Positions 1 through 43,319 of a stretch of DNA of 43,319 bases are shown piece by piece. The stretch's first letter is position 1; each line of letters begins with the position of its first letter. The position numbers and the translations under genes are program-made. The notes beneath the pieces are model-generated. The model ran no database searches. It was not told where the DNA came from and was given only the letters and a program-made list of their open reading frames with translations. The DNA comes from Acidithrix ferrooxidans (GTDB lineage: Bacteria > Actinomycetota > Acidimicrobiia > Acidimicrobiales > Acidimicrobiaceae), in contig NZ_JXYS01000035.1 of assembly GCF_000949295.1 (NCBI RefSeq), positions 1 to 43,319 on the forward strand. The letters are read 5' to 3'.

Positions 1-921
1 GTACGCTTCGCTTCAGAGGAAGCATGTGAAGATCATTTGATCAAATTGCGGTGGAAAGAGGGATTTAGATGCCCAAAGTGTGACTCTGACCAGTTTACCT
101 TAATCAGGCCAAACCATCGAAGAAATGCAGCATCTCGAGCTCCACTTTTTCAATGTAAATCTTGTCACCGTCAAACTAGCGTTACCTCCGGAACCATCTT
201 CCATCGAAGCCATATCTCTTTATCCAAGTGGTTCTCCGCTATCTATCTATTGTCCAACGACAAGCGTGGTCTTTCGGCTACTACCATTGCTAAATTCGTT
301 CAAGTATCTTATTCGACTGGCTGGTTGATGCTAAATAAGCTACGAAAAGCAATGGCTGACCGAAATGGTTTATATAAACTTGGAGGAAACGCCTGAGTAG
401 ATGAGTTCTTTTTAGGTGGTGAGAGCCATGGCGAAGGCAGAAGAGGAAAGGGAACAAAACAAACCAATGTCCTAATTGGAGTGTCGATTAGCAATGGTGC
501 TCCTACTCATTGCTTCATGGAAGTAATCAAAGATACCACTGCTAAATCATTCAAAGATGTTTTTGTGAGACGTTTAGATTCCGATACCAAGCTGATAAGT
601 GATGGTAACCCAAGTTACGGGGTATGTGCTCGAGACCTTGGACTAGCGCATTCGATCACTCTATCCAAAGACGAACAAGCACATGTAACATTCAAATGGC
701 TCAACATCCTGATAGGGAACTGCAAGAAATTTATCGACGGAACATACCACGGACGTGAGGAACATAAGCAACTTTACCTCGAGGAATTCGCATACCGATT
801 CAACCGAAGGCACTTTGAAATGTCCTTGGTAGAGCGACTTCTCAATACATGTGTGTTCGCGTCTCCACATCCGCTACTCCGCGAATCTGATTCCAAAATG
901 GCTCTTGCTTACGAAACTTGA
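1..921 (+). pseudogene. IS1595-family transposase, 5'-partial, interrupted by an in-frame TGA
   Basis: DDE transposase of the ISXO2/IS1595 type. The visible frame opens at base 1 with residues resembling the family N-terminus (EEAC-DHLIKLRWKEGFRCPKC). A zinc ribbon follows, formed by CPKC and CKSC pairs. TGA at 394-396 stops the frame immediately before the VDEFFLGG block, which holds the first catalytic Asp. The same frame then continues to TGA at 919-921 with a recognisable DDE core (ISDGNPSYG, then HVTFKWLNILIGNCKKFIDG, the region of the second and third acidic or equivalent residues). A CGA-to-TGA change would explain the stop, so this is probably a dead copy by a single substitution. Translation from codon 37 would give only a 119-residue zinc-ribbon fragment. 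Confidence 0.85.
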
Positions 922-1030
922 TAAGTATGATTTAAAACATCAACTATGGAAATTGAATGATAAAGCATACAGAGTTTTCGTCCGACAAGAAACTATTGCA
1001 ACAGATGATTTATGAACAAGTGACAGGGCC
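1..1030 (+). mobile_element. Partial IS1595-family insertion sequence (right part)
   Basis: The transposase frame is open at the left edge, so the left end lies outside the window. A plausible right terminus is GACAGGGCC ending at 1030, which reads GGCCCTGTC on the other strand and resembles the G/C-rich tips of IS1595 elements. The left end is not visible, so inverted repeat and target duplication cannot be confirmed. If 1030 is the true end, the element stops only 30 bases before the diguanylate cyclase start and has replaced or displaced that gene's native promoter region. Confidence 0.6.
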
Positions 1031-1060
1031 AAAGATTAACAACGCTGAGGTCTGTCCATA

Positions 1061-2740
1061 ATGAGTGATATCCTACCTACGACCTATGCCAAACTTCGAT
1101 CGGTCATAGATGCGTCCCAGCATTTAACTCAGATGGTCGACGAACATGAACTCTTTGAAACCATAGCGACAAATGTCTGTCGGGATCTTGGCTTTTCCAT
1201 GTGCGTAATCTTTGTTCTCGAAGGAACCACGTCTTTTGTACCCAAGGTTATCAAAGGATACGATGACGACTTCACACCTCCTCCATCTAACTACGTTCTT
1301 CCGATGGAGGCGTTTAAGAAGATCGAGGAGCACGCAAGCAGAATTGGAAACCTATTTTGGGTGGATGGACGTTCCGATCTCATTCGTCATCCTATTATCT
1401 TCCCACACGTTGTAGCAACTAAAACAACCAACCCCGACATCGGTGAATGGCATGAAAAATCACTACTAATCGCACCACTGAGGGATCCCAGCGGGAAAGT
1501 AGTCGGATTGGTCAACCCTGACGACCCAATCGACGGCCATCTTCCATCGCTCGAAAGCACGCTGATCTTAGAGACCTATGCGAACTTCTGCTCGATCGCT
1601 CTCGAGTTAATTCGTGCCAGAACGAATGCAGCTGCAAAAATATTAATACTCGAGGCGCAAAGGTCACAGATCGTCCGGCTATTTGAAGCAAGTAACGCAA
1701 TTCGCCGTGAAGCTCAGCTCGATGAGATGCTGGAAGACTTTGCAAGGTCGATGTCGCAAGTTGGCGACTTCCAAAGAATAGGCATCTTACTAATCGAGGA
1801 AGACAAAAAGACCTTGCGTTTTCAAGCCGGTTGGGGATTTGCGGCCTCGGAGAAAGCGCAACTATCCGCCACAAATATTGACATCTCTCTCTTTTCGAAA
1901 CTTATGCAACCAGCTATGCTCCAAAGCAAATCTTACGTTTTTGATCACACCCGATTCAACGTGCCCAAAGAGCTAATGGACAGACTAAGCGTCCCTCTGC
2001 ACACCCAGGAGGTAGAGGCTGGACATTGGCATCCTCTAGATTCTTTGAGCATACCTATGCAAGACGAAAGCGGCCGACTCATTGGCATAATCTCCGCCGA
2101 CGAACCTCTATCTGGCCTCTTTCCTGAACCATCACACCTTGAGGCACTGGAGTTCTTTGCCGATCAATGTGCAATAGCGGTCTCGCAAGTACAAAAATAC
2201 AAGTCACTTGAGCGGCGTGCCGAGATCGATTCACTGACCGGCCTTCCGAATCGCGCTACTTTCACTATTGCATTAAACGACGAAATTATAAAGGCATCCC
2301 AGGCGGGAGAAGAATTATCTTTGCTGTTTATGGATTTGGACCATTTCAAGGCAATCAACGACTCCTTTGGCCATCTTGGAGGTGATAGAGTCCTCAGAAA
2401 TGTCGCATCTCTCATAAGAAGCCAAATCCGAAAGACAGACTTCATCTCGCGTTACGGAGGGGAAGAATTTACAGTACTGCTGCCACAGACCAAGATCGAA
2501 GAAGCAGTTCAAATTGCCGAAAAAATTCGCCAACAAATTGAAAACAATACAACAAAAATAGATGCTTTGGTCTCGATTAAAGCGACGATCTCAATTGGAG
2601 CATCATCGATCAGACCAGGTAATACTCGCTCTCATCACCTAATTGAAGAGCAAACTACTACTCTGATTTCAAGAGCTGACAAAGCATTATACGCCGCAAA
2701 AGCGTGCGGAAGAAATCAAGTTTCAACAGATTATCTCTAA
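1061..2740 (+). CDS. GAF-GAF-GGDEF diguanylate cyclase
   Basis: A 559-residue cytosolic protein predicted to make cyclic di-GMP from two GTP under control of two sensory GAF domains. Residues about 20-185 and 205-380 look like tandem GAF domains, each ending in the 'P-RD-SGKVVGLVNPDDP' or 'P-QDESGRLIGIISADEP' pattern. The catalytic domain starts near DSLTGLPNRATF (about 390). The active-site loop is GGEEF at 466-470, a permitted variant of GGDEF. RKTD at 457-460 lies five residues before it and fits the inhibitory I-site, so product feedback is likely. No EAL domain, membrane segment or phosphoacceptor domain is seen. The ATG at 1061 has GAGG about ten bases upstream. The gene stands alone directly after an IS end, so its transcription may start within the IS. 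What the GAF domains bind cannot be told. Confidence 0.93.
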   Translation: MSDILPTTYAKLRSVIDASQHLTQMVDEHELFETIATNVCRDLGFSMCVIFVLEGTTSFVPKVIKGYDDDFTPPPSNYVLPMEAFKKIEEHASRIGNLFWVDGRSDLIRHPIIFPHVVATKTTNPDIGEWHEKSLLIAPLRDPSGKVVGLVNPDDPIDGHLPSLESTLILETYANFCSIALELIRARTNAAAKILILEAQRSQIVRLFEASNAIRREAQLDEMLEDFARSMSQVGDFQRIGILLIEEDKKTLRFQAGWGFAASEKAQLSATNIDISLFSKLMQPAMLQSKSYVFDHTRFNVPKELMDRLSVPLHTQEVEAGHWHPLDSLSIPMQDESGRLIGIISADEPLSGLFPEPSHLEALEFFADQCAIAVSQVQKYKSLERRAEIDSLTGLPNRATFTIALNDEIIKASQAGEELSLLFMDLDHFKAINDSFGHLGGDRVLRNVASLIRSQIRKTDFISRYGGEEFTVLLPQTKIEEAVQIAEKIRQQIENNTTKIDALVSIKATISIGASSIRPGNTRSHHLIEEQTTTLISRADKALYAAKACGRNQVSTDYL

Positions 2741-3345
2741 ACACTATCTTCACAAATACTGACCTCGATCTACATCGCTCGCACAAGCCAGCACATCCCA
2801 AGAGCTTGGCACTTTATATTGTTGCAAAACAAGCGTCCTAAAAACTCTCCTAGCCAGATTGGATCCAGCAGCTACGGTGTCTCTCAATACAGAGATTGAT
2901 ATCACTTGATTAGCCCAAGCCCAAGCCCAAGGCCAAGGCCAAGGCCAAGGCCAAAGGTAATCCAAATGGAACAAACTAGGATCGGATCTCAAATCCGCAT
3001 TGTACAAGAGTGAGAATTTTTCCTCGAATCGCTCCCAAAAACCTAACAACTTTTAAAAACCATCGCCATAGGAAATAATTACGACTTTTGGATCACCGAA
3101 CGAGCAATATCAATGCCAACTAACCCACTTGATTCAGGGATATTTCCCACAATATTTAGGTCAATCGAGTAATAGCCCCTCTTGTTGCGTCCAAAAGATA
3201 GTTAAGAAAGCTCGAGGCTCAAAGGGATTCGCCTCTATCAATAACTTCCCACTTGCATAAGGAGTTGAAACAATTGGCCTAATCAAGCCCGATAGTGTGG
3301 ACACAAATCCAACTAAAGGCTAATCTATGATTCAAGGAGTCTCAC
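2741..3345. other. Intergenic region with a short tandem repeat
   Basis: About 600 bases between the cyclase and the YbjQ-type operon. It holds the hexamer array at 2913-2954. The one long minus-strand frame here (2750-3049) owes its WPWPWPWAWAWA run to that array, starts at TTG without a ribosome site, and is not accepted as a gene. AAGGAG just before 3346 is the ribosome site of the next gene. No terminator or RNA gene was recognised. Confidence 0.6.
2913..2954. repeat. Hexanucleotide tandem repeat (3x GCCCAA + 4x GGCCAA)
   Basis: Seven contiguous hexamers: three GCCCAA followed by four GGCCAA, with no interruption. The single-base difference is sorted by position rather than mixed, as expected if each block expanded separately by replication slippage. 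It is non-coding on the + strand as far as can be seen. Copy number probably varies between strains. Confidence 0.9.
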
Positions 3346-4245
3346 ATGACAGATTGGAATGCCAAAGGATTGCCACCTGCAGCCCAGCGGCGAATTGACA
3401 ATATACGCACAACTCATCTTCGATCCTCGCTTCTGAGCGTCAACGGAGCAACAGGTGTAGAGTCAGCCGGCTTTACATTTGCTAGCGAGGTAATGGGGGC
3501 GATTGTGCTCAACACCACCGGCGCAAGGATGCCAAGTTGTGGGTTTGTAGGTAACTACTATGGCGGTGGACCGTTCGGTGGAGGAAACTTTCAAAACGCT
3601 GGAATGGGGGCGATGTTCAACACGGGCTTCAATTCGACCTACGGCAACTATTTCGATATCATCAATTCAGGTTGGAGAAAAGCCATAGAAAGGATGATTC
3701 TCGAAGCCACCGAGATTGGCGCTGACGGGATCGTTGGAGTTCGACTAATGCAAAATTCTCTCGGCGAGGGATCGTCGGAATTTATTGCTATGGGCACTGC
3801 GATCTCGTCTAAAGGGAAATTACATTTAAAATCCCCCTTTAGCACCCATCTAAATGGAGCCGACTTTGCCAAACTCGTCCACAGCGGATATATTCCTGTT
3901 GCCATTTCAGTTGAAGTTAGTGTCGAGGTCACACACGACGACTATCGCACTCAACGGCAAAACTCGGTCTTCGCACCCAACGTCGAGATCGACACCTACA
4001 CGGTCCTAGTCAAACAAGCACGGGAATCTGCCCGTCGGGCCTTGAGAAATGACGTAGCTCGAAAAGGCGCCGAAGGCGCCATAATAGACGAAATGTCACT
4101 TCGAATATTTGAAACCGAACCATACGAAAACCACAGAGATCATGTAGCTGAGGTAAGAGTCGTCGGTACCTCATTGGTGAGATTCGACACCAAAACAAAG
4201 CCAGATCGACCGATGACGTTTATCTCACTAAAAGACAAGCGGTAA
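3346..4245 (+). CDS. Duplicated YbjQ/UPF0145-like domain protein, first gene of a three-gene operon
   Basis: A 299-residue protein with two copies of a YbjQ-type fold (Pfam PF01906, annotated as putative heavy-metal-binding, function unproven). Copy 1 spans about residues 35-160 and carries GADGIVGV at 125-132. It holds a Gly/Phe/Asn-rich insertion at about 64-100 that the usual ~105-residue family members lack. Copy 2 (about 160-285) keeps the outline ('GADFAKLVHSGYIPVAI' and an ARESARRAL helix) but its signature has drifted to GAEGAIID. No signal peptide or membrane segment is seen. The ATG at 3346 follows AAGGAG at good spacing. The next gene starts 77 bases downstream on the same strand and has the same architecture, so they probably act together. 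Neither metal binding nor partners can be inferred from sequence alone. Confidence 0.8.
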   Translation: MTDWNAKGLPPAAQRRIDNIRTTHLRSSLLSVNGATGVESAGFTFASEVMGAIVLNTTGARMPSCGFVGNYYGGGPFGGGNFQNAGMGAMFNTGFNSTYGNYFDIINSGWRKAIERMILEATEIGADGIVGVRLMQNSLGEGSSEFIAMGTAISSKGKLHLKSPFSTHLNGADFAKLVHSGYIPVAISVEVSVEVTHDDYRTQRQNSVFAPNVEIDTYTVLVKQARESARRALRNDVARKGAEGAIIDEMSLRIFETEPYENHRDHVAEVRVVGTSLVRFDTKTKPDRPMTFISLKDKR

Positions 4246-4322
4246 ATCTCAATTAGCCAGCGCCTTGACGGCCAAAGATTAACAACCGCGAAAAAAGCAA
4301 ACGAAGTAGGAGCGCGAAAAAA

Positions 4323-5153
4323 TTGACTAATGACAACCAAGCAATAGACCCAAGGTCAATCGGAGTACCCGAGGACGCTATTCGCCGGCTTTCTGAGATG
4401 AAACCGGGAAAAGCCACCTCTTTATTCACATCTGACCTTTCAGTCAACGAGTTCCTATTGGTGCGTGAAGCAGGATTTCGACCCCTTGGTCTAGTCTTTG
4501 GCTCCAGCATCTACCACGTAGGACTCCAAGTCGGAAAGTGGAGCGCCAATCAAGAGTTGACCAAGCTCACCGAAGCGATGTACCACGCCCGCGAGCTGGC
4601 GATGACAAGGATGGAAGCGGAAGCCGACATACTTGGTGCCGATGGTATCGTCGGGGTACGACTGGAGGTTGAATTCAAGGAATTCGGCTCAGATATAGCA
4701 GAATTCATAGCTGTTGGAACTGCGGTAGTCGCCGATGACAAGGAGATGCACTGGCGTTCGCAAGGAAAGCCGTTCACATCTGACCTTTCAGGACAAGACT
4801 TCTGGACTCTAGTTCAAGCAGGATATGCACCCCTCGGAATGGTGATGGGCACCTGTGTCTACCATATTGCCCATCAAAGGATGTTCCAATCCATGTCGAA
4901 CTTTGGCCAGAACGTCGAAATTCCTCAATTCACTGAAGCGCTATATGACGCTCGCGAACTCGCCATGAGTCGCATGCAAGCCGAAGCCGAAACCCTCCAT
5001 GCCGAAGGTATCGTTGGAGTCCAGCTCTTGTCACTTCCACATCGGTGGGGCGGCCACACCACGGAGTTCTTTGCAATCGGAACTGCCGTTCGTCCACTTC
5101 GCGAAAACCACGTCATAGCCAAACCACAGCTCGTATTGCCACTTGGAGACTAA
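4323..5153 (+). CDS. Tandem YbjQ/UPF0145-like domain protein, second gene
   Basis: A 276-residue protein made of two similar YbjQ-type domains. Domain 1 is about residues 35-137, with GADGIVGV at 105-112. Domain 2 is about residues 150-257, with HAEGIVGV at 226-233. Both begin with FTSDLS, continue with 'AG(F/Y)-PLG(L/M)V-G---YH', and share an 'EA-Y-ARELAM-RM-AEA' helix, so an internal duplication is obvious by eye. It starts at TTG 4323 with AGGAG about 11 bases upstream; the nearby ATG at 4330 is out of frame. The stop at 5153 is one base from the start of the next gene, pointing to translational coupling. PF01906 is called putative heavy-metal-binding, but no conserved Cys/His cluster is visible here. 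Confidence 0.8.
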   Translation: MTNDNQAIDPRSIGVPEDAIRRLSEMKPGKATSLFTSDLSVNEFLLVREAGFRPLGLVFGSSIYHVGLQVGKWSANQELTKLTEAMYHARELAMTRMEAEADILGADGIVGVRLEVEFKEFGSDIAEFIAVGTAVVADDKEMHWRSQGKPFTSDLSGQDFWTLVQAGYAPLGMVMGTCVYHIAHQRMFQSMSNFGQNVEIPQFTEALYDARELAMSRMQAEAETLHAEGIVGVQLLSLPHRWGGHTTEFFAIGTAVRPLRENHVIAKPQLVLPLGD

Positions 5154-5154
5154 G

Positions 5155-5565
5155 GTGACCGATGAACTAGAACCAATCTCTTCGGTAGATATGGTGGCTG
5201 CGGCACTTCGTGCCGACACCTCGGATCTTAATCTTCTGGGACAAGCTCTCTCTTCCAAGCTCGAATCTCTTCTTCCTGCAGGAATGGTCGAAGTTCGAAG
5301 GGAAAAATCGCTGTCAAACCGTTTTTCCAAACGAGAAGGCAAGGTAATTGCTCTAACGATTCGTACCAACAATCAAGTTCTGGAGCTAAATCAGGACAAA
5401 CCAGGCCACATAAACCCGCAGATATCCCAGAGTGTAAAAGGAGTAGTAATTTCAAGAAGAAGTGTGGAGTTAGACGACTGGTTGCTCGCTTTAGCTAGTG
5501 AACTTACAGCTCTCGCAGCAAGCAACGCCAACGCTAGAAATGCACTTATCAATCTCCTGGGATAG
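5155..5565 (+). CDS. Small protein of unknown function coupled to the YbjQ-type genes
   Basis: A 136-residue hydrophilic protein that I do not recognise. The GTG at 5155 is chosen because GGAG at 5145-5148 sits six bases before it and it follows the upstream TAA by one base; TTG 5143 would give an 11-base overlap. The sequence has a central basic, beta-rich stretch (MVEVRREKSL, KVIALTIRTNN) and a C-terminal helical segment (DDWLLALASELTALAAS, ending NALINLLG). No Cys, signal peptide or membrane helix is evident. Its tight coupling to two YbjQ-duplication genes suggests a partner or regulatory subunit; that is inference from position only. Confidence 0.75.
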   Translation: MTDELEPISSVDMVAAALRADTSDLNLLGQALSSKLESLLPAGMVEVRREKSLSNRFSKREGKVIALTIRTNNQVLELNQDKPGHINPQISQSVKGVVISRRSVELDDWLLALASELTALAASNANARNALINLLG

Positions 5566-5569
5566 CAAC

Positions 5570-5612
5570 TTAGACGTGGATTGCATTTGAAAACAGATCG
5601 ATCCACGTCTAA
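5570..5612. terminator. Convergent hairpin between the YbjQ-type operon and the LmbE-type gene
   Basis: Perfect 12-bp inverted repeat TTAGACGTGGAT (5570-5581) / ATCCACGTCTAA (5601-5612) with a 19-base loop. It lies between convergent stops at 5565 and 5619 and probably serves both strands. The + strand lacks a clear T-run after the stem, so intrinsic termination may be weak. Confidence 0.65.
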
Positions 5613-5618
5613 AAAATC

Positions 5619-6392
5619 CTAGAGTATTGCAGTCCTAAACTCTTTTTCTTTTGGATGACGAGATATAAACCATTCAGTGCCAAACGCTCTAGCGAAGTCT
5701 TCGTTGCCTAAGTCGAAGACAAAGGCAACTCCACCGATCTGGCTCCTATGGCGACTTAAAGCCTCTCTCTTGAGAAAGACATACTCCGAGACGTCAACAG
5801 CCGTGTCAATAGCATCCTCGCCCATTCCAAAAGCGCTTTGGGGTTCATCGGGAACCTTCCCTGGGTTGTCAACGGAGTAATCGGCCATTAGTTCCATTAA
5901 ATAGTCGCGATTCATAGTGGCTTGGTACACCTCCGACAAACCGGAAATTTCGCAAGCTCTAAGGCCAACCCGATTCACATTTATATGATCCGGATGGCCG
6001 TAACCACCGATTTCATCATAGATGGTTACGACATCTGGCCTCTCAATCGCGATAATCTCCGCCAGAGCCTTGGCCGAAACGTCGATATCTGTCATCCAAA
6101 AAGATTTGGGATTGGAATTGCTTTGTGTTCCCATCATCCCTGAATCTCGATAGCCAAGGAAATAGACCTCGTCCACGCCTAGAACTTTCGCGGATTCCAA
6201 TAGTTCATCGCGACGCCGATCAGGTAGTTCCGATCTATCGGATACAAATCCGGCTGGATATTCGCCCTCTTCGCCACCAGTAGCTACGACTATCACTACT
6301 CGATGGCCATCTGATTTAGCTTTTGCTAAGGTTCCGCCCGTCAAAAGACATTCGTCGTCGGGATGAGCATGAAATGAAAGTAATGTCGCCAT
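5619..6392 (-). CDS. PIG-L/LmbE-family zinc deacetylase (mycothiol MshB/Mca-like)
   Basis: A 257-residue cytosolic metalloenzyme of the LmbE family, which hydrolyses N-acyl groups on glucosamine-type substrates. The diagnostic AHPDDE is at residues 9-14. With HPDH at 133-136 it supplies the zinc ligands (by homology His10, Asp13 and His136), and Asp12 is the likely general base. The context YDEIGGYGHPDHINVN resembles the actinobacterial MshB (deacetylase) and Mca (mycothiol-conjugate amidase) branches; I cannot separate them without a tree. GAGGT precedes the ATG at 6392. The gene is a single transcription unit, convergent with the YbjQ-type operon. If it is Mca, its role would be removal of electrophile-mycothiol adducts. 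Confidence 0.88.
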   Translation of the reverse strand: MATLLSFHAHPDDECLLTGGTLAKAKSDGHRVVIVVATGGEEGEYPAGFVSDRSELPDRRRDELLESAKVLGVDEVYFLGYRDSGMMGTQSNSNPKSFWMTDIDVSAKALAEIIAIERPDVVTIYDEIGGYGHPDHINVNRVGLRACEISGLSEVYQATMNRDYLMELMADYSVDNPGKVPDEPQSAFGMGEDAIDTAVDVSEYVFLKREALSRHRSQIGGVAFVFDLGNEDFARAFGTEWFISRHPKEKEFRTAIL

Positions 6393-7045
6393 ATGTACCT
6401 CGTGACAATCGCAAGAATGAGATGTGAACGCCTATTAGCCATTAGCTCCACGAGATCATCAACGATGATTGCGAAGATAAAATTTCCCACTAACAAAAAG
6501 GGCGCCTCAAATTACAACACAATAATAAAAGCTCCTTTAGGTCAAAAAGATCGAACTAAATAGAGCAGCTGGCTCCAATAGATAAAATTGATGAGTTTTT
6601 AGTAAATTGCAAACGACAGCCAGAACCAGTAAGCTCCATCACACGTCCCCCTGACAAATCAACCCATCACGAAGGTTGCCCCGGAGGGGGGATCGCTCAG
6701 TTATTCCCGCCTACCGCCCCCGAGATCCAAAGCAAAACCAGAACCTCCCAAGGTACCTCATACCCGCCGATTTATCTGATGAGTCGATATTACAGTGACC
6801 CACAGACGAAGTGACCTTCGAATCCCACCAACTCGGCCGCTATCGACATACATCAAAATAGACCTGAGTAGTTTGGATAGATAAAATAAATGAAGCCTCA
6901 ATCAATAACGAAGATCTATTCCCATCGGTGGAATAGTGAACATAGATACATGTTGTATACAACATTGATTATCTCGTCGAAGTAAGGAACAAAAATTAGC
7001 GCGACGGTTGAAAATAAATCAAAAAGAGCTTCTCGAAATCCTTAT
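6393..7045. other. Long intergenic region with a GC-rich patch and a palindrome
   Basis: About 650 bases between divergent genes. No convincing frame. Around 6675-6727 there is a conspicuous G/C-rich patch (runs of C then G, CCCCGGAGGGGGG, and later CCGCCCCCGAGATCC) in otherwise A/T-rich DNA; GGATC and GATCC flank it and could pair. The 11-mer ATAGATAAAAT occurs at 6578-6588 and again at 6877-6887. The operator candidate at 6950-6965 lies near the right side. No tRNA or known riboswitch was recognised. Confidence 0.5.
6950..6965. promoter_or_regulatory. 16-bp palindrome, candidate GntR-type operator
   Basis: ATGTTGTATACAACAT is a perfect palindrome about 80 bases upstream of the MFS gene at 7046. 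Its TTGTATACAA core matches the kind of site used by FadR/VanR-type GntR regulators. No regulator gene is adjacent, so the binding protein would be encoded elsewhere. The function is inferred from symmetry and position. Confidence 0.6.
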
Positions 7046-8257
7046 ATGAGCGCTTTCGCGATGTCGTTGGGCGTAGCAACTGCCCTAGGATTCGCACGCT
7101 TTTCTTATGGCTTAATCCTCCCCGCCATGAAGGCCGATCTTCACTGGACATACCTAGAAGCCGGTTCGCTCAATATTCTCAACGCTGTCGGATATGGGTT
7201 TGGTGCTATTATATCGGCGCCCGTAGCTAAACGATATGGAGCGAAAAAGAGCTTTAGATTCGCAATGGCGGCTATTACGATATTGACTTTTGCCCCGGCT
7301 ATCAATTCATCCCTCGGTTATCTTTTCATCGTTCGGGCAGCATCAGGGGTCTTTGGGGCCATGTTGCTAGTTGTCGGAGGTGCAATTGTTGCCCATTCAA
7401 ACATTAGAAGTACCCATCGTGTTGCAACCGGTTCATTAGGAATATTCTTCGGCGGAGCCGGTCTTGGAACGGCGATATCTGGAATCGGCATTCCCCCGCT
7501 ACTTCACCTGGTTGGCAATAGCAAATGGCAAGCTGCATGGATTTTACTTGGAGTTTTGTGCTTCATTAGCCTAATTATCACCAGCGTCGAACTCACCAAA
7601 CTCACAAACCCAACCCCGCCAAAAGACATTTCGGAAAAGGCACGACTTCGAAGTTACATGCCTTCCTTTCTAGGATATGGAATCTTCGGTGCAGGATACA
7701 TCTCATTCATGACGTTCATCGTGGCATTCCTTAAACAAAATGGATCGTCTTCAACCTTTGTCTCTGTCTTTTATATAGTTCTTGGAGTCGTTTCGGTCTT
7801 TTCAGGATTCTTTTGGGACCGACCTCTAGGCGCGCTTCGGGCAGGATGGGGCCTTGGCGCAACCTTGACTGTAATTTCGATCGGAACGATCCTACCCCTA
7901 GTCAGCAAAGATCAGGGCGTCGTTCTCCTCTCAGCGGCCCTAATTGGCCTTGGATTGATGGCCGCCACAACAGCCATAACCCGGTTAGCCCAACGCAACT
8001 CAGCGCCTTCGCAGGTCGCTAAAATTCTTGGGACTGCCACGCTGGCCATGGCAGTTGGGCAAAGCACAGGTCCGCTAGTAACCGGCTACTTCTCCGATAC
8101 CTCTTCAGGGCTACGAATCGGAATGATCATTTCCAGCGCCTTCTGTTTGATAGCGATTCTGATCACTATTGTTCAAAAAGACTTCGCTCTGGAAAAACTA
8201 ACTAGAAAAATACGCTGCCAATGCGATACTTCAAAAGAACCAACTACATTTTTCTAA
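7046..8257 (+). CDS. MFS permease, YbfB/YjiJ-like
   Basis: A 403-residue integral membrane protein with about twelve hydrophobic segments, probably a 12-TM major facilitator. The N-terminus (LGVATALGFARFSYGLILPAM followed by GSLNILNAVGYGFGAIISAP) has the pattern of the YbfB/YjiJ branch, whose substrates are mostly unknown. The ATG at 7046 lacks a good ribosome site. The frame is open upstream to a stop at 6983-6985, and an ATT at 6995 sits six bases after AAGGA (6984-6988), so the true N-terminus could be 17 residues longer with a rare start codon. The gene stands alone between an operator-like palindrome and a strong hairpin, so it may be a ligand-induced single transporter. Confidence 0.85.
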   Translation: MSAFAMSLGVATALGFARFSYGLILPAMKADLHWTYLEAGSLNILNAVGYGFGAIISAPVAKRYGAKKSFRFAMAAITILTFAPAINSSLGYLFIVRAASGVFGAMLLVVGGAIVAHSNIRSTHRVATGSLGIFFGGAGLGTAISGIGIPPLLHLVGNSKWQAAWILLGVLCFISLIITSVELTKLTNPTPPKDISEKARLRSYMPSFLGYGIFGAGYISFMTFIVAFLKQNGSSSTFVSVFYIVLGVVSVFSGFFWDRPLGALRAGWGLGATLTVISIGTILPLVSKDQGVVLLSAALIGLGLMAATTAITRLAQRNSAPSQVAKILGTATLAMAVGQSTGPLVTGYFSDTSSGLRIGMIISSAFCLIAILITIVQKDFALEKLTRKIRCQCDTSKEPTTFF

Positions 8258-8271
8258 GGTCCAATCCCTTA

Positions 8272-8309
8272 TTTATGATGGCCACATTGATCTGTATGGC
8301 CATCATAAA
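8272..8309. terminator. Strong hairpin between convergent genes
   Basis: A 13-bp perfect stem, TTTATGATGGCCA (8272-8284) with TGGCCATCATAAA (8297-8309), and a 12-base loop. It lies 15 bases after the MFS stop and 27 bases before the convergent ugd stop. It fits a shared bidirectional terminator although the downstream T-run is weak. Confidence 0.75.
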
Positions 8310-8335
8310 AGGTCGCGAAAGAAGGTGTTTTTATC

Positions 8336-9718
8336 TCAAGCGACGCTTTCGTGGCTCATTGTTGTAGTCCAAGAAAGGGGTCTCCAAATAATCGGACGAA
8401 ACCTGTCTTGGTGGCCCTCCCCGACACCCATCGTTATAAACCCTGCCATCTGCCACTTTTCGATCTCTATCGAACTCGAGCCGTCAAATACTACGGTGCG
8501 AGAGTTCATGGCGGTAATCGCAATAGGATCCAGTTGGCCAAATTCTGGCCATGCTGCGCCAAAGACAATTGCATCAACGTCAACGATAGCTTCGCTAAGG
8601 GAATCAACTCGCGATGTAATTGAAAACTCTTGAAGCGAAGTCAACTTTGCCATAGGGTCGTAACCGACGACGACACCACCCCTATTTATAAGTTCGCTGG
8701 ACAATAAGAGCGCAGGCGAATCACGACAATCATCGGTTCCGGCCTTAAATGCCATTCCCAAAAGGGCGATACGCTTTCCGGATAAACCACCAACCGCCCT
8801 GTCAATGCGATCTATCGAACGCTCCCGAGCGGCTCGGTTAGCCAAAATCGCTGCCGACACCACCCCCGAATCGCACCCGAGGGAATCTGCGATAGCGACC
8901 ATCCCAGAAGTATCCTTTGGAAGACAGGATCCACCCCAACCTATGCTTGGACTCAAAAAGGCAGTTCCTATCCGCGAATCCAAACCAACACCCCGAAGGA
9001 CGTCGCTGGCTTTGGTTCCAAGTGACTCACATAGTGCTGCAATCTCATTCGCAAATGAAACCTTGACCGCCAAAAAGGCATTGGAGGCATACTTGATCAA
9101 CTCAGCACCACGGCGGTCCATCTTGAGTAATGGCATATAGTCGGGGTAGAGCGAAGCCACCACGTCAACCGCCCATTCTTCGCCTCCTATTACGACCCGA
9201 TCCGGATTCATAAAATCGTCGATTGAGCGTCCTTCGCGTAGAAATTCGGGGTTTGAACACACAGTAGGCTCTACGCCTTCTTTGGCAGCCTCGTGGCAAA
9301 TGAGCTCCAACGCCTCACATGTTCCAGGAGGTACAGTGCTCTTGACGACTATTGGGAGGCTTGTCGTGGCCGCGCCGGCAACTTCAGCGGCTGCTGCTGC
9401 AATAATTGACAGGTTGGGGTTGCCGTTAGGAGATGGTGGAGTACCTACACATAAAAATGCTACATCGACCCCAAAGCAACCATCTGCCATGGAATCACCC
9501 AAGATGATTCTTCCATCACGCAGAGATCGCGCAAAGATCTCATCCAGCTGGGGCTCGTAGATAGGTATCTTCCCACGTGAAAGACTCTCCATTCGCTCCT
9601 CGTCCTTTTCGATGAGGTAGACCCTATGACCCAATTCCGCGAAACACCCGGCAGCAGTTAAACCTACGTATCCCCCGCCAACAACTAAAATATCCCTGAC
9701 AACAAAGCGACTTTCCAT
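8336..9718 (-). CDS. ugd: UDP-glucose 6-dehydrogenase
   Basis: A 460-residue cytosolic NAD-dependent enzyme that oxidises UDP-glucose twice to UDP-glucuronate. Motifs in order: N-terminal Rossmann loop GGGYVGLTAAG (about 14-24), VGTPPSPNG (91-99), STVPPGT (127-133), NPEFLREG (156-163), the helix KYASNAFLAVKVSFANEIA (about 209-227) and the catalytic GWGGSCLPKDTS with Cys265. The C-terminal UDP-binding domain follows (LGMAFKAGTDDCRDSP). Length is typical. GGAGAA stands about eleven bases before the ATG at 9718. A terminator-like hairpin separates it from the ABC gene upstream, so it may be transcribed independently. The product would feed the adjoining glycosyltransferase operon. A GDP-mannose dehydrogenase is the main alternative, but the family and context favour UDP-glucose. 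Confidence 0.92.
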   Translation of the reverse strand: MESRFVVRDILVVGGGYVGLTAAGCFAELGHRVYLIEKDEERMESLSRGKIPIYEPQLDEIFARSLRDGRIILGDSMADGCFGVDVAFLCVGTPPSPNGNPNLSIIAAAAAEVAGAATTSLPIVVKSTVPPGTCEALELICHEAAKEGVEPTVCSNPEFLREGRSIDDFMNPDRVVIGGEEWAVDVVASLYPDYMPLLKMDRRGAELIKYASNAFLAVKVSFANEIAALCESLGTKASDVLRGVGLDSRIGTAFLSPSIGWGGSCLPKDTSGMVAIADSLGCDSGVVSAAILANRAARERSIDRIDRAVGGLSGKRIALLGMAFKAGTDDCRDSPALLLSSELINRGGVVVGYDPMAKLTSLQEFSITSRVDSLSEAIVDVDAIVFGAAWPEFGQLDPIAITAMNSRTVVFDGSSSIEIEKWQMAGFITMGVGEGHQDRFRPIIWRPLSWTTTMSHESVA

Positions 9719-9768
9719 TTTGAAACTTTTCTCCGTTTCTAACTAAATCAAATAACTACGCCGATCAA

Positions 9769-9808
9769 AAAAAGACCGACCCTAACTAACAAGCCGTGCC
9801 GTCTTTTT
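9769..9808 (-). terminator. Intrinsic terminator after the ABC exporter gene
   Basis: AAAAAGAC (9769-9776) pairs with GTCTTTTT (9801-9808). On the minus strand the second arm runs into seven T residues, as in a rho-independent terminator. It follows the ABC exporter stop (9918) and precedes the ugd start (9718), splitting the locus into two units. Confidence 0.6.
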
Positions 9809-9917
9809 CGTGAAAAAACCAAGCACAATCAACGACGGCCTTCCAATGAGACATTGAATACTCAAATAGACAATGACCAAAAAGAATCAAGCGCATCAAG
9901 ATCTCAATGGTCAAGCC

Positions 9918-11690
9918 TCAACCAAATGAAAGAAATTCATCGATTTGTTGACGTGGTTGACGATCCAAAGATGACAGGAAAAAATCTTCAAAGGTGCTCT
10001 TTTGCAATCGACCGTCACGAAAGCGATAGATCTCGTCACAAAAACGCAGCGTCTTTTCCTGATGGCTGATTACTATTGCAGTTCTACCTTTAGTAACCCG
10101 CTCGAAAGCACCGCACAAAACTTCCTCTAATTGCGGATCGACACCCACAGTTGGCTCATCCAAGATGATTATCCTTGCATTCTTAGCAACAGTTCGGGCG
10201 ATTGCAATACACTGTCGCTGCCCTCCTGAGAGGGAGGTACCCTTTTCGGAGACGACTGTATCAATACCCATAGGAAGCACCTTGAAGACTTCCATAACTC
10301 CTGCCTCATAACAGGAGCGAACTGCGTCAAGGCGAATCGCCCCTTGAAGGCCATAGATGACGTTTTCCCAGATGGTACCCGAAAAGATAAAGGTCTCTTG
10401 AGGCAAGTAGGCGACTAATTCCCGTAGCTGAAATGAAGGAATCTCATCTAGAGAGCGACCCCCTATGGTGACTCGGCCCTCTTTGGGCTCCAAGAGCCGA
10501 GGGAGCATCTTTGCAATCGTCGACTTTCCCGATCCAGTTTCGCCTACAATTGCAATTCGCTTACCCTCCTCTACACGAAGGTTCAAATCCTCAAAGATCG
10601 AACGGCCGCCATGAGAGAAGGCGACACCTTCATAGCTAATAGAGCTCCCGCCGAGTGGAACTCGCCTCTTCGTGGTTACACCTGGCCTTGCATCATTGGC
10701 CAAAAGCAACTCTTCAACCCGCTCCTTGGCCGCTAAACCAACTCCAACGATTCCCGCTCTCTTGGTCAATTGTTGAAGCGGCTTGTATACCGATCGTGCA
10801 TAGGAGGTCACAACCAAGATCATGCCAAGGCTAAGGGTGCGGGAAAAGACTGCCAATCCAGCAAAGAGGACGAAACCTGCAATAGTCAGATTCAATACCG
10901 AGGTTACAGATGAATTCATCGCAGCCTGTGCAATGTTGGAATTCAAAGAATGACGCGTACTCAATTTAACGAGCGAGGAAAACCGAAAGGATTCCATCTC
11001 TGTCGCTCCGTTAGTTTGAACTACCACCAGCCCGGTAATCGCCTGCTGCGCAGCTGAATTCGCCATACCCTCGTAGTCTCGAGCCCTCCTCGACTCCCGC
11101 CGAACTCGTCGCATAAAATATGCTAGGTCAAGGACTACGAATACACCAAGTGCCAAAACCGCTACCAAAAAGACGACTCCAAGCATGGCCAAGATAATTA
11201 TGATTCCAACTATGGCCAGTATCGAATTGACCAAGGTCGGAACAGACTCCACCATCGCTCGTTGTATCGACTGCACATCGGCAATCAAACGAGTAGATAG
11301 GTCACCAGCCTTTCGCTTCTCAAAGAACGCTTGTGGCTGCTTTAGGATATGGTCATAGACCCTTACCTGGAGATTATTAGAGAATATCTGTCCTGCATTT
11401 GCAAAACTCAACGCTGAAATGTAGGTACTCACACCACCAATTAGAGCAAGTGCGCCCATTGCGCCAACGGTGATATAGAGCAGTTCTAATTTTGTTCCCG
11501 TGTAACCAAAGCTAGAAGGCAAAGGTTTAGTTCCAAAAACTGAGTCAACAACGATCTTTAGTGGCCATGGGGTTATCCAAGTGATGGCTGCATTGACGAG
11601 TGAAAAAAGCAATCCGATCGCCATTCGACCGCGACTCTGTCGAAGGAAGTCACCGACCATCCTTCCTTTTGGTCGATTTCGAGCCCTCAC
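9918..11690 (-). CDS. ABC exporter, fused permease and ATPase
   Basis: A 590-residue half-transporter of the MsbA/type IV exporter kind. Residues about 20-320 form the transmembrane domain with around six hydrophobic helices. The nucleotide-binding domain carries Walker A GETGSGKST (383-391), Q-loop LPQET (about 429), signature LSGGQ (487-491), Walker B IIILDEP (507-513) and switch His (ISHQ). It should act as a homodimer in the inner membrane, flipping or exporting a lipid-linked sugar, lipid or similar amphiphile. It starts at GTG 11690, two bases after the stop of the GT4 gene, so it belongs to that operon; an ATG eleven codons in (MVGDF) is an alternative start. Its place after two glycosyltransferases suggests that it moves their product. 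Drug export is possible but less favoured by context. Confidence 0.9.
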   Translation of the reverse strand: MRARNRPKGRMVGDFLRQSRGRMAIGLLFSLVNAAITWITPWPLKIVVDSVFGTKPLPSSFGYTGTKLELLYITVGAMGALALIGGVSTYISALSFANAGQIFSNNLQVRVYDHILKQPQAFFEKRKAGDLSTRLIADVQSIQRAMVESVPTLVNSILAIVGIIIILAMLGVVFLVAVLALGVFVVLDLAYFMRRVRRESRRARDYEGMANSAAQQAITGLVVVQTNGATEMESFRFSSLVKLSTRHSLNSNIAQAAMNSSVTSVLNLTIAGFVLFAGLAVFSRTLSLGMILVVTSYARSVYKPLQQLTKRAGIVGVGLAAKERVEELLLANDARPGVTTKRRVPLGGSSISYEGVAFSHGGRSIFEDLNLRVEEGKRIAIVGETGSGKSTIAKMLPRLLEPKEGRVTIGGRSLDEIPSFQLRELVAYLPQETFIFSGTIWENVIYGLQGAIRLDAVRSCYEAGVMEVFKVLPMGIDTVVSEKGTSLSGGQRQCIAIARTVAKNARIIILDEPTVGVDPQLEEVLCGAFERVTKGRTAIVISHQEKTLRFCDEIYRFRDGRLQKSTFEDFFLSSLDRQPRQQIDEFLSFG

Positions 11691-11692
11691 TA

Positions 11693-12916
11693 CTACACCT
11701 GCCCTATCGTATCCACTGAATCAAACTGCACATCGTCTGGGCCATCTTTCTGGGAGGCCGCCACCTCAAGAATTGAACTAACCGTCTGATTCCAAGTGAA
11801 AGAGGTCTCGACCCGATCTCGTGCCTTTTTTCCTAGTTCCATGCGTCTTGTTGGATCGTCGATCAAAGTCGCAATTGCATTGGCAATCGCCTCTGGCGAT
11901 GGGTCGCTCAAAAGAAGTGCATCGCCTCCGACGATAGCTTCAATGGATGGAGTTCTAGTGGCAATTACAGCTATCGAAGACGCCATATACTCAAGGATCT
12001 TTAGCGGGGAGAAGTAGAAGTCTCCCCGGAGCAGATATGGAGCTACGCCTATATCCATCGAAGATAAATAAGATGGGATCTCGCTCATCTCGAGCGCTCC
12101 AACAAAATGAATACGAGCCCGTGCCTTGGAACGCTCCGACAGTTGCTTTAGGGATGTCATCTCTGGTCCATCACCAACTATCAAAAGTCGATGAAAAATA
12201 CCCCTATCAAAGAGTAGATTTGAAGCTAAAATCAAATTATTAACTCCATGCCAAGTCTTCAGGGAGCCGACAAAACCTATTGTTGTTGGATCGCTTGGCC
12301 CCTTAGGGTCAGATGTCACTTTGAGCGACATACTTTGCGTATCATATCGATATTTGATAACTGATCCGAATCGCTCGGTGTCTACGCCATTGGGAAAGAC
12401 CGATATCGTCTTTGCCTCATTTGTCCTAATGTAGGCGCACAACGACTCCGACACGGCGATGACGTCTGCACCATAGATAGCAGCGGCCTCTTTGGCTCTA
12501 GCTTCATCGATAAGATCGAGGTTAAAGTGATCAATACGCTCATCCACTATCGGCGCGTTAACCTCTAACAATCTCTGGATTCCAAGTCGGATTGCAAGTT
12601 GGCGCCCCTCGCCAAAAAAGAGGCTCAGGCGCTCATAGATAAGATCTGGTTTTATCTCTCTCAAAACGTCAAACGCACGTTCTGAAAATTCATTAGCAGC
12701 CTGGAACTTGGAGCCATCTGAGGCCTTAATGTAGGGTAACTCAATATGGTGCAAGATCACACTGGGAACCCCATCGCCGACGACCCTGGTCGCAATCAAA
12801 TGAATTTCATGGCCCAAGGCGCTGGCAGCACGGCAAAATTCACTTACGTGAATCGATGCGCCCTTTGTGCCTCCGACTGGGATACCTGGGTCAAAGAGAA
12901 GATACGCTATCCTCAT
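11693..12916 (-). CDS. Glycosyltransferase family 4 (GT-B fold)
   Basis: A 407-residue retaining glycosyltransferase. The N-terminus MRIAYLLFDPGIPVGGTKGAS has the glycine-rich acceptor-side loop of GT4 enzymes. The C-terminal half shows VGSLKTWHGVNNLI, LLIVGDGPE and FYFSPLKILEYMASS-AVIATRTPSIEAIV, the family's nucleotide-sugar-binding block with the E-x7-E spacing region. Start 12916 is preferred to the ATG six codons earlier because it makes a 4-base ATGA overlap (12913-12916) with the stop of the preceding gene, the same coupling seen twice more upstream. No membrane helix is evident, so it probably works at the cytosolic face of the membrane. Donor and acceptor cannot be read from sequence; the linked ugd and epimerase suggest an available uronic-acid sugar. 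Confidence 0.9.
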   Translation of the reverse strand: MRIAYLLFDPGIPVGGTKGASIHVSEFCRAASALGHEIHLIATRVVGDGVPSVILHHIELPYIKASDGSKFQAANEFSERAFDVLREIKPDLIYERLSLFFGEGRQLAIRLGIQRLLEVNAPIVDERIDHFNLDLIDEARAKEAAAIYGADVIAVSESLCAYIRTNEAKTISVFPNGVDTERFGSVIKYRYDTQSMSLKVTSDPKGPSDPTTIGFVGSLKTWHGVNNLILASNLLFDRGIFHRLLIVGDGPEMTSLKQLSERSKARARIHFVGALEMSEIPSYLSSMDIGVAPYLLRGDFYFSPLKILEYMASSIAVIATRTPSIEAIVGGDALLLSDPSPEAIANAIATLIDDPTRRMELGKKARDRVETSFTWNQTVSSILEVAASQKDGPDDVQFDSVDTIGQV

Positions 12917-13389
12917 TTCATACCAATTTTCCACTTGTCTTGGGAGTCATTACCACCGATCGACAAGTCGCAATTGGATGACACCAAAGACCCATCGATG
13001 ACAAATTGCAGATCTTCAACTTGAGAGCTATCGATACTCAAGAGGTAATTGACCCTTTGAACCGTGCTCGCATGATTTAGGGGATCGGGCGAGCCATCAA
13101 TTGGAACTTCGCTACCACCTAAGCCTCCTACGCCTTGTCTAGTTTGGGAGGTTCCATCTATTAGATACCCCAAGATAGCGTGCTCCCTTTGTGCCTGCCA
13201 ATGGGTGGCTCCCTGATGAGCAGAAAATCCTATAGCATCAACGGCACCGCATTCCCCTTTATGGGATGTATCAGCCGGGCCAACAAGTACGTAATCTACG
13301 ATTACGGCCGAGTCGCTCTCTTCGAAAAAGCGTACTTTGGTGGAATCGATAAATCGAACTTGGTATCCATCAACGGTTGAGGCAATCAT
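12913..13389 (-). CDS. Unknown 158-residue protein embedded in the glycan operon
   Basis: I do not recognise this protein. It is acidic and rich in Asp, Ser, Gly and Val, without signal peptide or membrane helices, and looks beta-rich (VDGYQVRFIDSTKVRFFEE, AVIVDYVLVGPADT). Two central Cys are not obviously a metal site. It is probably real: its start overlaps the upstream stop by ATGA (13386-13389) and its stop overlaps the downstream start by ATGA (12913-12916). Coupling on both sides inside a glycosyltransferase operon suggests a product needed in stoichiometry with the glycan enzymes, for example a carbohydrate-binding or accessory subunit; that is inference from position. Confidence 0.75.
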   Translation of the reverse strand: MIASTVDGYQVRFIDSTKVRFFEESDSAVIVDYVLVGPADTSHKGECGAVDAIGFSAHQGATHWQAQREHAILGYLIDGTSQTRQGVGGLGGSEVPIDGSPDPLNHASTVQRVNYLLSIDSSQVEDLQFVIDGSLVSSNCDLSIGGNDSQDKWKIGMK

Positions 13390-14633
13390 GGTGTGGTCTC
13401 TGCTGAGTCACAAGCGCGATCAAAATCTACTAAATCAGGAACTACAATTTGACTTGCAAATTTTGGAATCGCAGACATATTCACGCTTATCTGACTCGAA
13501 AGAATCGGTTCAGACCAAAAATGCATTACTTCTTGGGAGATCCTCTCGATCTCCCACCTAGACAGGTCGACAACGCGCCCAAATCCTAACTTCTCAAAGA
13601 TCTTCGCCCTTATCAGCTGCTCTTGTCTGGGATATATCCTGGGCAGATAAAGAGCAGGAACCCTAGCTGCCGCCAGTTCAACGGTTGTATTATATCCAGC
13701 CATAGAAAGCGCAACCCTAGATTTCGATAGCAAAACCTCAATATTCAGCTCGAAATCAATTAAACTAATATTGGCAGCGTCGCCGATCAGTCGCCGGAGG
13801 TGAGCCAGTGCATGTACCTCCATCAGGGGGCCGGCGACTACTAAAGTTGGGACTTGGATAACCTTTCCAACCTCAATCCCAACCTCACAAACCTCCTGGG
13901 CATCGCCACCACCGCCGCCGGTTACTAAAAAATATCCCTGATCAGACGAGGCGTTGGCGAAAAATTCAGCTCGACGCACACCCGCCTCGATGAATTCAGG
14001 CTTCCCCAAATATGAGAGGTATCGCAACTTGACACTTTCAGGAATCGAATAGTTCTTCCGCAGGTCGTAAATTGCCTCTTCTCCAAAGACAAACACCGCA
14101 TGGTAATATCGAGCAATGGCATCCAATACACCATCGGTAGCCCAGCTTTGACCAAGATTAGTAGGTGAATCTATGACATCACGAAGACCAATAACTCGAT
14201 GAATCTTAGGGTGTGCCAAAACCAAAAAGTCCAGGACTCCTAGGAGTTCCTTTGACATTCCAAGTGGCGAATGGTCCACGTAAAAGATATCTGGATTGAA
14301 CCTAACCACTATATCTTTGATGATGGCTGCACGAGCACGCTTGATCAACGAAAGCGGAATCGAAACGCCATAACTCTCATACTCATCCGGACCAACTTTG
14401 ATTACCGGTGGAAGCTCTACAAGCTCAATACCCCGAGAAGTATTAAAGCTACTCGCCACCCTCGAACCAGTCATAATGATAACTCGGACGGAGCGATTTA
14501 TCCGAACTAGGGCCTCAGCAAGTGCTATATTGCGACGAAGATGACCAAGTCCATATGTATCGTGCGAATAAATTACAATACGTCTTGGCGCCATATCTGT
14601 GAGTTCATCGATCCTTGTGAAACTTTGGGTCAC
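13386..14633 (-). CDS. COG4671-type glycosyltransferase (GT-B, MurG-like)
   Basis: A ~415-residue predicted glycosyltransferase. The N-terminus RRIVIYSHDTYGLGHLRRNIALAEAL is the hallmark of the COG4671 group, which shares the MurG/GT28 GT-B fold. The C-terminal domain has VTGGGGGDAQEV, LVVAGPLMEV and SMAGYNTTVELAAARVPAL, the last being the donor-site loop that in MurG-like enzymes begins with Ser/Gly-Gly-x-Asn/Thr. The start is uncertain: GTG 14633 overlaps the epimerase stop as GTGA and has AGG upstream, ATG 14597 lies directly at the conserved MAPRR, and ATG 14678 lies inside the epimerase gene without a ribosome site. GTG 14633 is chosen because the next two junctions also use 4-base overlaps. 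Confidence 0.85.
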   Translation of the reverse strand: MTQSFTRIDELTDMAPRRIVIYSHDTYGLGHLRRNIALAEALVRINRSVRVIIMTGSRVASSFNTSRGIELVELPPVIKVGPDEYESYGVSIPLSLIKRARAAIIKDIVVRFNPDIFYVDHSPLGMSKELLGVLDFLVLAHPKIHRVIGLRDVIDSPTNLGQSWATDGVLDAIARYYHAVFVFGEEAIYDLRKNYSIPESVKLRYLSYLGKPEFIEAGVRRAEFFANASSDQGYFLVTGGGGGDAQEVCEVGIEVGKVIQVPTLVVAGPLMEVHALAHLRRLIGDAANISLIDFELNIEVLLSKSRVALSMAGYNTTVELAAARVPALYLPRIYPRQEQLIRAKIFEKLGFGRVVDLSRWEIERISQEVMHFWSEPILSSQISVNMSAIPKFASQIVVPDLVDFDRACDSAETTP

Positions 14634-15592
14634 TGTGCCACACCTGCCGCCTGAAATGTGTGGAGATCTTTTAGCCATTCATATTCATTTCTAAATCCAT
14701 TAGCAAAAGAGACCTTAGAAGAAAACCCGAGATAGTTTTTCGCTCTATCCAAATCAGCGCCGGTATGCAATACATCTCCCCGAGCAAAGTCGCCAAAGGA
14801 GACTCGCAGATCAGTACCGTGGAAACCTCGCAGCATCTCTACCACCTCCAGCAAGGTCACAGTCGAGCCACCACCGATATTTATTGCAAGTCCACTAACT
14901 TCAGCCTTGCCAGCACTCATTGTCGCATTGGCAATATCGCTCACGTAGGTAAAGTCACGACTCTGACTTCCATCGCCAAAGATCGCTATCTCCCGATCGG
15001 AAAGTGCGCTAGAGATAAATTTACGCAAACCCATATCAGGACGCTGGGAGGGTCCATATACCGTGAAATATCTCAACGCAACCGTCTCGACCAGAGGGCT
15101 AGTTGCCTCTAAAACCACTCTTTCGGCGGCAAGCTTTGTCTTACCATATGGCGAGATGGGCGAAGGCTCATAAGACTCCAGGAATGGAGTCGGTGAATTT
15201 CCATAGATGCTAGATGAAGAGGCATACACCAAGCGTATCTTGCGATTCTGGTCGGCAATAGCTCCAACTAACTTTGTCGTAGCCAGGATATTGTCATGAA
15301 CATAGCTTGGGTATTGCTCAAAACTAGATCGTACGCCCGCCCGACCCGCAAGATGAAAGACCGTATCGACACCATCGAGCAGGACATCAAGATCGGCATC
15401 GACCAAATCAGCTTTTTGGAATTCAAAACCCTCCAGCTCAGACAAAGTGAGCATTCTCTCGTATTTCTCACCCGAATCATAAGAATCGGAAAAACAGTCA
15501 ACACCTACAACTTCTATTCCATCTCTAACTAGCATCGCGGATAGGTGAGATCCGATAAATCCTGCTGCCCCAGTCACTAAAACTCTGTGCAT
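14630..15592 (-). CDS. NAD-dependent sugar-nucleotide epimerase/dehydratase
   Basis: A ~320-residue extended short-chain dehydrogenase acting on a nucleotide sugar in the cytosol. Shown by TGAAGFIGSHLS at the N-terminus (NAD loop GxxGxxG), the catalytic triad around SSSSIYGNS and YGKTK (Tyr-x3-Lys), and ALRYFTVYGPSQRPDMGLRKFI, which contacts the sugar nucleotide. The pattern fits UDP-glucuronate or UDP-glucose 4-epimerases. With ugd nearby, UDP-glucuronate to UDP-galacturonate is the favoured reaction, but this is not proven by motifs. ATG 15592 is chosen over an upstream start at 15673 because AGGAAGG lies seven bases before it and the NAD loop follows immediately. First gene of the glycan operon. 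Confidence 0.88.
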   Translation of the reverse strand: MHRVLVTGAAGFIGSHLSAMLVRDGIEVVGVDCFSDSYDSGEKYERMLTLSELEGFEFQKADLVDADLDVLLDGVDTVFHLAGRAGVRSSFEQYPSYVHDNILATTKLVGAIADQNRKIRLVYASSSSIYGNSPTPFLESYEPSPISPYGKTKLAAERVVLEATSPLVETVALRYFTVYGPSQRPDMGLRKFISSALSDREIAIFGDGSQSRDFTYVSDIANATMSAGKAEVSGLAINIGGGSTVTLLEVVEMLRGFHGTDLRVSFGDFARGDVLHTGADLDRAKNYLGFSSKVSFANGFRNEYEWLKDLHTFQAAGVAQ

Positions 15593-15798
15593 AATCAACC
15601 TTCCTATTGACCGAGCCACAGGAAAGATGATCGCGAAAGGAGCTAAGGTGCAGGTGAAGAAGTAATTAGACATCCCTTATTCAAGTCATCAAGCAAATCT
15701 AAGAAGAACCTAATAGATTCATGAACTAGATACTGAAAAATTAATACTAAACCTGGATCCACCGAAAATTTAGCCGATCAACTTTGATTTTGGCATAG

Positions 15799-15869
15799 AA
15801 AAGGTGCTCTGAACTGGTAAACTTTAGGTTGTAATAGTCAAAAAACAACCAGTTCAAGGGGCACCTTTT
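15799..15869. repeat. Imperfect inverted repeat in the IS1380 leader
   Basis: AAAAGGTGC (15799-15807) and GAACTGGT (15811-15818) are mirrored by ACCAGTTC (15848-15855) and GCACCTTTT (15861-15869). The result is a long stem interrupted by a 3/5-base internal loop. It ends right before the first ATG of the transposase (15872), where a leader structure could occlude translation or act as a transposase-binding site. Confidence 0.75.
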
Positions 15870-16948
15870 AGATGCGAGCATCTGCTAGTGCTTGATAGTC
15901 ACCTTTGACGATTCGAACGCAGTTTCCAACAGTGGGTTAATACTCCCTATCACCCTTGCTGAGAGACTTGGCCTTAGGGATCTCTTTGATTTACACATTG
16001 ACCTAGAGGATCGTCCTGGACGAGCAAATGTTGGCAGAAAAGCTATGGCTATCATTGCATCTATCTTGGCCGGTGGTGATTGCGTTAATGACACTGCAAT
16101 CCTTGAAAGCCCAAATGCGCAAGTGATTCTTGGTCAGATAATGCCAGCACCATCCACTCTTGGTGTCTTCTTGCGTAGTTTTGAGACCAGTGACATCGCA
16201 GATGTTGAACGAGTTGCAGCTTTGTTGCTAAAACGAGCCTGGCTAGCTGGAGCAGGTCCAGGTGATGAGCCGCTCACCATTGATGTTGATTCCACAATAT
16301 GTCAGGTATATGGAAACAAAAAAGAAGGAGCTTACTTTGGTTATACCAAAGTAAGGGGGTATCACCCACACCTAGCAGCAGTTGGTAAAACAGGTGACAT
16401 TCTTGGAATAGTGACACGTGAAGGCAATGCCAATACCGCTCGTGGTGCCGGGGAGTTTGTAACTCAGGTAATCAACAATGCCAGAGCCGCTGGAGCAACT
16501 GGTGAAATAACCATGCGTTTTGACTCTGGGTTCTTCTCAAGAGCCGTTAGAGACGCAGCTAGTGCGGGTGATGTTCGCATTTGCATTACAACACGGATGT
16601 CAAAACGATTGAAGCAGGTTATTGCAGCCATACCAGAAGAAACATGGACTTCAATTCCCTATTGGCTTGAAGGTGGAGCTGATGTAGCAGAAGTCAAATA
16701 TCGCGCATTTGCAAGAGATAGACAAGACGTTCGTCTTATCGTACGAAGGGTCAAGCCTACTCCAGGGTCTCAGCTGGCACTATTTAGTGACTATGACTAT
16801 CACGCATTTATTATCGATCGACAAGGCGAAACGCTTTTCCTTGAGGCTGATCACCGCCGTCATGCCCAGATCGAACTAGTCATCAAGGATCTCAAAGGAG
16901 GTTCTAGGTGGAATCATGTTCCATCCCGATACATGAACGCTAATGCCG

Positions 16949-17002
16949 TCTGGTTAGCTCTGGTCTGGTTAGCTCTGGTCTGGTTAGCTCTGGTCTGGTT
17001 AG
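16949..17002 (+). repeat. 15-bp tandem repeat in the transposase gene (3.6 copies)
   Basis: The unit TCTGGTTAGCTCTGG occurs at 16949, 16964 and 16979, then nine bases more to 17002, all identical. The unit is five codons, so the frame is kept and the protein gains repeats of WLALV. Unmodified IS1380 transposases have one such stretch here (NAVWLAL), so it is a recent expansion. Confidence 0.93.
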
Positions 17003-17016
17003 TTATTTGTGTAACT

Positions 17017-17105
17017 ACACAACCTGGCACGGTGCAACTGCACACAACCTGGCACGGTGCAACTGCACACAACCTGGCACGGTGCAACTGCACACAACCT
17101 GGCAC
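17017..17105 (+). repeat. 25-bp tandem repeat in the transposase gene (3.6 copies)
   Basis: Identical 25-base units start at 17017, 17042 and 17067, followed by the first 14 bases of a fourth (17092-17105). The unit starts ACACAACCTGGCACGG and ends TGCAACTGC. Since 25 is not a multiple of three, each unit changes frame; the native frame (HNLA) is met in the third copy only. The array begins inside a 16-base inverted repeat, TTGTGTA-AC-TACACAA (17007-17022), which lies between the two arrays. Confidence 0.93.
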
Positions 17106-17552
17106 AAATAGGTGCTATTGCAGAAACTGTAATAACCACACCAAAGCTTCGACGGTGTTACTTTCAGATCGCAGGACATATCACTCGTTCAGCTAGAAAA
17201 GTGAAACTCCATCTTGAAGAACACTGGCACTATAAGGATAAGTTCTTAGAGGCTCTTGATCGGATCAGAAAGTTTGAGATCGCCATCACCTGAACATCTG
17301 GTTACCTAACACACTGAATATTACTTGAAGGAACTGCTCTAGAAGACAAGGGATTAGGTCACTATACCCAAAATGAGATTTCACAATCTCAAAAATGACC
17401 AAACAGGCTCAACCACAAAGCGAATAGGTCTTATTTGGCTCTCTGAAACCAGATTTAAGCCATAGACCCTCCGTCAAACCTAAATCAGTTCCGAAAAACC
17501 GACTTGGATTCACACCGAGGGGCTCGAGCTGGTCCAATTCTGTGGATTCAGG

Positions 17553-19230
17553 TTTAACTAGATGTACCTATGTCATATTTGTTAGATGCCAGAGGTTTGT
17601 GCCCCTGAAGTTTCGACGGATGGTGATTGGCCATTTTCGATCTTATTTATTGAATCTTCAACCTCTAATGAGCCAACTTGCTTTGGCGAGATTTTGGAAC
17701 TTGGTTTGTGATAGGGGTGAGCGCTTTTTCCAATCAGGAATAATCTGAAGTGGCCAATAACGGTGACTTCGTGTGCAGCTATTTTTCCTTGGCTTCTCGG
17801 GGGAATTGCGACCTGTTGCTATTCAAAGAGGAATTTAGGGCTGGCTACCTTTGAGGCTTTATCTGGGCTTGACTAAGTCGATGCGGGGCTGCTTTTTAGT
17901 TTGAGGTTTATTTCTCTTATGGATTTACCCCGGCGATCCGATTTGGTGAGGCCGCCATTGTCGTCGAGGTTTTTGTCCGTCGGCGAGGCTTCTCTATGGA
18001 GCTTGTGGTATTCCCCTGTTGTTAAAGCCTTTGGCGTGATCGGTGGAATCAACTGTCGGCGAGGCTTTATAGGAATCTTGCAATGGCTCTATGGCGCATT
18101 GAACCGGCGTAATATTCGCGGTGATCTCTAAGGGTATTCATAAGATTGCAGCCTGAGGTCTATGAACTCTCTTCAAATTTAGATCTTCATGTCCATCTAG
18201 GACTCATTTGATAGTCGAAGGATGGAAATTTAGCTGCAGTATTTGAAATTCATTAGCTAGGGTCAGAGACGATGAGCAGTATCGACTTTTATTCCTGTTT
18301 GGATGCGATAGATTGTTTCAAAAAAAAACTCAGAGGATGTGGTGGTTCTAATCTTTTATCGGCCAATGTGTTGGGGTATGGGGGCTTGACCACCAGGTGG
18401 GCCAAGTTCTATGATCATTTAGCTCGGTTCCACCGAGGACACCGACACGACTATTCACTTAGATTGAAACTTAGGAAAAATGAGATTGACCAACGACTAC
18501 CTCTACCACACCAAAGCCACCAAACTACCGACTTAGATATAGCCCTACAACAGATGAAGATCCTTCGGTTCAACAGAGAGCCGATAAGATATCTAAAAGG
18601 TGAAATGCCAACCGGATTTCCTCCGACTTGACTAGAAGCGTCCCAGCGAGCTTTAGATTTTGGAGTTCGATACCAACTCAGCCCACAGACCAATTGCCGT
18701 ATCCCCTCCGATCCACCTTGATACCACCCCTATCTCAATCCCATCTCCAAATTTCGCCCGCTGCAAAGAGCAAACGTATAGAAAGTATAAGCAAAATCAT
18801 ATGCAATTGAGATTTTAGATCGATCACACACGCAAATGTCGAGATCGAGACTGAACAAAGGCTAGCGGATATAAAAGCTATTAGTCGTGATATATATTCA
18901 AATTTATAGATATAAATATGGGCTTTAGGGCACCAATACAATTATCAGCCAACGGTCTTCAATGGCTCCCGTTGCTAGTCAAGCCAATAGAACGCCTCGC
19001 AAATACAAACCCCAAGACCGAGAGTCTCGATTAATGTAACTTTAGCTTCTATTTCCGATCTTGGAATTATCTCACGGGCTTCGACATTAAATAATGGAAA
19101 TAGTAGCATTTAGGAGTGAACGAAGGTTCAGAGTGTGAAACTTTCTAAAAGCCGAGACGAGATATAGCCCGATAGTACCATATCTCAAAGATAAACAAAT
19201 CAATAGACTAATTTAGGGGTCAAGACTTTC
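17553..19230. other. Gene-poor region after the IS1380 element
   Basis: About 1.7 kb without a supportable gene. Frames of 68-119 codons occur (for example 18272-18631) but lack ribosome sites, recognisable motifs or a consistent coding look on either strand. GTCGGCGAGGCT appears twice, near 17977 and near 18053. An A/T-rich tract (about 18889-18919) precedes the MFS gene by 300 bases. The segment may be decayed DNA brought in or damaged with the IS; no known element was recognised in it. Confidence 0.5.
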
Positions 19231-20844
19231 ATGAATACCAAGTCAAACATTCAGAACACTTCAAATCGAAGTAGATGGTTAATGATGCCCTTCATTGCGC
19301 TTGGCGTCGCAATGATTATCGTCGATGCGACCATTGTCAATGTCGCGCTACCCACCATGATTCGCGATCTCCATTTGAACTCCAGTGACGCCGAATGGAC
19401 CAACTCGATCTATTCGTTAGTATTTGGCGCACTTTTGATCTCACTGGGAAGACTCGGGGACAGATTCGGACGAAGAAAACTGTTCATTATTGGAACAATA
19501 ATCTTCGTCTTGGCGAGCTTGCTAACCGCGGCCGCAAGTAACTCATCGATCCTGCTGCTTGGAAGGTTGATTCAAGGGATAGGAGGGGCAATGATTCTGC
19601 CATCCACCCTCTCTTTGGTAAATGCCAACTTCTTTGGCAAGGACCGCGGAATTGCCTTTGCCATTTGGGGTTCGACCATAGGTGGTGTAGCTGCATTGGG
19701 ACCATTACTTGGGGGTTGGCTAACTCAGTCTTACTCATGGCGCTGGGCATTTTTGATCAACGTTCCCACTGGTATTGTAATCCTCGTTGGCGCCCTTCTT
19801 TTGGTTCCCGAATCGAAAGACGAAAATTCAGGGGCAATTGGAGATCTAGTTGGGAACCTACTTGTGATACTTAGCCTAGGCTCCTTAGTCTTTGGTCTTA
19901 TTGAAGCCCAACGCTACGGATGGTGGAACGAGACCTCTCAATTTCAGCTCTCAAGCTTCACTTGGCCTGCTAACACGATCTCCCCAATCCCAATTGCATT
20001 GGCGATCTTTGCCATATCGGCGATCGCATTCATAGCATTAGAAAAATCAAAGATCGCAAAGGGTCGACCATCTCTAATTGAATTCTCACTATTTTCAATT
20101 CGGAGCTTCAGTGCCGGCAATATTGCAGCAGCTATCGTCTCGTTGGGCGAGTTCGGAATCCTTTTTGCACTTCCGCTATTCCTTCAAGGCGCCAGAAACT
20201 ATACCGCACTTGGCACCGGAACAATCCTATTGGCCTTGGCGCTAGGGAGCTTCCTTGCAGGCGGAGCAGTAACGCCCCTCTCTAACAAGCTAGGCGCGAG
20301 AAATGTAGTTCGCATTGGCCTTGGGTTAGAGGTGATAGGGATTACCTCTCTCGCCGTTGCAGTTTCCCCAACTCGATCAGTACTTTGGATGGTACCTGCA
20401 TTTCTAATCTACGGCGTGGGTGTTGGCTTTGCAACGTCGCAATTGACTGGAGTAATTCTCGCGGAAGTTCCACTGGATAAAAGTGGCCTGGGATCGGGGA
20501 TTCAAAGCACCTCCCGACAGATCGGATCAGCTCTCGGAATTGCCATCTTGGGCACCGTCCTTCTTAGCCAACTCGCAAGTACCATGACCAAAAACCTCAA
20601 CTTGCTTCATTTGACCTCATTGGGTCCTACAGCACAAGCAGGGATCGTGAGGGAACTACGAGCTAGTGCTGGAGCGGCTATACCCACACTTTCCCACCTA
20701 TACAACGGTACGCTCATCCATACCGCAGCGGTCGAAGCGATGGCAAGTGCTACCAAAACCGCCGCATTTACTGCAGCATTTTTTGTGCTTATTGGTCTCT
20801 TTGCGACATTCTTACTTCCAAAAGAGGTCGATGACATCTCGTAG
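19231..20844 (+). CDS. DHA2-family (EmrB/QacA-type) 14-TM MFS efflux transporter
   Basis: A 537-residue integral membrane protein, the usual length for 14-helix drug:H+ antiporters. TM1 carries VDATIVNVALPTM, the family's acidic TM1 motif. Motif A between TM2 and TM3 is GRLGDRFGRRKLF. Motif C is seen in TM5 as GPLLGGWLTQSYSWRWAFLINVP. No linked TetR regulator is present. The gene stands alone after the gene-poor region and ends before a good terminator. It probably exports hydrophobic or cationic compounds, but the substrate cannot be told from sequence. Confidence 0.92.
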   Translation: MNTKSNIQNTSNRSRWLMMPFIALGVAMIIVDATIVNVALPTMIRDLHLNSSDAEWTNSIYSLVFGALLISLGRLGDRFGRRKLFIIGTIIFVLASLLTAAASNSSILLLGRLIQGIGGAMILPSTLSLVNANFFGKDRGIAFAIWGSTIGGVAALGPLLGGWLTQSYSWRWAFLINVPTGIVILVGALLLVPESKDENSGAIGDLVGNLLVILSLGSLVFGLIEAQRYGWWNETSQFQLSSFTWPANTISPIPIALAIFAISAIAFIALEKSKIAKGRPSLIEFSLFSIRSFSAGNIAAAIVSLGEFGILFALPLFLQGARNYTALGTGTILLALALGSFLAGGAVTPLSNKLGARNVVRIGLGLEVIGITSLAVAVSPTRSVLWMVPAFLIYGVGVGFATSQLTGVILAEVPLDKSGLGSGIQSTSRQIGSALGIAILGTVLLSQLASTMTKNLNLLHLTSLGPTAQAGIVRELRASAGAAIPTLSHLYNGTLIHTAAVEAMASATKTAAFTAAFFVLIGLFATFLLPKEVDDIS

Positions 20845-20884
20845 CCTCAGTCTGCTTTGAGCCCTATTTCAAGCCACTAAGAGT

Positions 20885-20927
20885 AAAAAGCTCGATTGGA
20901 ATTTGAACTTTACCGATCGAGCTTTTT
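20885..20927 (+). terminator. Rho-independent terminator after the DHA2 gene
   Basis: AAAAAGCTCGAT (20885-20896) pairs perfectly with ATCGAGCTTTTT (20916-20927). Three further pairs (one G-U) extend the stem inward. It ends in five T residues, 40 bases after the stop at 20844. The A-run on the other arm would allow action on both strands. Confidence 0.85.
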
Positions 20928-21716
20928 CAAACGTTAGTCCCAAAAGACGCTTCAAATAGACAACTTACTCTCAAGATATTGTTAACCCAAGGCAAGTCAA
21001 AAGGGCACAAATGAAGATAGTATCGCTTTATTTTTTCGGATTATCTAACCCAACCTTGATAGAGGGTGTTTTGGAGTTCGGATTGCGCCATAGCAAAGAT
21101 TTCTCACCTAAAAAGACTGCCTTCAAGAGAAGTCGTAAACACAAGTGCCTATATGGTTATCCACAATGACCAAATAGGCAGACCCTAAAAAAACAGCTAA
21201 TCATTTTTCCGTCATTTTAGCCACCGAATTACAAAGAGAAGACAAGAAAGATCTGTCCAAATCCACTACCCTCAAACGCACAACAATGCCTAAAATTAGA
21301 TAGCAATCTGCACCAGGTGCCCCACCCGCGCCAAAACCGACCCAAAAACGCGATGAAACTAAAAAGTATCAGTTGATACCAGGAAAGCCGATATCGATTC
21401 TCATTCATATTTACTTCAACTACAGCTAGTGATATGAGGTAAGAGACAAAGCTCTAAACCAAGTGTCACGGCTTCAATCGGAGCGGCTCATCCGCGATAA
21501 AAATCCTAAAATTGTTAAAAATTGAGCAGCCAATTTGGGTATATGTCGTTTATGAATCGACTTTTATCGAACCAATCCGCTAACCTAACTCTTATTGGAT
21601 AATCGGTACTTGGAAAGCCGACGCCAAAATGGAAAATGCGCTAGGTTTTTTTACCAAGCGGTGGAAGATTAATCCCACATTATCAATGACAATTAGGAGC
21701 AGGGATCGACTCAGAG
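20928..21716. other. Intergenic region upstream of the methyltransferase
   Basis: About 790 bases, A/T-rich, no gene seen. Structures noted: an imperfect hairpin TGCCTAT(a)TGGT / ACCA(a)ATAGGCA at 21146-21180, and the dyad GTATCA-GT-TGATAC at 21366-21379, which is a possible operator. A weak Fur-box-like string lies at 21390-21408. AGGAG and AGGGA precede the methyltransferase start. No riboswitch was recognised. Confidence 0.5.
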
Positions 21717-22586
21717 ATGCAGATGGTCAATGAAAAACTCGCAAAATTACGTACCGTAGCAGCTGGATACCTCTCGACGTTGGAAGACGGAGAGGGAAAA
21801 TCCATGCTCGCATACACTTTGAACCTTGGACCGACTTGGAAGCAGATAATCGAATCACTTCCGCTTGGACCGAGCACGCGCGTACTCGATGTCGGTTGCG
21901 GCTACGGTCTACTGGCCATCGAGATCGCGATTCGAACTGGCGCTTCAATACTTGCATCAGATGTCAATCCAAAATTTGTAGCCGGTGCGAAAACCATCAT
22001 TGAGCGCTCAATGGAACAAGGTATCTTGTCTAATGATATCTCTATCGAATTTCAAGTTGATGACATAATGCAACTCGACGTTCCAGAGGGAGAATTTGAC
22101 GTAGTTGTAGTCCGTGAGGTCTTTAGCTACGTCTCAGATCCAGACAAGGCCGTTGGAAACCTCTTAGGGGCACTCAAGCCCGGTGGAGTGCTCTTAGTCG
22201 AAGATATAGATGACCATCTCTATATGACCTACCCAAGCCCATCTGATGCCTTCAGCCGTCTATTTGAGGCCATCCAAAAACTTCAAGGGCAACGAGGCGG
22301 GGATCGCGAAGTTGGTAGAAAGTTGTCGGTTTATTTATCGAGAGGTGGATTTGTGATCGACAGCGTAAAGCTGATGACCGAAGCGTTGCACGTTCATTCA
22401 GATCCCCAAAAAGGCGAGAAGCGCTTTATAGTCGACCAGATCGCAACACTGAAGGATCAACTCGTGGACTCGGGCCTCCTAGAGAGCGCGAGCTTCGACG
22501 AGCTTCTAGCCTCTGTAGCTCAAGAGGCTCCCCAAGAAGAATTCAGGATGAACGGTCGAGTCGTCGTACAAGCTCACCGCCCCTAA
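21717..22586 (+). CDS. Class I SAM-dependent methyltransferase
   Basis: A 289-residue cytosolic protein. Motif I VLDVGCGYGLLA begins at residue 56, ASDVNP supplies the acidic end of strand 2, EFQVDDIMQLD is the region of motif II, and LKPGGVLLVED is motif III/post-III, so SAM binding is well supported. The N-terminal ~50 residues (LAKLRTVAAGYLSTLEDGEG) and the C-terminal helical tail are not assignable to a substrate class; small-molecule or ubiquinone/menaquinone-type methylation are possibilities. AGGGA lies 12 bases before ATG 21717; a second in-frame ATG is at 21726. It is followed by a large hairpin, so it is likely monocistronic. Confidence 0.88.
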   Translation: MQMVNEKLAKLRTVAAGYLSTLEDGEGKSMLAYTLNLGPTWKQIIESLPLGPSTRVLDVGCGYGLLAIEIAIRTGASILASDVNPKFVAGAKTIIERSMEQGILSNDISIEFQVDDIMQLDVPEGEFDVVVVREVFSYVSDPDKAVGNLLGALKPGGVLLVEDIDDHLYMTYPSPSDAFSRLFEAIQKLQGQRGGDREVGRKLSVYLSRGGFVIDSVKLMTEALHVHSDPQKGEKRFIVDQIATLKDQLVDSGLLESASFDELLASVAQEAPQEEFRMNGRVVVQAHRP

Positions 22587-22943
22587 TCAATAGAACTTTC
22601 AGCAATCAACTTTTGCAAACTAACTACATCTATTATCTGTAGCTCGGTAAAAGTTGATTGCTGGCTATCTACAAAGCGACTCTTTTGATCGTCTCGAATT
22701 ACTTGCAATGGCACTTTTTTAGAGACAACTACAAACTCCTCACAGCATCGATCGAAGTTCCTGGCTTTTTAATGAAGGAGACCCTTTATTCGACATGGCT
22801 CTAAAGATATGTCGGCACGAACAAATCCGAATGGTCAATGGTCGTTCGGGTAGGCTAAGAGAGTTTCTAGAATAACAGTTTCGTGTTCCATCTTTGCTCA
22901 ATGGCGAATGCAAGATCCCTCGAGATATCTAAGGTAGGCGAAA
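22587..22943. other. Intergenic region between methyltransferase and pyruvate carboxylase
   Basis: About 357 bases. It holds the hairpin at 22600-22663 and the leader of pyc. AAGGTAGGCG precedes ATG 22944. No open frame or known riboswitch was recognised in the remaining 280 bases. Confidence 0.5.
22600..22663. terminator. Long two-tier hairpin after the methyltransferase gene
   Basis: A 15-bp perfect stem CAGCAATCAACTTTT (22600-22614) / AAAAGTTGATTGCTG (22649-22663). Its 34-base loop contains a second small stem, CTACA/TGTAG. It begins 14 bases after the methyltransferase stop. There is no T-run after the stem, so it could be a transcript-stabilising 3' end or a structured element rather than a classical terminator. 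Confidence 0.6.
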
Positions 22944-25900
22944 ATGCTCAAAAAAATACTCGTAGCAAACCGTGGTGAGATTGCGATTCGTGCCTTTCGT
23001 GCCGCCTCTGAGCTTCGCATTTCAACAGTTGGCATCTATGCATACGAAGATCGGTATTCCCTCCATCGTCAAAAGTCAGACGAAAGCTACCAAATTGGCG
23101 AACCGGGTCACCCTCTTCGATCCTATCTAAATGTCGATTCGATAATCGAAATCGCCCTAAAGTCACAGGCTGATGGAATATATCCGGGATATGGCTTTCT
23201 CTCGGAAAACCCCTTACTCTCGGAGGCCTGTGTGAAGGCAGGGATCAAGTTCATAGGACCATCAACCGGCGCTCTCGAACTGGCTGGAAACAAGATGAAC
23301 GCAGTGGCTGCAGCTCGTCGAGCCGGCATTCCGACCCTCAAGTCTCTAGGACCCGTCACGGCCTTGGACGACCTTTCGGAGATAATCTCAACTTTTCACT
23401 TTCCACTTTTCGTAAAAGCCTCAGCCGGCGGAGGTGGCCGCGGTCTTCGAAAGGTGGACTCCCCCGATCAGCTAAGCAACGCGATTACCAGCGCAAGCAC
23501 CGAAGCGCAACTTGCATTCGGTGACCCGACAATCTTTATTGAAGAGGCGGTCATTGCGCCACGCCACATTGAGGTGCAGATTCTTGCTGATGAATACGGC
23601 GAGGTGGTTCATCTCTTCGAAAGGGACTGTTCGATACAACGCCGCCATCAAAAGGTAGTTGAGATCGCACCCGCTCCAAATCTATCGCCCGACATCAGAG
23701 AGAAGATCTGCAATGACGCGGTGAAATTCGCAGCCTCAATTGGATATTCGAATGCCGGAACGGTGGAATTCCTGCTCGACTCGAAGAACCGTCATGTCTT
23801 CATTGAGATGAATCCTCGAATTCAAGTTGAACACACAGTCACCGAAGAGGTAACCGGGGTTGACATCGTCCAAGCGCAGATCAAAATCGCATCCGGACAA
23901 AGCTTAACTGACTTAGAAATTCGACAGGAAGGAATCACAACGAGGGGCAGCGCGCTCCAATGTCGCATAACCACCGAAGATCCATCTGATAACTTTAGAC
24001 CAGATACCGGTAGAATCTCGGCATATCGTGCTCCAGGTGGCGCTGGCATTCGCCTTGATGAAAGCACCTATTCCGGAGCACAAGTCCTTCCCTACTTTGA
24101 TTCGATGCTAGTCAAGCTCACCACCCGGGGCCACGACTATCGAGAGGCGATTCAACGTGCCGACCGAGCGTTGCGAGAGTTTCGAATACGCGGCGTGGCG
24201 ACAAACATCGGCTTTCTCCAGGAGTTGCTAAAGGAGGAAGACTTCCGTCATGGTCAAATTAATACCTCTTACATAGAAAGTCACCCTGAACTCCTTAAGG
24301 CTAAGTCAGTCGCCGACCGCGGAACTAAACTCCTTACCTACATCTCTGACATCTCGGTAAATCGCCCCAATGGCTCAGCTCCGACAAACAGCATCCCAAA
24401 CTCTAAATTACCTAAAATCGACTTGGCCTTGACTCCATCAAAAGGAAGTAAAAACCTTCTCAGCGAAGTTGGGCCGGCTGAGTTCGCGAGGCTGCTAAGA
24501 GAGCAAGATGCGGTTGCCATAACAGATACAACGCTGCGAGATGCGCACCAAAGTCTCCTTGCAACTAGGTTGCGCACCAAGGACATGGTGGCAGTCGCGC
24601 CTTACATTCAAAGGCTCCTCCCCGGGTTACTGAGTATCGAGGCTTGGGGCGGGGCAACCTACGACGTTGCTCTTAGATTTTTAAAAGAAGATCCTTGGTC
24701 ACGTCTAGAACAGTTGCGTGAGGAGATCCCAAACATTGCAATTCAAATGCTTCTTCGGGGCCAAAGCACCGTTGCATACACCCCCCAACCTGAGCCAGTG
24801 GCAAAATCATTTGTAAAGGCGGCGGTCAAAAGCGGTGTCGACATCTTTCGAGTCTTCGACGCCCTGAATAACGTCCAAATCATGCGACCTGAGATAGACG
24901 CGGTCTTAGAAAATAACGCCGTTGCAGAGGGAACCCTTTGCTATACAAGCGACATGACAAATCCAAAAGAGGCGCTTTACACAGTAGATTATTATCTAAG
25001 AATCGCCGAGCAACTTGTCTCTATGGGTTGCCACATTCTATGTATAAAGGATATGGCCGGCCTAGCCAAAGCACCGGCGGCGGCCAAATTGGTAAAAGCG
25101 CTTCGATCGAACTTCGATCTACCCGTACACTTTCATACCCACGATACAGCAGGAGGTCAACTCGCAACCTACCTAGCTGCAATCGAAGCCGGAGTAGATG
25201 CTGTCGATGGAGCAACGGCATCACTTGGAGGAACTACCTCCCAGCCACCTCTGTCTGCAATAATTGCCGCTTTAGAAAATACCCCCTACGATAGCGGCAT
25301 TGACCTGAGCTCGGCACTTTCTCTTGAGCCATACTTTGACGCGGTAAGAAAGCTCTATCGTCCATTCGAATCTGGCCTTAGCGCCCCCACAGGACGTGTC
25401 TACCATCACGAGATTCCAGGGGGTCAGCTCTCAAACCTTCGCCAGCAAGCAATTGCACTGGGCCTTGGTGATCATTTTGAGCGAATCGAGGATATGTACG
25501 CAGCAGTAAACAAGATCCTCGGAAATATTGTAAAAGTTACACCCTCTTCAAAGGTCGTTGGCGATCTAGCACTCGGCTTAGTAGCTGCAGATGCTGACCC
25601 GACTGACTTTGAAGAAAACCCTTCGTCATATGATATTCCAGACAGTGTGATAGGTTTTCTCCAAGGTGAGTTAGGCGTACCCGCTAGTGGATGGCCAGAG
25701 CCCTTTCGTACCAAAGCACTAACTAATCGCACCTCAAAATATCTAGGGCCCAAAGTGCTAGACCAAGAGAGCCTAGATGCCCTTGAAGCTCCAAATCCCA
25801 GAGCTACTTTGAGCCGTCTTTTGTTTCCTGGACCCGCAAAGGAGTACGAAGAGTCGCTTGATAAATATGGTTCGCTATCGGTATTGGATACCAAGACCTT

Positions 25901-26327
25901 CTTTTACGGTCTGGAGATCGGGGAAGAGACATCTGTCAAACTCGACCAAGGAGTAGACCTCTACTTGGCTCTCGACGCCATCGGCGGAGCTGATGAAAGA
26001 GGGATTAGAGACGTCTATTGTCGCCTCAACGGACAGCTTCGAGTAATTCCAATTCGCGACAACTCTATCAAGTCCACTGCACCGAAAAACGAAAGGGCTG
26101 ACTCTTCTAATCCCGGTCATATCTCAGCCCCATTTTCTGGAGTTGTCACCATAGCTGTAGCTCTAAACGACACCTTGAATGCAGGTCAAACAATCGCCAC
26201 TATCGAAGCAATGAAGATGGAAGCTGCCATTACCACCTCAGTGAGTGGTCGCGTGAAACGAATAGTGGCCTCGGGTCCCACAAAGATTGAGGCAGGCGAT
26301 CTCCTCATAGAAGTTGAGATATCATGA
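22944..26327 (+). CDS. pyc: Pyruvate carboxylase
   Basis: A 1127-residue full-length single-chain enzyme that makes oxaloacetate from pyruvate, bicarbonate and ATP, refilling the TCA cycle. The biotin carboxylase domain (about 1-455) has the ATP loop FVKASAGGGGRGLRKV and EMNPRIQVEHTVTEEVTG. The carboxyltransferase domain (about 520-800) has ITDTTLRDAHQSLLATR, EAWGGATYDVALRF, FRVFDALN, CIKDMAG and HFHTHDTAGGQ, the metal- and pyruvate-binding blocks. A PYC/OADA linker follows. The C-terminal biotinyl domain has EAMKMEA with the biotinylated Lys at residue 1091. The ATG at 22944 has AAGGTAGG upstream. Single-gene unit; all hallmark residues appear intact. Biotin protein ligase must be encoded elsewhere. 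Confidence 0.97.
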   Translation: MLKKILVANRGEIAIRAFRAASELRISTVGIYAYEDRYSLHRQKSDESYQIGEPGHPLRSYLNVDSIIEIALKSQADGIYPGYGFLSENPLLSEACVKAGIKFIGPSTGALELAGNKMNAVAAARRAGIPTLKSLGPVTALDDLSEIISTFHFPLFVKASAGGGGRGLRKVDSPDQLSNAITSASTEAQLAFGDPTIFIEEAVIAPRHIEVQILADEYGEVVHLFERDCSIQRRHQKVVEIAPAPNLSPDIREKICNDAVKFAASIGYSNAGTVEFLLDSKNRHVFIEMNPRIQVEHTVTEEVTGVDIVQAQIKIASGQSLTDLEIRQEGITTRGSALQCRITTEDPSDNFRPDTGRISAYRAPGGAGIRLDESTYSGAQVLPYFDSMLVKLTTRGHDYREAIQRADRALREFRIRGVATNIGFLQELLKEEDFRHGQINTSYIESHPELLKAKSVADRGTKLLTYISDISVNRPNGSAPTNSIPNSKLPKIDLALTPSKGSKNLLSEVGPAEFARLLREQDAVAITDTTLRDAHQSLLATRLRTKDMVAVAPYIQRLLPGLLSIEAWGGATYDVALRFLKEDPWSRLEQLREEIPNIAIQMLLRGQSTVAYTPQPEPVAKSFVKAAVKSGVDIFRVFDALNNVQIMRPEIDAVLENNAVAEGTLCYTSDMTNPKEALYTVDYYLRIAEQLVSMGCHILCIKDMAGLAKAPAAAKLVKALRSNFDLPVHFHTHDTAGGQLATYLAAIEAGVDAVDGATASLGGTTSQPPLSAIIAALENTPYDSGIDLSSALSLEPYFDAVRKLYRPFESGLSAPTGRVYHHEIPGGQLSNLRQQAIALGLGDHFERIEDMYAAVNKILGNIVKVTPSSKVVGDLALGLVAADADPTDFEENPSSYDIPDSVIGFLQGELGVPASGWPEPFRTKALTNRTSKYLGPKVLDQESLDALEAPNPRATLSRLLFPGPAKEYEESLDKYGSLSVLDTKTFFYGLEIGEETSVKLDQGVDLYLALDAIGGADERGIRDVYCRLNGQLRVIPIRDNSIKSTAPKNERADSSNPGHISAPFSGVVTIAVALNDTLNAGQTIATIEAMKMEAAITTSVSGRVKRIVASGPTKIEAGDLLIEVEIS

Positions 26328-26435
26328 TCTACTTGACCCTGTGAGACCTTGATCAATATCCCAAGAGATCCCGAGACTATGAATCTAGTTGTGTTATCTT
26401 TGTCATAGTAAGGGCAATTTAATGCAAAGGTTGAA

Positions 26436-26867
26436 ATGGCTGTTGACGTAAGGTATAAAACGAGTGCAACCGCTTGGGGAGGTCGCCAGGGCAAGGCGAA
26501 GTCTCATGATGGCAAATTAGATATATATTTGACTACTCCAGTGGAGTTGGGAGGACCCGGCGGAGATGGGACCAACCCTGAGCAACTCTTCGCACTAGGC
26601 TACGCTGGTTGTTTCCACTCTGCTCTCAAGCTTGTAGCACGATCAAAGGGGGTAGACCTCACCGATTCAGCTGTATCTGTTGAAGTAGGCATTGGTCTCG
26701 ATGATTCAGACGGGGGCTTTGGACTAACAGTCGCAATTGAAGCTGAGATGCCGGGAATCAATGAAGCCTTGGCCCTAGAACTGGTCGAATTAGCACACCA
26801 AACCTGCCCCTACTCCAAAGCGACTATGGGAAATATAAAGGTGACGCTCACGGTCACATCCGAGTGA
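26436..26867 (+). CDS. ohr: Ohr-type organic hydroperoxide reductase (OsmC/Ohr family)
   Basis: A 143-residue cytosolic dimeric thiol peroxidase that reduces organic and lipid hydroperoxides. The two redox cysteines are seen as YAGCF (Cys59) and HQTCPYS (Cys124). The conserved family blocks NPEQLFALGYAGCFHSAL and LELAHQTCPYSKAT-GN fit Ohr better than OsmC. Length is standard. AAAGG precedes the ATG. No adjacent ohrR regulator is present, and no OhrR-box was seen in the 108 bases after pyc. Confidence 0.95.
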   Translation: MAVDVRYKTSATAWGGRQGKAKSHDGKLDIYLTTPVELGGPGGDGTNPEQLFALGYAGCFHSALKLVARSKGVDLTDSAVSVEVGIGLDDSDGGFGLTVAIEAEMPGINEALALELVELAHQTCPYSKATMGNIKVTLTVTSE

Positions 26868-26902
26868 CACTGTAGCTCTCCAAAAAATTTAGCGAAAGTC
26901 TC

Positions 26903-26944
26903 TGACAGACATGGCCGATATTGAAATCATTGTCATGTCTGTCA
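26903..26944. terminator. Hairpin between convergent ohr and exonuclease genes
   Basis: Perfect 11-bp inverted repeat TGACAGACATG (26903-26913) / CATGTCTGTCA (26934-26944), 35 bases after the ohr stop and just before the exonuclease stop. A second, overlapping pairing TGGCCGATA / TATCGGCCA (26912-26920 with 26972-26980) competes with it and reaches into the exonuclease's last codons. No strong T-run. Confidence 0.6.
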
Positions 26945-26950
26945 CAACTG

Positions 26951-27715
26951 TCAACGACCTCGATCTAACAGTATCGGCCAGCCGTTATCGTCAATCTCGG
27001 CATTGGACTTAGCGCGCGCCCACTTATTGTAGCCTTCCACCCATTTATGATGAAAGCCTGCCAAAACATCTGAACTCGTAGAGGGCTCCAAATCGGCTAT
27101 GGCCGGATAAATAGTTGCCATCTCGCGCAGTACGCGATAGGTTACCTTACAGTCTTCCAAAGCGTTATGAAGTTCACCCTTTGCGACATTATATCGAGTT
27201 CCAAGAGCATCTAGAGTTCGGCGCCCCTTCCTGTATGGATCGTAATGGCGATCTAGGACTAATGTGTCGACAACACCAGGGCTAATGCCCATCTCACCCA
27301 AGCCTACGCCCAACTCCCTCTTCAACACATTATCCAGCAGGGATAGGTCATAGCTAATATTCATCCCAACCACAAACCAGCCATTTCGATAAGCACGCAT
27401 CAGCTGATCTACGATCAGACCAAGAGCATCCCCCAGTGAAAGGCCATGTCGTCTTACCGCCGCGTCTGAGATACCATGAATCTTTGCGGCCTCAATCGGT
27501 ATTTGGATGCCAGGATCAACAAGCGAATAGCTCTCTAGTACGCAATTATCACCGCTCATTATCAAAAGGGCGTATGAAACAGGGAGATCAACAAAAACGT
27601 CGACACCCGTTGTCTCAAGATCAAAGACTAAAAAAGTATTGTCGTAAAGCCAACTCTGCACCTTGTCCGTCTCTAATTGGCCACCTTCGTTACCCAGATA
27701 AGATTCAACATTCAC
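26951..27715 (-). CDS. DnaQ-like DEDDh 3'-5' exonuclease
   Basis: A ~254-residue cytosolic exonuclease-fold protein. The three exo motifs are in order: Exo I FDLETTG (Asp32, Glu34 with the start used here), Exo II NISYDLSLL, and Exo III HNALEDCKVT giving the DEDDh set with the His five residues before the last Asp. GTG 27715 is chosen since GAGGA lies five bases before it; a TTG 13 codons earlier (27754) has no such site. Length exceeds a bare domain by about 70 residues, split between N- and C-terminal tails. It could be a stand-alone proofreading subunit-like or RNA-processing enzyme. A perfect inverted repeat lies 75-100 bases upstream. Confidence 0.88.
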   Translation of the reverse strand: MNVESYLGNEGGQLETDKVQSWLYDNTFLVFDLETTGVDVFVDLPVSYALLIMSGDNCVLESYSLVDPGIQIPIEAAKIHGISDAAVRRHGLSLGDALGLIVDQLMRAYRNGWFVVGMNISYDLSLLDNVLKRELGVGLGEMGISPGVVDTLVLDRHYDPYRKGRRTLDALGTRYNVAKGELHNALEDCKVTYRVLREMATIYPAIADLEPSTSSDVLAGFHHKWVEGYNKWARAKSNAEIDDNGWPILLDRGR

Positions 27716-27791
27716 GACAGTCCTCAACCACCTTTTGCAACCACTGAGGTCCAAATCCCCAAAGAGAAAAAATCGTGTCCAAAATGAAAGC

Positions 27792-27815
27792 TATCTCACA
27801 TTCTGAGGTGAGATA
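27792..27815. promoter_or_regulatory. Inverted repeat upstream of the exonuclease gene
   Basis: TATCTCAC (27792-27799) and GTGAGATA (27808-27815) are perfectly complementary, separated by eight bases. Placed 77-100 bases upstream of the minus-strand exonuclease start, in a 283-base gap, it could be an operator or a terminator for the queuosine operon. Symmetry is certain, function is not. Confidence 0.5.
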
Positions 27816-27998
27816 ATTTGTGAACTGCCTCTAAACACTACGTCGAAAATGCAAAAAGCACTCACTGATTTACTGGTCAATTTAGGATTTTCGCAAAAAA
27901 ACAAGCGACAGCTTCCAAAACTTATCTATAGTCGCCATCAGATATCTGTAATAGAAAATAGACCATCTGTAATTAGAGAGATACAGTCCTAAGTGTCA

Positions 27999-28586
27999 CT
28001 ACGCTCCTCGCAGAGTCCGAGCGGGAATTGAAAAAACCCGGAAACGCCTCAACCATCCGGCTATCAACGCTCCGCTCAACATCACCCAAAACTTTCCCAA
28101 AAGCTGGCCGCCCAGCGCCAGCGAAAGTGGAATCCCGGCCAACGTTAGAAATACGACCGAATCGACTACGTCGGCTACAATTCCCGAAGCCAATACAGCA
28201 AAAGGAAAGTTCTTCGACTGCAAAGGCGTATAGATCAAAAAGTCACAACTCTCAGAGAGCAAAAAGGTAGCACCTGAAGCAAAAGCAAGATGAGCTGACG
28301 AGACCAATGTAGATACTAGAGCTCCGACAATAATTGCCAAAATCCCAACTTTGGTACCTGTTACACGTTGTAAAACGTCTCTAGCGACAAAGGCCGCCCC
28401 AGCAAGATATACACCCGATGGAGCCATCAAACCAAACCCTACAGGTAGCACATGAGCTCCAGGAATAGCCTTCCCGACATGACCAATCATCCAATTTGAG
28501 CCGCCTATCACAAAGACGTAGATCAAAAACGCAATGGCTCCTATAACCAATTGACTCTTAGATCTGTCAATTTCCTCTAACGCCAT
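27999..28586 (-). CDS. VUT-family (YhhQ/COG1738-like) queuosine-precursor transporter
   Basis: A 195-residue membrane protein with about six hydrophobic helices. The pattern MAPSGVYLAGAAFVARDVLQR, LAFASGATFLLSE-CDFLIYTPL and GIVADVVDSVVFLTLAGIP (an Asp-rich helix) matches the VUT/YhhQ group, in which E. coli YhhQ imports preQ0 and preQ1. It is 47 bases downstream of queF in the same direction, supporting a role in uptake of a 7-deazaguanine. The ATG at 28586 has an AGGGGAAG stretch upstream. Confidence 0.88.
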   Translation of the reverse strand: MALEEIDRSKSQLVIGAIAFLIYVFVIGGSNWMIGHVGKAIPGAHVLPVGFGLMAPSGVYLAGAAFVARDVLQRVTGTKVGILAIIVGALVSTLVSSAHLAFASGATFLLSESCDFLIYTPLQSKNFPFAVLASGIVADVVDSVVFLTLAGIPLSLALGGQLLGKFWVMLSGALIAGWLRRFRVFSIPARTLRGA

Positions 28587-28633
28587 CGATTGATACTTCC
28601 CCTAAATCAATTCCAAAAAATCAAACACGATCA

Positions 28634-29128
28634 TCAGCCCCTTGGGCCACGGGCCGAGAGACGATCAAAACTTGCAAATAGCTCTGCGATCTCATCGCGC
28701 AGTTCACTAGCCATTGGAGAGTTGCGTCGAATGGTGAGTGGCTTAATGGCTATTCCGCCTCTGACGTTGAAGTCACCAAAGACTCTTAAATAAAGAGGGT
28801 TAATCTTAGCCACGATGTCATCTGCAATTGAATTGACGCAGTCTTCGTGAAAGGCGCCGTGGTTCCTATAGCTGACAAGGTAAAGTTTAAGGCTCTTAGA
28901 TTCAACACAGAGCTTGTCGCCAACGTAGTCAATATATATACTTCCGTAGTCGGGCTGTCCGGTCATAGGACAAAGACTAGTAAATTCCAGACAATCCAAA
29001 CCTATGACAAAAGGAACTTCAGGACGCGGATTGTCAAAGACCTCTAGGAGGTCAGCCGTCGGCGAACTATATTCATAGTTAGTTGAGCCTGCTCCCAATA
29101 AACTCAGCTTCGAAGTATCGCTTACCAT
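28634..29128 (-). CDS. queF: NADPH-dependent 7-cyano-7-deazaguanine reductase
   Basis: A ~164-residue cytosolic enzyme of the single-domain (YkvM-like) QueF type. It reduces preQ0 to preQ1 in queuosine synthesis. The active-site Cys lies in EFTSLCPMTGQPDYG and the NADPH/substrate motif is ESKSLKLYLVSYRN. ATG 29128 (MVSDTSKLSLLG) is preferred; the longer frame to 29215 adds 29 residues unlike the family. It sits between queC and the VUT transporter in a minus-strand operon. Confidence 0.95.
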   Translation of the reverse strand: MVSDTSKLSLLGAGSTNYEYSSPTADLLEVFDNPRPEVPFVIGLDCLEFTSLCPMTGQPDYGSIYIDYVGDKLCVESKSLKLYLVSYRNHGAFHEDCVNSIADDIVAKINPLYLRVFGDFNVRGGIAIKPLTIRRNSPMASELRDEIAELFASFDRLSARGPRG

Positions 29129-29230
29129 ATAAATTTCACTCAGATTCCTTAAATACGTTTTCTTGAACTTCACGATAGAAACAGCCAAAGGCTTCGTAAT
29201 GCCACAATCGCACACGGATCAACGAGGCTC

Positions 29231-29920
29231 CTAAAATAGCGGATCTACCATACCTAGACTCTCAAAGGCCCCCATGCGTATCAGACACGAGTCACAGCTT
29301 CCGCAGGGTTTATTAAAGTCAACTGGGTCATAACAACTATGGGTTATGGAATAATCCACTCCCAGGGAAAGGCCAAGCTCGATTATTCCAACTTTAGTCA
29401 AAGTCAAAAGGGGGGCGTGGATCGTTGTCTTTTGGCCCTTCTCAACCGATGCCTTAGTAGCTAAATTCGCCATAGCTTCAAAGGCGGCCAAGTACTCGGG
29501 ACGACAATCTGGATACCCACTATAGTCGATCGAATTCGCACCTATAAAGATGTCGCTGGCAGAGATCGTCTCCGCCAAAGCCAATGCAAATGAAAGAAAA
29601 ATCGTGTTGCGTGCCGGTACGTAGGTGACAGGAATCTCCTTAGATGCCCCAAAGTCAACCGCCTCGCCGCTTTGACGGTGAGGAACATCAATGGATGCAG
29701 TGAGTGCCGAACCGCCAAACACTCTCAAATCTATGTCGCAAACTACATGGCTATGAAGACCCAGCTCTCGAGCAACGCGCCGAGCCGCATCCAATTCAAC
29801 AAGGTGGCGCTGACCGTAGTTAAAGCTCAAAGCATGAACGTCAAATCCTTGGCTCATGGCAAAGGCAGCCACCGTGGTAGAGTCAAGTCCACCACTTAGA
29901 AGCACTACACAATTGGCCAT
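29231..29920 (-). CDS. queC: 7-cyano-7-deazaguanine synthase
   Basis: A 229-residue cytosolic ATP-dependent enzyme that turns 7-carboxy-7-deazaguanine and ammonia into preQ0. The PP-loop SGGLDSTT is at the N-terminus, followed by [18 protein letters not shown] and [19 protein letters not shown]. The C-terminal zinc site is given by Cys residues in [25 protein letters not shown] lies seven bases before the ATG at 29920. First gene of queC-queF-VUT. No queD or queE is seen here. I found no preQ1 riboswitch in the upstream 80 bases. Confidence 0.96.
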
Positions 29921-30706
29921 TACGACTCCTTAAATAGTAAAGAGATACTAGAACTAGGGACGATCCTCGACCGTTTTTGGGCCAAGTTCAAGATTTACTC
30001 CCAAATAGCCTATTGTCAATCCGCCCAAAGGACTTTGGGGAGGATACAAATCTTAATATTCAAAAACGAACCTCTCTTCATCAATGGATCCGCGTCAAGG
30101 CCTATCCAGAGTCCGAAAGATCCAAAAAAAGCGACCTTTATCCAATTGGTACCTTAGAAATCTGCTACTCGAAACCTTTCCATCTCGAAGAACTCAACCT
30201 CTCTCAGTCGAGCTTCGTCGACCACAAGACTCTCTTTAAAGCATTACCGGCGCCGATGATCAAAAGGGGAAAGGGGCCATCGCGGCCTCCAGTTGGATTA
30301 GGAGACAGACCCTGTGAGCAAAAATGAAAAAATGCGATCGCATTCTTATCGCCATCGCGAAAAAGATATCGGCCCCCTCCAGAAGCTATAGTCAAAAATA
30401 AGGTGCTCTAAAAGATACCTTCTAGATCCACGAATGATTCCTCTTATTAGTTCACGGAGCCAAATGCAAAAAAGAAGTTAAAAATCTCTCAAGCGCGGCC
30501 AGAGCGATACCCCCCTCTTCTTTGGACAATATGCCCAAGGTAAGCAATTGAGCCAAGATCGGTCTGGCCCGTCGAGATGGTCTTGGCGAGATAGTCTTGG
30601 CCGCCCAAGAAGGCGTCAAATATCACCAAACCTGAAATTGAATCCCATAAGCGACTGCGAGGTGCAATAATTCTTATTGGAACAATTTTGGTATAAGGAA
30701 TGTAAC
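29921..30706. other. Intergenic region between divergent queC and esterase genes
   Basis: About 790 bases holding the promoters of two divergent units. Frames at 29977-30327 (+) and 30204-30395 (-) lack ribosome sites and motifs and are not accepted. A diverged 14-base direct repeat, CGAGATGGTCTTGG / CGAGATAGTCTTGG, lies around 30573-30600. AAGGAA precedes the esterase start. No RNA gene or riboswitch was recognised. Confidence 0.45.
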
Positions 30707-31936
30707 ATGAAAATTAATGTAACCAAGGATCCAAAGCGAATGGGATTCGATCCCAAGAGGCTGGATCGAATCGGAGAGCACTTCCAATCCTACGTAGAAC
30801 AAAAAAAACTTGCCGGATGGCTAGTCTCCATCACGCGCCACTCGGAGCCCATTTACCTTGCTAAATCAGGTTTAAGAGACATCGAGGGTGGACAGGCGAT
30901 AGAAGAGGATACCTTATTTCGTATCTATTCAATGACTAAGCCGATCACCACAGTCGCAGCGATGATCCTATACGAACGAGGGCTCTTGGATATAACTGAC
31001 CCAGTCTCGAAGTACATTCCATCATTTGCAAACCTCCGCGTCTTCAAGCAAGGCTCCACTCAAGCCCCCTTGACCGTTCCAGCGACTGAACCAATGCGAA
31101 TTTGGCACCTCATGACCCATACATCAGGCCTCACCTACGGCTTTCACCACGCACACACCACCGATGCGATCTACCGTGCAAACGGTTACGAATGGGGTTG
31201 GCCGCCAGATGTCGATTTAGCAGGTGCGTGCGATGCATGGGCATCGATGCCCCTAGTGGCCAATCCAGGAACGGAATGGAACTACTCGGTATCGACAGAC
31301 GTTCTAGGTCGCGTCGTTGAGGTTGCCTCGGGAATGGGACTTGATGAATTCATGAAGAGGGAGATCTTTGACCCACTCTCGATGGTCGATACATCATTTT
31401 ATATAGAGCCAGAACGCGCATCGAGACTCGCCGCGCTCTATATGCCAGGAGTAAATGGTGAAATCACGCGCCTCGATGCCTTTGGAAATGCATGTCTATC
31501 GCCTCAGAGAGTGCTCTCTGGCGGTGGCGGACTAGTCTCAACGGCAAGCGACTATGCCGCCTTTATGGCGATGATGCTAAATCGTGGCGAGCTTGATAGG
31601 GTCCGAATTCTCTCTCCTAAAACAGTAGATTACATGGTCACCAATCACCTTCCCGGAAACCAAGATATGGACCAGATCGGACGGCCAATCTTCTCCGAGT
31701 CAAATTCGGCTGGGGTTGGTTTTGGGCTGGGCTTCTCTGTTGTCATAAACCCCGCCGACACCAAATCTCTGATCTCCAAAGGAACCTATGCTTGGGGAGG
31801 AGCCGCCAGCACTGCCTTTTTCATCGATCCCAAAGAGGGTTTGGCGATCTCATTTATGACACAACTGCTCCCCTCCTCGACGTACCCAATTCGTCCAGAA
31901 TTGGTTCAGTTGGTTTACAGTGCAATGGTAGATTAG
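30707..31936 (+). CDS. Serine hydrolase of the class-C beta-lactamase/EstB family
   Basis: A 409-residue enzyme of the beta-lactamase-fold esterase group. The nucleophile motif SMTK (Ser75, Lys78) is intact, the second motif is YSV (Tyr193) as in EstB-type esterases, and MTHTSGLTYGF is the typical loop between them. No signal peptide is visible, which argues for an intracellular esterase rather than an antibiotic-degrading beta-lactamase. ATG 30707 is chosen because AAGGA lies eight bases before it; the open frame extends ten codons further to TTG 30677. The acyl-CoA synthetase follows in the same direction, separated by a strong hairpin. Confidence 0.9.
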   Translation: MKINVTKDPKRMGFDPKRLDRIGEHFQSYVEQKKLAGWLVSITRHSEPIYLAKSGLRDIEGGQAIEEDTLFRIYSMTKPITTVAAMILYERGLLDITDPVSKYIPSFANLRVFKQGSTQAPLTVPATEPMRIWHLMTHTSGLTYGFHHAHTTDAIYRANGYEWGWPPDVDLAGACDAWASMPLVANPGTEWNYSVSTDVLGRVVEVASGMGLDEFMKREIFDPLSMVDTSFYIEPERASRLAALYMPGVNGEITRLDAFGNACLSPQRVLSGGGGLVSTASDYAAFMAMMLNRGELDRVRILSPKTVDYMVTNHLPGNQDMDQIGRPIFSESNSAGVGFGLGFSVVINPADTKSLISKGTYAWGGAASTAFFIDPKEGLAISFMTQLLPSSTYPIRPELVQLVYSAMVD

Positions 31937-32032
31937 CCATTCAAATTTGGCGGGATAAATCTATCCAAAAAAAGGATCAAACGACCACTGAGATATCGAT
32001 CAGATCGTTTGGATATCGGAAGAAAAAACAAC

Positions 32033-32074
32033 TGATGAGCTACCGGAGAGATTTTCATCTCCGATAGCTCATCA
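32033..32074 (+). terminator. Strong hairpin between esterase and acyl-CoA synthetase genes
   Basis: TGATGAGCTA-C-CGGAGA (32033-32049) pairs with TCTCCG-A-TAGCTCATCA (32058-32074): 16 pairs, one mismatch, eight-base loop. It ends 21 bases before the acyl-CoA synthetase ATG (32096), close to its ribosome site. A weaker hairpin CAAACGA/TCGTTTG (31978-32011) precedes it. It may terminate the esterase transcript or attenuate the next gene. Confidence 0.7.
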
Positions 32075-32095
32075 ATTTCTAATTGAGGGAGACGA

Positions 32096-33760
32096 ATGGA
32101 CTACGAAGAGGCGCTTTTAGCCATCACTGGAGCGGGACAGTTCTTTGAGATCGTAGATGCCAAAATAAATGGTATCGAAATGAAGGTCTTCAAAAATACG
32201 CCATCATGCCTCGGAGATCTCTTTGCCAACGCAGCCCAGCATGCTAACGAGATTGCTGTCGTCTACGAGGACGAGAGGGTCTCCTATGAAACCCTAATGA
32301 AGCGCGCAGATGCGTTTGCAGACCTATTGGCAAACCACTATGGCGTTCAAAAAGGTGACCGTGTCGCTATTGCCATGCGAAACTTACCTGAGTGGATCGA
32401 AGCCTACATCGCTACTTTAAACATTGGAGCAATTGCCACTTTGATAAACGGCTGGTGGCAGAGGGACGAAATCGAATACGCCCTAGGTGATGCGACACCA
32501 AAAGTTCTAATCGCAGACACAGAACGCGCCAAGCGATCTCTAGCTCCCGCAAGTGAAAGAGGGGTACCGATCGTCGTAGTTCGATCTACTCCGGCTGACG
32601 ACCTTGGAGAACTAAGGCGATTTGACCCAGCCACCTGGGAGACAAAGCCGTATAAGAAACCTGTCATGGACCCCGACGACGAAGCGACAATCCTCTACAC
32701 CTCAGGTACGACAGGCTTTCCAAAAGGCGCTTTATCGACTCATAGGGCAATCATGAATGCAGTCTATGCAAATGGGGCTCGAGCTCAAATGAGCACCCTG
32801 CGGTACCCACCAAAGCAGCCGTCACAATGGCCAACTAGCTTTATCCTTGCGGTGCCCCTATTCCACGTAACTGGGTGCGTATCAGTACTTCTATCTTCAC
32901 TAATTACGAACTCCAAATTAGTACTGATGCACCGCTGGGATCCAGATGTCGCCCTTGCAATAATCGAAGAGGAACATATAACCCACTTCATTGGTGTCCC
33001 TACAATGTCATGGGATATGCTCGAAAGTCCAAATTTCACCAAAACCGATACATCCTCGCTCTTGAGCATGGGTGGAGGGGGGTCGGCGGTTCCCCCAGAA
33101 TTGATCAAGCGCATTGCAAATGGAATCAAAAACGGACGACCGGGTTTTGGCTATGGGATGACCGAAACTAATTCCTACGGACCGCAAATCGGAGATGACG
33201 AAGCACTTCAATATCCAAAATCAGCAGGGCGGTCCTTGCCTATTGTGGAGATTGCAATCCTCGACCCCATGGGTGAAAAAGTGCCCGTTGGCGAAAGAGG
33301 AGAGATCTGCTTCAAGGGCGCTACCGTCATTAAAGAGTATTGGAACAAGCCAGAAGCCAATGCTAAAACATTTGTGGATGGATTTTTGAGATCAGGCGAC
33401 ATCGGCCACTTGGATGAAAACGGACTCGTATATGTAGATGATCGAATCAAAGATATGGTAATTCGTGGCGGCGAAAACGTCTACTGCGCAGAGGTTGAAT
33501 CTGCCATTTACGAATATCCTGCAGTCTATGAAGCCGCTGTCTTTGGACTACCACATCCCCGATTAGGGGAAGAGGTTGCAGCGTCAATCTACCTCAAGGA
33601 AGGCTCCAAAGTCTCGCCCCAAGAGATATCCTCTTTCCTTTCGAAAAAGATTGCAAGTTACAAAATCCCAACGAAACTTTACATTGAAAGTGATCCCCTC
33701 CCACGTGGTGCTACGGGAAAGATCCAAAAGCGCGAACTTCGAGACCGCCACGTGGACTAA
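32096..33760 (+). CDS. Acyl-CoA synthetase (AMP-forming)
   Basis: A 554-residue ANL-superfamily ligase that activates a carboxylic acid with ATP and CoA. The P-loop is YTSGTTGFPKGALSTH. The acyl-binding and adenylation motifs FGYGMTETNSYGP and SGDIGHLDENGLVYVDDR are present, as is the hinge region KDMVIRGGENVYCAEVE. The catalytic Lys is in PRGATGKIQKREL near the C-terminus. Nothing points to a specific chain length; medium- or long-chain fatty acids are the usual choice. GAGGGAG precedes ATG 32096. The preceding esterase could release the acid that this enzyme activates, which is inference from adjacency. Confidence 0.93.
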   Translation: MDYEEALLAITGAGQFFEIVDAKINGIEMKVFKNTPSCLGDLFANAAQHANEIAVVYEDERVSYETLMKRADAFADLLANHYGVQKGDRVAIAMRNLPEWIEAYIATLNIGAIATLINGWWQRDEIEYALGDATPKVLIADTERAKRSLAPASERGVPIVVVRSTPADDLGELRRFDPATWETKPYKKPVMDPDDEATILYTSGTTGFPKGALSTHRAIMNAVYANGARAQMSTLRYPPKQPSQWPTSFILAVPLFHVTGCVSVLLSSLITNSKLVLMHRWDPDVALAIIEEEHITHFIGVPTMSWDMLESPNFTKTDTSSLLSMGGGGSAVPPELIKRIANGIKNGRPGFGYGMTETNSYGPQIGDDEALQYPKSAGRSLPIVEIAILDPMGEKVPVGERGEICFKGATVIKEYWNKPEANAKTFVDGFLRSGDIGHLDENGLVYVDDRIKDMVIRGGENVYCAEVESAIYEYPAVYEAAVFGLPHPRLGEEVAASIYLKEGSKVSPQEISSFLSKKIASYKIPTKLYIESDPLPRGATGKIQKRELRDRHVD

Positions 33761-33788
33761 TCAACAAAGCACTACGGACAATTCCTGC

Positions 33789-33841
33789 TTCGTACGCGCC
33801 CATGCCCGACCATAAAGAGTTCTGCCATGGGCGCATACGAA
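33789..33841. terminator. Hairpin after the acyl-CoA synthetase gene
   Basis: TTCGTACGCGCCCATG (33789-33804) pairs with CATGGGCGCATACGAA (33826-33841), 15 of 16 bases matching, with a 21-base loop. It starts 29 bases after the stop at 33760 and lies before the convergent GNAT gene. A clear T-run is lacking. Confidence 0.65.
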
Positions 33842-34017
33842 GTTGAGATAATTGATGAGAAGCTCCGTTGAATAGTCTTACCATTGAAGATGAGTGCAAC
33901 GAAGTCACCGAAACCTCAACAATTTATCTCGACTTATCTCAACAATGTATCTCTAGGGTCAAAGGGTGAATCTAGCGAAAGGCGGACCGTAGATCGTATC
34001 GAGATCTCGCTCGTAGT

Positions 34018-34566
34018 TTATTTTGAGACATAGTCACTCGCCAGCATTGAAAAGCACAATCGATCTAGATAAAGACCATTCAGCAAAATCGCCCGCACAG
34101 CTCGCGACTCAAGCGAAAAGCCACAACGCTTCGCTACGGCAATAGAGCGCTCATTATTGTCTGCCACGAATATCTCCAACCGATTAATTCCCAGTTGCCC
34201 AAAGGCAAAAGAAGTCATCTCGGCGACGACCTTGGTAATTATGCCCCTACGTGTGAAAGGGTCACCCAGAAAATAACCGATCTCTCCGGAGTTATTTAGT
34301 GGATCCAAAGAGAGCGAAGCTCCACCCGCCATCAAACCGTTAAACCAAATTCCAAAGTGATACTCCAGACCTGAAGAATAAAGTTCAAGGGCGCGACGCA
34401 AAAAATCTGCCTCGTCATCTGGAGACTTTGTCGAATCAACCCAAGGCAAAAATCTCCTCAAAGAATTCCTCGAAGAATTTACGAGCGCAAAGATCTCATC
34501 GGCATCCCGAGGACTTAAAATACCAACCTCGATAGAGTCGTCTAGTCTAGAACGCAAAAAGTGCAT
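34018..34566 (-). CDS. GNAT N-acetyltransferase, RimJ/RimL-like
   Basis: A 182-residue cytosolic acetyltransferase of the RimJ/RimL group, which acetylates N-terminal or small-molecule amines with acetyl-CoA. The family pattern is seen in LRRFLPWVDS near residue 40, GEIGYFLGDPFTRRGIITKVVAEM (strand 4 plus the acetyl-CoA-binding loop with R-x-x-G) and RLEIFVADNNERSIAVAKRCGF. The ATG at 34566 has no clear ribosome site. The target cannot be assigned. Divergent from the LysE-type gene. Confidence 0.9.
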   Translation of the reverse strand: MHFLRSRLDDSIEVGILSPRDADEIFALVNSSRNSLRRFLPWVDSTKSPDDEADFLRRALELYSSGLEYHFGIWFNGLMAGGASLSLDPLNNSGEIGYFLGDPFTRRGIITKVVAEMTSFAFGQLGINRLEIFVADNNERSIAVAKRCGFSLESRAVRAILLNGLYLDRLCFSMLASDYVSK

Positions 34567-34739
34567 AACATTAATATGCTATACGACGACGACTAGTGAT
34601 TACGATCGCTAAAGTTTGACCATTAACCGCTCTAAAAATGGATCCCCAGGCGTGCTAATAGACAGTTAGGGAAAGTCTTTCGATTTACAATTTGTGGATG
34701 GTCCTATCTAAAAAGATAAATTACTCCCTATTAGGCCGC

Positions 34740-34745
34740 TAATAT
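34740..34745 (+). promoter_or_regulatory. Candidate -10 box for a leaderless LysE-type transcript
   Basis: TAATAT fits the TANNNT -10 element and ends nine bases before ATG 34755. There is no Shine-Dalgarno sequence in between. This spacing would put transcription start at or a few bases before the ATG, as in leaderless actinobacterial genes. No -35 is obvious. Confidence 0.4.
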
Positions 34746-34754
34746 AAAGATTAA

Positions 34755-35390
34755 ATGAGGCCCTATTTCTTATCCTTCCTGCTAACAGCGATCCTGATCG
34801 TCCTTCTTCCTGGACCAGACACCATGGTGGTCGTAAAAAACATAATCAGAGGCGGTAAAAAGGGTGGACTTCTAGCTGGCCTCGGCGTCCTAGTAGGGCT
34901 TATGATATGGGTAGCAGCGGCCAGTTTTGGTGTTTCGGAGATCCTTGCTGCTTCAAGATATGGATACATGGCACTAAGGGTCTGCGGTGCTATCTATTTA
35001 ACCTGGATGGGAATATCAACAATTCGAAGTAGGAGAAAGGATATCGAGGGCATTGATGAGAAATACTCTATTGGAGGAGCTAAAGATAGGGCGGGTCACC
35101 TAAAAAGATCTTTTAGCGACGGCCTCATGAGCGATCTCCTAAATCCAAAGATTGGAATCTTTTTCATAACCTTTTTACCCAGCTTCGTGCCCTCTGGATA
35201 TCAGATCGGAACTACTACCGCACTCTTGGGAATCGTCTTTACCATCCTCACCGCGATCTATTTTTCAATATTGATTGCCATCTCGATGAAATTGACAAAA
35301 TGGATGTCAAAGGGGTCGATTAGGTCACGGCTGTCAATCGGGACTGGACTGGTTCTAATTGGATTCGCGATACGGCTAGCTACCGAATAG
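34755..35390 (+). CDS. LysE/RhtB-family amino-acid exporter
   Basis: A 211-residue inner-membrane protein with about six hydrophobic helices. Diagnostic features are LPGPDTMVVVKNIIRGGKKGG at the N-terminus (family PGP motif), YLTWMGISTIRS after helix 3, and SDLLNPKIGIFFITFLPSF. It exports amino acids or similar metabolites; the substrate is unknown. The start lacks a ribosome site and may be leaderless. Single gene, divergent from the GNAT gene. Confidence 0.92.
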   Translation: MRPYFLSFLLTAILIVLLPGPDTMVVVKNIIRGGKKGGLLAGLGVLVGLMIWVAAASFGVSEILAASRYGYMALRVCGAIYLTWMGISTIRSRRKDIEGIDEKYSIGGAKDRAGHLKRSFSDGLMSDLLNPKIGIFFITFLPSFVPSGYQIGTTTALLGIVFTILTAIYFSILIAISMKLTKWMSKGSIRSRLSIGTGLVLIGFAIRLATE

Positions 35391-35691
35391 AACCTAAAAT
35401 TGAGGATAGATAGCCATTAAGTCTCTCTATTACCACCACCACGGGACAAAACTCTCTCCATTACCGCGCACGTTCCTCAAAGCGCCTGATCCAATCAAAT
35501 CACCAAACCAAACACACCGCCTTGGGGACTCGCCTAAAATATAGCTGTATTCATGGCCGTCACCTTATGACATTGCCACGACCTAGGTGGCTGGAGTCCA
35601 AGGCATCGGCATAAACTCTATTCGGTCTGGTTCTAGCAGAACTCCTACCACCATCGTCGAACTAACTTCCAAAAGATTGAAAGACTAAAGC
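35391..35691. other. Intergenic region upstream of the DPA module
   Basis: About 300 bases. CTAAAATATAG near 35535 could hold a -10 element. The ribosome site before GTG 35692 is weak (GAAAG). CCACGACCTAGGTGG is a small imperfect dyad at about 35576-35590. No gene or clear terminator was recognised. Confidence 0.4.
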
Positions 35692-36600
35692 GTGCCCAAA
35701 CACTCCTATCAAAAGCGTTCCACACTCGCTCAGTTCATCTCTCTGGCTCGGCCAAAACAATGGCTCAAAAATAGCCTTTTGCTTGCCGCTCCAGCTGCGG
35801 CGGGGAAGATAACCGAGATCCACTATCTTTCACTCGCCATTCTTGCCACCATAACATTCTCGCTTGGTGCCTCTGGCCTATATATGATCAACGACGCAAA
35901 GGACGTCGAGAGCGACCGTCGTCACCCAACAAAGAAGAACCGACCTATCGCAGCCGGAGCAATAGCCCCAAAGACCGCGATATTTGTTGGTACCGCTATA
36001 ATTTTCATCTCCTTGGCAATCTCACTTGCCATTAACGGCCCATTCTTTCTGGCGATTTTGACCTACATTGTCATCACGATCAGCTACACCTACTGGCTAA
36101 AGAATGAACCGGTCCTAGATATCTCCATTGTTTCATTTGGCTTCTTGCTTCGCGCAATAGCTGGCGGACTTGCAACCAACCTACCTCTTTCAGTCTGGTT
36201 TCTCACAGTGGCAGCGTTTGGCTCTCTCTTTATGGTCTCGGGAAAACGCTACGCGGAGGTAAAGACAATGGGTGATGACGCAATCGACCACAAGAAAGTC
36301 TTGGGAGAATATAGCTCTGAGTACTTAAACTACGTACGATCCATGGCATCAGCCGTTGCAATTGCGGGCTATGGCCTGTGGACCTTTGAGGGATTCGCCT
36401 CACGGCCAGGCCAGATATTTGTACAACTCTCAGGCATTCCATTTGTAATCGCAATTTTGATCTACGCACTTGAAGCCGATCGTGGATTAGCAGGAAGCCC
36501 CGAAGAAGTCATTCTCGGCGATCGACGCCTTCAAATATTTGGTGCGATCTGGGCTCTCCTGGTCGCCATTGGTATCTATTATCCAAGACTCATCCATTGA
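35692..36600 (+). CDS. ubiA: Decaprenyl-phosphate phosphoribosyltransferase (UbiA superfamily)
   Basis: A 302-residue polytopic membrane enzyme. In mycobacteria the homologue (Rv3806c) transfers phosphoribose from PRPP to decaprenyl phosphate, the first step toward the arabinose donor DPA. It starts with SLARPKQWLKN. The metal-binding NDxxD is NDAKD (Asn67, Asp68, Asp71), followed by ESDRRHPTKKNRPIAAG as in this branch. The second loop GKRYAEVK-M is also typical. About eight hydrophobic segments follow. dprE1 and dprE2 are downstream on the same strand, which makes this specific UbiA assignment much more likely than a quinone prenyltransferase. The GTG 35692 start has a weak ribosome site. 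A 5-phosphate phosphatase is not present here. Confidence 0.9.
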   Translation: MPKHSYQKRSTLAQFISLARPKQWLKNSLLLAAPAAAGKITEIHYLSLAILATITFSLGASGLYMINDAKDVESDRRHPTKKNRPIAAGAIAPKTAIFVGTAIIFISLAISLAINGPFFLAILTYIVITISYTYWLKNEPVLDISIVSFGFLLRAIAGGLATNLPLSVWFLTVAAFGSLFMVSGKRYAEVKTMGDDAIDHKKVLGEYSSEYLNYVRSMASAVAIAGYGLWTFEGFASRPGQIFVQLSGIPFVIAILIYALEADRGLAGSPEEVILGDRRLQIFGAIWALLVAIGIYYPRLIH

Positions 36601-36849
36601 TTACAAAAGATCCAAACTAAAGATCGCTTTGTCCAAGATCAGCGACTCACACCTCGTCGTTATGTCTTCGAGCTCCCAAAACTCCATTTCTAAAAAGACA
36701 AAACCACCTATCAGGATGAAATAGAGATACCGTAGGCTAAATTATTCACCAGAAGGATTCGCTCTTTGGTATGCAATGCAAACTAATGATTTGCAATTTG
36801 AGCATCTTGGCCAAAGATCGGTTTCTTCTAGCGTCGCCTCGTACAACGA

Positions 36850-36861
36850 GGTAGATCTACC
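36850..36861. promoter_or_regulatory. 12-bp perfect palindrome next to the dprE1 ribosome site
   Basis: GGTAGATCTACC is a perfect palindrome ending 11 bases before ATG 36873 and two bases before the GGAG-type ribosome site. A bound repressor here would block expression. It may also be chance. The 272-base gap after ubiA suggests dprE1 has its own control region. Confidence 0.4.
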
Positions 36862-36872
36862 AGGGAGCAGCC

Positions 36873-38222
36873 ATGAAGACACAAAGACAACTCCTAAACG
36901 GTTGGGGAAGAACTCAAAAGGTGACCTCTGAAGTAGTCGACCTCAAGCAGATAACTGATACAGAAAATATCTTTTCCGAAGCAAATGGAGCCGGCGTAAT
37001 CGCAAGAGGAATGGGACGTGCGTACGGAGATGCCGCTCAAATCGCAGGGGGACGCGTCGTCATTCAAGAGGACCGAATTGACGATTCGCAGCTCTCGGGG
37101 AACCACCTCACCGTACATGGTGGCGTCTCTCTCAATTCTATCCTCAATAGTTATGTTCCAAAAGGATACTTTGTACCGGTCACACCGGGAACGAGGTATG
37201 TGAGCGTCGGAGGCGCCATAGCTGCAGATATCCATGGAAAAAATCACCACTTGGATGGCACATTCACCAATCACGTCTCTCAATTCGAACTAATAACACC
37301 TACTGGAACGCACCAGATAGATAAAGATTTGGACGAAGATATCTTTTGGGCAACCGCCGGAGGAATGGGACTTACAGGGATTATCGTAAAGGCGACTTTC
37401 GAGATGATTCCTATTGAGTCGGCATACATAAAGATGGAAACCCGAAGATGTACAAACTTGGATGAGTTGATGGCTGTCATGCTGGGAAGCGACGACAAAT
37501 TTCGCTATAGCGTCGCTTGGATAGACCTGATGGCCAAAGGCGGCGACATCGGAAGATCGGTCCTTACTCGGGGCGACCATGCTATTTTGGATGAACTACA
37601 TGGAAAACGTGCCGAACAACCCCTCAAATACGTTGCAAACACAAAATTAGAGGCACCCAAATGGATCCCCACCGGAACGCTAAACACAGTTTCAATAAAA
37701 GCCTTTAACGAACTTTGGTATCGCAAGGCACCTAAACTTCGACAAGACCAAATAGCAACACTGGCCTCATTTTTTCACCCACTCGACGGAGTTGGGAGCT
37801 GGAATCGCATCTACGGAAACTCTGGCTTCCTGCAATACCAATTTGTCGTTCCAAATGGTCAAGAAGAGACGCTCCGCAAAATAGTTGAGAGACTCTCAGC
37901 TGCCGGAGTGGCCTCATTTCTAGCAGTCCTGAAGCGCTTTGGTGCTGAAAATAAGGGGCTACTTTCCTTTCCACGACCTGGATGGACATTGGCCCTGGAT
38001 ATACCAATTGGCCAAGAAAATCTTTCTTCGCTTCTAAATGAACTAGACGATGAGGTACTTGGGGTCGGAGGCAGGATATATCTTGCCAAAGATTCAAGGG
38101 CGTCAGGGCCAACAATTCATAAGATGTACCCCGAAATCGACAAATTCGCGATGATAAAATCAAAGCTGGATCCAAATGGCCTTATAAAATCCGACCTTTC
38201 ACGGCGGCTTGGCCTGATTTAG
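36873..38222 (+). CDS. dprE1: Decaprenylphosphoryl-beta-D-ribose 2-oxidase, DprE1-like
   Basis: A 449-residue FAD enzyme of the VAO/ALO type. It oxidises decaprenyl-phosphoryl-ribose at C2 to the keto intermediate. The FAD domain shows ARGMGRAYGDAAQ and VTPGTRYVSVGGAIAADIHGKNHH, with the conserved His in the latter block; the C-terminus shows KMYPEIDKFAMIKSKLDPNG and SDLSRRLGL, as in mycobacterial DprE1. The segment PGWTLALDIPI aligns with mycobacterial PGWNICVDFPI, so Ala374 stands where M. tuberculosis has Cys387, the residue covalently attacked by benzothiazinones. GGGAG lies just before the ATG. dprE2 follows after 100 bases. In mycobacteria the enzyme faces the periplasm, but no signal peptide is visible here. 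Confidence 0.93.
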   Translation: MKTQRQLLNGWGRTQKVTSEVVDLKQITDTENIFSEANGAGVIARGMGRAYGDAAQIAGGRVVIQEDRIDDSQLSGNHLTVHGGVSLNSILNSYVPKGYFVPVTPGTRYVSVGGAIAADIHGKNHHLDGTFTNHVSQFELITPTGTHQIDKDLDEDIFWATAGGMGLTGIIVKATFEMIPIESAYIKMETRRCTNLDELMAVMLGSDDKFRYSVAWIDLMAKGGDIGRSVLTRGDHAILDELHGKRAEQPLKYVANTKLEAPKWIPTGTLNTVSIKAFNELWYRKAPKLRQDQIATLASFFHPLDGVGSWNRIYGNSGFLQYQFVVPNGQEETLRKIVERLSAAGVASFLAVLKRFGAENKGLLSFPRPGWTLALDIPIGQENLSSLLNELDDEVLGVGGRIYLAKDSRASGPTIHKMYPEIDKFAMIKSKLDPNGLIKSDLSRRLGLI

Positions 38223-38322
38223 AAGATCGTCAGCTAATTTGAATGTTCATAGTCGTCATTCAATACATATGAATTAAATTTACTATCCGAGTTTAAAACT
38301 TGGAATTTTCGAGAGGTACCTA

Positions 38323-39093
38323 GTGTTCGACGCAATGCATACCCCAGACAACGTCCTTTTGGTTGGAGGATCTTCGGATATTGGAGTTGAGATAGCCAAA
38401 TCATTAGCTCGCCGGGGAACTACTCGTTTTGTATTAGCTGGTCGGGACTTAGAGGCAATGCAACGCTCTGCAAATGCTATCTCCTCTGTCGCAACAGGTG
38501 AAGGGGTATCGGTTTCGGTAATCTTTTACGACGTCGTAGCAGAAAAGTCATACCAAGCGTTACTCGAAGTTGCAAGTACCGAACTTGAAACGATAGATTA
38601 TGCAATCTTTGCCACGGGCGCGCTGGGCGACCAGGATGAAGATGAAAACTCACCTGCGTCAACACTGGAAATTCTAGAGATCAACTTCTCTAAATTAGCA
38701 CCAGCAATTTTGAATGTTGCTAACCATATGTCCAAACAAGGCTTCGGACAGATCGTGGTACTCTCCTCTGTAGCTGGCATAAGAGTTCGTCGCTCTAACT
38801 TTATTTACGGCTCTGCCAAAGCGGGACTAGATGGATTTGCTATGGCCCTTGGCGAATCCCTCATCGACAAGGGCGTCAAAGTCACAGTCGTTCGACCAGG
38901 CTTTGTAAAAACCAAGATGACTTCCCACCTAAAGGCCGCACCCCTATCCACAACGCCCGAAGAGGTTGCCAAAGCCACGCTTGCGGCGACAGATCACCAA
39001 AATGCGTCCGTCTATGTCCCGTCCGCCATTGGATTGGTCATCGGCGTCTATCGACATCTTCCTCGAGCGCTCGCTCGAAAAATCCCCTTCTAA
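38323..39093 (+). CDS. dprE2: Decaprenylphosphoryl-2-keto-ribose reductase, DprE2-like SDR
   Basis: A 256-residue short-chain dehydrogenase. Following DprE1, it reduces the 2-keto intermediate to decaprenyl-phosphoryl-arabinose with NAD(P)H. Shown by VGGSSDIGVEIAKSLARRG at the N-terminus (cofactor loop), the catalytic VLSSVAG with Ser and YGSAK (Tyr-x3-Lys), and VRPGFVKTKMT. The specific DprE2 call rests on its position after dprE1 and on the GG-SDIG-loop and ending typical of that group. It starts at GTG 38323 with GAGAGG upstream; ATG 38338 is an alternative. Its stop is nine bases from that of the convergent SpoIID-type gene. Confidence 0.9.
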   Translation: MFDAMHTPDNVLLVGGSSDIGVEIAKSLARRGTTRFVLAGRDLEAMQRSANAISSVATGEGVSVSVIFYDVVAEKSYQALLEVASTELETIDYAIFATGALGDQDEDENSPASTLEILEINFSKLAPAILNVANHMSKQGFGQIVVLSSVAGIRVRRSNFIYGSAKAGLDGFAMALGESLIDKGVKVTVVRPGFVKTKMTSHLKAAPLSTTPEEVAKATLAATDHQNASVYVPSAIGLVIGVYRHLPRALARKIPF

Positions 39094-39102
39094 CCTAGAT
39101 CA

Positions 39103-41259
39103 TCAAATTGCTGCAATGCCGACGATAGAACCAGGAATGGTTCCTATATTCACGTAGGCGTTCTGAATAATTGGAGCTGGGCCAAAGGCGTAGATCTTGC
39201 CGCTCGAACTCAAAATGTAATAGCCACCTTGAGGGGCAGCTGCCATTGAGACAGCACTTCCCCCATAGCCATTACTTGCGATAGAACCCATGTTGGCTGC
39301 ATCTCCAAAGCAATAGATAGATCCATTTGATGAGACCAACCAATAGCCTTTACCATCTGGAGTCGAGGCCATGCCGACTATTGGAGAGGTTATATTCATT
39401 GCTCCAGTCGAGCCATAGAAAGCTGCATCGCCGAAGGTAAAGATGCCACCATCAGATGCTACCAACCAATAGCCTTTACCATCTGGAGTCGAGGCCATGC
39501 CGACTATTGGCTTATTGAGCTTCATTGCTCCAGTTGAGCCATAGAAAGCTGCGTCGCCAAAGGTAAAGATGCCACCATCAGATGCTACCAACCAATAGCC
39601 TTTACCATCTGGAGTCGAGGACATGCCGACTATTGGCTTATTGAGCTTTATTGCTCCAGTTGAGCCATAGAAAGCTGCATCGCCGAAGCTAAAGATGCCA
39701 CCGTCGGCTGCAACCATCCAGTAGCCTTTACCGTCTGGCGTTGCCGCCATACCAACTACTGGCTTATTGAGCTTAGTTCCAACCATAGATCCAAAGACCG
39801 AAGCAGAACCCAATGCCACAACCCCACCTTGAGATGAATCTACATAGTAACCAGGTGTAGCAGGTGGTTGAGGAATTGTGGTTGGGGTTGTCGTTGTGGT
39901 TGCGAGGCTACCATTAGTCGAAAGGGCAATCCCCGATCCCGAAAAGGTAAACCAATCACTCCTCAATCCTGTGTCCCATGAAAACTGTTCGCCCGACATT
40001 GTTTGACTACCGCTTGATCCAGTAACTGTAATGTTGACGACTCGCCCACCATAATCGCCATATCCGTTGCGCTGGTCAACTGTAATAGCACTCAAGGTCC
40101 CAAGGGTGGGAAAATCGCTCTGAAGTTGCGAAATAGTCAAATTGGCATTCCAAGAATGATTCGTGTTACAGGCACTAGATGTACAAATCCCATCGTAGGT
40201 ATCTACCACTGCTGGAAATGTTCCACCTGCCGTATAGCCACCTGTAGATGAAGAAAATTCCGTACGAGCGATTGCTCCGTTCAACATCAACACTTGACCC
40301 GCAGTCGCTGAAACCGCAGTGTCTGTATAGCTGCTCTCGCCTGCCATCCCACGGTAGACCTGGCAATATGTGTTATCACATATATCTGCGTAGCCAAACT
40401 CATTAGGGCTCGAAAGCGCATATGAACGCGCCTCAATGGCTTGGGCCATTAGTGCATACATTCCAGTAGGTTGGCTTCCCGCTGGAGTATTCGTATTGAC
40501 AACATTTCCCAAAGTTCCCCAATAAGCCGGAGACTCTGAACCGACCACACCCCTTAGGTAATCTTCCACATCGACGACGTTGATCGTTCGCTCCGAGCCA
40601 TTGTAACTAGCCCCATCTATCGTTCCTCGATAGTTATAAGGGACCCCACCAATACAAAGCGCCAAGGCATTTTGAGTGGTCTCGGTTGCATAATTCGTAG
40701 TATTTGGAGACGCGACCGCTTGAGCCTGCGGAGTCGAGCTCGAGAGTGCTGTCCATGTGGTAGTTGGCGAACACGACGTAGCAGTGGTCGAATCGATCTC
40801 CCAAGTTCCATTGGCATTTAAATGCATCCGGGCTTGTGCGTTGGCCGCAAAGGCGAACCCCCCAACCGTAAAAGGAGATGAATCTGTTACAACAATGTCA
40901 TTGCCTGAATTCGCAGTAATTATTACCCGAATGGGAGTGTTCTGGACAACAGATGGAGTGGTATTTGAGTAGTAGTGTGCAAGTATCTGATTGGCATTCA
41001 AACCGCCTTGAAGCGCGTATCCAAGTTGGCCCCACTGACCCGCACCCCTGCCGTGACCCCAGCCATGGCCAGAGAATGTAATAATAGAGGAACCACTGGA
41101 AGGTGGCGTTGACGCACCAGCGGCAATCGGAGTTAAAAAAAATACCGATCCCGGTGACAATCCGGCAACCGCCGCCGTAGCAATTACAGTCGGCCGTCTC
41201 ATCATAGCTAGACGTGAGGGCTTTTTGTAATATCTTAAACTTCCTCCTTGGTAATTCAT
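39103..41259 (-). CDS. Secreted SpoIID/LytB-domain protein with C-terminal 42-residue repeats
   Basis: About 718 residues. An N-terminal signal sequence (basic stretch, then TVIATAAVAGLSPGSVFFLTPIAAGAS) predicts export. The SpoIID/LytB domain (about 60-450) has GHGWGHGRGAGQWGQLGYA, VVDVEDYLRGVVGSESPAYWG and ALMAQAIEARSYALS, then SSSTGGYT. SpoIID enzymes are peptidoglycan transglycosylases; this organism shows no sign of sporulation, so a wall-associated or amidase-enhancer role is more likely. A Thr/Pro linker leads to about five copies of a 42-residue repeat (GM-STPDGKGYW-V-DGGIF-FGDAAFYGST), probably a beta-propeller-like surface domain. Start 41259 is chosen since AGGAGG is ten bases upstream; ATG 41268 is too close to it. 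Convergent with dprE2. Confidence 0.88.
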   Translation of the reverse strand: MNYQGGSLRYYKKPSRLAMMRRPTVIATAAVAGLSPGSVFFLTPIAAGASTPPSSGSSIITFSGHGWGHGRGAGQWGQLGYALQGGLNANQILAHYYSNTTPSVVQNTPIRVIITANSGNDIVVTDSSPFTVGGFAFAANAQARMHLNANGTWEIDSTTATSCSPTTTWTALSSSTPQAQAVASPNTTNYATETTQNALALCIGGVPYNYRGTIDGASYNGSERTINVVDVEDYLRGVVGSESPAYWGTLGNVVNTNTPAGSQPTGMYALMAQAIEARSYALSSPNEFGYADICDNTYCQVYRGMAGESSYTDTAVSATAGQVLMLNGAIARTEFSSSTGGYTAGGTFPAVVDTYDGICTSSACNTNHSWNANLTISQLQSDFPTLGTLSAITVDQRNGYGDYGGRVVNITVTGSSGSQTMSGEQFSWDTGLRSDWFTFSGSGIALSTNGSLATTTTTPTTIPQPPATPGYYVDSSQGGVVALGSASVFGSMVGTKLNKPVVGMAATPDGKGYWMVAADGGIFSFGDAAFYGSTGAIKLNKPIVGMSSTPDGKGYWLVASDGGIFTFGDAAFYGSTGAMKLNKPIVGMASTPDGKGYWLVASDGGIFTFGDAAFYGSTGAMNITSPIVGMASTPDGKGYWLVSSNGSIYCFGDAANMGSIASNGYGGSAVSMAAAPQGGYYILSSSGKIYAFGPAPIIQNAYVNIGTIPGSIVGIAAI
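39299..39802 (-). repeat. 126-bp tandem repeats within the SpoIID-type gene
   Basis: Four repeats with exact 126-base spacing, marked by GC(A/G)TC at 39299, 39425, 39551 and 39677, encode the 42-residue units. The two central copies are almost identical at DNA level, while the outer copies are diverged. This indicates recent internal duplication or gene conversion and possible copy-number variation. More degenerate copies flank the block. Confidence 0.9.
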
Positions 41260-41494
41260 TTGCGCCATGCCTCCTGCATTCTGTCGCTCGGAACATTAAA
41301 TCCCCTAAAGCATTTGCTTTATACGTCAACTTTCGTCACAAAATCCGCAAAGCTTAACACTTCTAGTGATTATCAAGAAGATAATATGCATAAAAATTCA
41401 TGCATTTCACAATTCGACAACAAATACAGAGGGCATAGCCACCTAAGGTGGGCTACAAATCGTCGGATAAAACGGCTAGAATTATCCATGTAAA

Positions 41495-41511
41495 GTCCAA
41501 GGTACTTGGAC
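41495..41511. promoter_or_regulatory. Perfect dyad upstream of the 41537 gene
   Basis: GTCCAAG-GTA-CTTGGAC, a 7-bp stem with three-base loop, 25 bases before ATG 41537. It could be an operator or small hairpin in the leader. The start codon otherwise lacks a recognisable ribosome site. A/T-rich DNA upstream (41269-41490) holds no accepted gene. Confidence 0.45.
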
Positions 41512-41536
41512 CTATTCGAAGCGAAACAACAACTGG

Positions 41537-42586
41537 ATGGCTGCCATTTTTGAGGACAATGATAGATCGAAATTTGAATTAGCAGCTAAGAGCTACAGCG
41601 ACGTGGATATCGCACACCTATACGACCAAATCACAAAAGATATTGACTCCCTGATTTCCGAAAAACGAAATCTAGGTCATTATGACCCGTCAATGTTGAT
41701 TAGACTCAGACCCTCGTTCGAGACGATTTCAGGTCAAAAACTACCTGATAATAACGACGAAACCGATGCGTTGTTGATAATCCGCAGCTACGCCAATGTA
41801 AATGCCGACCCTCAAACTGCATCTGGAAGCTGGCTCGCCACAAAGGCTAAGCGTCTTATTCGAAAATCCATGGCATGGTACATTCTCTACCTAGTGGATC
41901 AATTCAAAAACTTCACAAAAATGATAACGGAGCTACTCGTTAGCCTCATCGCACGGTTGAACAACCTCTCGAGCCTATTCAACTCGGAAACGATCCCCAA
42001 CGAGAAATTAGTCAGATACTCCGGTGCTATCAAAGCTCACGAGCTTCCAATCGATCTAGACACACAATTGGAAATCGAAATCTCAAGGGCCCATGGTCGG
42101 ATCTTACTTGCATCGCCTACGACCTGTCTCTTGCCATTTGCAGAGAGAACCAATGGCGCTCTAGATCTATACCTGTTGATAGACGACGCAGAAAAAGATA
42201 TTGAAGGATTGGAAACCTCCATCTATATTCGCAATCAGCCCTTAGCTACTCATTTAGCTTCTATCGCCGACGGCTCGTTGTCATTACTGATCATAGATAG
42301 CCTATTATGGCGTAGCCATCCTAAAAAAATCGTCGGGCTCATTGAGTTAATTAGCCGAAAAATATCAAACGACGGAAACGTCATTCTACTAGCCATAGAT
42401 TTATCCGAAAAAAACGAATTCGACATTCAGGTTGAACAACGTTATTCATATCACCCAGATACAATCGTAAAATTGATGAACTATTATGGTCTAACTCAAA
42501 TCGATGAGCCAGCAAAGAATTCGCAAAATTGGACATTATCCCGCTTCCAAAAGCGGGATCCACTTCCCCAAAGCTCCACAATCTGA
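41537..42586 (+). CDS. Unknown protein resembling a degenerate methyltransferase of glycan operons
   Basis: A 349-residue protein, not confidently recognised. The middle (about residues 100-150: WLATKAKRLIRKSMAWYILYLVDQ, then FKNFTKMITELLVSLIARLN) resembles the amphipathic helical linker that precedes the methyltransferase domain in some actinobacterial polysaccharide-operon proteins. The C-terminal half has Rossmann-like alternation (GRILLASP, LDLYLLIDDAE, LSLLIIDSLLW, GNVILLAIDL, then a final helix MNYYGLTQI) but lacks the glycine-rich D-x-G-x-G SAM loop, so catalysis as a methyltransferase is doubtful. No signal peptide or clear membrane helix. The gene stands alone between the SpoIID-type gene and an IS. 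No Shine-Dalgarno sequence is seen before ATG 41537. Confidence 0.7.
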   Translation: MAAIFEDNDRSKFELAAKSYSDVDIAHLYDQITKDIDSLISEKRNLGHYDPSMLIRLRPSFETISGQKLPDNNDETDALLIIRSYANVNADPQTASGSWLATKAKRLIRKSMAWYILYLVDQFKNFTKMITELLVSLIARLNNLSSLFNSETIPNEKLVRYSGAIKAHELPIDLDTQLEIEISRAHGRILLASPTTCLLPFAERTNGALDLYLLIDDAEKDIEGLETSIYIRNQPLATHLASIADGSLSLLIIDSLLWRSHPKKIVGLIELISRKISNDGNVILLAIDLSEKNEFDIQVEQRYSYHPDTIVKLMNYYGLTQIDEPAKNSQNWTLSRFQKRDPLPQSSTI

Positions 42587-42691
42587 CTGCGCCGCAACTA
42601 AAAATGGTCATCGGCGAGAACAAGATCCTCAACAAAGCCATAACAACAGATGTCGCACGAGTTTCCAGATTTCCTCATCAAATTGAGCCCT

Positions 42692-42716
42692 AGCAATTTA
42701 AGGCCTCGAAATTGCT
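42692..42716. terminator. Small hairpin after the 41537 gene
   Basis: AGCAATTT (42692-42699) pairs with AAATTGCT (42709-42716) around a nine-base loop. It is 105 bases after the stop at 42586 and before the converging transposase. No T-run, so termination is only a possibility. Confidence 0.4.
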
Positions 42717-42790
42717 CAAGCCCCAACCCATCTTTCCGAAAATCAACCTATTCTCCCAGCTAGTTGAGTATGTGGTCTTACGTTGGGACA

Positions 42791-43319
42791 CTACAAATGC
42801 GTCGCAATGGTCTTTATCCGTTTAAGGGGATCACTAACTCCTAAGAGACGGTAGATCTCTTTGTGAACCGGCTCAGAAACACCACTAGTGCGGATGTGAT
42901 AGACGACGCCTTTATCTGATGTAAGAACTATGGTGGCTCGGCGGTGACTGTTGAGTTGCTCTTTAATGGTTGACCATCTTCTCTTATCGTTATTTTGCCT
43001 CAAGGTCAGCTCAATAGCACTAAGGAGGTGATAGGCAAGTACTGAGATGAAGAGGTGAGCAGCAGTTCGGCTAGCTAGTTGATGATAGACCGGTCGAAGT
43101 CCAAGATCACTCTTGAGGGATCTAAAGGCATCTTCTACTTTAGTGAGAGTCGTATAGATATTCCAGATCTCACCTGCATCTAGCTCGCTATGGCTGGTAT
43201 CTATGACGTAGGCTCCTTGGAGATTATCATCTTTGGCTTTTGTGGGTTTTTCTGTAATAGTGAGATTGATTACTTTGTCAAAGCGTCTCTTTTTGATGAT
43301 CTTGCCATGGTCTTGATGA
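42791..43319 (-). CDS. IS1634/IS4-type transposase, 3' part, continuing beyond the window
   Basis: The minus-strand frame is open from the right edge to the stop at 42791, giving the last ~175 residues of a DDE transposase. The block YTTLTKVEDAFRSLKSDLGL, then RPVYHQLASRTAAHLFISVLAYHLL, is the C-terminal signature of IS1634/IS4-type enzymes: a Tyr, then the catalytic-Glu helix with Lys, then R-V-H. The C-terminal tail is also intact (VYHIRTSGVSEPVHKEIYRLLG). No stop or frameshift is visible in this part. The 5' portion, catalytic Asp residues and element ends are outside or not recognised; the left end should lie somewhere between 42717 and 42790. Confidence 0.85.
   Translation of the reverse strand, partial: HQDHGKIIKKRRFDKVINLTITEKPTKAKDDNLQGAYVIDTSHSELDAGEIWNIYTTLTKVEDAFRSLKSDLGLRPVYHQLASRTAAHLFISVLAYHLLSAIELTLRQNNDKRRWSTIKEQLNSHRRATIVLTSDKGVVYHIRTSGVSEPVHKEIYRLLGVSDPLKRIKTIATHL

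Follow-up and report, generated by a model that had tools for sequence, protein, structure and literature searches.

The locus and its genes

The window, i.e., the whole stretch of DNA analysed here (43,319 nucleotides, contig NZ_JXYS01000035.1), belongs to the iron-oxidising acidophile Acidithrix ferrooxidans, most likely to Py-F3, a strain from a metal-rich stream at pH 2.5 whose genome has been described as 4.02 Mb in 183 contigs with 47.8% G+C (PMC4417699); the genome used here comprises 4,019,867 bases in 183 contigs. On the minus strand of the window, genes for an epimerase, a glycosyltransferase (GT28), a small orphan protein, a second glycosyltransferase (GT4b), an MsbA-like ABC exporter and a nucleotide-sugar dehydrogenase follow one another in this order. 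These genes, the overlaps on either side of the orphan and the genes used as synteny anchors are located as follows:

5619-6392, minus strand: PIG-L family protein, anchor on the opposite side of the operon (matched in part in loci L019 and L020, where the fetched stretch ends)
8336-9718, minus strand: UDP-glucose/nucleotide-sugar dehydrogenase
9918-11690, minus strand: MsbA-like ABC exporter
11693-12916, minus strand: GT4b, a group-4 glycosyltransferase, start ATG at 12916
12913-12916, minus strand: ATGA, overlap of the orphan stop and the GT4b start
12913-13389, minus strand: orphan gene, 158 aa, in the slot that GT4a holds in relatives, with genome-like coding statistics and no credible homologue
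13386-13389, minus strand: ATGA, overlap of the GT28 stop and the orphan start
13386-14633, minus strand: GT28-type glycosyltransferase (the COG4671 glycosyltransferase of a preliminary description of this DNA), start GTG at 14633
14630-15592, minus strand: NAD-dependent sugar epimerase/dehydratase, start set from relatives (the longest frame begins at 15673)
21717-22586, plus strand: methyltransferase-domain protein, anchor (35-38% identity in loci L018-L020)
22944-26327, plus strand: pyruvate-carboxylase-type protein, anchor (74% identity in loci L018-L020)

The orphan frame runs open over 158 codons of the minus strand, from 13389 to 12913, and shares a 4-base stop/start overlap with each of its neighbours; the epimerase/GT28 junction is a 4-base overlap as well (GTGA at 14630-14633). 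The preliminary description had given all three junctions (GTGA and the two ATGA) with exactly these coordinates.

Between the operon and the anchors, the window carries a transposase and two transporters. The transposase, of the DDE_Tnp_1_4 type, occupies 15892-17196, and its frame continues through two tandem arrays (16948-17002 and 17017-17105). Two other repetitive regions were noted in the window, i.e., a 126-base tandem repeat with 3.5 copies (39335-39774) within a 721-aa frame (39103-41268), which encodes repeated units resembling a 23-residue sequence, and two adjoining frames of 299 and 276 aa (3346-5153), which look like duplicates and, judged by eye, consist of two similar halves each.

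Coding character and relatives of the orphan

The coding character of the orphan frame was assessed from its openness and its composition. The frame remains open in only 1 of 5000 dinucleotide shuffles. The coding signal was split into a part contributed by amino-acid choice and a part contributed by synonymous choice, using as the reference 34 long frames from the window and from contig C88 of the same genome, each left out in turn. The amino-acid part was 0.060 for the orphan, as compared to 0.063 +/- 0.028 for real windows (n = 177) and -0.070 +/- 0.031 for random frames (n = 1000); the synonymous part was 0.028, as compared to 0.022 +/- 0.018 and -0.026 +/- 0.019 for the same two sets, respectively. 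The summed score was matched by none of the 1000 random frames and by none of 1000 shuffles of the orphan, and 92 of the 177 real-gene windows score no higher than the orphan. By both openness and coding statistics the frame thus behaves as a real coding sequence and, as its codon and amino-acid usage is that of real genes and unlike that of random frames, the orphan is very probably a resident, translated gene. The codon-aligned antisense frame (window 12916-13389, plus strand) also has a high coding score (0.107 vs. -0.055 +/- 0.042), despite five stops, and the five alternative frames of the orphan DNA gave no Pfam match.

The predicted product has a pI of 4.6 and a mass of 16.9 kDa and is mildly hydrophilic. 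It has no hydrophobic stretch (best 19-residue mean 0.85) and no membrane-like segment, in agreement with the earlier remark that it lacks an export signal, and it is probably soluble and cytosolic. The structure prediction that had been proposed as a check was run on the single sequence and was uninformative, with a mean pLDDT of 34 and no predicted fold.

The orphan was also said to have no recognisable family, and our searches bear this out. Pfam, PHROGs and PADLOC yielded nothing at E <= 10, nor did NCBIfam at E <= 1, and the one match in the PDB (E 3.4, a repeat protein) was not credible. At E <= 0.001, searches of 397 genomes of the order and 396 genomes of the phylum, sets which overlap one another and others used here, found the orphan in its own genome only. 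No credible homologue was found among plasmids and phages at E <= 1, or in scans of genome_contigs and of viral contigs, both of which find close relatives only. At E <= 0.01, two further matches (G040 and G041) were obtained from 60 relatives, where approx. 0.6 would be expected by chance, and four (G1021, G292, G868 and G783) from 395 genomes of the class, where approx. 4 would be expected by chance. The best of these weak matches (G1021, 2.1e-4) lies antisense to a ligase-like gene, and the G040 match likewise lies antisense to a longer or annotated-looking frame, which itself has no Pfam match. Inspected by eye, the alignments of all six weak matches show no common family; the proteins encoded opposite three of them (two candidate frames for one) gave no signal above shuffles against the six frames of the orphan DNA.

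A 25-base direct repeat (84% identical) connects the orphan (13181-13205) with the 5' part of GT4b (12857-12881) and scores above all 200 shuffles. As 7 of 40 same-size segments (the orphan's included) reach its score, we regard it as a curiosity only. A GT4b relic was rejected, the GT4b profile being not significant (best score -3.3 bits; 324 of 491 shuffles were as good).

The slot in relatives and the present location of GT4a

Counting the organism's own genome, GT28 is present in 13 of 60 genomes, and the 12 other GT28 neighbourhoods were fetched for comparison. A full GT4a lies directly 3' of GT28 in 11 of these 12 loci; in the exception (L028) the arrangement differs and the ABC gene follows GT28. 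The slot GT4 in syntenic relatives has about 410-460 aa, and the order in congeners, as far as the contigs extend, is epimerase, GT28, GT4a, GT4b, ABC exporter and dehydrogenase. In three loci (L018, L019 and L020) counterparts of the methyltransferase and pyruvate carboxylase genes (35-38% and 74% identity, respectively) lie beside the operon, and in L019 and L020 a PIG-L counterpart is partly visible on the far side, where the fetched stretch ends. As these flanking anchors are common to L018-L020, the locus in the window is orthologous to theirs, i.e., its neighbours are orthologous and it occupies the same chromosomal place. No homologue of the orphan was seen in any of the loci fetched. 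The preliminary description had proposed looking for homologues between a GT28 and a GT4/ABC pair, and had itself named their absence from syntenic loci as the outcome that would tell against its proposal.

A GT28 alignment scan of genome_contigs confirmed 447 relatives, and we analysed the best 80, which share several contigs with the 12 fetched loci and which, by record title, include Actinomycetes, Acidimicrobiaceae, Chloroflexi, Acidobacteria, Proteobacteria and sulfate reducers (e.g., Desulforhopalus). In 76 of these best 80 loci the start of a GT4a-type gene lies no more than 600 bases from where GT28 ends (tblastn, E <= 1e-4), so that in both sets, which are not independent, a gene other than the orphan holds the slot. 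The spacing between GT28 and the GT4a-type gene in the 76 loci is consistent with a 4-base overlap in 63, with a 1-base overlap in 6 and with another arrangement in 7; for one of the four loci in which no GT4a-type gene was found near GT28, the contig stops within 600 bases. Under a stricter labelling of whole frames, GT4a was the next labelled gene in 63 of the best 80 loci, the other 17 having no labelled gene downstream (8), no GT28 frame (5), an ABC gene first (3) or a GT4b-like gene first (1). Among the 44 of the best 80 loci with a placeable GT4b N-terminus, GT4a and GT4b overlap by 4 bases in 25, overlap by 1 base in 5 and show another spacing in 14; 28 of the best 80 loci have no GT4b start within 600 bases, and GT4b is thus less constant than GT4a. 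As overlaps of this kind occur where GT4a occupies the slot, the chain of overlaps goes with the operon and its slot; it is not special to the orphan and does not testify to an old partnership of the orphan with its neighbours.

The genome of the window contains a single strong GT4a homologue, at C88:23814-25052 (51% identity over 413 residues), the next-best match having 34% identity over 191 residues. The C88 protein, used as the query, retrieved a single copy from each of 10 genomes out of 21 at E <= 1e-50. The tree places the C88 protein within the GT4a group (support 90/98), without settling its position there. Its gene lies between nth (HhH-GPD family) and a gene for an AMP-binding acyl-CoA ligase. 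In five congeners (L138, L139, L140, L142 and L143) nth and the ligase gene adjoin without GT4a, about 100-190 bases apart by their matches; at the other loci, the contig ends, the ligase was not seen or hisD is next. Both ends of the proposed move are thus documented: the operon slot lacks GT4a, and GT4a lies at a place where congeners do not have it.

A search at E <= 0.001 found no other copy in the genome of the 1.1 kb that lie upstream of GT4a at its new site. This stretch includes a perfect 14-base tandem repeat with 4.9 copies (TGGCCCAGTTGAAA; L042:9327-9394, on contig C88); a genome-wide search with a 26-base pattern, allowing up to 3 mismatches, found this repeat at no other place. 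A comparison of the slot with the C88 site for a reciprocal exchange found no DNA similarity beyond chance. The genome has 32 places that match the DDE_Tnp_1_4-type transposase family (13 of them with internal stops, many partial), and a rearrangement is therefore unsurprising; no mobile element was tied to the GT4a move.

Proposed displacement of GT4a, alternative explanations and known systems

We consider it likely, with a probability of roughly 0.6 for the reading as a whole, that the orphan is a lineage-specific gene which, unrelated to GT4a, displaced it in place within a conserved glycan-export operon, and that GT4a moved out of the operon to its present solitary position between nth and the ligase gene. 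The orphan may have come from an unsampled lineage or element or may have been born in place. The nearest sampled relatives are distant (the five closest have 57-61% identity in GT28), so that GT4a may have left either before or after the orphan arrived. With regard to expression, ribosomes that finish GT28 would reinitiate at the ATGA and translate the orphan, and ribosomes that end the orphan would reinitiate at GT4b, so that the orphan would have inherited from GT4a the role of a link carrying translation on to GT4b and the genes after it. For overlaps of this kind, termination-reinitiation has been demonstrated in E. coli and Haloferax (PMC6728339, PMC10666635), and the orphan is probably translated in this way. 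In the window, the predicted anti-Shine-Dalgarno (anti-SD) pairing in front of GT4b amounts to -4.0 kcal/mol, as compared to -6.9 to -10.2 in 7 of 8 relatives (the eighth, L024, has -3.5), and the value before the orphan, -2.9, lies within the range of -2.4 to -9.5 of the 7 relatives compared. Given that all but one of the 8 relatives have a stronger SD in front of GT4b, these data suggest that GT4b may now rely on ribosomes coming from the orphan. The coupling reading draws on the overlaps and on this one weak SD, a feature which L024 also shows.

A different account of the slot would be that the orphan is what remains of GT4a itself, shrunken, frameshifted or diverged past recognition. Slot and junctions are indeed identical, and weak tblastn alignments against a database of 500 bases (with E of 0.05 or more) point in the same direction. 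Against the six frames of the orphan DNA, however, a GT4a profile (with rows from ten of the 11 GT4a-bearing loci) scored at best -3.5 bits, which 195 of 296 shuffles reach, so that neither the orphan nor another frame shows GT4 membership by profile match; an in-frame profile test, the rows of which include one GT4b-type L025 frame, agrees (570 of 692 shuffles as good). Moreover, a gene in decay would be unlikely to retain 158 open codons with the usage typical of the genome, and we regard a GT4a remnant as very improbable. We think just as little of the chance that the frame is fortuitous or an assembly error, as might be suspected for a gene without homologues in a draft genome of 183 contigs: the frame stays open in hardly any shuffle and has the coding statistics of real genes, the 43-kb contig that encloses the orphan stems from a hybrid 454/Illumina assembly with 18.4x and 203x coverage (PMC4417699), and the location of GT4a elsewhere accounts for the changed slot without any error.

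Other explanations concern what the orphan does in the operon. The preliminary description held that the orphan is made with the two glycosyltransferases and may serve a glycan or glycolipid assembly and export system as an accessory subunit. The former part stands insofar as the orphan is a real gene in the operon and is probably co-translated with its neighbours; the overlaps, on the other hand, do not speak for an old partnership, since they are found where GT4a holds the slot. That the orphan serves as an accessory subunit of a glycan assembly and export machine, binding one or both glycosyltransferases, would accord with its position, with the overlaps at both its ends and with its genome-like coding statistics, and short overlaps are enriched for subunits of complexes, the figures for E. 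coli being 30.4% of close pairs as compared to 6.8% of distant pairs (PMC10666635). By the same figures, however, most close pairs (69.6%) form no complexes, and any partnership of the orphan with the transferases is thus only a guess. The system is, in addition, widespread without the orphan: a GT4a-type gene lies within 600 bases of GT28 in nearly all of the best 80 loci of the same operon type, with the overlaps present there too, and the fetched loci of relatives show no orphan homologue, so that the orphan is not conserved beside the genes of the system. An accessory role is therefore unlikely in our view. It is also quite unlikely that the orphan is a mere translation conduit, in which the open frame leading to GT4b is conserved and the product is not; the weak SD before GT4b, the retention of both ATGA junctions and the lack of a homologue would fit such a role, but the amino-acid and synonymous choices are those of resident genes, which is more than openness alone needs. 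A further, speculative variant that we rate equally low is that a protein of a new family replaced GT4a as a non-enzymatic partner beside GT28 and GT4b, while the relocated GT4a catalyses under its own control, so that the glycan could be switched via one solitary gene.

If GT4a was displaced in place, as we favour, then a gene found with GT28 at almost every locus examined has nevertheless left the operon, and an unrelated gene took its junctions. The locus would thus represent a clean example of a conserved operon in which one slot has passed to a gene without known relatives, and it warns that overlap chains are no proof of an old functional partnership. The orphan also offers a concrete small protein in which a role of the product can be tested against a role as a conduit. 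Literature searches, made by terms other than the gene name of the locus, found no description of this displacement.

In-situ gene displacement within mosaic operons is known as the exact replacement of a resident gene in its slot, with neighbours and overlaps retained. By our reading, the locus described here is alike in that the slot gene was replaced while neighbours and overlaps are unchanged; it is unlike in that the newcomer, rather than being a homologue from another lineage, is not homologous to the displaced gene (no source for it was found), and in that the displaced GT4a persists elsewhere in the genome. Like ORFan genes, the orphan is small and without a credible homologue in anything searched, but unlike them it lies inside a conserved operon and has genome-typical codon use. 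With the GT4a of the same operon in relatives it shares the slot and the kind of junctions, but it has no sequence similarity to GT4a in any frame and differs from it in size (158 aa as compared to about 410-460 aa). Finally, the orphan resembles translationally coupled overlapping genes (PMC6728339, PMC10666635) in having an ATGA overlap on each side, and departs from them in that the SD before GT4b is weak and coupling is here read from the sequence.
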